The position numbers were made by a program, and so were the translations under genes. The notes beneath the pieces are model-generated. The model made no database searches. It was given only the letters and a program-made list of their open reading frames with translations, and was not told where the DNA came from. Of a stretch of DNA of 64,000 nt, positions 1 to 64,000 are shown in pieces. The stretch spans positions 36,891,066 to 36,955,065 of the forward strand of contig OZ007579.1 of NCBI GenBank assembly GCA_963931925.1, read 5' to 3'. The stretch is from Onchidella celtica. Taxonomy: Eukaryota > Mollusca > Gastropoda > Systellommatophora > Onchidiidae. The stretch's first letter is position 1; each line of letters starts with the position of its first letter.

Positions 1-927
1 GATGATGCTGCAATCGTGGCCCACGATGAAACCACGCTCCAGGCTCTCATCAATAGCCTTGCCAAAGCCTGTGACAAATTCATGCTAAAGATCAGTGTCT
101 CAAAAACTGTAGTTTTGACACAAGGCTTGAGAAACCCCAACCCAATCATGCTGAATGGCTCTCCTCTGGAGCAAGTGGGAAAATTCTGCTACCTAGGCTC
201 AACCATCAGTGGTAGCACAGACATAACAACTGAAATAAATGCCAGAATAGGAAAGGCGGCCACAGCTTTTGGCAAACTCTCAAAAAGGGTGTGGAACAAT
301 AGCAAGCTGACCATCAAAACAAAGGTACTCGTGTACCAAACTTGCGTCCTAAGCACCCTGCTGTATGGCTCAGAGACATGGACCACCTACTCCAAACATG
401 AAAGATCCCTCAACTCCTTCCACCTGCGCTGCCTACGCAAAATTCTCAAGATCAAGTGGCAAGACAGGATCTCAAATATCGAAGTTCTGAGCCGAGCCAA
501 CATTCCATCAACTCAGGCTCTCCTAGGCAAAAAAAGACTGCGGTGGCTTGGACATCTGCACCGTATGGAAAATGATCGCATCCCCAGACAAATTCTCTAC
601 GGGGAACTTGCTACTGGCAACCGACCCAGAGGTAGGCCACATCTGCGATTCAAAGACACTTGCAAGGTCACGATGAAAGCATTCAACATCGACCCCAATG
701 AATGGGAGAACCTTGCAAATGATCGAAGCAGATGGAGACAAAAATTGCGCAGTGGCACGCTCGCAATAGACTTCAAGGCAAAAGAAACATACCTGACAAA
801 ACGACAGAGGCGGAATGAAAACACTCGCCAAAGTGAACCCAAAAGACTGACCTGCAATCATTGCCATCGCACTCTCGGGTCAAACATTGGTAGAATAAGC
901 CACGAGAGAAGCTGTCAGTCAAAATGA
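1..927 (+). CDS. LINE reverse transcriptase, C-terminal part (5' cut by window edge)
   Basis: The reading frame is open from base 1 and ends at TGA 925-927. It begins with the two aspartates of the RT active-site box (DDAAIVAH), so only the end of the palm, the thumb and the C-terminal region are here. Visible landmarks are the FCYLGSTI motif, LLYGSETW, the RWLGH box, and a terminal zinc-finger-like segment of the form C-x2-C ... H-x4-C (CNHCHR ... SHERSC). These are typical of non-LTR elements copied by target-primed reverse transcription. There are no internal stops in the visible part. It is a different family from the LINE at 18 kb. The clade (RTE-like or jockey-like) cannot be fixed from this fragment. 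Confidence 0.85.
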   Translation, partial: DDAAIVAHDETTLQALINSLAKACDKFMLKISVSKTVVLTQGLRNPNPIMLNGSPLEQVGKFCYLGSTISGSTDITTEINARIGKAATAFGKLSKRVWNNSKLTIKTKVLVYQTCVLSTLLYGSETWTTYSKHERSLNSFHLRCLRKILKIKWQDRISNIEVLSRANIPSTQALLGKKRLRWLGHLHRMENDRIPRQILYGELATGNRPRGRPHLRFKDTCKVTMKAFNIDPNEWENLANDRSRWRQKLRSGTLAIDFKAKETYLTKRQRRNENTRQSEPKRLTCNHCHRTLGSNIGRISHERSCQSK

Positions 928-1290
928 AAGTGAATATTCCAGCTGCTAAGACCATATATATATATATATATTGCTTAGCTAATTTTTTAAAACTGATTAT
1001 ATAATAATAATCCCCCCCCCCCCCCCCCCCCCCCCACGAATAGCCAAATGGCTATACTCCGGTCCCAGACCAATGAAAAGCTGTCTTTCATTGCCAAGTT
1101 AGGCTAGGGTAAGGAAACAAACATTCGAATTCGAATGGCGGCATGGATGTTGATAGAATCTAGATCTACATGTTTTGTTGGACCTGGGGCCAGTGGGGGG
1201 TGTAAGGGTCGAGTCAGTTTGTATCAATGGGCGGTAGTCAGATTGACTGATCAGGCTATTCGTCAGTCCGGGACCGCAGTATAGCCACAG
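928..1290. repeat. LINE 3' flank, TA-run, poly-C tract and inverted-repeat element
   Basis: After the LINE stop there is an (AT)n run (about 955-971) and a 20-plus base poly-C tract (about 1012-1035). Immediately after it, a segment containing GGCTATACTCCGGTCCCAGAC (about 1050-1070) recurs inverted near 1266-1286 with about three mismatches. The 10-mer ACGAATAGCC (1037) also recurs inverted near 1254. This looks like a small foldback or MITE-like element with about 190 bp between the arms. No coding potential is seen. Confidence 0.4.
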
Positions 1291-1739
1291 CCTATTACTT
1301 AGTATTATTTAACACCTGCAACTGAAATTTATAATTATATTTATAGGCTAAGTAAAATTATGATGACAGTTTCTCTGTCTCAATCCCCACCCCAAAGCCA
1401 GCTAAGTCCAGTGTCGCCAAATATTTTTGTAATAATTGATTTTGGAAGGAGTACCATATGATGAGTTACACGATCTTTAGTCAGGCATGTATTTCATGTT
1501 CTGAGTGTTGATGGCCAAGCCATGCATTTACAGTGGACCAGCATGTTTAACGACACTGCTAATAACGAGAACTTTGCCTATGGCGAGAACATTCTAAATC
1601 CCCGTTTTTTCTATTATATAAGCTATAAAATACTTGAATAACGGCAATCGATAATCACAACACTTGCTATAGCGAGAGAATTAATTCTGAGTATGTATGG
1701 TAAATTGTGGGAGCAGGCACAGTACAGAGTGTAGCGAGT

Positions 1740-2150
1740 CAGACATAGATTGTTCTTTGTCTGTTACTGCACACCCATCCGTCTAGTCACCTCTCACTTA
1801 GGCCGACAATGCTTTGTTTCCTTACTGACCACGTGTCATGACAGCGCATCACACTACCACCCACGCAGTCATAAATTTACATTTGCCCGCCTGCCTACCC
1901 GTCCAATTATGTCTTGCGTAGGCCTAGCAAGCGTTGTCTACTTGGTGACCACGTGCCTGACAGCACTGTATACCACCATCCACGCAATCAATAAATTTAA
2001 TGCCCGCCCACCCATGTCTTGTGTAGGCCTAGCAAGCGTTGTCTACTTCCACCACCCCCACCACCCGTCTGTAATCATCTTTTAAGATCTTGCTTATAAA
2101 AAAGCTTTGTTTTCTTACTGACCGCACACTATGCCACCAGCCACACAACC
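1740..2150. repeat. Degenerate tandem repeat, about 105-bp unit, roughly four copies
   Basis: Successive copies share the order TAGGCCTAGCAAGCGTTGTC, then GACCACGTG, then a CCACCATCCACGCA-type block, then ATAAATTTA, then GCCCGCC. Copies begin near 1755, 1910, 2015 and 2100 and have diverged to different degrees; the last is the weakest. The open frame through the region reflects the repeat, not a recognisable protein. Confidence 0.5.
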
Positions 2151-2178
2151 AAAAAATTTACCAGTAGTGATTTACACG

Positions 2179-2459
2179 GATCAAAGACGGTGCTGCGAGT
2201 AATAATTATCACACATCACAAGTAGTGACCAGAGAGTGCACGTGTCTGACGAAGCTACACGGTTGTAGCCTTCATGGCCAGTCCCACAGTTTGCCACAGT
2301 GAGTGATGAGTCATCACTTTGAGCTGGCTGCGTGTAATGTGCTGTCACAGCGTGGTCAATGGGGAGAGAAAGCATCCTTATTACTAGGCGAAAGCAAGAG
2401 ATGGTCAGGTGGGGCCACAACTCGCAAGGTAATTATTACTCACAGCACGGTCTTTGATC
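2179..2459. mobile_element. MITE-like element with 31-bp terminal inverted repeats
   Basis: Bases 2179-2209 (beginning GATCAAAGACGGTGCTG) and 2429-2459 are inverted copies matching at 28 of 31 positions. They enclose about 220 bp without a convincing ORF. No clear target-site duplication is seen, so the superfamily is unassigned. Confidence 0.5.
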
Positions 2460-2720
2460 GTAATTGGTCGCCGCGCGGCGTATGCTCTTTGTCTACACCG
2501 GGCTTTGTGAACACATGCCTACACTCGTCACAAACATGCGGCCAATCTGTTACTCGTCTGCTTCTAACTTTTGAATCTGTCTCTCTTGTAATTTGATCGA
2601 AACATGGCTACCGTCAGCACATTTAAAGACAAAACAAACAAAAAAAAGTACCAAGATCAAGGCCGAGATCTGCCGACAGTTTGATATTATAGTATTATTA
2701 TATGTAGGCCTACGTTGATG

Positions 2721-2790
2721 GGCAGGACATGCCAACAAGAGAGGTAACAATTATTTTTTATGGTTACCTCCCTTGTTAGCATGTCCTGCA
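2721..2790. repeat. Long hairpin, 28-bp arms with a 14-base loop
   Basis: Arm 2721-2748 (GGCAGGACATGCC...) pairs with 2763-2790 at 25 of 28 positions. It could be the core of a small foldback element. It lies just upstream of a pogo-like end. Confidence 0.55.
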
Positions 2791-2829
2791 CATAGTGGGG
2801 TATTTTAACCCCTTGCCTTGCCTTTTTGA

Positions 2830-2921
2830 TACTTTCCTAGAATAGCGAGTCCTTTGGTATAACGAGACATTTTTGGTGGAACATAACCTCTCGTTATAAC
2901 CAAGTTCCACTGTACTATAAA
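2830..2921. mobile_element. Pogo/Tigger-like terminal repeat, probable MITE fragment
   Basis: Read on the minus strand, the right edge gives CAGTGGAACTTGGTTATAAC preceded by TA, which resembles pogo/Tigger ends. An internal hairpin pairs TTGGTATAACGAG with CTCGTTATAACCAA. A matching left end was not found, so this is a partial element. Confidence 0.4.
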
Positions 2922-3112
2922 AACATCCATCTAGAAGACCAGTTCGCAGGGGGTGGCCTGCATTCACGGATGCTCAAAGTCGCATCCTTGTAGTGTCTCT
3001 ATTATGTAACTCGAATGGAACTCCTCCCAAATTTTTTTCCTGTAACCAGTGTAGGGCAGCCAAAATTTTTTGGCAATTTGAATATTTTATGTTGCTCTTT
3101 TTACATTCACAG

Positions 3113-3360
3113 TGAACATTATCATCCATTTTCTATCTGCCTACTGTGTTAATGTGGACAGAAATGATATGACCAAGCCAAGGAAATACGCTTTGCTGGC
3201 AGTCTGCATTCTGAAAATCCTTTTCCAAGTTCTTCTTTGTCTCCGCCTAGAAAATTTTGATATAAACATCTATTATGTGTTAATTCCTCTCTGGATCATG
3301 ATTGCAGCTGGACTCGTGGATAACTTTCTAGTGTTAATAGCTCCTCTACCCTATAGGTGA
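3113..3360 (+). CDS. TMEM60: TMEM60-like membrane protein, last coding exon
   Basis: A polypyrimidine tract ending CATTCACAG at 3112 gives a good acceptor. The exon opens with two bases of a split codon and runs to TGA at 3358-3360. It encodes about 81 residues with two hydrophobic segments: LLAVCILKILFQVLLCL, then YYVLIPLWIMIAAGLVDNF. The order basic segment, hydrophobic helix, LRLENF, YVLIPLW, small-residue helix matches the C-terminal half of the TMEM60 family of small multi-pass membrane proteins, whose function is poorly known. The earlier part is not in the window, or lies upstream beyond the LINE. The call rests on remembered family similarity. A related TMEM185-type protein is the main alternative. 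Confidence 0.6.
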
Positions 3361-6300
3361 CATAGGAAGAGGCTCTACTGTATTGTGCGCAATCAAGTCA
3401 GAGACTAAAACTATTCTGAATTGTATTCCATTTTAAGAAGGAACATTATTCAACATGGTTTAACTTAAGATATTGTCAGTTACACAGATACCTCAAGGTA
3501 TGATAGATGTATTAAAAATGAAAAAAGACTGTCCATCTGGCATTCTTTCGCCTTTATCATACTTTATGATTTATATAGTGACCTGGTACTAGGTTCACAA
3601 CGTGTTTTTGTTATGTGATGAGAAAAAAATAAATCAATTTGTAGACTTGATGCACAGTGCAGGGTAGACAGAGCAGAAACTATGTGATGTCAATAGAGCA
3701 GGCTGTACTTTGGACACATTGGACAGTGCTTCTCATTATCGCTGATGAGCAAGTCTGTGGTGCACCATGCATCACTGTCATGTCATTGAACAGGTGCACT
3801 GTTGAATCAGTGCAACCCCTTAGATGTGTGATATGGCATAATGCACCTGCAGCCGTGGTAACTTGCTGCCAGCATATAATGTTGTACCGGTAGTCACAGT
3901 GTAATCCGTGGTACACATGTATTATGAAGGGTTTGCAGAACTGTTTTAAAAAACAGTTTAGTTCATTCTGAGGCTCCTGTATTTCTGTGGGACAGGAAGT
4001 TGAACAGTTGCAGAATTTGGATAGTAATACACTACAGAGACCAGTCTACTTTAGAATCACTGTGTTCGCACAGATCTAAGGAATGACCTTTGGGTGGTCT
4101 TGTTCAAGTCCTGCAATATGCTTTCATGTCTCAGCTATAAACACTAAAACAAACATAATTGTGTTGGAAGATAGAAATTTTTTAAGGGATTTGATGTTTG
4201 GCATGGCAGTGTTAGGGATGAGCCAGACCAAGGCTGATGTAGGCTTGCCACCCAATCATTGTGCATCACACTAATACCCTAGGCACTGCCCACATGGCTG
4301 CGGTATGGGAAGTGATTAAATTAGTGTTTTAGTGCGATGCATAATACATTGTGTAATTGGTCGGCGAACTACCAGTCTGGGGCCTACACCAGCCAGCCAG
4401 CCTTGGTCTGGTTCACCCCTAACACTGTCAAGTTCTTCTATTGGTCATTTTATATGGCCTCTGTAGAATCTGTAAATTGTTTACCAAATTCTTGCCATTT
4501 TTATGGTTGAAAGAGAGGAAATAGAGAATTTGTATTGGAGGAAATCAATAATGATTTGTGCAATAACAATTTTGTTGGATATGTTGTATAATTCATTATG
4601 AAGAGTTGTAGGCTGATGATAACTTAGGAAACCGAAAAGATAAAAATTATGCTCATTACCAAATGTTATTTTCCTTCCTATATATATTGATCTGCATTAT
4701 TTACAAATTTGACTTCTGTCGGTACAGATATTTTCCTCTGTAGCAAAACTTCATAGGAATTCTGACTGTGAACTTCCATTTAGTTTCTAGATGAATTATG
4801 GTGGAGGTATTTTAACCACACAGTGAAATTCACTGTTACGTTTAGATAGTTTGGTTGTCATATTTTTATTTGTTTATTTGTTGTAGTTTTTTCATTAAAT
4901 GTTTTGTACCCATTCCAGTTCTTTAGGGAGAAATAGCAGTCACTGAGTGGATGTCATCTTATTTATACTGTCACATAGAGACAGTTAGTGTTATTATGAT
5001 CATTGAGCTTGTGTGCAACTGTGAAATCAACCTTGAAGCTAGTCAGTATGAATCAGATCTATTCATAAATGATGGCTGTGTCCATTGGGTGCAAGAGTGA
5101 CTGATTTACATGTATTTCCTGTCTCTCACAAATAATACAGTCAAACAGTGTATATTCTCTCCCCCCATATCCTCAAAATCACACTTTAACAAACCACGCT
5201 TTATGCGGCTTTTTCAGCAGAACATGCTTACACTAGTATGATTAATTTTTTTCATAATATGTCAGCTGTGCTTTTGTAAACATCATGTGCACAATATGGT
5301 GTCCCACAAGTTGTGTTTTTCTGATTTCTGTGTTTTATATAAATACTAATTTTAGTTAATTGTATTACACATTTATTGTGAGGCACATACATGTACTTAC
5401 ATTAGTAACCAATACAAGCCTTTTTTAAACTCTTTATGACATCAGCATTTCTGTGTCTTGTTTAGGCTTACTAAATTAGTAAAATTTATGTGGCCTCGGT
5501 GTCAGTTGGTCCATTAAAACAAAACTTTCTTATCAGTCCATAACCTGATTTTTGAGGCTTCAGAGATTCTGGGTTTTTCAAAAACTATTAAGAAAACAAT
5601 ATCCACAAATTCTTTCAACATTTTTAGAGGCTGTCTGTAACTGTTTATTTGTTTGGCGGCATATTGTGGCACAAGATGACAGGATCGGCTCTTGATTGGA
5701 GGACAAATGCACCAAAATCTAAAGCTGGGTTAATTCAAAGCTTGCTGATTTGTCAGATATAGCTCTGTTGAGATCACATTGTATGGTAGTGTGCCATATA
5801 TATACTCCTTTCCATTTTCCACATACCGGTTTATTTTGGACAGTTGATTGACTCAGCATTGAATTGTCTGATCAGTAATTAAAATTGTCAAGTGAGGGGT
5901 TTTTGTACCAAATTTGGGAACTTTGGGTCAAATAGTCTGGACATGATGAAAGCACACACAGAGAGATATTGTGATGTTAAATATGTATGAATTTTATTCA
6001 TATATGTCATAAGTGTGAGGCCTCACAATTTTCATACTTTGTACAGTTAGAAAAGATAATACTTTTTTTTTTATCAGTTGCTGATATAGCTTTGCACAAA
6101 ACATTATTTTTGGTACTCACTCTGTACATAATACAAATATATTTCCACACTGTTGATTTGAATTGATGTCTGCAAAATGGTTGGGTGGAAAGTTAGTTTT
6201 TTAAATTTTTAAACGTTTCTTCAGTATATTCTTTTGTAGTTCAAAAATAACCACATTTTTGTATTCTCTTTAGGCTTTTATACAATAAGTTCCATGGGTT

Positions 6301-6435
6301 TTTAATTTGGAGATTTGTTGTATTTATTATTGGAGATTTAATATATAACCACAGGATGCTGTCCTGATATTAAATGGAGGCATTCAGGTGCGGGTGTATT
6401 CTCATCCACACTGATTCTGCATGAAACAAGTCTTA
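3361..6435 (+). other. Probable 3' UTR and intergenic DNA downstream of the TMEM60-like exon
   Basis: AT-rich sequence with no convincing ORF on either strand. The first polyadenylation signal, AATAAA, is at about 3628-3633, some 270 bases after the stop. Short ORFs such as those at 3657-3916 occur in overlapping opposite frames and look random. Apart from short T-runs I see no repeats with clear ends. Confidence 0.35.
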
Positions 6436-6969
6436 TCTATATAATAAAGCTACAACAAAACCCATAATAGTCCTATGGACTCGGAAACTACACAACGCAC
6501 CGACCTGAAATTTGGCACAAAGAATTATGGGATAGCGAACATTGTTCCTATCGCTATACACAAACAAAACCGTTTGTTATTTCTGAGTTAATCGGTAAAT
6601 GCGGTTATAATTAAAGACTAAATCCACGAGAGCGTTTGATCCGAAATTTACGATCAATAAGATAGTGATGTATGTTTCTAATAATAGACCACTTCCGCCT
6701 ACACATGACGTTATGACTTCCTGCGATGTGTTCACAAACAAACAAACTAACCCGTATGCAAATCATTGCCATTTGACGGATGCTGACGGGATGCGCAGGA
6801 TGTCAACGCGCAAAGGCAGAGCAGTAAAACTTATCTAAAAACAAACAAACAGACAAAAATAAAATAAAGCTAAAGGAACAGGCAAAATGAAGCAGGTCCA
6901 TAATAATCACCCAGAACTTAAAAACTAATAAATCGATTTATCCCGGGCAGGGCCGGGCAACTCAGCTAG
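6436..6969 (+). mobile_element. Non-autonomous Helitron, copy 1
   Basis: Begins TCTATATAATAAAGC preceded by A and ends with GCAACTCAG then CTAG followed by T. This is the A|T insertion and 5'-TC...CTAG-3' structure of Helitrons. A GC-rich hairpin (CCCGGGCAGGGCCGGG) lies just before the 3' end, as expected. There is no Rep/helicase ORF, so mobility would depend on a partner in trans. Confidence 0.8.
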
Positions 6970-6989
6970 TCTATATCTTATCTTTTATA

Positions 6990-7504
6990 TCTATATAATA
7001 AAGCTACAACAAAACCCCTAATAGTCCTATGGACTCGGAAACTACACAACGCACCGACCTGAAATTTGGCACAAAGAATTATGGGATAGCGAACATTGTT
7101 CCTGTCGCTTTACATAAACAAAACCGTTTGTTATTTCTGAGTTAATCGGTAAATGCGTTTATAATTAAAGACTAAATTCACGAAAGCGTTTGATCCGAAA
7201 TTTACGATCAATAAGATAGTTATGTATGTTTCTAATAATAGCCCACTTCCGCCTACACGTGACGTTATCACTTCCTGCGATGTGTTCACTAACAAACAAA
7301 CTAACCCGTGCGCAAATCATTGCCATTTGACGGATGCTGACGGGGTGCAAAGGGAGAGCAGTAAAACCTATCTAAAAACAAACAAACAAACAAAAATAAA
7401 ATAAAGCTAAAGGAACAGGCAAAATGAAGCACTTCCATAATAATCACCCAGAACAGAAACTAATAAATCGATTTATCCCGGGCAGGGTCGGGCAGCTCAG
7501 CTAG
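6990..7504 (+). mobile_element. Non-autonomous Helitron, copy 2
   Basis: Same family and orientation as the copy ending 20 bases upstream. It has the same TCTATATAATAAAGC start after A, the same GC-rich 3' hairpin, and CTAG followed by T. It differs by scattered substitutions and a deletion of about 20 bases. Both copies contain a CCATTTGACGGATGCTGACGG block. Confidence 0.8.
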
Positions 7505-8300
7505 TGATGAAAAGAAACCCATTGGCTTCCAAAACTGCAGAAGAATCGGTTACCTCTGCCATTGTGAAAATTTCAGTCAGCAGAATATAGATTCGTTGAT
7601 TTTAGTGAATATCAGTGCCATCTGATACCTATAGATACTTTATAGTTATAGGCACACATTTGCCAGTCTGATTCATCCTCTTATGAGACATGAAAGAGAG
7701 GAAAACCCATAAATATGTATGTATTTGGTATTTTATGTGAAACAATGTGCAATGAAAAGAAAAGGCCTGTTGGTTTCTTGTTGTTTTTTTAATTTGAAAT
7801 TGGCACATGGAAAATGAAAAATGGGAAAGTTTGGAATGTTTCAGGAGTGTTTTATTTGAGTTTGGAATTACGTGATTTCTTCAAGATCACAACCACTAAT
7901 CCTGTTTGGCATTTCAAAAGACATTCCACTTTGTTTAATGCTTTATTCATTACCGTATCATCAGTACTGTTCTGTACTATGTGCTGCAGTATACAGCTGT
8001 GTGCATTCAATCATGTCTCCTTTTAAACCCTACTGCTACCTGGGAGGAATTACTATGCTCTACCAGGCTATGTGAGGTGCACATGGAAGTAATTATTTAA
8101 AAGTTGGTACAGGTATTTATGTATTTGGAGCTTGCTTTGAGCTGGTAATTCTGCTATTTGCATTTCTCTGTAAAGCTTATTTCAGTGGCTCGGGCTATTG
8201 AAAAAATCAGATTTATTTTGGTAGAGGTGGCAGAAGGGTCGACTGGTTTTGGCTGTGAGATATTCTGATCTAATGAAACCTTTGAGTTTTTGAGTTAGTA
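7505..8300. other. Intergenic, nothing recognised
   Basis: AT-rich sequence. Two overlapping short frames (7814-8075) show no domain or splice context and look random. Confidence 0.3.
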
Positions 8301-8313
8301 ATTTTATGTGTAT

Positions 8314-8556
8314 TGGATGATGAGATGAATGCAAGGATAAAAGAATGAAGGATGGCTCGGCGGGCAGATGGATATATGTGGAGGTATGGATAACACTGGT
8401 AGACAAATGAGCATGGGGAAGGTGAGAGGATGGATGGAAAGTGACTGGAGGGATGGATGGATGGATTGGTGGTTGGATGAATGAATGGTTGATTGAATGC
8501 ATGGATGGTTGAATGGGTGGTTGGATGGAGGATGGACAGATGGACGGACGGATGGG
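8314..8556. repeat. GGAT/GATG-rich microsatellite
   Basis: An imperfect tetranucleotide array, densest between 8440 and 8550. The proline/serine/histidine-rich frames on the minus strand are by-products of the repeat. Confidence 0.8.
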
Positions 8557-8599
8557 TCAGTGGACAATTGAAAAGTTTAAACACACAGCACATGACATT

Positions 8600-9440
8600 T
8601 CCATGCATGAATTTGTAGACTTAACATGTATGTCAGTATTTTGCCATGTTTTTATTATCATTACTAATAAATTAAAATCTCACAATGCCATTATAGTTTT
8701 AAGTTTTAATAAATACATCATATTTCTCTTCTGTTTCATACTCTTTTCTGTGTATTTATTTGTGTGAAGTTTTGAACTGCAGTAGAGCACAGGGGTCCCT
8801 TTTTTCTGTCTAACAAGTCTACAGATTTATAATTTACATTGTAACTTCATTCATTCGTTACACATCACTGTAAGAAAATAGCATTCTGCTAGCCTTAAGT
8901 CGTAACTTTGACCATTCCCAAAAAAAAAAAAATTAAAGAAAAATGTCCAACGCAAAATTTTCATTATGAGGTCACGACCCAGGTCCGAGCAATCAAGGGT
9001 GATAAAGCCATGGACACGGGTGGTCATGGGTGGCATCCTTTGGCAACCACCTAAGTGCCCGGTCCGCCTAAGAACCCGCCTTTTCTGTCTCCTGTTGACC
9101 TGGTCCTTAGACGGAGACTACTGTAATACAAAGTTTGGATAGACTACTGACTCCTCTCTATTTATGTGCGTAGTTGAATTCCATTTTGTTAATGAAAAAG
9201 CCCTACAAAAATTATTACACGCATGCATAATTCGTATTATTGAAATTTTATATAAACCATATAAATTTTTTTTTAAATTTCCTTAACCTAAAGCTCATTT
9301 ATATTTCATATTTGACAGCACTTCATGAATTTCTGATCTACAGAATTTCCAATTTGTGAGATTGACGTATTAATACAATGAGACTTTTCTTAAAAGAGAT
9401 GGGAAATTGAAGGTTGTCATATTCAAGAGTATAGCACTGA
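8600..9440. other. Intergenic, nothing recognised
   Basis: AT-rich; a 12-base poly-A near 8920 and a GC-richer patch at 8975-9110 are the only local features. No ORF or repeat boundary is supported. Confidence 0.3.
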
Positions 9441-9454
9441 GGGATGATTTGAAT

Positions 9455-9690
9455 TCTGTGCATGCTTCTCATGCTCAAGGTACATGTACTGGATTTGATT
9501 CCCGGTCGGTGCAGCCATGTTGGAAATTTGGGGGGAATTTCCTGTCCCTGATCCCATGGCTCAAGCACTTAAGTCTTCTCATTTAAGGACAAAAGACTCA
9601 GACAGCCCGTAAGCTTGTTGCACATGTTAAAGATACCTTGGCAGTTGGAAACTTGAGAAGAGCAGGCCTAACAAGGCCGCTGCCCGGGCA
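9455..9690 (+). mobile_element. SINE-like element with tRNA-type B box
   Basis: GGATTTGATTCCCGG at about 9491 resembles the RNA polymerase III B box. A CATGTTAAAGATACCTTGGCAG segment around 9620-9645 resembles a conserved central block common in molluscan SINEs (from memory). Boundaries are uncertain. Confidence 0.4.
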
Positions 9691-9699
9691 AAATTTAAA

Positions 9700-11860
9700 A
9701 AATGCAAAAATACACTACCGGTAACAAACACAAAACAAAAAAAAAAAAACAAGAAAAAGAGAGGTGCAAAGGCCAGTGGCAGAGATCCTCCAAAAGTAAA
9801 GACCTCAAAACAGTGAATTCTGTCATAACAAGTAAAATTTGACTTTGAGATTTCATTGTTATTTTCACTTCCAAAGAATAAAATTACACTCAAAATAGTT
9901 TTTGAATAGAAATCAATAGCAAGTTCTGACAACCAATTTTGCAACTGTTGTAATGTAATTTATTCCAAGTGATGAAAGATAGTAAAGAGCTTGGGTAAAG
10001 TGAAACACTTAAGACATGGTTTGTTGGTATTCGAGATCTTAATTACAATGGGTGAGAAATGTGATATTCATATCATGCATATATATATAAATGTATATTT
10101 TGTCCATTTGGTTGCGTCAAAGTAAAAGTGGGAATAAATTTTTGCAAGGAGGGCAGGATAGTGGTGAAGGCAACTAGTTACATGGACAGTTCAAAGTAAA
10201 CATTGTGTGACAAAGATTATAAGACATGTTGTGACAAAAAGTGAATAGGTTTCTGAGCAAATTTGGCATGCCCAGTGAAGAATGATAATCCATCTCAAAG
10301 GTTCTTTCTAATGAATATGCAATTGCTTAAAGTATCTCATCTTAACCCACTTTATTTAAACCACAGATTTCCCACCATATTTCACAAGTTAAGTGCGAGA
10401 CACTGTCAAAAATCACAGTCGCAGCATTGACCTTCTGTCACAATCTCACAAATAAAGCGCTGGTATTTGAACAAGGAAAATGATATGGAAAAATGGTGTA
10501 CTTTATGGCCTCCAGAACAGGTATGTTATACTAGTTATAGTGTACATTATGATACAATGAAAACAATCATGACTTATAATCGCAGAAACTTTTTTTGGCA
10601 TGTTTATTTTCGTCCATGCCATACTCTGATGGTAATTATACAGTATGAATATAAAATAAGTCACCACAATGTCAGGCTAGAAATATATCCGGTAACTAGT
10701 AAGAAATCCATTTATAATGAAGGGAGGTTAAATGGTTTAGTAGTGTGAAAAATGGAGTTACAAAAGCAGGGCAGAACAGAAAGACAATATTTCCATAGCT
10801 CCATTGCAAGATTCGGTGCCTACTGAGAATTTTCTCCAGCAAACACATCTCATTCATGTTGGCTAAACCCTCTCATGAGCTAAGTAAGAGTTCAAGTACT
10901 AGCCCATTTTGGGGATTATTAATTCCTTTGACGCACCTAATTGTAGGATTTTAATTCTTATAGCCTACACAGTCCGCAACCATATTTCCCTTGTTCACGC
11001 CAAATTTCGAAGGATCTGTTCCATTGTTTTCAAGCCTATTGGTTACAAAGGTGTATTTTTATACAATAAATGAGATGCTGCTGCCAAAAAGGGACTTCAA
11101 CTTTGTACTTGAAATCTCTTATTAAGTAAAACCCCATGGCAAGTAACTTCATCCTTTCATCCCCTTTCTAATTCTATGCATGAACTTGGTCTAGTTATTG
11201 AACAGTGTTAAGGGACCAGGAAGCAGATAAGCAACAGACGATGCACTGAATATTGAGAGGGTTAGAATTGGAAGTGGTCTAAATGCCAAATGAGAACATT
11301 TAAAGTTTGTACATCAGGTGAATCCTTGTGAAGTGAACTTGCTAAGAATAACAACCAGGGATATGTAGAGCAATTGGAAGAGTTGATGTCATATTGCAAA
11401 CATTTATTAAATTCGATTGATTTATACTGAAATTATGTTTTTTTCTTCTCATAAGCAGTTAAATGGCACTTAGATCCCTCTAATTCTAACCCCCTCAATT
11501 AATGGGAAGTGCCTTGGTAGGGACAATTTCCAAGTGACTGAAGTGAAACTTGAGGAACTCTTCAGTTAAAGATAATTTTTTTGTCATTTTTGATCAAACA
11601 AACAACAGTAGCTCTAACTATCCCAAAACCAAGCACTTTCAAATTAACATACGTTGGCATTGTAACTTCACTGAGAGAACATCCATTTCAGCAACAAATA
11701 CAGGATGACAGAAAGAACAGGGGACACTGAATCATAATGTGAAGTCTTGTACATGTACATGCGTGTACTGCATACCACATAGAGAAAAATAACTGGGAGA
11801 AAAACATACAAGTTAGGTAAATTATGCAAGAGTTTGATAACTACTGTAATACAAACAACT
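9700..11860. other. Intergenic, nothing recognised
   Basis: AT-rich with short A- and AT-runs (9735, 10080). Frames such as 10467-10748 show no domain and have no useful splice context. Confidence 0.3.
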
Positions 11861-11868
11861 GCGACACA

Positions 11869-12198
11869 CAGGGCTGGAGTAAGACCTTTAGAGGCCCTAC
11901 ACATTTAAAAGATCTTTGTGCCCCCGTATACTGTATATGTAATTCAAAATACAAACAAAAATAAACCATTAGACATAATTTTTTATACATTTTCAACAAC
12001 AAAAAAAAGAACGCTGATACGCCAGCAAATACTTTAATTTTTTCATTTATTGTGGGGGCCCCCTTTTGTGGACCTTATTTCAGTTGCAGTTTTGCACCAT
12101 ACAATCCATAGCAAATCCAGCAATGAAAAATATCTATGGTGCCCCCCGTTTCCCTTGTTGATGCCCTGAGCATGCTTATTTTGCTTAATCCAGCCCTG
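11869..12198. mobile_element. hAT-like MITE
   Basis: Starts CAGGGCTGGAGTAAG and ends with the inverted form CTTAATCCAGCCCTG (14 of 15 match). The flanking octamers GCGACACA and ACGTCACA match at 6 of 8, consistent with an aged 8-bp hAT target duplication. The interior of about 300 bp has no ORF. Confidence 0.6.
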
Positions 12199-12568
12199 AC
12201 GTCACACCAGTATTTTCAATGGACAAAAAACTTTCTGCCACAGGCCTACCTGTAAGGCAAACATGAAGAATGAACTAAATACTGTATAGTTAAAACATGT
12301 ATAATTCGTGCTTTGCTGTGTTTAGACAGCCCATCACTGACAGGACTTTGATAAACTGGAATGACCCTGAAGATAGACAGTACAGATCTTATCTCATTCA
12401 TCAAATTGTTCAACAAAAAGCCAGGCAAGTCTTCACTGCTATATAAAATCTAGCCCTGAACACAGTTTACAACAAAACATATCACTATGCTAAAATAATG
12501 GTCTTATCTTCTTTTTTCACACTTTTGTGAAAAGTAAGTAAAACTGTTGAGTGGCACAGGATGATTAA

Positions 12569-12815
12569 CTCATTCCAAGTTACAGTGACTGGATGTGATT
12601 TTTCTGACCACCATCCAATGTGCCAAAATGCGTCTTGGAGGAGGCCATTGTTTGCAATCGTACTCTGGCAACAACTTCTACAAATAAAAGCACAATGAAA
12701 ATTTCAGTTGAATATGTTGATATTTAAGTGCCAAAGCAAAATTTATAAAAAAAACATATTGTCATGTTCGAAAGTAATAGTTCACTCCTTGAGCATCAGT
12801 CGAGCTTGAAATGAG
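12569..12815. mobile_element. TTAA-flanked MITE (CTCATTC family, copy 1)
   Basis: TTAA at 12565-12568 precedes CTCATTCCAAG. The other end reads CTTGAAATGAG followed by TTAT, a decayed TTAA. Inverted ends match at 10 of 11. Target and ends suggest a piggyBac-type non-autonomous element. Confidence 0.5.
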
Positions 12816-13092
12816 TTATGTCCAAAATATCACTGATACATTACTGCGGGGAACAGACTGGCACATATTCTTTCATTGCACTGACAGTGTTGGGCTTTAC
12901 CACCACAACAACATGAAAGGTCAGCGCAATTTTGGGCTCAGTCTGGCTTTGACCACTAAGTTAGCAGAGTGGCAATACTAAGGCCACAAGGTAAACTAGT
13001 GTAACTCAGGTTTGATTTAAACAAATTCTGATGTTTAGCATACTTCTGAAAACTATGGGCTAAATAATGTTTTAAAATGTTATAACTATTAA

Positions 13093-13381
13093 CCCTTTCC
13101 CTGCTTTGCCTGGAACTGTTCCGGGCTGTCTAATCTCACTATACTGCCATTTGCCCGGACCTGTTCCTGGCCTAGATTGTATGCATTTCGTGAGTGATCC
13201 TATGGAGACAATTCCCGAAATATGATTGTTTAGCATTTCCTAGTTAGTTCCCCAACTTACTTGCATCATTTGCATGTTTCTTGAAAGCGTGGGATTTTTG
13301 GTGTGTAGTTTATGTGATTTGCTTGTTTTGCCCTCTTTGGCATCTGGCATATGAGTGGAAATCTGTGTGGCAGTCAAGGGC
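13093..13381. mobile_element. TTAA-flanked MITE (CCCTTTCCCTGC)
   Basis: TTAA at 13089-13092 and 13382-13385 flank a 289-bp element. The ends CCCTTTCCCTGC and GCCCTTGACTGCC (inverted) are loosely related. Inside, CCTGGAACTGTTCCGGGC and GCCCGGACCTGTTCCTGG form an inverted pair. Confidence 0.45.
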
Positions 13382-13385
13382 TTAA

Positions 13386-14139
13386 GTCTCATAAAGACAG
13401 TTATTCAGTTTTTTGCTTCTCCTGTAAAATCTGTAAAAACCGAGGCAGGACAATTTACCATGTGGCTCTTGATAAGGTGTACTACACAAAGATCACATAA
13501 ACCAAATGTTTGGCCAGATATTGATTTGTGAGTGAAAAATTTAAATTTAATATCATGGTTTCCCCACATTCGATTTAAACAAAATACATGTACATGTATA
13601 TAATACTTGACAGAAACAATAAATTTCTGAAACAAATAGATACGTAGATATGAATAACTGAAAGTAAGAAAGGTAAAGGAGAAATGGGAAAACTAAGGAA
13701 ATAGGAGGAAATAAATATGTAAATATAAGTAAATAATTTGAATCTGATGCACTGTCAGTTTTGTCAATAACTCCAAATACAAAAATAAAGCTTCTGAGAC
13801 TTACAAGTTATACAATAACATCAAGAACATCCACCAATCTTAACCAGGAAGATCAGTGAAGAAATTCCACAAAACAGTCTGAGAATCAAGAACAGGGGGG
13901 CAAACAGCCACAGGCTGGGGCTCCTGAGAAACAAAGATCTCCCATTCTTACAAGTTAAAATATTTAATGTTTCCACAGTGGCTGGCTTGTTGTAGTAGCA
14001 TTTAGTCATAACATACTAATACAAATAGTGGCTGACTACACACCCAGTTATTCATTTTAGGTCAATAAAATACAATGGTATTGGCCTTTTAATTAGTTTT
14101 AATAACTTGTTTTTGTTTTCACATGTAATTTAACTCATT
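13386..14139. other. Intergenic, nothing recognised
   Basis: AT-rich; minus-strand frames at 13405-13635 and 13821-14009 have no recognisable domain. Confidence 0.3.
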
Positions 14140-14143
14140 CAAT

Positions 14144-14354
14144 GTCAATCATCTACGTGTATACAGATGATATGGGTTGTCAAGGCTGTTCTGATCATCA
14201 ACAAATAGGTGATATCATTGTTCCACTGCTCAGTTTCTATTCTGTTAATCAAAATTTTTCTCTGTAAACTAATATATCCACACAGTTTTAATCATTTTTC
14301 AATAGCAACCCCAAAGTGATACAATACAGAGAAATCCCCTCGGCACTGAATGAG
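14144..14354. mobile_element. TTAA-flanked MITE (CTCATTC family, copy 2)
   Basis: Exact TTAA on both sides (14140-14143 and 14355-14358). Ends are CTCATTCAATGTC and, inverted, CTCATTCAGTGCC (11 of 13). At 211 bp it is too short to code. Same end type as the element at 12.6 kb. Confidence 0.6.
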
Positions 14355-14359
14355 TTAAT

Positions 14360-17300
14360 AAGAGTCATCATTTTTCTCTCTACGACTGAGGATTTATTGA
14401 CAACAAACACAATCAACAATCTTTTCAAGGATTATTTCCACTGCATTGCTACAGAGATGATTTCTTTGCCTCAGTTGTTGCATAAATTGTAGTAGAAGTG
14501 TCAAGATGTCATTAAGTCTTTGCAAATTTTTGTCACCAAGAAAGAAAAACAAGTAACTTGAATTATTGATCAAAATCTTCACAACATCTCCATAAATATC
14601 TCATACCTATAACATCTTTTCATCATTCAGACAGTCATAACAAGGATCCAGCAAGTGGAAATAGTTGAATGAGCATAACACTCACAAAAATAAGCACCTA
14701 TTAATTACTGGTCATTAAATCTCACACTACAACAAGCCATACTGGTTGCTGCACTCTGCTAGCAATCAATAGAATATTATGAACTACATCACCCTAACAT
14801 TCCTTTTTTTTGGGGTCAAGTAATTGAAAACCCATTGCAAGAATCACTTATTTCCAATTTCATTTGTTTGTGTTGATTACAGACGTAAAATATTTTCCTC
14901 CTGTTTTCACTGGAATATCACTTTTTTAAAATATAAAACTAGCAAATATAAAGCAAAACAACAAATGAATTTATCAAACCCTGTGATTTCAAGGTGCATT
15001 CAAGTATCCTGCAGTAAATGAAAAAAGTAAACAGTATGCAAACAGACAAATTTCTTGAATAATCAAGCTGGGTTACAAGTAAACAAATACAGTTGCAAAT
15101 TTCACAAATTGAGAAAATCTCACATTACAAGAAATTTATTACTTAAAGAGTTAAGTAGAGAAGAAGTTGCCTGAGCCTATTTCATAATATATATTGACAA
15201 AATAACACTCCCCCCCCCCCCCCCCCAAAAAAAAGAGGTTCAAATCAAGGTGCATTTCATGTAAGACATACGAGTACTTGTATTTGTGATGTAAGTGCCA
15301 AAATAAATCTTACTGTTCTACAATTCTAATCTTCAAATTTTTCAGGATGACATACAATCCACAAAATAATGGCTTGAGTGAGGGAAACTGAATGAAACCC
15401 CTATGTAGCACACATGAGAGAATGTTGTCAGAACTAGCAACTTATAACTTGACAGCATCCTACCACCCTAAATGTAGCTCTAAACAAAGCAAGATGGTGC
15501 AGCTGTCAGTTTTATAGACAAGGAAGTTATACCTACTAATACACCTTTGAGAGCACTGAGATTAAAGATTTTTTGCCTCTGGCAAATGTTTAGATCTCAT
15601 TTATTTTCTGATGGATAATACCCATGCTTGCAACTATCAACTGGAAACAACTTCTCACAAATGTAGGACAATGCCTCTTTTGACGCATATATGGTGAAAT
15701 CCAAAATTTGTAAAAAAAATACAGGATAACACATTAGTCTTTTAAATCAACCATTTAAACCCTTGAAACCTTTCCTCTCTCACTGTAACTTAAGCTTGTG
15801 TAAATTTAAAGAAAATACTATTTTCTACAATGCTCAAGATATATCTGATCCTTCTGGCTTCAATTCTGCCATTCCTTCCACCCCCCCCCCCCCCCCAAAA
15901 AAAAAAAAACGAACAAAAAAGTGCAGAATCTCCCTCTCTGTGCATGTATAAATGTAATGTAATTCTAATCTGATTAAATATAAAGAAACATTGACCTATG
16001 CAGAAAATAACCAAATCTAATCCAATGCCTCCAAGAAAATAATAATAAAAAAACTTAGGCTACTGTCCCTTCAAGCATGAAAGCAGCATCTTTACTGAAC
16101 ACAGACGTATAATTTTTTTTTAATATTCATTGTATACAACTACGAGTTTATATTATATTCATTTGCCTCTGATCATGTAATTATGAACGAATTATCTCAC
16201 CCTCTCACAAGAACTTATCATTCAACAAAAGTTCAAATAAAAATAAATCTTTATCACACTTTACGACTTCAACATTTGTTACAAAGGAATATTCTCCCAT
16301 GTAAGTATCAAAATTGTCATTACAGCAGACCTCTACATTTAGCTTAATTCGTAATTTAGCTTTCTATGACTAGATATCTGCTCTACAAAGCTTAGAATCA
16401 ATGACCGCAATCCTACTGATTTACCAACCATATGTCCTGCGCAAGCACATAATAGAAATCATCAGTAAAACAAACAAACGCGTCTTTCATGACTCACTTA
16501 CTGCATTGAGACTGATTACATGTTGTCACTGTTCCTCAAGACTGTAGTATAACTCAAAAATTCGAAAAATCTATTTTTATATACATATATGTTCAACAAC
16601 ATCCAAGGCCACTTCGAATGATCTTGGTTTTGGACTCTAGAGCCAAAAAATAATCCAACGGCAAACTTTTAAGAAGTCATCATCACTAGACTGCTTGTGC
16701 TAAAATGAAACAGTTTTTTGCTTCTCCTGAAAAGCAGACAAAACCAGTTACTACAGTTTCAGGGAACGGAGATGACTTATGACACAATAGCCAGTATGAA
16801 TCCCAGTCATAATAAAATTTGGGGCACGACTTACAGATTGACATAATGCTGAAATTTGTTCAGAAGTTCAGAAACTCTCAAACCCAGACATTTTTGTGTT
16901 TCCCCGTGTTGCTGAATACTTCTGACCTCAGAACCAACTGCAAAATACTTCCTTTGGCCTTAGATCAGCTTACATAATCATTTCAGTAACAGAAGGCACC
17001 ATTTCAACTCTTGACTAAATTGCATACATACATACATGTCTAAACATATCAAGAATCATCCTTGAATTTTACTCTGATTTCATCGACAGCACCTGAACAT
17101 ATGAAAAAAACAACAAAAAAACCCGACTGCATTTGAAGGGGTTGATTCTATATTATGCCTATACCCACATGTACGCCAAAATAAACAATACAGTTGTGCA
17201 TAAAGATCAGGAATTATGCTGTCTTCCAAAGCACTTTAAACATTTGAAGCACACTAACTCAAGACAGATATTATGAAGCACATTGAAAGAGCTGCAGTTT

Positions 17301-18070
17301 TCAGAGTAAAAAATCCCACCAAAAAAACAAGATCTCAGTTTTCCTCAATTTTACTTTTTTGTGACTAAGGCATCATATGGAGCTGAGCCCTTCATTTGGA
17401 CTTACAGTCAACAAACTTTAACAGTTGCCATGTTGAAATAAATTGTTCCACTTGCATTTGGTGTAATGTAAAAAGCCCTCATTAACCAAACAATTAACAG
17501 TAGTCCCAATGTAAAAACTTAAAAGAATATACATTTCACATGTGAGAACAAAAATAACTTGTACAATGCAGACATTGATTAACGTTCATTTTGTTCCAGA
17601 ATTGTTCTGTCAGATTGTAAAAAGTACATAAAAGGCACCAGTTTCATAGGAAATTTAAGAACACTTTCTTAATTCTTATTAAGATAAAACAGAAGCAATA
17701 AAATCTCCATTAAAGATGAGCACGAGCTGGCGTTTCATAGGTCAACTATGGATTACAATATGGCACTGAATATAATTATTTGCCTTTGCATTCCAACTTT
17801 TCAGATTTTGAAAACTGTTGTCAGCATTTGTAACACAGTTCAGCATTCACATCATGTGCTGGCACATTGATGATTTTAGTGGTTTTGAGTTATGACTGTT
17901 ATCACTGCTCATGATGGGATCTACAATACATGTAGATTCACAAGAAATGACACATCAATATCTGTGTGTTTAGGTCTTTATTTTGGAGGCTCATTGCTCT
18001 TGGCATTTATACCTCACTTTTCTTGTTATAGGTAAAGTTTTGTATCCCAAAAACATTTCTCCTTATAACT
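14360..18070. other. Gene-poor AT-rich stretch
   Basis: I see no supported gene. Two poly-C runs followed by A-runs occur near 15211-15233 and 15883-15909 and are alike in structure. The remaining short frames carry no domain. It could be intronic or regulatory DNA, but nothing in it shows that. Confidence 0.3.
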
Positions 18071-18074
18071 TCAA

Positions 18075-21000
18075 AACTGTTACACATTGGTCTAGAGGCA
18101 AGGCGTTCGCCTTTCAAGCCGCTACCTTCGCGCCTGGAGCAAAATTAATCATAACCATATATGAAATCGTGCGCCCGTGCAGATGCGGGGCCCTCTTGCA
18201 GAAGAGGGACAGCAAAGAATACATCTGACGTGATACTGCGTGTCGTAAGAGGCGACTAAAGGTGCAAAGGTCCTGGTCTCCCGAGAAGAGCCAGTTGGCG
18301 GTGGGCCAACTACCCACCCTGTAAAAATAAACCAGTTACAGAAACACAAGCAAATACTTTAAATCAGTCTTTTATCTTGGGAGAAGGGGGAGCATCTGCA
18401 CCTGTAGATTCAATGAAGGACAATGGACAAAGCAGAAAGGACTCCACTGGCCCGACTGCTCCTTCATCAAACAAGTCACTCCGGATTGCGTCGTGGAATG
18501 TCCGCTCCATGTATGAAGCAGGAAAGAGTGCCCAGGTTACAATGGAGATGAGGCGATACAGACTGCACATACTTGGAGTTAGCGAGACCCGCTGGATACA
18601 GTCCGGACTGAAACAACTTAATTCTGGGGAAAAGATTTTGTATTCTGGAAGGGAGGACAAAAAGCATACAGAAGGGGTAGCGATCATCTTGAGCAAGCAC
18701 GCCCAGAGGTCACTGAGGGGATGGGAACCCTACGGAAGGAGAATTATATTGGCATCATTTACTACAAAGAACAAGAACATCAACATGAACATTGTGCAGA
18801 TATACGCCCCAACAAATGAAGCAACCGATGAGGACAAGGACGATTTCTACAACCAGCTTCAGGAAATAGTTGACACATTGCCAAGAAAAGATGTGAACAT
18901 TATAATGGGAGACGCCAATGCCAAGATAGGACAGGACAATACAGGGTATGAGGACATTATGGGGTGCAATGCTTTGGGACAAATGAATGAGAATGGAGAG
19001 CGGTTTGCAAGTTTCTGCGCATTTAACAGCTATGTGATTGGAGGTTCAGTATTCCCACACAAGAGGATCCATAAGGCCACTTGGATTTCACCGGATGGAG
19101 TAACTGAAAACCAGATTGACCACTTTTGCATCACCCGACGATTCAGACGCTCACTGGAGGATGTCATAGTACAGAGAGGAGCTGATGTTGGATCTGACCA
19201 TCACATGCTGCTGGCAAGACTCAAACTCCGCCTCAAGAAACAAGGTACCAGAGCAGGAACAAAGAGGAGAAAGTTTCAAGTGAGCCTTCTGGATGGAGAC
19301 AAGAAGGAAGAGTTCCAGCTGACACTGAGGAATAGATTCAAACCCCTTGTTGACCTCGAAGAGACAGTAGATTTGGAGACTCACTGGGCTAAGGTAAAAG
19401 GAGTATTTACATCGACATGTCAGGATGTTCTTGGGGAAAAGAAAGTGGAACACAAGGAATGGATCAGTCAAAAATCACTGGACTTGATAAGGATAAGAAG
19501 AGACCTAAAAGAACAGGTAAATGCAAGTCGTACAAGAAGCTCAAGAGTTGGTAACCAGGAAGAGTACCGAGCATCAGCTAAAGAGGTCAAAAAATCAATT
19601 AAAAAAGACAAAGAGGAGTTCATAGGAATGTTAGCAGAGAAAGCAGAGAAGGCAGCAACAGGAGGACACACGAGGATCCTCTACCAGACTACAAAGACTC
19701 TTGCTGGAAAATATGGAAAACCGGAAGTTCCTGTCATGGATTGCAACAGGAAGGCTATTTTTGGAAAGGAAGCTCAGGCAAAAAGATGGATAGAACATTT
19801 TAGTAGCCTCTTGAACAGACCTCCACCAAGCAACCCACCCGACATTCTACCCGCAAGAAATGATTTACCGATCAGTTGCGACCCTCCGACTAAAGCAGAG
19901 ATTAATGATGCCATAAAGCAGTTAAATCGAGGCAAGGCAGCTGGACCAGACCAGATCCCACCAGAGGCGCTGAAGGCAGATGCTGCTGGGGCTGCAGAGG
20001 ATCTGCACTCACTATTCTCGAGGATTTGGATCGGAGGCAAGTTTCCAAAGGACTGGAAGGAAGGACACCTCGTGAAGCTTCCAAAAAAAGGGGACCTCAG
20101 CAATTGTAGTAACTACAGAGGAATCACACTTCTCTCCATCCCAGGAAAGGTTTTCAATCGGATTATTCTCAAGCGAATACAGAATGCAACAGACCCAAAA
20201 CTTCGTGAGGAGCAAGCTGGTTTCAGGAGTAATCGATCAACCACCGACCAGATCGCCACGCTGAGAATTATAGTAGAGCAGTCGCTAGAGTGGAACTCCC
20301 AACTGATAGTGAACTTCCTTGACTACGAGAAGGCCTTTGATAGCATCGATAGAGAAACGCTGTGGAGAATATTGAGACATTATGGAATCCCAGAGAAGAT
20401 GGTGAATCTTATCAAGAGCATGTATGAGGGGACAAGTTGCAGAGTCGTACACGATGGTGAGCTTACTGACAGCTTTGATATCAAGACTGGTGTTAGGCAG
20501 GGTTGTTTGCTGTCCCCATTTCTGTTTATTCTGGTGATTGATTGGCTTATGAAAGAAACCACCAATGGAGGAAGAAATGGCATACAATGGACCCCATGGA
20601 CACAGCTGGACGATCTAGATTTTGCAGATGACTTGGCACTATTGTCGCACACACACGACCAGATGCAAGCAAAGACTACAGCTCTAAACAAAATTTCAGA
20701 ATCTATTGGATTGAGGATACATCCTGCGAAGTCGAAGGTCCTAAAAATTGTTGCACCCCCAAGCGAACAAGTCAAAGTAGGAGATCAACCACTGGAAGAT
20801 GTAGAGTCCTTCTGCTATCTTGGTAGTATCATTGACAATAAGGGAGGAACAGAGGCAGAAGTCAAAGCACGAATTGGAAAGGCACAGGCAGCTTTCACGT
20901 CCTTAAGCAAGATTTGGAGAACCAAGGATATATCTCTAAAAACAAAGCTGAGGATATTCAACTCGAACGTGAAGTCAGTCCTGTTGTATGGATGTGAGAC

Positions 21001-21417
21001 TTGGAATGCGTCCCAGGCCTGCATAAAGAGAATCCAAGTTTTCATCAACAGATGTTTGAGGAAGCTACTTAAGATCAGATGGACAGACAAGGTCAGCAAT
21101 GAAATTGTTTGGAAAAGAACAAGACAGAGCCCAGTCAGAGAGGAAATTGGTAGGAGGCGATGGAGATGGATTGGCCACACTCTCAGGAGGCCAGGAAACA
21201 GCATCGCGAAGAAGGTATTGGATTGGAATCCCCAGGGCAAGAGATCAAGAGGAAGGCCGCGCGGAACGTGGAGAAGAGCCAGAGAAAATGATGTGCAACG
21301 AAGCGGAAAGACTTGGAATAATGTAAAGAGGCTGGCCCATGATAGAGAGGGATGGAAAGTGTTTGTTGGTGGCCTATACCCTGATCCAGGGTGAGAAAGG
21401 CAATGATGATGATGATA
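18075..21417 (+). mobile_element. Near-complete LINE (endonuclease plus reverse transcriptase)
   Basis: A 5' leader of about 340 bp containing a tRNA A-box-like start (TGGTCTAGAGGC at about 18089) precedes a single intact ORF. The 3' end is a short ATGATGATG repeat (21403-21416) instead of poly-A, as in RTE-type and related elements. The exact 5' boundary and target duplication could not be fixed. Confidence 0.75.
18413..21394 (+). CDS. LINE polyprotein: APE endonuclease and reverse transcriptase
   Basis: An open frame of 993 codons from the first in-frame ATG at 18413 to TGA at 21392-21394. The frame is open upstream, but that part starts at TTG. Residues 23-280 form an APE-type endonuclease: IASWNVRSM, the catalytic glutamate in SETRW (about residue 58), YAPTNE, GDANA and SDHHML. 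RT motifs follow: LPKKGDLSNCSNYRGI, EEQAGFR, FLDYEKAFDS, GVRQGCLLSPFLF and the catalytic FADD at about residue 737. The C-terminal part has FCYLGSI, LLYGCETW and RRRWRWIGH. No stop or frameshift is present, so the copy is young or recently active. The domain order fits an RTE/BovB-like single-ORF LINE; the clade is inferred. Confidence 0.92.
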   Translation: MKDNGQSRKDSTGPTAPSSNKSLRIASWNVRSMYEAGKSAQVTMEMRRYRLHILGVSETRWIQSGLKQLNSGEKILYSGREDKKHTEGVAIILSKHAQRSLRGWEPYGRRIILASFTTKNKNINMNIVQIYAPTNEATDEDKDDFYNQLQEIVDTLPRKDVNIIMGDANAKIGQDNTGYEDIMGCNALGQMNENGERFASFCAFNSYVIGGSVFPHKRIHKATWISPDGVTENQIDHFCITRRFRRSLEDVIVQRGADVGSDHHMLLARLKLRLKKQGTRAGTKRRKFQVSLLDGDKKEEFQLTLRNRFKPLVDLEETVDLETHWAKVKGVFTSTCQDVLGEKKVEHKEWISQKSLDLIRIRRDLKEQVNASRTRSSRVGNQEEYRASAKEVKKSIKKDKEEFIGMLAEKAEKAATGGHTRILYQTTKTLAGKYGKPEVPVMDCNRKAIFGKEAQAKRWIEHFSSLLNRPPPSNPPDILPARNDLPISCDPPTKAEINDAIKQLNRGKAAGPDQIPPEALKADAAGAAEDLHSLFSRIWIGGKFPKDWKEGHLVKLPKKGDLSNCSNYRGITLLSIPGKVFNRIILKRIQNATDPKLREEQAGFRSNRSTTDQIATLRIIVEQSLEWNSQLIVNFLDYEKAFDSIDRETLWRILRHYGIPEKMVNLIKSMYEGTSCRVVHDGELTDSFDIKTGVRQGCLLSPFLFILVIDWLMKETTNGGRNGIQWTPWTQLDDLDFADDLALLSHTHDQMQAKTTALNKISESIGLRIHPAKSKVLKIVAPPSEQVKVGDQPLEDVESFCYLGSIIDNKGGTEAEVKARIGKAQAAFTSLSKIWRTKDISLKTKLRIFNSNVKSVLLYGCETWNASQACIKRIQVFINRCLRKLLKIRWTDKVSNEIVWKRTRQSPVREEIGRRRWRWIGHTLRRPGNSIAKKVLDWNPQGKRSRGRPRGTWRRARENDVQRSGKTWNNVKRLAHDREGWKVFVGGLYPDPG

Positions 21418-22440
21418 TATGAAATCAATCTATATTAAAATAATGAAGTGCAATGACAATTCATCCACAGCATGATGACATAAGATCAACTTCTTTCAAC
21501 TCAGAGTTATGAGGATTACTGATATCACAATGATCCAAATTATGATACCATAATAACAATACTACAGTATGTCATGCTGACAAGAAAAACAATCGTTTCC
21601 CAATTGCTGCATATGTCAGACTGGGAATCATGTCAGCTTCGTCATTATTAATGTGTAGAAAGTCACTGGAGAGGATTCAACAAAGAACAAAAGAAAGTAA
21701 GACAGGGCAAGACATTGCAACGCTTATGGTCTCAAACAATCCCAGATTATCCACAGTAGCTCTGCTTTCTTAGATACATGTACATAATTTTATATACAAA
21801 TGCAAGTCACAATCATTCACCGAATAACAGTCAATTTCTTCATTCAAACCCACTGTGTCAAAATCAGAAGACTGTAGCAGAAAAATGTTGTGTAGTAAAG
21901 AAACATCCTTTACTTGTTCAGGTTAAAATAATTACTATGACAAAACCATATCCAGCTTTTGTTACTGTTAAATATTCAGTTTCAAATTTGTTCCACAGAT
22001 AAAGTTATCCCTCCCCAACTCAATGGAGTCATTTATTCGTACGAAAGTGCTGCACTTCACAAATTTGTTCCCTGATATAATTTCGTGTGAATCCTAATTT
22101 TTGCTGCTTGAATTTTTATATTCTCAACGTAACTACTATAAGAAACAGTGATGGGATATTTCTTCACAAGTGTCCACACTTTACTAGAATTTGTATGAGC
22201 CATATTTGAGACATTTTGCTGTTTACAATAACAATTGCTGTGACAAGACTGCAACAAAAATGACCCACAAATGTACACATCTGAACTTTCATGAATTAAA
22301 AAGATTTTTTTCTGAAACCTGGGAAATAACTCAAGTAAAATAGCCTGGTCAAATCCTGGGTTTACAAAAAATTGTTTCCCTTCCCAATTTGCTCCATATA
22401 ATTTAATGGTAAACCAGAATGTGCCGCCCACATAGCTATA
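21418..22440. other. Intergenic, nothing firmly recognised
   Basis: A 150-codon minus-strand open frame (22057-22509) is AT-rich, has no recognisable domain, and runs into the candidate promoter at 22.45 kb. I regard it as chance. Confidence 0.3.
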
Positions 22441-22500
22441 CAATATATAAGAGAGGGCGCTGTGCTGCACTGCCTTTCTTCTGTCCATTAAAAGATGGCG
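22440..22500 (+). promoter_or_regulatory. Candidate core promoter with TATA-like and YY1-like elements
   Basis: CAATATATAAGAG at 22440 is TATA-like. AAGATGGCGGC, a YY1-type motif common at the start of coding sequence, spans 22492-22502 about 50 bases later and contains an ATG at 22495. The spacing fits a plus-strand transcription start between them. Confidence 0.35.
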
Positions 22501-22545
22501 GCAATTCACGTGGACATCTGGGGCTGCAACATAGCAGACAAGGGG
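22495..22545 (+). CDS. Possible first coding exon of an unidentified gene
   Basis: ATG in the AAGATGGCGGC context begins a 17-codon frame (MAAIHVDIWGCNIADKG) that ends exactly at a GGG|GTGAGC splice donor. Codon content and donor are good, but I could not identify downstream exons in phase. A possible acceptor is near 22707 (CCAATTACAG), with a short frame after it. The protein is not recognised. The exon is divergent from the RAB20-like gene on the minus strand and would be a separate transcription unit. Confidence 0.35.
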
Positions 22546-23038
22546 GTGAGCGACTATTAATTACAGCCCACACTAATAGTACACAACAGAGTGCGCACCA
22601 TTTTTCAAACTTTTTTGTCGAAACTTTGCCCTCCTTGTCTCACTTCAAGGCACCATAGGGTGCACAGTGACTTGACCTACTTGCCGCTCCGTGGTATCGC
22701 CAATTACAGAAGTTTGATGCTGGAGAGGAAAACTCTCCTACAAAATGGGACAGGAAAAGCTAGGAATGTTAGACTATAAAATGCTGTTGGAAATGTTCAA
22801 TCCTGCACAATATCGTGCTGATCTCGATACCAATATGTACCCATAATTCTATTTGTCCATCACAAATTACATTTTAAAAAAATTAAGGTACGTGAAAATC
22901 AATGTTTCCAAGATTTTGCATTGTCTTGGAGTTCTTGACTGGTGTTTTGCAACTTGCTCTTATCTGCATTTATATCACACGAGTGACTTACATATGACAT
23001 TTTTCTTTACCTGATGTACGCGTACAATAAAATAATAA

Positions 23039-23469
23039 TCTATATAAAAAAACAGCAAGGAAAAAAAATTCACTGCTGCAAGGGAGAAATGCCCAGACCT
23101 GAAAAAATTACATGTGAAAGATACATGTAGTTCTTTTTGCTACTATGTCTATTCCTTTGACTTGAAAGCGAAGTATCGTACTTTTGTAATAAATGAAATA
23201 GGCATAAAAACATCGAATAATGCTTTCTCCTCAACAATGATGGCCTCCCTCCTGCCTTTGTTTTGTTTCGACTTTAAACTTCCGGTTGCGTTTCAAAGTT
23301 AGAAGGCATGAGTTTCTGCGCCGTCTGCCTTATGCACGGGCAATACGGGTGTTACTGTGCCAGTTGTGAGTTGTTTTCTACCAAGATCTACATAATCTGT
23401 GTGCCGATTGTGCGTGCTGTTTTCTAGATAAAGATATTTCTCCCGGGCAGGGCCGGGTAACTCAGCTAG
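23039..23469 (+). mobile_element. Non-autonomous Helitron, copy 3 (divergent)
   Basis: Starts TCTATATAAAAAAACAGC after A and ends CCCGGGCAGGGCCGGG, then TAACTCAG, then CTAG followed by T. The 3' end is nearly identical to the pair at 6.4-7.5 kb, but the body is different, so the family shares terminal signals only. Confidence 0.7.
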
Positions 23470-23727
23470 TATCACAATATGACTTAGCTGATGGCTGTCT
23501 GAGATGTTTTCAATTAAACATATCGCCAGTCGGCTGTTGGAACCTGGTTAAAACTAAACTCACAGACTGTTGTTAGGGGAGGGTAGTATTTTACACAGAA
23601 AGCTATAGCTGAGCAATGAACACAACTCAGTTTTTTCTCTAGAGAAAATATGTGGTGAATTAAACTTGTAGTCCCTAGTTAGTGCTCAGAAAAGCAAAGC
23701 GGGCTTGCAAGAAGGAAGAAAGAGAAA

Positions 23728-23826
23728 TGATCAGGATGGGATTTGAACCCGCGACCTCTGCTACAGCACCCGTCTCCTTGCCAAGAAGAAAACAGATCGC
23801 TTAACCGTTCGGCCACTCCGTCTCTC
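23728..23826 (-). mobile_element. tRNA-Ser-like SINE head or tRNA pseudogene
   Basis: On the minus strand, GACGGAGTGGCCGAACGG (A-box region) and GGTTCAAATCC (B box) are spaced as in a class II tRNA. The acceptor stem does not close (the 3' side reads CCTGATC) and the anticodon arm is degraded. This is a tRNA-derived SINE head or pseudogene rather than a working tRNA. Confidence 0.6.
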
Positions 23827-24056
23827 TAAAAAAAAAAAAGAGACGATCATAGCTGAACCATCTCGCGGTGTCTCTTACTGACTTGAGCATTTGTTCACTG
23901 GGAACCAAGCCCACCCGCGTCACCCCTCCCCTCCCTATTCTTTCTTTTCACTCGCCTGCCATTGGACAATACAAACATCTAGGACAACGAATACAAGATA
24001 TATGTCTCAGAATTTTTTCAAACAGAAGTTAACTCATTTGCTACGATTAGCCAAAT

Positions 24057-24253
24057 TGAAATATTCGACTCGCAGATTTTTGCTTCGCTACAGAGAGCCG
24101 AATATTCGGCTCTAGTGGACACCAATTTTCCAAGGCTAATATCTAAGCCAACTTCGAAATATTGAATCCCATCCTGGTCCATTGATTTTCCTTTACTTTA
24201 ATACCTAATGTATTATGTCTTGTGTTTATACTGAGTGAAAGAAAAAACATCTT
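24057..24253. repeat. Dispersed repeat X, uninterrupted copy
   Basis: Contains CGACTCGCAGATTTTTGCTTCGCTACAGA..., AATCCCATCCTGG and TTTACTTTAATACCTAATG blocks. A second copy lies at 55745-55829 plus 59009-59180, split by a large insertion. The continuous copy here therefore serves as the empty-site reference. Confidence 0.65.
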
Positions 24254-24840
24254 TGAACTACGTCCAAATTTCAGACTGGACAGTGTTGAGAGTTCCTGTC
24301 CATACCCATAAAAGTTACCGTAAGGAATGGGTTAATAGAAGTAAACAGAAGCTTGGGGGGGGGGGGGGGGTGGGGGAGAGAGACAGAGCACTAAGATGAT
24401 AATTCAGAGAAAATATGAGGCAAATTAACGTCAGTATTCTATTTGGCTTTGTAACTAGATGACAGTCCCCAACACCAGTCTCAAAAGGCCAGCTTTAATG
24501 AGGTCTCCAACAGCCAACCATATAGAGAATGATTTAACCCTTGTGAACTACGTCCAAATTTCAGACTGGACAGTGTTGAGAGTTCCTGTCCATACCCATA
24601 AAAGTTACCGTAAGGAATGGGTTAATAGAAGTAAACAGAAGCTTGGGGGGGGGGTGGGGGTGGGGAGAGAGAGACAGAGCACTAAGATGATAATTCAGAG
24701 AAAATATGAGGCAAATTAACATCAGTATTCTCTCTATTTGTAACTAGATGACAGTCCCCAACACCAGTCTCAAAAGGCCAGCTTTAATGAGGTCTCCAAC
24801 AGCCAACCATGACCAACCATATAGAGAATTATTTAACCCT
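24254..24840. repeat. Tandem duplication, 290-bp unit, two copies
   Basis: The unit starting TGAACTACGTCCAAATTTCA at 24254 is repeated at 24544 with very few differences. Each contains a poly-G tract (about 24355 and 24645), an AGAGAGACAGAGC block and ACAGTCCCCAACACCAG. The unit continues the sequence of repeat X. Confidence 0.75.
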
Positions 24841-25180
24841 ATGAACCCTGACCCCCTCTTACATGACCCTGCACCCGGGCTCCTGAGCCAAATCCTATAA
24901 CCCTCTTCATAAGGTCATTTACAAAGACATCATGCATAGACAGGACATGTAAATGGTATGATAACAGCTATAGGTATGCTTTGACATTAACACCCAAAAC
25001 AACATAAAGCGTGCACTCGGTATATAGTCAAGTAAGTTGAGTAAGGCTCCACGACGCACAGGTCGCTCTTGGGGTCATAGGGTTTACCTTTTGAGATCAT
25101 AGCACTGGTATACCGTAGGGAACCAAAGGTAGCTATATGCCGTTCCACCGGTAAAACGGTGTGGAGATGCGCTTTGTTTT

Positions 25181-25354
25181 ATGGAATGTGGAAAGGCAGT
25201 TAATGCGGAAAATGATGAGGACTATCCAATCAATGATTTAGAAAGTGAGCCAGAGGATGATGAGTTGGACACAAATAAAAATTATCTGCCATGTATTTCT
25301 TGTCGTGACCTTTTTATTAACCAATTCCACACAACCACTCAGGAGCTCAGGTAA
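25181..25354 (+). CDS. Short acidic open frame, possible exon
   Basis: 57 codons from ATG 25181 to TAA 25354, rich in D/E (ENDEDYPINDLESEPEDDEL), then a CxxC pair (LPCISC). The frame ends within CTCAG|GTAAAG, which is also a perfect donor, and AAAGGCAG at 25200 could be an acceptor. The composition looks coding, resembling acidic N-termini of transposases, but I cannot assign a family. It overlaps the predicted 3' UTR of the minus-strand gene. Confidence 0.25.
   Translation: MECGKAVNAENDEDYPINDLESEPEDDELDTNKNYLPCISCRDLFINQFHTTTQELR
25313..25318 (-). terminator. Candidate polyadenylation signal of the RAB20-like gene
   Basis: AATAAA on the minus strand, about 245 bases past the stop codon. 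Confidence 0.35.
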
Positions 25355-25560
25355 AGGGTCAAATTAGGGCCAGGAGATCACGCCTCAAAGAGCAAATAAT
25401 TATGTCCAATTCAGCCAAAATAAAAGTGAGTGACTGAAATACAGATGCCTGAAAACGTCGTCTTTTTTCTCAGTCATTCATATGTTTCATAAAGCAAGAC
25501 ACCAGCATTCTCTAATTTGTTCCAGCAAACTCTTAAAATAAAAATGAATATGAAAAGAAT

Positions 25561-28500
25561 TCAGCAGCATTTCTTCCTCCCTTGTTCTCCGCTAGTCTCC
25601 AATAAATCCACTACGCTTTTGTTGTTGTTTTTGTGTTGCCGTTTCTGGTCTGAACTGAGTGGGAGACAAAACTGGAAAATGTACTCAAACATTTCAGTCA
25701 CGTGTTCATTATTCAGGCTTGAGGTCTCAAAGTAGGGATCATGGGGTAGCTTTTTTAAATCCAGATGCTCGTTAAGCTCACGAGAGAGTTTTCTCCCTTC
25801 CTCTTGTGTAATATCACGAGTATCTGGATCGAGGAGGTCAAGTTTTGTCCCAACTACCACTTTGAGACAGTCTTCATTTGCTGCCTCAAGTATTGAACCA
25901 AATCTTGCCCTTGGGAATACACATAATATAAAACATAATTAAAGTTTCTTAAACATTTGTGCATGTAACAAGTGAGGAAATTACAAACTGAATCCCATTA
26001 TCCTTTGAAACAAGACAACTTACAGTAGAGGTACATTTTCTACTGTTATTAACTACACAAATCCAAACAATATAGATTTCTGAAAATTCTGATACCAGGA
26101 ACTGAGGAAGTGCTTTTGATTTTTCCTCAGTTATCATTACGGTACTAATTAGTCACTGTTTTACTAATCTCTCTTATCTACAACCAGATAACAAGTGGAT
26201 ATGATACACCTGCCTATCAAAGAAGTAAAAAGTAATTGCGTGGGTTGACATCACTGATTCGCTACAATTCATGACACTTGTGCAAACCCCCTCGACCTCC
26301 CTTTCTCTCTCTGTCAGTTCAGACTCTTTTCTCTCTGGGTCTACCTACCACTGTCTCTCTCTCTCTCTCTGTTTTTCTACGTTTCTCTCCCTCACCACTC
26401 CTCAGCATTTGAGAGGTTAACTGTTGTTGTTTTTTTTTGTTGTTCTCCCCAAATGCTTAAATTGTTTCTATCATTTTAAAACTGAAGTTGAAATAAAACT
26501 AGATCAATAAAACACGGTGACAAAACAATCAGCTAAACCCCCCATCTATGGATGTATTTCTTCGCAGCATCAAAGGGCCACAGACTAACAAAACTTACCA
26601 CAATGACTCAAAAGTCTTTGGAGAGTTCAAATCAAAGGCTAATATAGCTGCTCCAGCACTGCGACAGTAGAAATGTGAAAGTCCAGAATACCTCTCATCC
26701 CCTGCTGTATCCTGTGAACAGACCGAGGAAAATGTCAGACATTGAAATAAGCTATTGTATAACACTGATATGAGCAGTGGCAGACCTACATTTTTGGCAC
26801 CCTGAAGCTTCAACTTTTATGAGGCCCCTCCGCAACCGGCAACAATAGGGCAACACCCATTAATTCATTCATTAAAAAAAGTTTCGTCAGGGCCCTTCTG
26901 GGATTAGGGGCCCTGAAGCTTAAGCTTTGACACCTTGCAATAATGTTGATAAATCCTCTTACTTTGGTATGTTCATCATTTTTATAATGTTCATGATATC
27001 TTTTCTCTACATCTGAATTGAACAAAACAGGGTTAATGGTTAGGTATGGCAACGATCTGCCAGATTTATAAATTTTCATGCCAAGTTAACGTTTTAAAGT
27101 AATGGCCATGAATCCCACTTGTCAAATGGCAAAGCATAGTGACTAGAAAACAATTTGGTCCTTTTCATTTAATAAATAAATATCTCACCCAGACAGCAAC
27201 ATTGTATGGTCCCCACTGCTTCAAGAAAAATGCGGCACCAACAGTCTGTAAATAACATACAAAAGGAGATGTGTATTTTAGAGCTTTGCCACACAGAAAG
27301 TCACGAAAAGCAAGAATGAAAACAATAGCTAAAACTATTGAAACATTAAAACCCTGTGATATAGCTCTGTTACAAAATGTATTTGTGAATACATTTTGTT
27401 GTCTCCAATTTCATTCACAAATAATTCAAAATGATTAGAACTTCATCAATGTACATTTGCACAGCTAGTTATACATCAGGATCAAGGACTTTAGTTTTCC
27501 AACCACACTTAATAAAGTGACTTATACTAATTTACGACTTACCATAATATTTCAGGTTTACACATTTATAATTCCCTCGCACCAGCGAACTAATTCAAGT
27601 GTGTACATGTATTTGCCACAGTGCATGAGCCCAATGGTATCTCATGTGAAACTTTACAAGAACAACAGAACAATTTTTGATTGAGTTACATTTGCTCAAA
27701 ATAAACCAATTCCCATCAATTACTGATTGAACGAGGTAAGTTACCGGTTTTCCTCAACAATTCTTGATCAAACCTTTAAACAAAGGTTCTCCCATCTCTC
27801 CCAAGCTCATAAAAAGGTCTATCAAGATCATCAAGATGCATCAAAAATTATATTAATTTGTACCCAGTTTGCACTAGATCACATAATAAGTCACAAGTCT
27901 TTCAGAGCAAACTATTATATTCCCATCACTTCCTAGCCCTACCTTATCTTACAAATTTAATTTGGCATAATGTCTTAATATCACTAAGAGTGAATCTTAC
28001 ATTTTTCGCTTCTATACTTACTGAAAAACACCATCACCCTAACAGAACGACTAGGACAAACAAAAATCCCTCTTCATTTAACCCCCCCCCCCCCCCCTTC
28101 CTGCTGCCAGTGACCCAACAGATCAGGAAAATCATTACCCAATACTGAAAGTGAGAACAGGTAACAGATAGTTCATGCAACAGCTGTTCAGTAAGCGTAG
28201 TTGTCTTTCCACCATCATCACCAACATCATTCTTGTATGTTCACAACATTCATACAAACCCATATTTGAACAAAAATAACAATTAACACCTTAGCCTTTT
28301 CGTAGCTGTTAGATTCTGTGTAATTACTGTAACAAAAAAAAAAAAGAAAAGAAAATTTGACAATCAACAAAAAGAAAAAACAACAACCTTTGTGTACTTT
28401 TTTTTATATATAGTTTCTTTACCTTTTTTTTTTTTACTCCAAAAACCCAAATTTCACCAAAAAAAAAAAAAAATTTTTGTTCACTCTCCAGGAATCCAAT

Positions 28501-31500
28501 GCTTGACTGTTCATCTGTCATCCCCAATGTCAGCAAGCAATTTTCCCACCTTTCAAATAATCATGTTTAATTAGCTGTACTTTCCAGACTAGATTGTGTT
28601 TCACAGAGACTGAAAGCTATTTCTTGTTTTCAGTGATTGCTTGTTGTCACACATCCATGATTTCTGAACTTTTGAATCTATTTCACACAAGGTCAGGTAT
28701 GAAGTGAGTGTGGTATACCAGACAATAGAAATGTGTGGAAGAAAACCAAAACACAGTAAAATGCTCAAAGCATACCATGTCCAAACTAACCAATCATTCT
28801 AAATAATAGAATAAAAGGTCTTTCAAGTAACCACAAAATCAGTATAGAGATAGCAGTCATACCTAACTGACTCACTCCCAGCCAATTTCTCATGAATGGA
28901 CCACACCCCTATATTATGGGGTTTACTGAAACCAGGGCTGCTATTTTTTCATGTTAGTAAACAGAAAAAGATCAATAGGAAATATGGCATATCATGCATC
29001 AAAATGTTAGAAACTGAACGGGGAATAAAATTACGGGTGATTTACAGATATGAATTTGGGATAAATGTCATGATAGTTCAGGGCTGCCACTCAACTGAGA
29101 AAAATTCATCTGAAATCTATGCGTGGCGCCTATGCGGAGCATAAATTTTAAATGATTGACCATATTCTGCGCATAAATTTGATATAGTGGACCATACATT
29201 ACACCTACACACAGAAATACACAACAAAATACCTAAATAATAGTAATAAAATTATAAATGCAGCAACCCGCCAATATTGAAGTCACAAAAAGAATTGTGG
29301 AAAAAAGCACAGGCTTGGTTCTAGAAAATATTCAGGGTGGATATTTACATTTTTTTTTAATTGGAAAAAAATGGGTAACTAGGGTCACAGTGATCTTTAA
29401 ATGTTAAAAAGAATGGGAGCAGGTTACCCAATGTTCTAAAGGTTTTTATTCTAAATGATATTTTAACAATTTTATATTGAAGTTGAACTAGGATACGAGC
29501 AACCCTGAAAATCACTGTGGAGTGCAGAAAGAAAAAAACAGGACATCGGAAAATCACCGGGACATCGGAAAAATTACCGCTGATCTCTTCCACTGCGGAT
29601 TTTCGCGTTTCCGCAGAAGAGTGGCAGCCCTGTAGTTAGGGGTGAAAGTGACTGAATGAAATAAAAAACTGTTTCTTTTAATTATGTAAAATTCAGAGTG
29701 GCTCGTGGGAGAGAAACAGTTAAGATTCTGGTCACCAGGAGCTTGCTATACCCCACTATAATTAAGTGCTTTAATCATAAAACAAAACATCTATGACAGA
29801 GTAGGGAAACAGTAAGTTACATTACAAAAACATGTTTTGACTTACAGGTTCCTGTTTGTGAAATTTACCATCAATGTAGCGACATATAAGAGATGTTTTG
29901 CCCACTGCATAGTCCCCCAGTATGATGACTTTCAAGTCCCTGTAATAATAATATAGTATCAAGGTTAAAGTCATCACAGACAGTGGTAAAAATCTGAGAA
30001 CCAATGAACAACACTCACAAATTCCTTTATCAACCACAACGCAAAAATACAAAGTATGAAGGGTATCTTAGCCACTCTGCCACCGCTCAGTGAAATGCTT
30101 TCAGTACTGGCACAAGCTGAGCAACCAGCTCTAATAATACTTAACCTTTCAGGTCCCAAACTGTTTCCATACAACACTTCCCTGTTTCAGGATTAAATTA
30201 CGTGAAGGAATATTTAACAACTCTTATCTGTGTTATCAATTTAGTTGTCATAAATAACTGACAAGAGCGAGAGAGGTGAAATTTTCAGGGTGTACCGATG
30301 TATGAATGAACAATGCATACAGGTATGACAACAGTCAGCTGGTATTAAACCTTGCTGGCGACTGCACTTGACCTGATTTTGGCAAGAATGAGCTGATAAA
30401 TAGAAGTCACTGGGGCTTGGATCTACATCTAAATTGTTAGTGAAGTCCTCTTCCTTTGTTCAGTTTACACCAATAGCTCAACTTCTACCTCTATATGTGT
30501 TGATAACGTTAGCAACATTGAAACTTCATTGCCTACTGAATAACTTTTCCCCCTTCCCATACACTTTTTTTTTTAAAGGGGTGGGGGGGAGGGGGGGTTC
30601 ATGACAAACACTAAACACAATACACCACATACATGTATGCAAACATGCATACATACATACACACACAAAAGTGATCCGAATGAACTTGGATGAAATAGTA
30701 ATGATGCGAAGTGGGGCATGGTTGTAATTAATTGGTCTAAATGATTGTGAGATATTCTTGCTGGTGTTAGCCGCATTATGAATTTCTAAAAATTTAAGAG
30801 GGCCCAAACTACTACTCAAATGTTATGGAAACCACCTCCCAGGTGATTTCTTTCATTCTGAACATAATCTTTCTGTTCTTTAGATGTAAGGGTTGCATTT
30901 GTTTTCTTGTTGTTTTTTTTAATTTGCTTCCACTGAAACACTGAGTTTGTTCCTTCATGTTTTTGTGTTTTTAATGCACCACCCAGTGTTTTAGCACGAG
31001 TTGCACAAATGTTACATTTTTCCATCATTTAATCTGCAAACTAATCATCGTGGTCAATTTCTAGATTTGGTCTTGGCGGTCTCTTACTCCTTATAGTTTA
31101 AATAGGATAAGGACATTGATGCAATGAAACTGTCTATTTACAGTCTAGAAACTATTTTGTTTATTTGACCGGGGTAAAGAGGAAACATTTGACCCATTGC
31201 TGTTACTGCATGGGTGCCAGCAACGGAGCCATCTGAAACCTGAAAATCACTTTGAGCAAATCAGCCAAATCTGAAGTCGCAGGCACCGAGCAACGCTGTG
31301 ATATAACAACAGACCTACAAACTAAACAACACTTAAAGTGCGTACACCAATGCCATATACAGGCAAATTTCAAATCAGAGAACAAAACAGTTTACATGTC
31401 ACAATAATGTACCACGGTTACTAAGTATTTTGTGCAAATCTACGACTTTCCTTGTTCATGTATTATATATATATAACGAAATATCATAAAAACCACAGAA

Positions 31501-34500
31501 AAACTGTGGGGTCGCAGCAGGGCTATAAGCAAAGTCAAAACTGGGCAAAAAGAAAAGGTTGTATGTTGCAAAACCCCGCGTGAGAAATAAAACCCAACAA
31601 TAAAAGACTTCAACAGGAACGAACTGTTTCACTTTGTTCCTGTTGAAGTCTTTTATTGTTCATTTTTCTTTTCACTTGAAAAAGGCGAAAGCCGAACATT
31701 TTGTGTATTTTCTATCTTCTCTTTAGTTTGCTTTGTATTGTTTGGGTTTTATTTCTCACGCGGGGTTTTGCAACATACAACCTTTTCTTTTTGCCCAATA
31801 TATCATAATGTGTGACTGCAGCAGTTTTTGTTCTACAAGAGGAATATTATTTCCTAGTCCTAGTTAATCTGAATATGGAAAAATAAGTTTGTAGAACCTA
31901 TCACAAACACCCAATGGACAAAACATGTAACTATGGCTTTTGTGCATGTTTATTAATAATTTGTGTCCCTTGAGCCAATAAAATAGATCCTGTTGTCTCC
32001 CTTTCAATTCAACACTGTTATGCTGGGTTTTCATGTGTACGGAAATGGAAACGGCAAATGAAACGTCAAAAATCCATCAAGTAGTGAAATAGAACTACAT
32101 TATGTACCTAATGGAGTTTTGACCTTTTGACCCATGAAAACACGGCTTTAGCAGTATGCCATTGCTTCACTCACACTGCTTACGGCCCATTTTAATTAAA
32201 AGGGTCAGACGTATACGTCTCACTCACGCTTGATGTATATATACCGTTTATTGGACTGAATGGGGTGAAATCAGGCTATGCCAATGATATTGATGCCAGA
32301 GAACTAAAAGAATCTGAGGCCGGCCCCTTCAGGCCTTTATAAACTGAAGCATCTCTCATTGGGTTGATCTAGTACAATCATTATTAGTAGCCGTACAATA
32401 TGCATCTGGACAGATTTAAGGGACATGCTTGACCTTATCTAAATTCTAGGTTTTTGTGTAACAGTAGTAACACGTCAAATCTCAGTCAGCACAACATATT
32501 CCACATTCATAATACACACGGAACCAAGCAACCAGGCATTCCAAACAAAAGCATCCATCGTCGATCGACAATAAAAATTCAAGCAGATCTACCATTGCAG
32601 GCATCTAAAGCATTAATTCTAGTGTAGGCCTGACACACGAAGTCAGCACAACACATGATGAGCTACGTTCACTCATAGGATATGCGGAACACGCGGGTCT
32701 TGAGCAGACGCAGTATGTCGTCTTGTGACCATTCACTCACTTTCAAGTTCACTTTATTGTCAGCCTGATGAAGAGCAGCTGATGTATGTGAAGTGCCTGA
32801 TCTAAAACAGCCAGAGCACGATGGTAGACCTATGTTGATGATACGCCTTCGGACACAGTGAATACTAAAAATAGGCGCAAATAAGGCTGATATCTCGAAC
32901 TCGCACGCCTGCGCTTTTTTGCTGTAGTTAAGCAGGATTTTTTTGGGTGTTTTTCAATCCTTCACATTGCAAAACTGGAAAAAAAAATTTGGAGACATTG
33001 CGAAACTGGAAAAACATTTTTGGAGGCATAGCGAAACCGGAAATCTGGCATAATAATACCGGAAGTCTGGCACCCATGTTACTGAAATACTAGGAATCAT
33101 GATCAAAGATGCCCAAAAAAACATGCAACGCCAGGCATCTCAGCTAGATCTACTAAAAAAGTAATAATCTGGTAATAATAAGCGTCACGTAATCATACAA
33201 CCATGCCTAAAACAGCAAAAAATAATAAAATGGTGAAAATATAAAATGAAAAACAAATACACTTTAACAAACATGCACAGGAGACTTTATTGGCCAATAC
33301 CAATGCTGGCCAATATACCCAGACTTTATGTGCCCAATATGGCAAATAATGGCAGCATTTGGGGGAATACAGCATCAGTGGTATGGGACCTCAAAGGCAA
33401 AGGTCGTAGTAAGATTATGAACTAAACCTGTGCTGTACAGGCACAGCACATCGGGGAGGAGAGTAATACCTATAGTACTTTTGTCAAAAAAATTTTACTA
33501 CATTACATTCATATGTCACATCAATTTTAAAGAAAGGAAAGGAAATGGCTTCATACCAATTATTAACCCTCACCCTGCGAAGGGTGCCGAAATACGGCAT
33601 CGACTTTTCATGCACTCACTCTGCACGGGTGTACAAACACGGCAAGGTCAAGCTGACCACGAAGCGCAAAAGCCGTATTTTCATGCTTCGGGTGACTGTC
33701 CTCTTTGAACCTGACTACCGTCTTATATTGCTCACTGCATCATCTCTCTTCTTTAACTTCTCAATCAAAGGAATTGTGACAAGGACACGTTAACCAGTGA
33801 ACCACTGGTCAGAATCACAAAGACTAAGCTTCAAAGGCCCTCCCCCACACTATCAAAAGGTATAACATCGACATGCGAAACTGTTGCTCAACAAATCTGC
33901 AATATTATCTCATAAATTTTTGACCATCATCCTAGAGTTGTCTGTGTCTAAGATTAAGAACCAATCAGAAACAAGCTCTGAAATGACCTTCCCCCAAATG
34001 CCCACACTGGTTCATATATAATATATGAAACCATTTCATTTGTTTATGGCTTGGGGGGTGTGGCTAGTTATCATGCTTTGTTCTCACGAAAACTACAGCT
34101 GTCAGTTTGGTTTCATAAGTCAGATTATTGGTTAGAGACTTACAGACAAAGGGTTTTGCTGGTTAATTCATTATCAAGCATGATAAAGCATATAGTAGCG
34201 AATGTTTTCATACCAATCAAATAAAAACCGAACCAAGTGGACAGCCGTAGTGTGGTGATCATACATTGGCAAGGGTCAGTGCCACCCAGGCACGATTCTC
34301 TGTGAGTAAAAGGTAACAGACCGTGCAGCGGGCTTTGAGCCGTCGTGCGTGGGGTGTGGGTTAAAAACAATTTATGAGAAAAGGAAGTCAGTGAGGGAGA
34401 AAACCTTACCACAATATCCAGTAGCCCCATTGATTTAATTGAAACAAAGTCTAAAAAAAATTTATTTGCTGGAACAAAAGATCATAGTGTGATGGACAGA

Positions 34501-34922
34501 AAATGGGGTGAGAGTGACAGATAAGAAGAACAGCCTCACATAAGGTGACTCACTGACTAAAAATAGTGCCTTGTCCAGACTCAATACTTTTCCTGTCTGG
34601 GAGGCTCCAATTCCTCATGTAGGCCCAGCTACGAGTAACGGAGTAACGTGTACGCACTAGGAATTACTTTCTTTATTTTAAGACATATATTGACGTATAG
34701 ATCATTCGACCTGTTCTGTATACTACAAGCCTACCGAGGAACATACCCAGAATAGGACAGAATGGAATGTAAAAATCACGGCGCTCGTGAAAACACCAGA
34801 ACGAGATGGCTAGACCTAAATCTAGACTAAATCTAGATTCTAGATCTAGTCTAGATCTAGATTTCTAGATCTAGATCTGTGTAGCCTATCTAACTGACTT
34901 ACGCTTTCTTCTTTCCGGACAT
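25561..34922 (-). CDS. RAB20: Rab20-like small GTPase, five coding exons, complete
   Basis: Coding exons on the minus strand are 34922-34903, 29939-29846, 27245-27189, 26711-26599 and 25909-25561. They total 633 bases (210 residues plus stop), each with GT/AG sites and matching phases. The protein starts MSGKKKA. It has the P-loop GDYAVGKTS (15-23), switch I threonine in TVGAAFFLKQW (39 on), G3 WDTAGDE (57-63), G4 GTKLD and G5 ETSS, and ends KKCC for double prenylation. The TVGxAFxLKQW segment and the length fit Rab20, an endosome/phagosome-associated Rab. Rab24 is the alternative, since its G4 is also TKxD. The usual switch II glutamine is aspartate and the NKxD asparagine is threonine, so nucleotide handling may be atypical. 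A TAGATC-rich tract lies just downstream of exon 1, inside intron 1. Confidence 0.88.
25910..29845 (-). other. Introns 2-4 of the RAB20-like gene
   Basis: Noncoding apart from exons 3 and 4. They contain a CT-rich microsatellite (26300-26400), a repeat near 26780-26930 with two CCCTGAAGCTT blocks, a poly-C run at 28082-28097, several A/T runs at 28332-28470, and a TTAA-type MITE at 28.9-29.7 kb. Confidence 0.6.
28867..29719. mobile_element. TTAA-type MITE candidate
   Basis: CTAA (decayed TTAA) at 28863 precedes CTGACTCACTCCC. The far end, inverted, is CTGTTTCTCTCCC, followed by TTAA at 29720-29723. Ends match at 10 of 13. GGGCTGC occurs near both ends of the 853-bp interior. It lies in intron 2 of the RAB20-like gene. 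Confidence 0.4.
31542..31797. repeat. Nested inverted repeat: 55-bp outer arms, 25-bp inner hairpin
   Basis: Outer arms 31542-31596 and 31743-31797 are perfect inverted copies (TGGGCAAAAAGAAAAGG... to ...AAAACCCA). Inside, 31596-31620 and 31636-31660 form a second perfect hairpin (AACAATAAAAGACTTCAACA...). Between them lies AAAAAGGCGAAAGCCGAAC, similar to sequence found near Penelope-like element ends. Arm sequence diverged from this recurs at 35540-35630 and 36146-36236. Low divergence between arms implies recent formation. Confidence 0.8.
33567..34360 (+). mobile_element. PiggyBac-like MITE, copy 1
   Basis: TTAA at 33563-33566 and 34361-34364. It starts CCCTCACCCTGCG and its inverted far end is CCCACACCCCACG. 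The interior (TGCACTCACTCTGCACGG..., GGCAAGGGTCAGTG) is shared with copies at 56.2-58.6 and 61.1-61.8 kb. No transposase frame. Confidence 0.75.
34818..34880. repeat. TAGATC hexamer microsatellite
   Basis: Runs of CTAGATCTAGATCTAG type within intron 1 of the RAB20-like gene, about 25 bases from the exon 1 donor. Similar short tracts occur near 39819 and 39906 (just after THAP exon 1) and at 48660. Confidence 0.7.
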
Positions 34923-35124
34923 GCTACTTGATCACACTATCCCTGAAGTGCTCAACTTGGGCAAACGGTGTTATCTGTTGTCATGCTCAGCAGACTTTGT
35001 CTTCGTCCCATGCCCTGCTGACTTGTTGCGTTTGTTTGGACAGTCACAAAGGCCCTCTTCTGAAGAGACAATCAGGTCCGGCCCCCTTTTTTTTTGACAC
35101 GGAAAGAGTTTCGTTTCTATCGAT

Positions 35125-36336
35125 ACGCGTGCCGTGCATTATAGATCAATTGGAGGCGAGCATATTTCTCTCTTGGCGGTGGTCAAATTGAATATTAATT
35201 AATAATGACCAGTTGGACTGAAAGTTAGAGCATATATTAAAAAAAAAAAAGGAGGGACTTAAGGCAAATTGATTGGTAGAATTAAGAATTAAAATTAAAA
35301 TGTAATAGGAAAAGAAAGTATATTTACAAAAGCGCACACAGAAACAACCAACATAATTTATTAAATTAAACAACAGATTCCAAAATAATTAGAAATGATA
35401 GAGGAGAAAAAGCTATCGCTCAATAGGTCCTTCAGGGAAAAAGTAATAAAAATTTAAAAGGAACATTCTGGCACACAAGAAGAACACATTGACCAAATAC
35501 AGTGTACAAGAAACAAAGAAAGAAAGTAAATCTATGGGGTCGCACCCGGGCTTGAGAAGCAAAGTCAAAATGTAGCAAAAGAAAATAAAAAAGCTATATG
35601 TTGGGAAACCTCGCTTGAGAAATCCAGCGGAGAACGGTTAAACCAAAAATGGCTAAACCAAAAGAAATTAAGAATCCCCAATTTTTTTTCCTCTTTATCT
35701 TTGTTAACAAACTAGTGCTAAACCGAAATAACGCGTGCCGTGCATTATAGATCAATTGGAGGCGAGCATATTTCTCTCTTGGCGGTGGTCAAATTGAATA
35801 TTAATTAATAATGACCAGTTGGACTGAAAGTTAGAGCATATATTAAAAAAAAAAAAGGAGGGACTTAAGGCAAATTGATTGGTAGAATTAAGAATTAAAA
35901 TTAAAATGTAATAGGAAAAGAAAGTATATTTACAAAAGCGCACACAGAAACAACCAACATAATTTATTAAATTAAACAACAGATTCCAAAATAATTAGAA
36001 ATGATAGAGGAGAAAAAGCTATCGCTCAATAGGTCCTTCAGGGAAAAAGTAATAAAAATTTAAAAGGAACATTCTGGCACACAAGAAGAACACATTGACC
36101 AAATACAGTGTACAAGAAACAAAGAAAGAAAGTAAATCTATGGGGTCGCACCCGGGCTTGAGAAGCAAAGTCAAAATGTAGCAAAAGAAAATAAAAAAGC
36201 TATATGTTGGGAAACCTCGCTTGAGAAATCCAGCGGAGAACGGTTAAACCAAAAATGGCTAAACCAAAAGAAATTAAGAATCCCCAATTTTTTTTCCTCT
36301 TTATCTTTGTTAACAAACTAGTGCTAAACCGAAATA
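35125..36336. repeat. Perfect 606-bp tandem duplication
   Basis: Bases 35125-35730 and 35731-36336 appear identical, including a 12-base poly-A. The unit starts ACGCGTGCCGTGC and ends CTAAACCGAAATA. Each copy contains the GGGGTCGCACCCGGGC segment related to the 31.5-kb repeat. The matching 75-codon minus-strand frames are not recognisable proteins. Confidence 0.9.
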
Positions 36337-36344
36337 ACCCTATA

Positions 36345-36374
36345 GCAAGGACTACTATATATAGTAGTCCTTGC
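36345..36374. repeat. Perfect 30-bp palindrome
   Basis: GCAAGGACTACTATA followed directly by its exact reverse complement, flanked by CCCTATA and CCTATAG. It adjoins the end of the 606-bp duplication. Confidence 0.85.
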
Positions 36375-36902
36375 CCTATAGTTAAATCGAAAAGAAAATT
36401 GCTGGATTCAGTGGCCAGTCCACTGTGATTTGCCATACATCGAGTCAGGTCACTGTATCACCCCACTACACCTCCCCCCCCTAAAAAAATAAGAGCAGAG
36501 CATGCTTCGTTCTACCCGTAGTTAGGCCTACATGGATGCGGCAGCACTACAAGGATGGGGGGGGGGGGGGAGAGGTAGGCCCATAAATTCACAGGTCCGA
36601 AATCAGATGGCAGCAGACGTTAAGGGCCCCAAAGACCCACTACGCCCCATCTTGGGGGCCCCACACACGCACAAGCCAGTGGATGGAAGCCAGAAACTGC
36701 GCTTCACCTCGGGCCTGGCCCGGGGTTATTTTTTAACCCACACGCAGCAGCCACACCTGGGGGTATTTTTTTCACGCCAAATTAAATGCCTGCCTAGTCA
36801 CCGAGACGGCACAGGATCTAGAGGCTCATTCATGAACGCAGTGGCGACAGACAAATGAAAGGCTGTCTGTGGACTAATTGTCTATTCTCTGCTAATGAAA
36901 AG

Positions 36903-37277
36903 AAAAAAGCTAGGGCGAAAAATAGGACTTTCTGGTCTAAACAATGGCATCTTGAACAATAGACCTTCACCCACACCAACCTTCTCAATGAGTTGCGGTT
37001 GTATCTTAGTGACTTTCACAACTACTTGTGTATGGATGAAGAAACCTACATGGGACTGTTGAACCTTTTAACTCATTTAATAGAAAAGCAGGACACTGTG
37101 ATGAGAGCAGCCATTTCCCCCCATGAACGACTGACAGCCACTTTGAGGTTCCTAGCGATAAGGAGATCATACGAAGACCTGAAGTTTTCAAGCTGCATAT
37201 CACCTCAAGCTTTGGGTGAAATTATTCCTGAGACGTGCAGGGCAATTTACAATTGTCTTGCCAAAGACTACCTGAAG
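36903..37277 (+). pseudogene. PIF/Harbinger-type transposase, N-terminal exon with a stop
   Basis: The frame gives RTFWSKQWHLEQ, then a TAG stop at 36960-36962. It continues as LLNELRLYLSDFHNYLCMDEETYMGLLNLL, a basic ISPHERLTATLRFLAIRRSYEDL segment and IIPETCRAIYNCL, ending at LK|GTATGT. This matches the helical N-terminal region of HARBI1-like nucleases (DDE_Tnp_4 family). The catalytic DDE exon is not found downstream in the window. The internal stop and missing catalytic part mark it as a relic. Confidence 0.7.
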
Positions 37278-37684
37278 GTATGTAGGCTATCTGTATAATT
37301 TTAATTATAATTTATATCAATCTAGATGAGGCTTGAGTTTTGGATACAAGGGTCACGCCAAGAAGGTGTGTACATGCAGAACCTTGGACCCTCTGTATCC
37401 GTGTCAACACAAGATTCGATCACTGGGCATGCCAAATATTGTGCAATTGATAGTGCAGCAAATCGCCTAGGTGTACTCTGTCCAAACCAGGAGTTGTATA
37501 TTTAGGCCACACACACAAACGTGAAACAAAAATAGAACACGATATTTCAAATTTAACTTTTTAATACGGTCATAGACCCGAGGCAAAGAGGGTCATTGAC
37601 CCGGGGCCAGATCCTTATGTGTATGGGGCCCTTTACGTTTGGTGCATCGTGACTGACCTTTCATGTGAAATGTGTGACATCATT

Positions 37685-38290
37685 TTTTGTTAGTTTGTTT
37701 TGTTACTTTTCCTGCTTTTCCCCCCACTGATCATGTTGCTTTGCTCCAGCGTATAAAATTATGACTGATTTTTTTGTCGAGTATGAAGTCGCAGAGAAAG
37801 TCAGACAGTGCAGATAAAAATGAACTGAACTTCCATGCAAACAAAAAAAGTAATAAAACAGAACATGACAAACAGCTGCTGCAGAAGACCCCCAAAATAT
37901 ATTTTTAGTAAATACAGGATAGATCTAGGTCATGACAGAGACAGACGGAATTTTCAGTTCACACTAACTAAATTAAATCATTTAAATGTTTAAAATTTGA
38001 TTTACATTTTTATTTCTAATTAGCAACTATCACGTTTAATGAAAAGGAATAAATAAAATGAACAGCAATAAATAAAAGAAGTAATCTGGAACACACTATA
38101 ATAATGATCAGTTTCTTCACGTCATCAATTTTGCAAAATCCTTAGGAAACAAAATGATTCCTAATAATGAGCAGTACTAGGTTAAAAAAAAAGAAAAAAG
38201 CACCATCGTAGGATTGAACCCACAGTCTCCGACTGATAACAGCAGACGCTAGGCATTGCGCCGCGGCAGACCACGGTAAGGTGGGGGAAC
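37685..38290 (-). mobile_element. Long tRNA-headed SINE-like element, copy A
   Basis: On the minus strand, the head (GCGCAATGCCTAGCGTC; GGTTCAATCC B box at about 38210) is followed by AACCTAGT-CTGCTCATTA and a body of about 450 bp. The body is shared with 42340-42905 in the opposite orientation; common blocks include CTAATTAGAAATAAAAATG and TTGTTTGCATGGAAGTT. Confidence 0.65.
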
Positions 38291-38299
38291 TTTTCCATG

Positions 38300-39330
38300 T
38301 AGACACCATGAAACCAATAAACCCCCGTCTGCGAATAAGATCGGGGTCTTATTCACAGACGTCTGCGAATAAGCACTTCGTAAAAGTGAAACAGCCTATC
38401 CACAATGAAGTCTAACCAGAACGAAAAAATAAGTTGACGATGCACCTCGATGTAATGGGTATAAAGCACACGCTATTATTCCCCACAAGTCAACGTTTAC
38501 CCATTTCACTTGCAATTCCTGAAATTAATTTTTGCTTTGCTGGATATGTTTTGTTTGAAATAACTCTTTACCTGTTTCATACGCTGTGTCCAAGTGCCAC
38601 GAAATAAAACAGATCTCCTACATTGATTGAGCTAATGAATTATTTGATATTTAGAAAAAAATTAATTCATAGTTTGAAATTCATTTTGAAAAGTGCCTAT
38701 ATATGTACTTTCGTGTTGACGTGCACTTTAGAACACTGGGGTCTCTTTTACTATCCATGGGCTGCTTTTCATCAGGTAAACTGAAACCGCAAAAAATGTG
38801 CCTGTTTTTTTCAATCCTTTGTGAGAATAATAAAATTAAAAGAAATTGTCAATAGTGATCACATGACAGCACACACAAAAAGGACATTTAATGGCCTACG
38901 CAGCAGCGAATGAATTATGAATAAAATAAAGCCACAGACCTCCTTCATAATTTACAATTATTTGCCTGGTTAGTTTTTATGTTGTGCATCCGTGGCGGTA
39001 ATTATAATAATAAGGTTAATAATGCCCTAGCAATCCTTTGAAAATTTTGTACACAGTTGAATTCAGGCAGAAAACACGCAGAGAGACGCATGCCTTCGCC
39101 CTGTGTATACAATAAAAATTAATGTGAGGCTACTGGGTTGATTTCTTTGTGCCATAATGGTTTATTTACTATCCCTTTGGCTGCAAAGCAGTACATGTAC
39201 CATGGTGAAATACTTCGTTCTGTGTGTTGTAGGCCTTTGTCACGACAAACTGTCAACCCGCTGAAAAGATCCCTATGTCAATGCCCAGACACGCCACTGT
39301 TGGATGGGATTTTTAGAACGAAGTGTTTAT
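38300..39330. other. Intergenic, nothing recognised
   Basis: A local repeat of CCCGTCTGCGAATAAGA and GTCTGCGAATAAGC occurs at 38324-38374. Otherwise AT-rich with no supported gene. Confidence 0.3.
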
Positions 39331-39466
39331 CCGCCGTTATTGTCGGATAAAATTTTCCCTGGTATCTGCCAAAAATGTTGGCGGAAAAACCTAGGCAGTA
39401 TCCGCCAACATTATCGGCGGATAAACCTGGGCAGTACCCGCCGTTAATGTTGGCAGAAAATGGCAG
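39331..39466. repeat. 36-bp tandem repeat with internal palindromes
   Basis: Nearly four copies of a unit of form CCGCCAACATTATCGGCGG then ATAAACCTGGGCAGTA. Each unit contains an inverted CCGCC/GGCGG pair, so the array can form serial hairpins. It lies about 240 bp upstream of the first THAP exon. Confidence 0.7.
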
Positions 39467-39703
39467 AGAACTAGAAGGCGCTGGCACTAGGTGGCAGCCA
39501 TCATGGCATGGGTCATGACACATCGTGTTTGTAAATAGAGCAATGTGTAAGCCATTGAAGTTTGACTGTGAGAAAGTTTATCAGTTGACATGTGGCCCAA
39601 GATGTTTAGAATATCGTGTCTTGAACTGCTAATTCAATTGGGAAGTAGACTGGAATAGATCTATTCCAGACCAGGACTCGATCGGACGCTGAAGTTGAAA
39701 AAT

Positions 39704-40622
39704 ATGGTGCAAAACTGCTGTGCGGTCGGATGTTTTAACAAAGCCAAGAAGGGAAACACCCTGTCATTTCACGCGTAAGTTGATAGACTAAAATTTATCG
39801 ATAACATATTCTGTCTAGAAGATCTAGATCTAGATCTAGTATATCTAGCTTCTAGGCCTACTTAACGATACGTGTCCTTATCTCCCCAAAGTCAAAGCCA
39901 GAGGGTAGGCCTAGATCTAGATCTAGTTTTCTTTGAGCCGTTGCGGCGTTAACCTTCTACATGTAGGGCCTACTTCTGTTACATGTGAGCACATTATTTT
40001 CAGGTCAGAGTAGCCTAAATTATAGTGCATGTATGCAGAGTAGTAAGTAGATTCTAGATATTTCTAGCAGGCCTTGTGATATCGATAGGTTTGGTTAGGT
40101 TTGTACCTCACCTACATCAAATCATTCATAAAAATTGCCCTCATCCCACTACCCACCCCTCTAGTTTTCCATGGCGTGAGCCCAAAAGATTCGCGAAGTG
40201 GATCAGCCGTATCAGGAGAGAAAGCACAGATGGAGAGCCCTGGCATCCAACAAAGAACGATCGTGTCTGCGGTGCCCACTTCACAGATAGAGATTATTAC
40301 CGTGGCCTGCAGCAACGCACACTACGGGAAGATGCGGTACCTTCAGTATTTCCTAACAATCCTGCTTATAAGCAGCCAGCTTCTACCTCAAGACGTCGTT
40401 CCCCCAAAAAGCGAAAATTTGCTCCCCAAATTCCAGTAGCTGTGAATGAAAATGAAACTATTGAAACACTGCCAGAAGGAGACCATAACTATGCACATCC
40501 ATCAATTGAAAGTCATCTCGAAAAGACACAATGTAAACTCAGGAAATTGGAGGAGCGTGTAAGGTGTAAGGCCGTCAAGTTGAAGAATGTTTCCCATACA
40601 TGGATCGAAGCGGAAGTTGCTG
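39704..40622 (+). CDS. THAP-domain protein A, exons 1-2 (incomplete 3')
   Basis: Exon 1 is 39704-39774 (ATG to GC|GTAAGT) and exon 2 is 40165-40622 (after CTCTAG, to GCTG|GTGAGT). Together they encode 176 residues. The THAP zinc finger (1-87) has C5 and C10, F25-P26, W36, C59 and H62, and the AVPSVF box at 81-86. A basic SRRRSPKKRKF nuclear-signal-like stretch and a likely coiled coil (HLEKTQCKLRKLEERVRCKAVKLKN) follow, as in many THAP proteins. THAP domains bind specific DNA. Later exons are not established; a possible acceptor at about 40962 would add a short hydrophobic tail, which I do not trust. Confidence 0.75.
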
Positions 40623-42339
40623 GTGAGTTAATGTGTGTTTGTAGAACATGTTTCACCCTCGACTCCCCAGCTCTCTCTCTCTCTCCATTGTCCAGTTGTG
40701 TGGTACATGTAGCTTGTTTGTCCCATGGAGCTTTGCAATCACACTTTATTTTCAATAGCAGTCCAAGCTTGATATTACTTAGTAAAAGTTCAATAGGGTC
40801 AGTGTGAGGCCACATGATAGGGCTAGTATTTCACTAGTCTGTTGTCTGGCCCATCTCCACATGACCCGTATCCTTGCACTCCTCTTGAGTCTTTCTCTCT
40901 CTCTTAACTAAGTACATAATGTATACTACTGGTTCTATAATGTTTTTCCAAAATTTTTAGCCCCATTCAGTGACAAGTGTCACTATGAACCAGTGAAGCT
41001 GTTAGTGTTAATAACACTAATAGCACTGTTATTGTTAACTTCTCATCACCTGTTGTCTTCCCTCTAGGCTTACTCCACCCTCTAGGCCTACCGCCAAACA
41101 CCATTGACTTTACAATGTTCTTGCTTCTCCCACTCATTTATGCTCCATTTCTTTTTTGCGTACATGTGTATAACATTGTAGTTGTGGTGAGTTGTGTCGG
41201 TTGAATCAGTTTGTTTGTTTTTTCAATCGACGAATTTTATTCAATTTTATGTCATAGTGTACGGGAATGCTTTTGAGTGACTATAAACAAATTAAAGTTA
41301 CAAAATCAATCGATCACCGCAAGTTTTCAACCCGTTGGCTAGGCTGGGCTAAGCCAGCATCGATCGCTCAGCCCATACTGATACAGTAACTGCGATAGCG
41401 AGACGGGTTTTCAAAGCGGACCATGCCGGCTCGCTTCGGGAAGCAGAAAAGAGAGGGCTGGCGAAGCCAGCAGTGTATAGTATCGATCTATGATCTATGT
41501 ACATGCACCAAGGAGCTTATACTGGAGAGCGGGGCAGTGACGTAAATCGTGCCAGGTATGGGACCTCAGCAGCCACACTCTGGGGGTCAAAAGATCTATC
41601 TAGTGTAGGACCGGTACGACTGTGTTGCACACGATGCTGTCTATCTTTCCAACTGTTGAATGCATTATTTTATTTAGATTTAGTATTTTGTGTGTGTGTG
41701 TGTGTGTGTGCAGGATTTCCTCTGCGAACGACATGCAGACGAGATATATACATAAATAACATAATTATGTATAGATCTATTATTTTTTGCATACACTTTT
41801 GATAACCGCACACAGAACATTTATACTTTTTCTTTGTTCTCTATATATTGTTTAATATAATTTAGAAAATCTTTAGCCTATCATCCTAAGTTTTAACGTT
41901 CCGGGCTTGTGGGTTAGTAGTTCAGCATTTCTTGCAATAAATTTCCACAAACTACAAAGTCTATAGTTTCACCATCAACAATGGTACTTACAGCGCTCCC
42001 TCGAACCTGGGTCGCCCTGTCACCTCGTCGCAGGGCCATTGTAGGTAACATGACATTAAACCTCAGTATTCTATCCTCTTTGGACTAGAATAGTGCGCTG
42101 CATAGATAAATAATATCCTAGTCCGTGGTGCGCTGTAGCTACCTTCCGTCAACATCCGGCGGGACTTTCAGTCTCGACTGCACTCTTCTTGACACTGTCC
42201 ATTTTGTTATTGGCATGAATTGAACATGCTGCTACATCACATGAATTCTTCAAATTCAACCTATGAAGTATGATGCAAGCTGCGACGTCAATGATGTAGT
42301 GATGGATAGCAATTCCATCAATTGGAACAACAGTGCCTA
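40623..42339. other. Intron or intergenic DNA
   Basis: A (GT)n microsatellite occurs at 41691-41710 and an imperfect inverted pair involving TTTTCAACCCGT and ACGGGTTTTC at 41325-41418. No supported coding exon. Confidence 0.35.
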
Positions 42340-42905
42340 CCTATGCGAATAAGATCTCAATCGGTGTGTCTTGGGTTCAATCCCCTGCCGGAGGATCTTT
42401 TTTTAAACCTAGTCTTGCTCATTAGGGATCATTTAAAAAAAAAGAATTTTACAAAACTGATGTCGTGGGGAAACTGAGTAATGTTACTAGTGTGCTCCAG
42501 ATTACTTTATTCCTGTTCATCTGATTTATTCCTGATCAGTTGCTAATTAGAAATAAAAATGTAAATCAAATTTTAAACATGTAAATGATTTCTTCTAGGC
42601 AGTGTGAGCTGAACAGCTCGTCTCTCTCCACGGTAACCTGGTTCTATTACTATTTACTGAAAATATATTTTGGAGGTCTTCTGCTTCAGCTATTAGTCAT
42701 GTTCTGTTTTATTATTGTTTTTGTTTGCATGGAAGTTTAATTCATTTTTATTTTCTGTGCCTGTCATTCTGTTAATTTCACACCCGCAAAATTGGCTAAT
42801 ATTAGTAATAATTCATCTAAAAAAAAAAAACTCGGTCCCAATTTTATAGCCTATTCTGGAGCAAAGCAACGATGATCAAAAAGTAGAAAAAAAATGACAA
42901 AAAAC
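42340..42905 (+). mobile_element. Long tRNA-headed SINE-like element, copy B
   Basis: The B-box-like GGGTTCAATCCCC at about 42392 starts the same body as the minus-strand copy at 37.7-38.3 kb, at roughly 75-80 percent similarity by eye. A further tRNA-like head (GGTTCGAATCTACGC on the minus strand, about 42910-42925) abuts its far end. Confidence 0.6.
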
Positions 42906-43618
42906 AAAAGTCAGATCTTGCGTAGATTCGAACCCCCCTTGCCAACTCGGCAGGCCACCAGGGAACCTGAGTACAAGCAGGGTCTCTCTAATGCTACCGC
43001 TGATACGTTAACCGACAAGTATCCCTCTATCGCTAAAAGCAGACGTCCGGTAAAGCCCGGTGCATAGCACGGAGCCGCTTCGACCCCCTGAGCATGGCGA
43101 TACCATCCTGTGCCTAGGGCGATACCGCCACTGTGTCTGGCACGCTCAGTCCTCTTTCGTTTGTGTGCGCCGCACTCCAGTATTATAAGCTCATGCCCCT
43201 TTTCCTTTTCACAAGGGGGGGGGGGTATCAGAATAGTGGAGATCTATATATATAAAACTGCATAATTTAAGCTATTTTCACCACAAATTACTGTTACTGT
43301 GTGAAATAAGACTGTATAAGAAAGTACGAAAACACTTGTGCTAAATAAATGTGATCCTTTTTTAGTGTTACAGTTCAAAAAGAACTTATTAATTTTATTT
43401 GTTAACATTTTCTGAGTCGTCGCTTCGCTGAGCGCCAATCTCCTTTTAGGCTAGAGTTATAGTAAAACCAAGGAGTTTAGATGTTTAATGGAGACAGCAC
43501 TACGGTCACGTGATCATGATTCGTTGAACTCAAGGAGCTTAGATGATCATCTAAGCTTCTTGGTTGAACCCCCTGACCGCCATCAAACGGGGGGCAAAGG
43601 AGTGTTTACATGGTAACA

Positions 43619-45012
43619 ATGGTAAAGACGTGTGTCATGTTTGGATGTACAGCCCGTGACATCAAGAATCCAGACAGAAGCTTTCACTCGTAAGTATTCA
43701 TTTGTATTTCTTGAACACTTAATTAAGCATTAAATTGAGGTTTTAACGTGATTAATAATAGAATGAAGGAATTTTGATCGCTCGACCGTGGCATTGGCAT
43801 GTGGCTAATTTGCACGCGTACATTTCATCTGGCATTTTCGCGCTTGTTCTGTAAAAAAAAAAAGAATTAAGATGTTTAGTTCTAATTTAATCCCCCCCCC
43901 CCCCCCCGCCTCCATTCATTCAAGTAAATAGATCTGTCCATGAGGGATAGTCTGTCTACTAAATCTATGAGCTGCAAGTATAAACAGTGGGCCGAGGCCC
44001 TACAATTACATTGCCTTTCTGCCCCCAGTCCTCTTGTTGGTCGGCATCGACGTAGACTGATAGTGGGGAGCTCCACTGTATATTTTGAAACATATTCTGT
44101 TTCCAGACATAGAAAATGATGAGAAAAAATATGGTTTGGTTATCTAAGCCCAAGCTGTCTGATGTCTGCACGGATTAGTTCTAAGATATGGTTTGGTCTA
44201 AAGTGCCCTGTTCCAGGCTCAGCCACAAGACATGGTGAATTCTTAAAATGTTGTATTGTTATTATATTTAAGATTTTTTTCTTTTCTCTTTGATTCATTC
44301 ATGTGTTGCTGTTCTTTGCTACAAGTTTAGTGATTATTAATATTACTGCTTTTTGTAATATCGTCCACTATTTTGTTTACATTAGAGACAGATTCTGAGC
44401 ACTTGAAAATTGTGATGCAGTTTCACATTGCTGAATGATATATCATAGTCATACAGAAAGATTATTGATAGGAGGAAAACTTGCTCAACGTTGATTTAAA
44501 TTATTGGCCTCTTTCGCGTTGTAATTAATGCTGTAAACTTGCAAGAATTGGAACCTGGGTTCAGTTTCACATAGGAGGTTTACAAAGCTTTTATTTTTTT
44601 TAAATCTTAACCACAGTATTTTTTGCCATTCTCTCCAAGTTTTTATTCTCAAGGTTCAGTGTTTTGTTATTGTATCTGCTATGTTATTATGGAAATCTAG
44701 GAAATTGCTTCAGTCAACCCCATTGATATCTTATTTTCAGATTCCCGTTTTCTAGATCTGAAATTTGTCAGCAGTGGATAAAAAGTGTGAATCGTAAAGA
44801 TGGCAAGACTGGAAAACTATGGCAACCCAGTATTCACTCAAGGATATGCAGTGATCATTTTTTCCCTGGAGACTTTGAAGTGGACTATGCTATTAAAAAG
44901 TTAAGAGAAACTGCTATCCCTACTGTTTTCCCCGGTCACCCACAGAATCAGCAATTGAAGAAGACTCAGAGGCGATCATCATCAAAGAAAAGGAACTCGC
45001 CTAAGAAAAAAT
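43619..45012 (+). CDS. Exons 1-2 of the long gene: THAP zinc finger
   Basis: Exon 1 is 71 bases (43619-43689) and exon 2 is 272 bases (44741-45012). The THAP signature is complete: C5 and C10 (C-x4-C), P26, W36, C60 and H63 (C-x2-H), and the AIPTVF box at 82-87. A lysine/serine-rich tail (SSSKKRNSPKKK) resembles a nuclear localisation signal. The first intron interrupts the same position, after SFH, as in the THAP gene at 39.7 kb. Confidence 0.85.
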
Positions 45013-48000
45013 GTAAATCTCATTTTCTCAGCCTTTCTCTCTTTGTTGTCTAATAGTGATTTTGGGGAAAACTCAGCTAGTTGAATGTAGGTCAGCCACC
45101 AAAAAGAGTGGTGAGTGGAGAAGGTGAGGCAAATAACTGGCCATGAGTAAAGCTCAGACTACTCATATCAACTGACTTAGACTAGTACGAAATGCAATGT
45201 TTGTCTCACTTGAGAGCAAGGTTAAGGTCACAGAATTTGGGAATTTTTGGTAAAATTGCCATTGGTGAAGCCTATTGTCCCTGCCTTTCTCCATTTTTTC
45301 ACTTCTCCCACTCTCTTTCACTATGCTGTGTCTTTTCCCCATTCTCTTCCTCTTTCTAACAGTCTTTTCACTCTCTTTCCTGTCTTATCTTTACCTATTT
45401 GAATGAGATTTTTGTTTCTTTGGAGAAGGGGGGGGGGGGGGGCATGTGGTGAGAACAGAAGGAAGGATTGGAAGTTATAATATTTCTGAGGTAACCTCAT
45501 TAGCCATCCATTCATTCTTTTATGGCATGATTTCATATTCATTCATGTATTGTACTGTTATCCATTTTAATTAAATTTATAAGTTCTTTGTTTATGAACA
45601 ACCATGCCAGAAACAACAAACTAGTACTGTGCCTATTTTGCCATTGTTCAGTTAGACTCTCTTTCCTTGACCTTGCTAACCTTTCCATAGACCAGTATTG
45701 CCACTGACATAGAACAAACTGTTTATTACTTAGCAATAGTTATTGTATGTGTGTGTGAATCATAGAAAGCTCATGCATTAACTTGCAATAAGTTCAAAAT
45801 GGGGTGGAAGAATTAATTGGAATACTATGAAAACCTTCTTCATGGTTGGCATTTTCAATATTATATATTTTCAGTGATTAAGTGGAGTTGACTCTCTAGG
45901 CAACACAAATTGCAGAGATTTTATTATAAAGGCCAAATCAACGCCCGTTGTACTTCCTAAACTTCATGAAATAGTGGGGGCACATCTATGGCAACCCAGT
46001 GGACGACCCCAGTATGGCTGCTGAGCCGTCATATTACTGCGCCGCCTCGCGGACGCACTCAGCGAGTGAGAGAAACCTCCATGTGTTTTGAGCTCCTTGA
46101 GTAGAGCTGTCCCTTTTGCGACGTGCCGTTTCTCTGGCGCGTCACACGCGCAAAAAGTGACCATAATACGACGGCCTTACTTCAGTGTTCCTAGATTGGG
46201 TGGGAAACCGCGGAATTAGGCTGGGTTTTTTTTCGTGATTTGTGGGAATTTTTTCCCATGTGCATGTTTGCTTGTTTTTGGCTGGTTTGGAAGAGCCATC
46301 AAGCTGGAGAGAAAATTAGAATTTTGATTGAAAAAAATCATTAAATAATTCTTTTGGGCACAGTCTTTTGTATGGAGTGGTAAAATTCTGGCCTTTGCCA
46401 GGCTTACCTCTTGGTTTCAGCAAGACTGCCAGATTGTGTAACTGTGGGAGGTAACTACGATGGTGAGATGGCCACTCACCACGGATGTGGGCAATGAGAT
46501 GGTGCAAAACTAGTGGCATGTGGTCAGTCCTTTGTGTGAATGTATAATCAATCAGATCAACAATGCCCACTTGGAATGTTTCCCACTTTAATGATTATTA
46601 ATGTACATAACACTGACCAGTATGAAGGAAGATAAATCATTGTCTTTTTAAATTAGTATGTATGTTTATAACCCCTTTACTCTTTTTTATCAATAAATTT
46701 GTTGACCAATTGAGTAATTTTCCAGCAGTGTTTTTCATTTTTACTGTCATCAAAGTCTATATGCTGTACACTACAAGTATGACTGTTTGAAACCACTCTT
46801 TTTAATAGGTATGTCTGACACCAGTGCAGTGCAAGAAATAGTTGACACCAGTGCTGTGCTGCAAATAGCTGACACTTGCACTGCGCCACAAACACATGTA
46901 GCTGGCTCCAGTGCAAGGCTACAAATAGCTGGTGCCAGTGCTCTGCCACAAGTAGCTGACACCAGTGCTGTGCCACAAACAGTTGACACCAGTGCAAAGC
47001 TACAAGTAGCGGATGCCAGTGCCGTACCACAAATTGCTGACACTGGTCACAGTGTAATGCTGCAAAAACCTGACAACACCAATGCAGTGCCACAGGCTCA
47101 AGCACATGGCAATGGAAAGGCTTTGGATGATTCCTTCGAGGCAGTGCTTCCAGAGTGTAGTATTTTTTTTTATGGGGAGGAGGCATCCATGACAGACACA
47201 GTGAAAAAAGATGTCGAAGGTATTACACGCATAAAGTATGGCCATAAAAATCATCAGAAAATTATCACATTTCCCAGCTGAAGCAGTGCTTCATTTCTCT
47301 TTCTCTCGGATTTGGCCCTTTCTGTCTCGTTTGATACATTTGATTGGCAGTGATAAATTTGGTAAAAGAAAAAAGAAAATGAAAGCATCATGGCAGCTCA
47401 TTGAAAATTGAAAGGTTAAAAGGTTTAACAACTTTTATTTATCAACACTAGATTCATGTTTAGTTAGATATCAGACATACCTGACACAGTGCATCAGACA
47501 CATATTTCAAATATTGCAAGTACACTATTATTATTCATTTTCCTTTGCTGCTTTCTGTGTGTCATTTCATTGTTGTTGTTATCAAATCTTACCAAACTAG
47601 GCAAGAAACTGAGCTTGGTTACAGCTAGTCCAGAGAACAGTAATGAACACAGAGACCAACCATGGTGCAGGAATGGCAGAAAACTGCAGGAAAAACATGA
47701 CAGTAATACAGTGACCAGAGGAGAATACCTTTTACCGCATGGTATAAATAAGGTCAGTTGCCAAAAAGTGCCCTCTTTTTCAATGGGTTCGGTGAAATAC
47801 CTTACAAAGGAAGCCATAGATACTTTTTTAACATAATTTTATGCTTAATGTGCTCAGAAATGGACAAGGTCCCTACAGGAGCAGTTTTGAAGCAGTGGGA
47901 CCATAAACAAAAGCATGAGAAAAAAAATGTACCAAAGTATGTGTATTTCTGGCAGGAAAAAATGGACACATTTATAGTGGTTACTAAGAATGGTGTGTGT

Positions 48001-51000
48001 AACACATGGTAACCATGCAGCAAAACTCGCTGTCTACTGATCAAGACAAATTTATGAGCTAACTAAATGAAATACTGAATTGGAGGTCTCTAGCAACCTC
48101 AACTAAAAAAAAAAAAATGATGATTTCAGAATGCTTTCCATACATGAATTTTCGTGTCAAAAGTATGGGGCTGAAAGAATGAACACTTTGAAGTAGATAT
48201 ATATATAGAATTACTGCAAGCATCAAGCGCTTTTGTGTGTGGTTAGGTCTTCCCTTCAAAATCTCAGAGTTTCTAAACCAAAGTGCATCCCTCAAATGTA
48301 CTAGATCATTTTGTTTCAGCCCGTCCACTTTCGCGTCAACTTTTACCTGTGTGGAACAGTTCGTGGTATCGAAGGATAAAGAAGGCTGTGACAATGTCAT
48401 ACAATGTTAGAAAGGCAAGTTTGCCCTTTCGAGAAGCGCATGTAAAAATTTGAAAACTCCATGTTTGTTTGTTTTTTCACAGTAAATCCAGACACTTTGG
48501 TGTCACATTTTCATGTTTCATGTACGGAACGAAATGCCCATTAACAATCATGTATGGAACGAAAATAGCGCTGAAATAATAGATTTACAAGCCTGTTCAC
48601 CCGCAACGGCATGGAACCGGCGTGGTGACCTGTTTTCAATATCAATTGCATTTTAATGTGTCTAGATCTAGATCTAGCTCTAGTTCACTGTCGTCGTTAC
48701 AATGTTTGTGCATTGTTGTTGGTGTTGTGAGCCAGTAATCTGTTGTAGTCGATAACATTATTCATGTCAACATTGTTTTTGGCACTAGGGGGTGGAGAAC
48801 GGGTCATTTTTCACGCAAGAAAATACTTTGTCATACTCACGTACGGAACAATTCATGTGAGTTGTACACACCGCTGCTTTGTTTTACGGACAGACAGTAT
48901 AAATAAACAAAGAAAATGAAAGCCATAGCTAAGTAAATATGGCATTTCATTTAAAATCAAGGCCCTTATACAGGTATAGGAGAATAAGAGGATGGTTGAG
49001 GGTTGCTCCTTTGTTCCGTACATGAAATGGCACCAAACACGTTACCAAATCTTACAGAAATAGCAGGAATTTTCATGATTTAACATATGGACATGGCAAA
49101 TAATGCTCATCATATTGAGCTTAAATGTCAACTGAAGTGGAATATTTTGCAATAGTTGGCCTTTTATGGTGTCATGGTTCATGTACGGAAAACTGTGGGG
49201 TGGGAGGGGACTTTTTTACCCTTCTATAGCAAAAACTATGACATGAACTGCTTTGAAAGTACAAAAAAAATCATTAAAACACTATAATATTATTCACAAG
49301 ATAAACACAAAACAGAACATTTGGGGCAACATTCAATTTTTACTCATTCTGTCCCAGATCTGGGGGCACCTTTTGGCAACTGACCATGATACACTACAGT
49401 CAGATTACACAGGAGAGAGGACAGGAGGATCCTTGCAGCAAAGGTAAATGGAAGGAGAGAGACACGCCCTATCCTCTGAATGTAGACTATGTTGAAGTTG
49501 GAAAAAAAAAGCGAAATATATAACATTTTCATTCCTTGTTTTCTGCCTCTCTTTACAAATGTCAACTTAAAAAAAAAATTTTCAGTCTCTCTGGTTAGGC
49601 TTTTGTTCACAAACTACCCTCATGAGTATCAAGAATAGTTAAATTCTTTAAACTAGCCAACCCGCGCAAGATAAATCTTGCGAATTTTCCGTGTATCAAG
49701 CCCAGCCATATATCTAGATCAAGGCTACATTAAAATAGCATTTGGATTCGATGCAAAGACTAATAGAACTTACTTTGTTACACCACTATTTCATGTAGAA
49801 ATATACAGGTGTCATTACGTTGATTTTCGACTACCAATGTGGAAAGAGAGGTCAAGGACGCAATTTCCGGTCACACTTTTCTGTTCTATCCGATGAAAAT
49901 GCGCTCTGTTTTTGCTGCTCAAAAAATTTTAATATGAATAATTCTAATACTAAAGACTGATTTTTATTCAAAATAAATGTGTCCGTAACTATTCGTCAAA
50001 AATTGATGCAGTACACCAAGTATCATAATTTTTGATGTCATAGTCGTGAAGTTTTACCTGCTTACAGGTTCACCCATTATCTCAATTATAGTAAGATTCT
50101 ACATTCAAGATTGGTCAGTATCTTGGTCACTATCAGTTGATTCATGACATACTGAGATCTCACTATTCTTGCAGAAAGGTGGATTTAATGGTTTTTGTCT
50201 GTCCCATTGATCCTGTTATTTCCTTTTTTTTCAGTTTTTGATATTCTTTTTGCTTATTGTTATTTCCACTAAATTGTATGAGTACAGTCGTAATGAGCAT
50301 CAGTCAAAGTTCATTGATACTGACGATTTCAATATGAGACCCAGTCCCACAGCATTTGGCCCTTAACCCTCGTCCCGTGTTCAGTGAACTCTTCCACATA
50401 ATGCCCTGTGCAGGGATAGGCGGTGGCCAGTCAGCCGATCGTTTACATGTTGCCGATAAACTCGGCGGTCAGGCCAATCGGGTCCTTTTGATCATGTGTA
50501 TCGTGTTTATTTTAGGACGCAGTAACAATACTAGTGGATAAATTGTAAGTGACCCCTATGATATTTGGATAAAGTACTTGTGATGAGATGCAATAAATTC
50601 TATTGTTAAATAGAGGCCCATAATCAAGAATTTTCTGCATTTACTTGCCCTTCAACACACATTTTGCCCTTTTCCCAAGAGCTGGGCACTTTGTTGTCCC
50701 GAAGTCAGGCCATTCAGGTGAACAAATTATTTTTTAAGATAGGCACTTAATTTACTAACCACATGTATCATGACATTGCCTTCTTCCTCCTGAATTATGT
50801 AAAGGTTCCACATACTATGAAAAGTTTTCTTATCACACCTTTAGCAAGAGATTTGATTTCCAGCTCATAGAGTACACATATGTACTGAAAAGCAGTTTAA
50901 TCAAAGCAACACAATATCTCTCTACTTGCCACATCAAATAAAGACAACGGCCAACAACAGAGTCGGTCATTTTTTTCCCAGTTTTCCCTGATGAAAAACC

Positions 51001-54000
51001 TACAGACAGACGCCCTTATGCAGCATGCCCTAGCATTACATCGGAATTCATCATTACAGACATAGAGCTGTTTCTCAAGTACACAGATGGCCCCTTTCTT
51101 CTCATTTCACATGTAGACGACAACCAGCATCATAGTCAGAAGTTTCCCCAAGATTTTCCCCATTTTGAACTTCAGGTTGTCAGTACTATTACATGAGTTT
51201 CATGAATGGTTGCGAATAGTTGCATCGAACCCATCTGTCAGACATAGTAGGGGTGACAGGATAGATAAGCAAGCGAAAATAGTGTGGGAAAAATGTGAAA
51301 AAGACAATAGTTGTGGCAACTGAATAAACTAAACATGAGGAGCAGGGCTGCTATACAATATAGTGGCCTCCCACAGGATGAGGGTTAATTTCTGTGTCTG
51401 TCTTAATGGAGTTGATTTTGCACAGTAAGAATAATTGCCATACAACAATCATATTGAGTTGCATCATTTCTACAACAATGAATTTTTTTTAGAAATAAAA
51501 CTTAAAAAGGAAAGATTACATATTGGCTCCATTGAGCATGAAGCTTACTTTGCACAGAATTTATCTGCTGAATTTTAAATATTTACTATATAGCAGCGAT
51601 GAGATTGAAAAGCAAAGATTACAAAGTGCAACAGAATTTTGAAGCCAAATTGTTTACATGAAATGAAATTTGAAAACTACAGTTACTGCAAATTGAATTT
51701 CTTTTCCGCTTCTCAGAGATATGGCAACTGTGCACAGAAGCAACCTCTTACAACAGACTGCTTTGGAACAGAGAGTCACTTAGTTTATATTGTTATTAAT
51801 GGAAAGTTGACAAAACAGTTCCTTTGACTGAAGTGGTAATTTGGTTCAGCCAATCATGATGCTTGAGAAAAACCTTAATAGCAGATCAAGTTGACTAAAT
51901 ATATTTAGGTATTAGTAAGTTATGGGGACATTAAGATAGAGGCAGATTATTTGACCCAGACACATTTTTAAGAATAAAACTTAAATTGATTTTGAAACTT
52001 AGTTGTTGATGATATTATGCTTTTGAGACAGGATTTGCCATGCCGAATGTCTCAACCCAGACCAAAATATACAAATGTTACAAACATGTTTTGATTTTGT
52101 ATGTGTGGCAGTTTAGATAATGGCAATTTTTTTTTCTCTGCAGCCAGTCGTGCTTCCTTCCAATCACATGTGGATATTTGGGCGGTACCCTTCACACCAA
52201 CAAGTTCTACTGCCCAGGTTTTACAATACAATGTATACAATACTATGGGTTTCTCATCACACCAGCTGAGTTTCTAGATTTAGCAGGATTTGCTCAGCAC
52301 AATAAATGGAAAGACTTCATTGTAGTAAAGAATGAAGGCTGTCTTCGGTAAGTTTTAACTTGTATGGAGGTTTGGCATGATTTTGTTTACTTGTTTCATG
52401 GATAAAAGCCAAGGCATCTTTAGAGTCTGATTTTCATTATGCATTGTTGTCCTGCAAGTGGTGCATCTAATCAGTCTTTTCTGTATTGTTCTAGGTTGAG
52501 GTAATGCAAAATTACAATGTAAATAAAATCATGAACTCTTTCAGAACTACAGTCTGTCATGTACTATCACAGTTGTACTTAGCTAAATTGATGTCAGTCT
52601 GGATGAAGCATAAGAAAAAAAGAGATGAAAAACAGGGCATATTGGTGGAAAGGGGCAAAGCTGTAAATCGTAATAACATCAAATCATTATTTACATTCTT
52701 ACACTGTACAATTAAACTCAATCTTAAATCAATAAATATTCTGAGAATCCAGTGAAACTTGAGTGAATTAGTTCACAATTCAGCAGAAACAGAAGCCATA
52801 CTAGAAGCTGCGCTAAACTTACAAAACCGAGACATCTGTAAAACAAAAATACTTATTCTCACAGATGCTAGGGCTGTCCTACAGGCCCTTCGTCAAAGCC
52901 CATATGATTATCATCAAAACAAACTCACCTCTGCCTTAGTGCAGTTGTGCCACACATGGTTTTCCAGTGGATCCCTGGTCACTGTAACATCATCGGAAAC
53001 GATAAGGCAGACACTCTGGTAAAAAATGGGGCAAATCTCCCTCAAATCAGAGAAAACATAACATTCTGAGAAGCCAAAAGTCACATTAAGGCAGCCTTGA
53101 AATCCAAGTGGAAACAAAGTCATCCAAGCCATGGAACAGATGATGCGATACACTTGCTCAGCAGAAAGGAGCAAGCTATCATTTTTAGGCTAAGAACTGG
53201 ACCTAACAGACTCCGGCAGCATCTTTACAAAATATTCAGGGTTTAAAAAACTGAGACATGCCCATGTGGAAATTCCCCAGTGAATGCAGAACATGTCCTC
53301 CAACAATGCCCCCTATACAGACAACAGAGGGAAAACAGCTGGCCCCGAGGTGCGGCACGACACACTAAACTATACGGGACAGCAGAGGAACTCAGGAGCA
53401 CAGTGTCCTCCATAAAGGCTACCGGCCTCCTGATATAAACAGTCTGACACAATGCAGAAGAAGAAGAAGAAGTTCACAATTCTAGGTGACAACACTGTCA
53501 CGAGCAAAGTTATGGTCTTGGGGATCTAATGACTGCACGAGAGGCAGCTAACTCACACTCGGACACATACACACAAGAAATTATTAAATAACAAGAATAT
53601 ATGTTGTCAGGCCGGCCGGGCCATATTATTACATAATATTAATATATAAAACAAGAGACAATAGAGGTATATTCAAGCAAAATTTCCAATTACTAACTTA
53701 ACCTAACATCTTTATGCCACTATGTTTCCTATCAAAGGTAATGCAATTAATAGCCAAATGGGTATATTATAAGAAATAAGATATTAATCTAAACTAACAG
53801 TTGAGTCGCCACTGGCCAGACGCCAGGCAAACTCCAGAAATAATACCAGATTCTCAGGGTACACTGAAGGCTATAACAGCCCAGTACATTCAAAGCCTAC
53901 AGAAGCACAACTTGGCTTGTAGGTATTTAAACAGCTTGTACATATAATTCTTTACAGGTAATCGCTCTAATGTTCATATTAAAATCATTGGGCTCGAGTC

Positions 54001-57000
54001 GTAATGATTCACAAGCTAACACTACGCTCATTCGTCGAGTCCAAGCTGTGGTTTTCTCTGACTTCCTATGATGCTGTGGGTTTTCTTCTATCCCTGACTT
54101 CTATCATACTTAATGAATAAGATGAGTTACCGTTGGTCACGCCTAACTGGTAGGCGCGAACATCAGCAGAGCGCAGCGTGGACTCTTAAAAGGTCAGTCC
54201 ACCCAAACCTTTCTTTCTACTCAGTCAGTCCGATGGCAAAGGACTTTTAGTCTTCAGACCACACAGTTCAGGTACTGGCTAACCGGAGATACTTCACGAA
54301 ACGATGCTTCTCTCGTCTGTATTCAATGAATTTCAACGTTACACGATGTTTTATACTATCCAACTACCCGGCAGGGCTAGTCCGCTGGCAAAATTAGTTC
54401 AGCAATCTCATTGGCCGAAACCTCCCACCATTTTGAATGTAGGAATATAGTCTGCACTATTCTATCAGCCAGTTAACGTGCAAAAACTTGTCTAGTCATA
54501 CTTAACAATGTCAACTATCCCCACCTTGTCTCACCCCTACCCCTTACTTCTAATCACGCACATTGAAACCGAAAAGCGTGAACCTAATAGTTTAACTTTG
54601 CAATTCCTTACTCACAAACAATTCGCGAGGACCGTTCAAGGCCACCAGCCAATTTCTCATGGCCCTGGTAAAAAAACAACTCACGGCTCTGCGTGAGACC
54701 CAACAACACCCGACTCGTGACAAACACGGATATCTAAAATATGCAGTCTTGAATCAGAAGAAACATGTCTAGTGGGTCATTTTTCTGCTCGTTATAGCGC
54801 CAACAGAAATGGCTAGAGGAAAAAAAAACTTGACCTTTTCCCTGGCTTTGGCCATAGGATAGAATAATGTTAGAGTATTTGATGCTTATGACCTTGAAGG
54901 ATGTTGACAATGATCATTCATTTATATGTTTGCAGGCAACTTATGGAGACTGGGCAGGTGCGCTTCAGAGATCATCATTTGTTTTGTTCAATGCAATGTC
55001 AGGACATCCCACATGAGAGACCGGATATCAGTCCAGGGAGCCTGGTGGGTGAGACAGAGACTGTAGACGAGTTGGAGGAGGAGGAGGACGAGGTTGAAAA
55101 GAACGGGGATGAACCACTTGAGGAGCCAATTATAGAGAACGATATTGCTATGGAAAATACTGGTGATAACTCTGAGGTAGGTTCACAGTAGGTACTCTCT
55201 CAGGAAGGTCTACCCCCAGCACATGAAAAGCGTGCACATGAGGGAAGATATTGGGAGCCTGCATACACTTTTAAATTACGGGGATTAATGAACAAGTTTG
55301 CTTTTATTTACTCTATTTGAGCAAATTTAGCATTTGGGATTATATAAAACTAAAAGCAATGTTTCTAAAGAATCAGTTAAGTTGTCCGTGCAAAATGTCA
55401 AAGTCTTAGAATATAAATTCTTTATCAAGAACATGAAGCATTCTCATGGCTGTACGCTTGATCAAGGAGGAGGGGGGCTGTGAGTATGAAAAGCATATAA
55501 TTATGTAGGTGGGTGTTAAAAAGATGGAGCGTATTTGCTTCAGAATTGCTCCTTTCATGTTTTATTGTTTTGTCAATTGTATTATGTAGTGTGTTAGTTT
55601 TTCTTTTTCTCACAGGGGTGAGATCGGGCAAGTTGTAGAAAAAAAAAAATTTGAGGAAACTACTCAAAACTAAAACTGACTTGGGGTTTTGCTTTGCAGC
55701 TTTGAAAAGTATACTCCATTTCAATCATTACCCCATCCACAGTAAGCAGAATATTCAGCTCGCAGATATTTACTTTGCTACAGAAAGCCGAATAGTAGGC
55801 TTGAGTGGGCACAGATTTTCTAACACTAATATAGTAAAACCTCGCTATACCGCCACCCGTTATACCGCCATTCTCGCATACCGCCAGCTTTTCGCCGTGG
55901 TACGGATCTGACACCTATACAAAGTCACTAAAAATCTCGTTATACCGCCATCCGCCAACAGTTTGACTGCTACATTCATAACTTGAGTATAGTAAATATT
56001 GCTCGTTATAGCGCCAACGTAAATTTAACCCCCACTCCCCACATCTACCTAAATCCAGCTAACAGTCGGAACATCACTTGGCGCCACAGTCTGTGTTTGT
56101 TACTCAAACACCAATCCTACTACACAGTCTTCGCTTTTGAAGTCCTGATAGGCCTACTGATGGGGCATGCAGTGGGAAAGACGGGTCACAGTTCAATAGA
56201 GAGTTTGTGAACGAACTTAACCCATACCCTGCGCGCTACCCGTAAAGCCCGCTGCCCCGTCAGTGACCTTACTCACGGAGAATATTATCTGGAGTCACTG
56301 ACCCGTGCCGCTAGACGATGACCACATACGCTGTCCACGTGGTTCGGTTTTTATTGATCGGTATGAAAACATTCGCTGCTATGCCTTATCGCGCTTGATA
56401 ATGAATTAACCAGCAAAACCTTAGTCTGTCAGTCTCTAACCAATGATCTGACTTATGATTCCAAACTGACAGCTGTAGTTTTCGTGAGAACAAAGCATGA
56501 TAACTAGCCACGCCCTCCCAAGCCCTACACAAATGGTTTCATCCTGATTGACACATACTAATAAACCAATGTGGGCATTTGGGGCAAAGATTATTTCAGA
56601 GCTTGTTTCTGATTGGTTCTTAGATAGAGACAACTCCAGATGGTGGTCAGCTTGTGAGAAAATGAGATAATATTGTAAATTTGTTGAGCAACAGTTCGCA
56701 TGTCGATGTTACATCTTTTGAAAGTGGGGGGAGAGCCTTTGAAAGCTTAGTCTTTGTGATTCTGACCAGTGGTTCACTGGTTAACATGTCCATGTCACAA
56801 TGCGTTTGATTTAGAAGAGATACAGTGAACAATAACACGGTGGTTGTCATGATTCGGATGTTGTTAAAACTCACGCAGAGAGTGAGTTGTTGTTGTTTTA
56901 CCAGGGCCATGAGAAATTGGCTGGTGGCCTTGAACGGCCCTCGCGAATTATGGTTGGTGAGTAAATAAATGTAAAGTTAAACTGTTAGAGTCACGCTTGT

Positions 57001-60000
57001 CGGTTTTAATGTTCGTGATTAATAAGTAATGGAGTAGGGGTGAAACAAGGTGGGGATAGTTGACATTGTTAAGTATGACTAGACAAGTTTTTGCACGTTA
57101 ACTGGCTGGTAGAATAGTGCAGACGTATTACTACAATTAAAATGGTGGGAGGTTTCGACCTATGAGATAGCTGAACTAATTGGGCCAGCGGACTAGCACG
57201 CTGGGTAGTTAGATAGTATAAAACATCGTGTAACGTTCAGATTTGGTGAATACAGACGAGCAGAAGCATCGTGTCGTGAAGTATCTCCGGTTGGCTAGTA
57301 CCTGAACTGTGTGGTTTGAAGACTAGAAGTCCTTGCTAACGGACTGACTGAGCTCTAGAAAGAAAGGTCTGAGTGGGCTGACCTTTGAAAGCCCACGCTG
57401 CGCTATTTTGATGTTCGCGCCTACCAGTAGGCGTGACCAATGGTAATATATCTTATTAGTTCAAGCATAATAGAAGATCAGAGATAGAGAGAGAACCACA
57501 GCCTCATAGGAAGTCTAAGGAAACCCCAGCTGGCACTCGACGACGAGTGGCCTGTGTTATAGAATTATTTCCATAGTATGATTGAAGTAATATGGCACAT
57601 TGTTGATGAATTGAATAATGATTGTGCATATATATAAATAGTTTTTTTGCAACTGCGTAATTACCTACAAGCCGAAGTGTGCTTCTGTAGGCTTGGAACG
57701 TACTGGGCTCTCCTAACATTCAAGCCCATATGATTTAGGGAGAGTTTGCCTGGCGACTGGCCAGTGGCGACTCAACTGTCACTTTAAATTGATATCTAGT
57801 TTCGTATAATATACCTATTTGCTATTGATTGCAGTACATCCAATAAGGAACCATAATTACATGAATATCATAGATTAAGTTAGTAATTAGAATTTATTGC
57901 TTTGAATATACCTCTATTGTCTTTTGTTTTGTTTATTAATATTTATGTAAAACATGGCCTGACCGGCCTGACATATATAGATCTTCTAGTTGTTTAATAC
58001 TTTTCTTGTGTGGTTGTGTCCGAGTGTGAGTTAGCTGCCTCTCGTGCAGTCGAATGCTCCCCAAGACCCTAACTCTGCTCGTGACATCTGGAGGGGACCC
58101 CACTGACATCTAGAGGACACCACTGACATCTAGAGGACCCCACTGACATCTGAAGAGGACCCCATCAACATCTGCAGGGATACCACTCTAGACTCTTATT
58201 TATGTCATTTTTTGTAGTTTATAGTTTTGTATACTGCTAAATTTTTTTGTTTCTCCCCCACATGTCTGGCATGTCCTCTCGTCATTATGTAAAACATGGC
58301 CTGACCGGCCTGACATATATAGATCCTCTAGTTGTTTAATACTTTTCTTGTGTGGTTGTGTCTGAGTGTGAGTTAGCTGCCTCTCGTGCAGTCGAATGCT
58401 CCCCAAGACCCTAACTCTGCTCGTGACAGTGGTTACGTCTCAAAAAGGTCAGTGACCCGACGCCTGAAAATAGGGCTTGCGCGTGGCGCGGTCAGCTTGA
58501 CCTGGGCGACTTTTGCCGCCCGTGCGGCGTGAGCGCTTGCAAGTCAATACCGACTATTGCCGCCCCGCGCAGGGTGAGGGTTAAGCACGCGCGAGGTGAT
58601 GCTTCAACTGGTTCATATCGGTCGCGGGTTTGATACAAACAATGCACGTTTGTTGCTGAATTGTAATGTAGCATTATTTGTCGTGTTGCAATACATAATA
58701 CTTTTACTCTTAAGGTGCGATTTCCTGAATAGATAAACTCCAACACACCTAAACACAAAAAAAAACAACAAAAAAATACAAATGATAGCAATGTAAACTT
58801 CAAAATGACAACGGAGGTTTATGTCTAGTGGAGAGATAAGGGAGATAACTGCAATATTTTAGACAATGTTAGCCAGTCCAATGTCGGTAAATTACTTATT
58901 ACTTATTTCCCTTGTTCTACATGGTATTTTCGTTGTACCGCCATTCTCGGTATACCGCCAATTTTCTTTTTGCCCCTTACTTGGCGGTGTAACGAGGTTT
59001 TTACTCTACCTAAGCTGACTTCTCGAAATACTGAATCCCATCCTGGTTCATTGATTATCCTTTACTTTAATATCTAATGTATTATGTCGTGTTTATACTG
59101 AGCGAAAGAAAAACATCTTTGAACTATGTCTACATTTCAAACTGGATAGTGTTGAAAGTTCCCGTCTACACCCACAGAAGGTAATCAGTCCAGCTACAGA
59201 TCTTTCAGTTTAAAACCACAGCATTTTTCATTCCCCATTAATGGCATTATTATAACACTTACCAGTTGATTCATTAAAAAAATTTTCCTTCGTCTGCCCT
59301 ATTCATTCAACCTGGGTATGACCATCTGGATTATTTTAAAATGCAACTAAGCAAGAGCAATGCCGTTGCCTTGACAGGGTATCATTTAATTGTAACTGAT
59401 TTATTGTTGTTGTTGTGATTGTTTTGTTTTTTTCCCAAACATTTGCAGACTGGGGGTTCTGGTGGTACTATCCATGTTTTGGACGCCAGCAGAGTGACTG
59501 ATTTCTCTTCTGATGTGACAGAGACCAAGGAGGAGATAAAGCCAATAATTGAAGAGGTAGACATGATTGTCTGTAGCCATGAAAAAAGGCAGTAGTAGTT
59601 TCATTTCTTATGTATTCCAGATAAACAAGTTATTGGTGACATAATTCTTTTGTTTATTTTCTTGCTGTTTGTTGTTTTATGTATTTTATATTGTTGTCTT
59701 ATGTAAGTTTTTAACTACCGTACATTATTTTTTACAAGTTACTGGTGTCATAATTCTTTTGTTTATTTTCTTGCTGTTTGTTATTTTATGTATTTTAAAT
59801 TGTTGTCTTATGTAAGTTTTTAACTACCGTACATTATTTTTTACAAGTTACTGGTGTCGTAATTCTTTTGTTTATTTTCTTGCTGTTTGTTATTTTATGT
59901 ATTTTAAACTGCTGTTTTATTTATATTTAATTATCTTAACATTGAGAAGTTATTGGTGACAAAATTCTTTTGTTCATTTCTTTGCTGTCTTTTTTTTTAG

Positions 60001-63000
60001 TTTTCTGCATTATGTGGTCTTTCATTGTTGAGAGAGGGCAAGAGGAACATAAGGCTGTTATTTTAGGAATGCCATTTGACAGACAGTGAAGATATAACAG
60101 ATTAACTTTTCACTGTATGTTTAGATAAAGGGTGATATAATGTCTTTTTCTTATTTCGTTGCAGTCTTGTGATTCAGCAAGTTCCACCCACAGCAAAGGC
60201 AATTTGCTGCAACTCATTCATCACGAGTCTCCTGCCTTATTGGATGTGATGGAAATTAAAAAGGAGATTGATTCAGAGTTTGACGAAGTAAGCATTCATA
60301 ATGAACAAAAGTGGAAGTTCGAGATGCAGAGGCAGGTTTTGCTGCATTCAGACAAAGCAGGGCTGTTCATACTGTTTGGGTTTTGGGGAGCCCATGATCA
60401 AGATATCACTATCAGATTCTCACAGTAACTTGAAGGATTTCGACTTGAAACCACCACACTGTAGATATGAATCATATTTTTTTTTCTTTCTTGTCGTTTC
60501 CTCTGGGCTTAAGCATTTTCTCTGTGGTTTTCACTATTTTCAAGTCTTGCTCTGTGTTCACTAACACACATTTTTATTATCTTATGTGTGTGAATACATG
60601 GGCCAATCCTTAGGAGTGTGGTTCAGACTGAGTGCGTTCGTGTAAGAATTCTTCATTTTGAGCCTTGCACCCTTTAAATTTACCAGAGGATAGCACAGAG
60701 TTTAACATGTCACAGAAAAAAAAAAAGAAGACTAAAAATTTGACTATTTTGTGTATTAGCAGTGCAAACTGCCTGGCAGTTGACAGCTTTCTAAAAAATT
60801 GAGAAAATAAATATTGTTGGTTATTAACTAATTAACTGGGAATTCCCCCTTGAGCCTGGTGCAGTTGTAATTGTTTTTTGTGTTATTGCCTTGGGTGTTT
60901 TCACTGTGATATACCTTTCTGGCCCATTATTCTAAGACTCCTAGTGAAGTGAACATTGTTTTATCTGCATAATCACTTCTTGTTTGTTTCTCACAGAAGA
61001 ACATTGGTTGATATGTTGTTTTCTGTTGTATTACAGCAATGATTTACAATATAAGATTTCACTGTAAACCCTCACCCTGCGAAGGGCGACATATGTCGGC
61101 ATCCACTTTCCATGCACTCACTCTGCACGGGTGGTCAAAGTCGGCAAGGTCAAGCTGACCACGCAGTGCGCAAGCCTGATTTTCACGCGTCGGGTCACTG
61201 ACCTCTTTGAGACGTAACTACTGTTTTATTTCTCACTGTATCTCTTCTAAATCAAAGGCATTGTGACAAGGACATGTTAACCAGTAAACCACTGGTCAGA
61301 ATCACAAAGGCTAAGCTTTCAGTTTCAAAAGCTCTCCCCAAGTTATCAAAAGATGTAACATCGACATGCGAGACTGTTGCTCAATAAATCTGCAATATTA
61401 TCTCTTTTTCTCACAAGCTGACCATCATCTAGAGTTGTCTGTACCTAAGAACCAATCAGAAACAAGCTCTAAAACGAACTTTGCCCCAAATGCCCACATT
61501 GGTTCATTAGTATGTGTCAGTCAGGATGAAACCATTTGTTTATGGCTTGGGGGGCGTGGCTAGTTATCATGCTTTGTTCTCATGAAAAGTACGGCTGTCA
61601 GTTTAGTTTCATAAGTCAGATCACTGGTTAGAGACTTACAGACAAAGGTTTCGCTGGTTAATCCATTGTCAAGTGTGACAAAGCATAGCAGCGAATGTTT
61701 TCATACCGATCAATAAAAACCGAGCCATGTGGACAGCGGTAGTGTGGTCATTGTACATCGGCAAGGGTCAGTGCGACCCAGGCACGATTCTCCGTAATGT
61801 CACTGACCGAACAGAAGGCTTTGAGTGTCGGTCGCAGGGTGAGCGTTAAATTACACAGAGCATAATCAACTGGTCAGTCCAAATCTCTGTCAAAGTATCT
61901 TTTTAAAATTTTTTTTGTTTTTTGTTTTGTTTTATTGAAAACTCCATAATCAGTTCTTCATCGAGTGAAAATTGCAGGGCTATCCTAATATCTCGACATC
62001 AGTGGGACCGTCGGAGTTGCATCGGGTAAAGAAAGGCGAAATAAAAGATTAGTGGTGGCGGAGGTCAAAATAAGCAAGGGAGATCCAATATCACCAATAT
62101 GGGAAAAGTGTCCAATACACAACACAGTTATGTCCCTTGTTTCTTCTAATTGGTGGCATGTCATCACCTGTTCCTCCAATTTCATCGTTGTGTGGATTGG
62201 TTGCATGGCAAACATTTGCTGATATTGGTGAGGCGCCGCAGCTGTACATCAAATGCGCAGTGTTTTACTTTTTCTTTTTAACCGTGACCTGTTTCTTCAG
62301 AAAAAAAAAGTGATGATGCCAATACACATACAGTGTGGCAGTTAAACAATAGATCAAGGCCAAGTGCTAGGAGCAATGGCATACGCATGTTTTATTTTTT
62401 TATTCTTTTTAAAAATGTCAGCACACACAGTGTTGTACTCTGTACTTCTATTGTCGTGTGCTTATATGCATCGCACTCCAAGCTGGCGTTATCGAAGCCA
62501 AAGGTCATCCTCTTTGTCCTTTGTCCACACACCCCCTCTCCCACTCCGTACCGCCGGGAATGTGAAAAGAAATAAAGAGGTCCGATGTGCGGGAAGTTAT
62601 GTGGGCTTATTTGGCAGCACAGTGGTAGACCTAGTGCATTTGTTGTGCTCTGGTCACGGAGAAATGTGTCCATATAAGAGGAAAGAATAGAATAACATGT
62701 CAAATTACAGGGAAATGTCAAGTAGCATTAAAGAAGAACAGGTTGGGACTTAAAAATTGTGTTGAGTTGCCCAGAATGTTAACAAAAGCGATGTCGAGAT
62801 AAGTGGATTGGACTGTATGTCAACTATCCCATCATGTTTAGAACACAAACTGTGATAATTTGTCCTCTCTCACTACAGGTTTCTGCCGGAAAGGTGCACT
62901 CAGTTGAACTGCATAATAATAATGTAAATGAATTGTGTCGTGCCTGTGGTGGACGTGTGAGGTCAAGTCTGGAGAAGAGTCGAAACAGATCAAAGCAAAG

Positions 63001-63973
63001 CTGCCATACAGTTAAGAAGGAACTTCTTTTATATTTTAACATCGGTATTGAAGGAGACATTGAAGGCTGCCATTCGTCATTTGTGTGCTTCAAATGTATG
63101 AAAAAAATGAATAATATGAAGAAGCGGAGTGGGTATCGGGCTATTCAAGCAGCGAGGGACTTGGCAGAAAAATCCAGAACATTATGGACACAGTACAATC
63201 CAAGTTTGTCATTAAGTGCATGTTCAGTTTGTGGGCTCCATGCCCAGCAAAGTTTGGGCTCCGTGAATAAATCCACCACCCTGCAGACATCTTCAGAAAA
63301 GACAGATACATGTACTTCACATATACCACTATCAGCAGACCATGTGCTCACCTCAGAAAGGACAGACACATGCACTTCACATATATCACCATCAGCAGAC
63401 CATGTGCTCACCTCAGAAAGGACAGACACATGCACTTCACATACATCACCATCAGCAGTCCATGTGCTCGCCTCAGAAAGGACAGATACATGTACTTCAC
63501 ATACATCACCATCAGCAGACCATGTGCTCACCTCAGAAAGGACAGATACATGCACTTCACATACATCACCATCAGCAGTCCATGTGCTCGCCTCAGAAAG
63601 GACAGATACATGTACTTCACATACATCACCATCAGCAGACCATGTGCTCACCTCAGAAAGGACAGGTACATGTACTTCACATACAGCACTATCAGCAGAC
63701 CATGTGCTCACCTCAGAAAGGACAGGTACATGTACTTCACATACATCACTATCAGCAGACCATATACTCACCTCAGAAAGGACAGATACATGCACTTCCA
63801 ATACAGCACTATCAGCAGACCGTGTGCTCACCTCAGAAACAACAGATATATGTACTTCACAAACAGCACTATCAGCAGACCATGTGCTCACCTCAGAAAC
63901 AACAGATACATGTACTTCACATTCAGCACTTTCAGCAGACCATGTGCTTACCTCAGAAAGGACAGGTACATGA
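43619..63973 (+). CDS. THAP-SAND-RAG1-N-like zinc protein, ten joined exons, 3' end uncertain
   Basis: The gene model joins 43619-43689, 44741-45012, 46809-47219, 47601-47741, 47858-47936, 52144-52347, 54936-55176, 59449-59556, 60165-60287 and 62879-63973. Every junction has GT/AG sites and preserves phase. That gives about 914 residues before a TGA at 63971-63973, which is created by a one-base deletion inside a repeat. Domains: THAP (1-88), 9-residue repeats (118-210), SAND (about 325-405), acidic linker (around 420-470), a three-CxxC zinc region (570-668), and 20-residue repeats (from about 691). It is probably nuclear and DNA-binding. I do not recognise the full architecture as a named protein. 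Additional or alternative exons are possible. Confidence 0.75.
45013..46808 (+). other. Intron 2 of the long gene
   Basis: Contains a poly-G run (45427-45442) and a GC-richer patch with CpG-rich motifs at 45950-46160. No supported exon or bounded repeat. Confidence 0.5.
46809..47219 (+). CDS. Exon 3: nine-residue tandem repeat region
   Basis: Begins after TTTTTAATAG and ends at GAAG|GTATTA. It encodes about ten degenerate copies of a unit like DTSAVPQIA (residues 118-210; period 27 bases, bases 46817-47095), with two copies expanded to 11 residues. The repeat is low in charge and probably an unstructured spacer. It closes with LDDSFEAVLPECSIFFYGEEASMTD and an acidic/lysine stretch. Confidence 0.75.
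46817..47095 (+). repeat. 27-bp coding repeat, about ten degenerate copies
   Basis: Units such as GACACCAGTGCTGTGCCACAAATAGCT-type sequence in frame; the reverse strand also stays open through it, which produces long antisense frames of no significance. Confidence 0.7.
47601..47936 (+). CDS. Exons 4-5: linker leading into the SAND domain
   Basis: Exon 4 (47601-47741) follows CCAAACTAG and uses the donor CATG|GTATAA. Exon 5 (47858-47936) follows TGCTCAG and ends CCAAA|GTATGT. The chosen exon 4 donor is decided by phase: the nearby AAG|GTCAGT donor would not join exon 5 in frame. Encoded segments include KKLSLVTASPENSNEHRDQPW and VPTGAVLKQWDHKQKHEKKNVP, polar and lysine-rich. Confidence 0.6.
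48450..49250. repeat. Region with five copies of a TCATGTACGGAAC motif
   Basis: Copies at 48518-48530, 48548-48560 (one change), 48838-48849 (one change), 49013-49025 (inverted) and 49179-49190. Three copies are preceded by a TGGTGTCA-like block. The region lies in intron 5 of the long gene and has no coding frame. Confidence 0.6.
49653..49700 (-). mobile_element. Possible Helitron 3' terminus
   Basis: On the minus strand, GCAAGATTTATCTTGC (perfect 7-bp stem) is followed by GCGGGTTGG, CTAG and then T. This has the form of a Helitron 3' end. The matching 5' TC end was not located. Confidence 0.3.
50367..51384. mobile_element. TTAA-flanked piggyBac-like element, about 1 kb
   Basis: TTAA at 50363-50366 and 51385-51388. 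Ends are CCCTCGTCCCGTG and, inverted, CCCTCATCCTGTG (11 of 13). The interior has no transposase frame. The end sequence differs from the CCCTCACCCTGCG family, so it is a second related family. It lies in intron 5. Confidence 0.65.
52144..55176 (+). CDS. Exons 6-7: SAND domain and acidic tail
   Basis: Exon 6 is 52144-52347 and exon 7 is 54936-55176. Joined, they read FLPITCGYLGGTLHTNKFYC, CIQYYGFLITPAEFLDLAG, HNKWKDFIV and then RQLMETGQVRF. This fits the SAND fold: the LPVTCG-like entry, the xTPxEFExxGG helix, the KDWK-type DNA-contact motif (here NKWKDF) and the closing LxxLMExG helix. Exon 7 continues into an acidic region with a run of E/D (ELEEEEDEVEKNGDEPLEE). SAND domains bind DNA in Sp100, AIRE and DEAF1-type chromatin regulators. 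The 2.6-kb intron between the exons holds a LINE fragment and a solo LTR. Confidence 0.8.
52782..53470 (+). pseudogene. 5'-truncated LINE copy with RNase H domain
   Basis: Frames read TEAILEAALNL, KILILTDARAVLQAL, then after a one-base frameshift WIPGHCNIIGNDKADTLV, a classic RNase H end. After a stop comes a zinc-knuckle-like CPCGNSPVNAEHVLQQCP. The element ends in an (AAG)n tail. A 12-bp target duplication AGTTCACAATTC flanks it (52770-52781 and 53471-53482). RNase H places it in the I-like group of LINEs. It is dead on arrival: truncated, frameshifted and with stops. It sits in intron 6 of the long gene. Confidence 0.8.
53496..54722 (-). mobile_element. Solo LTR, copy 1
   Basis: Starts TGTCACGAGC and ends GACTCGTGACA, with a perfect 5-bp target duplication AACAC (53491-53495 and 54723-54727). 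It is 1227 bp. Orientation is inferred from the TATA-like TTTATA on the opposite strand at about 54348, matching the TATAAA of copy 2. No internal retroelement genes remain. A 5-bp duplication fits Gypsy or Bel-Pao elements. Confidence 0.8.
55745..55829. repeat. Dispersed repeat X, left half of split copy
   Basis: Matches 24060-24142 (CTCGCAGATATTTACTTTGCTACAGA..., TAACACTAATAT). The copy resumes at 59009. Confidence 0.6.
56845..58438 (+). mobile_element. LTR retroelement remnant: full 5' LTR, short internal piece, partial 3' LTR
   Basis: Starts TGTCATGATTCGG, ends CTCGTGACA, and is flanked by a perfect 5-bp duplication GTGGT (56840-56844 and 58439-58443). The 5' LTR runs to about 58086. A leftover internal segment of about 200 bp follows, then the last 150 bp of the LTR are repeated (about 58288-58438). 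TATAAA at 57217-57222 fits the U3 promoter. Same family as the solo LTR at 53.5 kb, inverted relative to it. No coding region survives. Confidence 0.8.
58083..58185. repeat. Short tandem repeat, 20-22 bp unit, about five copies
   Basis: Units of the form GACATCTAGAGGACCCCACT just after the 5' LTR end, in the retained internal segment. Confidence 0.65.
59009..59180. repeat. Dispersed repeat X, right half of split copy
   Basis: CCTAAGCTGACTTCTCGAAA onward matches 24144-24315 closely. Confidence 0.6.
59449..60287 (+). CDS. Exons 8-9: acidic linker
   Basis: Exon 8 (59449-59556, 36 codons) and exon 9 (60165-60287, 41 codons) are both phase 0 with good acceptors (ATTTGCAG, CGTTGCAG) and donors (GAG|GTAGAC, GAA|GTAAGC). 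They encode serine/acid-rich segments (TETKEEIKPIIEE; MEIKKEIDSEFDE), two similar IKxE(I)-type patches that could be SUMO-attachment-like. No domain is recognised. Confidence 0.65.
59625..59960. repeat. Tandem repeat, about 115-bp unit, three to four copies
   Basis: Units containing TTACTGGTGTCATAATTCTTTTGTTTATTTTCTTGCTG-like sequence begin near 59629, 59740, 59848 and 59949. The middle copies are nearly identical. Intronic (intron 8). Confidence 0.75.
60288..62878 (+). other. Intron 9 of the long gene
   Basis: Holds the third piggyBac-like MITE copy. A possible acceptor at about 62300 (TTTCTTCAG) starts a frame whose phase does not fit the flanking exons, so I left it out. Confidence 0.5.
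61069..61845 (+). mobile_element. PiggyBac-like MITE, copy 3
   Basis: CCCTCACCCTGCGAAGGG start and CGCAGGGTGAGCG end, then TTAA at 61846-61849. The left target is decayed (GTAAA). About 777 bp, clearly the same family as the copy at 33567-34360. Confidence 0.75.
62879..63973 (+). CDS. Exon 10: RAG1 N-terminal-like zinc region and 20-residue repeats
   Basis: The acceptor CTCACTACAG joins phase 0. Residues 570-668 hold three CxxC pairs in the layout LCRAC (570/573), about 45 residues, IGIEGDIEGCHSSFVCFKC (620/623), about 40 residues, W ... ACSVC (665/668). The conserved region of RAG1 upstream of its RING finger has the same order: LCRxCG, then an I-D-x-x-x-D-x-x-x-x-H-P-x-x-F-C-x-x-C segment, then W ... 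CxxC. Similar domains are known in molluscan N-RAG-TP elements and other invertebrate proteins. There is no RAG1 core (DDE) here. A 60-bp repeat array follows. Confidence 0.7.
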   Translation, partial: VSAGKVHSVELHNNNVNELCRACGGRVRSSLEKSRNRSKQSCHTVKKELLLYFNIGIEGDIEGCHSSFVCFKCMKKMNNMKKRSGYRAIQAARDLAEKSRTLWTQYNPSLSLSACSVCGLHAQQSLGSVNKSTTLQTSSEKTDTCTSHIPLSADHVLTSERTDTCTSHISPSADHVLTSERTDTCTSHTSPSAVHVLASERTDTCTSHTSPSADHVLTSERTDTCTSHTSPSAVHVLASERTDTCTSHTSPSADHVLTSERTGTCTSHTALSADHVLTSERTGTCTSHTSLSADHILTSERTDTCTSNTALSADRVLTSETTDICTSQTALSADHVLTSETTDTCTSHSALSADHVLTSERTGT

Positions 63974-64000
63974 CTTCACATACAGCACTATCAGCAGACC
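63301..64000 (+). repeat. 60-bp coding minisatellite, eleven full units plus a partial one
   Basis: Units of 20 codons (TDTCTSHTSPSADHVLTSER-like) repeat in exact 60-base register from 63301 to the window end. Units at 63481 and 63601 are identical, and those at 63421 and 63541 differ by one base, so a 120-bp dimer was duplicated. The twelfth unit lacks one base at about 63971. Each unit has one cysteine and one or two histidines, but no recognised zinc-finger spacing. Confidence 0.9.

What the first reader, a model, noticed from the sequence alone, without database searches (positions are those of the whole stretch)
43619..64000. Unfamiliar gene joining THAP, SAND and RAG1-N-like zinc modules
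Ten exons over 20 kb join with correct GT/AG sites and uninterrupted phase. They encode a THAP finger (C5, C10, C60, H63, AIPTVF), a SAND domain and a three-CxxC region like the RAG1 N-terminal part, plus two kinds of amino-acid repeats. Each module is known; I do not know this combination. THAP has transposase ancestry, SAND belongs to chromatin regulators, and the RAG1-like region is known from mobile elements, so this could be a domesticated DNA-binding regulator.
Basis: partly seen in the sequence, partly recalled or inferred. Interest (0 to 1): 0.9.

Follow-up and report, generated by a model that had tools for sequence, protein, structure and literature searches.

The report
THAP–SAND gene with captured transposon zinc module
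A stretch of animal DNA holds the parts of what is probably one gene for a DNA-binding regulator, whose last part is a zinc module related to that of a multi-copy mobile element in the same genome and to the front end of the immune gene RAG1; that the parts make one protein still needs RNA evidence.

Summary
All three modules are real. Pfam finds THAP (58.9 bits), SAND (58.5) and RAG1 importin-binding (24.1; cut-off 23.3) in these exons. The SAND is closest to GMEB1, zinc motif included, but has NKWK for KDWK. A stop lies at 63971-63973 and a poly-A signal 0.4 kb on. New: the genome was reached. The RAG1-like module belongs to a repetitive family (150 of 698 candidates scored, all 150 match); one copy has inverted ends and a 991-aa frame. 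Exon 10 is at most 44% identical to the other 149, its frame is open, and the element's later part was not found downstream. Against: at Pfam-profile level exon 10 is not among the genome's matches at E 0.001. Best reading: a host regulator that captured a transposon's zinc module. That one transcript joins the parts is unproved (confidence about 0.5): no RNA or orthologue could be consulted.

The parts
43619..43689 (+). Exon 1: start of THAP (C5, C10); 71 nt from ATG, donor GTAAGT; an in-frame ATG also lies at 43610
   Evidence: Pfam THAP
44741..45012 (+). Exon 2: rest of THAP (C60, H63, AIPTVF) and a basic K/R/S-rich tail
   Evidence: THAP1 2ko0, 62.0 bits, E 4.6e-16
46809..47219 (+). Exon 3: degenerate repeat (27/54-bp unit at 46815-47043)
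47601..47752 (+). Exon 4: no known domain; strong donor GTCAGT (98.7th percentile), phase out 0
49358..49443 (+). Exon 5, tentative: 86 nt bridging phase 0 to phase 2. The 44-nt version 49400-49443 shares the donor but has a weak acceptor
   Evidence: best of 5 single bridging exons with both sites at 3 bits or more
52144..52347 (+). Exon 6: most of the SAND domain, with NKWK in place of KDWK; acceptor 99.8th percentile; no in-frame ATG upstream before the stop at 52118
54936..55176 (+). Exon 7: end of SAND with the GMEB-type H-x3-C-x3-C motif, then an acidic stretch; phase out 0
59449..59556 (+). Exon 8: 36 codons, phase 0-0, ends ETKEEIKPIIEE; moderate splice sites
60165..60287 (+). Exon 9: 41 codons, phase 0-0, ends MEIKKEIDSEFDE
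62879..63973 (+). Exon 10 (last): RAG1-N-like zinc module (first CxxC from 62936, third CxxC to 63232), then 20-aa repeats, stop TGA 63971-63973
   Evidence: positions counted from the model
63293..64000 (+). 60-bp tandem array (11.8 units, 92% matches) coding the 20-aa repeats; degenerate units run a little past the window end
39704..39774 (+). Exon 1 (71 nt) of a second, upstream THAP gene
40165..40622 (+). Exon 2 of the upstream THAP gene; with the best-scoring donor (40623) it leaves in phase 1, as exon 2 of the gene described does
   Evidence: THAP 66.3 bits

Best explanation
One host gene of ten coding exons over about 20 kb encodes a nuclear regulator of about 920 residues. Its THAP finger and its GMEB-type SAND domain are two DNA- or chromatin-binding modules. 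Its last exon carries the N-terminal zinc module (C1-C3) of a RAG1-N-like transposon, captured long ago without the rest of the element and kept as a protein- or chromatin-contact module. Shown: the modules, an open splice frame, the repetitive element family, an open and strongly diverged exon 10 with no close copy among the 150 scored matches, and the end of the frame. Inferred: one transcript, nuclear role, binding functions and the capture itself.
For: Three Pfam domains over cut-off in order on one strand. SAND spans exons 6-7, so that junction is backed by homology to GMEB1 over 87 residues. With the 86-nt exon 5, 13 of the 18 internal splice sites are at or above the 95th percentile of AG or GT places in 43-64 kb, the other five at 84.6-92.8. 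SAND exon 6 needs an upstream coding exon, for no in-frame ATG precedes it, and exon 4 ends in a strong donor. Exons 7-10 are joined in phase 0. Exon 10 starts at an acceptor in the 99.7th percentile. Its cysteines at columns 20, 23, 42, 70, 73, 115 and 118 are kept in 29 of 29 compared copies. The next best of 150 scored matches is 44% identical. It is open over 127 codons despite an end branch of 0.72 changes per column. The element's DUF1280 part was not found in the window or the next 20 kb.
Against: The THAP-SAND junction rests on a small exon chosen to fit the phase; 5 candidates pass the site thresholds and 195 without them. Of 13 phase-0 exon candidates between exons 7 and 10, exon 9 ranks 2nd and exon 8 only 8th; the first lies partly in a repeat. 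The codon-use test had no power: verified domain exons mostly failed it too. The frame of exon 10 runs upstream past its acceptor and holds an ATG (ORF 62783-63973), so the RAG1-like part could stand alone. With the Pfam profile against the whole genome only one locus passes E 0.001, not exon 10, and with its tail exon 10 is below the cut-off. KDWK is not intact, so SAND DNA binding may be lost. No transcript, no orthologue.
Confidence: 0.5

Rival explanations
1. Two neighbouring genes: a THAP gene (exons 1-4 plus a terminal exon) and a separate GMEB-like SAND gene whose last exon is the captured RAG1-N-like module.
For: The THAP-SAND joint is the weakest. In the 4.4-kb gap there are 30 terminal-exon candidates (acceptor at least 5 bits) and 11 initial-exon candidates that would join exon 6 directly (donor at least 5 bits). 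A stand-alone THAP gene lies just upstream.
Against: The best of those initial-exon donors scores 7.0 bits, the other nine listed 5.2-5.6, against 8.5 for exon 4's donor. The best bridging exon scores 16.6 bits for both sites together. Initial exons that would join through exon 5 were not scanned.
Confidence: 0.27
2. Exon 10 is a separate gene or an old, independent fragment of the transposon lying downstream of a THAP/SAND gene, and is not spliced to it.
For: At least 150 copies of the module lie around the genome. The exon 10 frame runs upstream past the acceptor and contains an ATG. The introns here hold many repeats.
Against: An unselected fragment this diverged should hold stops: in a simulation on a relative's module (2000 trials each, stops only) it stayed free of stops in 26% of trials at 0.1 hits per site, 7.6% at 0.2, 3.4% at 0.3 and 1.0% at 0.5; how much of exon 10's change was unselected is not known. 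Neither the rest of the L008 element frame nor its ends were found nearby. For the other three SAND loci the nearest of the 150 scored copies on the same contig is more than 1 Mb away.
Confidence: 0.18
3. The tandem THAP pair are alternative first modules of one locus: exon 2 of either THAP copy can leave in phase 1 and could splice to exon 3.
For: Same first-exon length and same exon-2 exit phase in both copies; reading by eye I saw no clear later exon for the upstream copy before 43.6 kb, but ran no scan for one.
Against: The upstream copy reads like an ordinary THAP protein with a charged tail of its own; phase agreement alone has one chance in three. Not tested further.
Confidence: 0.05

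Closest known systems
GMEB1/GMEB2 (SAND transcription factors)
   Same: SAND aligned over 87 residues with 1oqj (58.6 bits), including the end motif H-x3-C-x3-C; the highest score of 4 SAND sequences compared (65.5 bits, 37.6% identity over 85 residues)
   Different: KDWK is NKWK and positive residues just after it are lost; THAP and RAG1-N-like modules are added if this is one gene (GMEB architecture recalled)
THAP1-type THAP proteins
   Same: C2CH zinc signature, AIPTVF, 62.0 bits to THAP1; first coding exon of 71 nt, as I recall for human THAP1
   Different: THAP is followed by repeats and, if one gene, SAND and a RAG1-N-like module
N-RAG-TP (Aplysia element of RAG1-N-like sequence; PMC8355894, passages seen) and the 991-aa element of this genome
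   Same: Same zinc module as the 991-aa frame, gapless over 112 residues, all three CxxC
   Different: Exon 10 lacks DUF1280 and the rest of the 991-aa frame, and has no close copy among 150 scored. PMC8355894 says N-RAG-TP consists entirely of RAG1-N-like sequence, so the 991-aa element with DUF1280 also differs from that description; the Aplysia sequence was not compared
RAG1 / RAG1L N-terminal zinc motifs C1-C3 (PMC7204232, passages seen)
   Same: Pfam RAG1_imp_bd over cut-off; a RAG1 chain (21wb) is the only PDB sequence hit, and weak (E 0.019)
   Different: No RING or recombinase core matched in exon 10 with its tail

Membership tests
THAP zinc finger protein | C2CH ligands and AVPTIF-like box in an 80-90-residue domain | tested here: met
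   Pfam 58.9 bits over the whole profile 1-87; C5, C10, C60, H63, AIPTVF read directly
SAND domain protein | SAND domain by profile | tested here: met
   58.5 bits, profile 5-75 of 76
SAND domain protein | KDWK DNA-contact motif | tested here: not met
   NKWK here; KDWK in GMEB1 and in the three other SAND loci of this genome
GMEB | GMEB-type zinc motif at the end of SAND | tested here: met
   H-x3-C-x3-C aligned with 1oqj; that these residues bind zinc is recalled
GMEB | binding to ACGT half-sites, sensitive to CpG methylation (PMC4274154, passages seen) | not testable with these tools
   needs protein
RAG1 / RAG1L recombinase | three N-terminal zinc motifs C1-C3 | tested here: inconclusive
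   three CxxC; Pfam 24.1 over cut-off 23.3 but 21.0 with the tail, and not among genome matches of the profile at E 0.001; the profile match covers the first two CxxC
RAG1 / RAG1L recombinase | RING (ZDD) and catalytic core | tested here: not met
   no such Pfam match in exon 10 with its tail at E up to 1; the frame ends at 63973
N-RAG-TP-like mobile element | inverted ends and many copies | tested here: not met
   no close copy among 150 scored of 698 candidates; the ends of the L008 copy do not match near it; ends of other subfamilies not tested
N-RAG-TP-like mobile element | homologous N-terminal zinc module | tested here: met
   85.5 bits, no gaps over 112 residues, against the 991-aa frame

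The most novel reading that the evidence does not exclude
A host transcription regulator has captured the N-terminal zinc module of a RAG1-N-like transposon as its last exon, in one protein with THAP and a GMEB-type SAND. This would be a domestication of the RAG1-N module outside the RAG1 line, in a gene without any recombinase part. The same genome still holds many near-identical copies of a related element, so the protein could be tested as a reader or repressor of those elements.
Probability: 0.42. Interest if true: 0.72.

Novelty: new variant of a known kind. Interest (0 to 1): 0.55.

Why it matters
What the RAG1 N-terminal zinc region did before it was joined to the recombinase core is, as far as I know, an open question. 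A host gene that kept only this module, beside DNA-binding modules, would be a place to test its function without recombination. It would also be a case of host-transposon exon capture with relatives of the donor still present in the same genome.

Tried and rejected
A 194-nt open stretch at 50982-51175 with a strong acceptor was considered as an exon and dropped: its frame and exit phase do not fit the neighbours, its donor is weak and Pfam gave no match.

Codon-usage test for exons 1, 3-5, 8 and 9: rejected as evidence, because four of the five verified domain stretches, left out in turn, did not separate from open intron stretches (306, 813, 510 and 348 of 1000 random stretches scored as high; the fifth, the upstream THAP, 64 of 1000). 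One row ('e7rest') was set in the wrong frame and is ignored; exon 3 had no random control. In that same test exon 4 beat all 1500 random stretches; I give this no weight.

Homologous proteins: three searches, none with a hit (7994 candidates scored after a cut; 171; 11). So few candidates for a SAND stretch suggest that the collection holds few or no animal proteins, and the emptiness says nothing about animal orthologues. Viral contigs: 15 pattern matches, none a relative. Structure predictions of exon 10 and of the SAND exon without an alignment were too poor to use (mean pLDDT 35.5 and 42.4), so no fold search was run. PDB sequence search with the C-terminal part of the RAG1-like module: no hit at E up to 10. 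A first tree was wrong because minus-strand loci were not turned; it was redone and only that is used. Weak Pfam matches below cut-off (DUF2028, Znf_SCAND3, zf-AD) were not used.

Literature: RAG1 + SAND domain + THAP: 0 papers. THAP domain + SAND domain: 1, a worm transcription-factor list (listing only). SAND domain + mollus: 1, unrelated by title (listing). SAND + THAP + transcription factor famil + mollus: 2, unrelated by title (listing). So the combination was not found by these four searches of this open-access library.

Not answered: a THAP census of the genome and the copy number of exon 5.
Full report
OBSERVATION. Exons 1-4 (43619-47752) encode a THAP finger and repeats. Exons 6-7 (52144-55176) encode a SAND domain and an acidic stretch. 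Exons 8 and 9 are short. Exon 10 (62879-63973) encodes a three-CxxC region and 20-aa repeats. Pfam gives THAP 58.9, SAND 58.5 and RAG1_imp_bd 24.1 bits, against cut-offs 23.9, 22 and 23.3. With the repeat tail appended the last falls to 21.0, and the Pfam profile searched against the whole genome finds one locus at E 0.001 or better (112 of 112 candidates scored), which is not exon 10. By Pfam alone the third module is therefore borderline; the comparison with that one locus, below, is what settles it.

JUNCTIONS. Joining exon 4 directly to exon 6 breaks the frame. The acceptor at 49358 with the same donor scores 8.6 bits (98.4th percentile) and gives the same phase. Among single exons of 30-400 nt that bridge phase 0 to phase 2 with both sites at 3 bits or more, it is the best of 5. 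With the 86-nt exon, 13 of 18 internal sites are at or above the 95th percentile and five at 84.6-92.8. Because exon 5 was chosen to fit, the phase there is not evidence for one gene. The SAND exon has no in-frame ATG before the stop at 52118, so it needs some upstream coding exon. Exons 7 to 10 meet in phase 0; 36 and 41 codons are open by chance at 13% and 10% of random intron places. Of 13 phase-0 candidates between exons 7 and 10, exon 9 ranks 2nd and exon 8 8th.

GENE END. The frame closes at TGA 63971-63973, in a repeat unit that lacks one base relative to its neighbours; in the former frame the next stop is at 64042, and a poly-A signal begins 416 bases after 63973. About 6.5 kb downstream another coding stretch begins that reads to me like ankyrin repeats (no Pfam run).

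SAND. The closest solved sequence is GMEB1 (58.6 bits, against 30.7 for SP140), and the alignment runs over the exon 6/7 junction and includes H-x3-C-x3-C. The own genome has 4 SAND matches (8 of 8 candidates scored). The three others have KDWK intact and a different end motif; ours has NKWK and scores highest with GMEB1 (65.5 bits, 37.6% identity over 85 residues, against 30.8 and 28.5 bits for L001 and L002, and 22.7 bits over only 21 residues for L003, whose matched exon is shorter). A SAND domain split differently over exons could have been missed by that exon-wise search.

RAG1-LIKE MODULE. The only PDB sequence hit is RAG1 (21wb, E 0.019, weak). The own genome was searched with exon 10: of 698 candidates 150 were scored and all 150 matched, the weakest at E 1.1e-13. 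Fourteen of the 150 rows (my count) have a 991-aa open frame. One of those copies (L008, the locus) has inverted repeats outside its frame (14 of 14 and 19 of 19 bases, at 1824-1871 and 5876-5913; other, looser pairs in that list I take as chance), and Pfam RAG1_imp_bd (27.0 bits) and DUF1280 (60.6 bits) over cut-off. Its module aligns with exon 10 over 112 residues without a gap, 34% identity, 85.5 bits. So the module is that of a DNA-transposon-like element resembling N-RAG-TP of Aplysia (PMC8355894, passages seen; that text says N-RAG-TP consists entirely of RAG1-N-like sequence, which the 991-aa frame does not; sequences not compared). Papers describe the same region as C1-C3 in RAG1 and RAG1L (PMC7204232, passages seen) and as the Chapa domain of Chapaev elements (PMC4411706, passages seen).

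SINGLE COPY AND CONSTRAINT. Exon 10 finds itself at 100% and nothing else above 44% among the 150 scored; 548 candidates that ranked lower in the tool's first look were not scored. The nearest, L010 and L011, are copies of another subfamily whose frames are broken. I aligned exon 10 with the 29 best-ranked other copies (29 of 149; 23 of them in one clade): the cysteines at columns 20, 23, 42, 70, 73, 115 and 118 are kept in 29 of 29 and the histidine at column 65 in 28 of 29. Exon 10 is a lone branch of 0.72 changes per column, with no stop and no gap in its frame. The tool warns that its place in the tree is unsure. Differences to L010 by codon position are 0.447, 0.368 and 0.675, the pattern of a protein under constraint; part of that path is the element's own history, so this is not proof for the host branch. 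In a simulation of substitutions only, a relative's module stayed free of stops in 26%, 7.6%, 3.4% and 1.0% of 2000 trials at 0.1, 0.2, 0.3 and 0.5 hits per site. The element's later parts were not found in the window or the next 20 kb: only the exon 10 stretch matched below E 0.1 (that match of 360 columns runs on into the repeats and is inflated there, since filters were off).

SURROUNDINGS. A second THAP gene lies upstream (39704-39774, 40165-40622), with the same 71-nt first exon and, with its best donor, the same exit phase 1 of exon 2; the two exon 2 sequences are 36% identical over 84 residues. This suggests local duplication of an ordinary THAP gene. The introns hold inverted copies of repeats.

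HOW IT PROBABLY WORKS. Inferred: a nuclear factor that binds DNA through THAP, may bind DNA or proteins through SAND (the altered KDWK argues for weakened DNA contact), and uses the captured zinc module for protein or chromatin contacts. SAND proteins DEAF1 and GMEB1/2 bind CpG-containing half-sites in a methylation-sensitive way (PMC4274154, passages seen). That the protein acts on the related elements, of which 10 of the 29 compared modules are identical in protein, is a guess that can be tested.

LIMITS. No transcript, no orthologue and no named species. The protein collection seems to hold few or no animals. THAP was not counted in the genome because the tool stayed busy.

Noticed in passing
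window 39704-39774 and 40165-40622 (+): A second THAP gene with the same 71-nt first exon and exon-2 exit phase as the gene studied; its later exons were not identified.
   Followed up: partly
L008 1824-5913 (G000:C2:6821323-6825412): Open 991-aa RAG1-N/DUF1280 element with inverted ends; 14 of 150 scored genome matches have a 991-aa frame, and 10 of 29 compared modules (of a related subfamily) are identical in protein, which suggests recent spread.
   Followed up: partly
window 53493-54680 and 56889-58431; 56329-56845 and 61216-61738: Pairs of inverted repeat copies (78-97% complementary in pieces) lying in introns on both sides of exon 7 and beyond.
   Followed up: no
window 18260-21394 (+): Long LINE-like frame (1044 aa) with endonuclease and reverse transcriptase domains; another frame at 1-927 may be a related fragment (a sub-cut-off DUF6451 match).
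   Followed up: no
window 36963-37298 (+): Open frame that reads to me like part of a Harbinger-type nuclease; Pfam gave no match.
   Followed up: no
window 25561-25938 (-): Frame with the end of a Ras-family GTPase domain (Pfam Ras 26.4 bits), ending in CC, probably a last exon.
   Followed up: no
L001, L002 (G000:C2, about 0.42 Mb apart): Two SAND loci of similar sequence with intact KDWK, possibly a duplicated gene.
   Followed up: no
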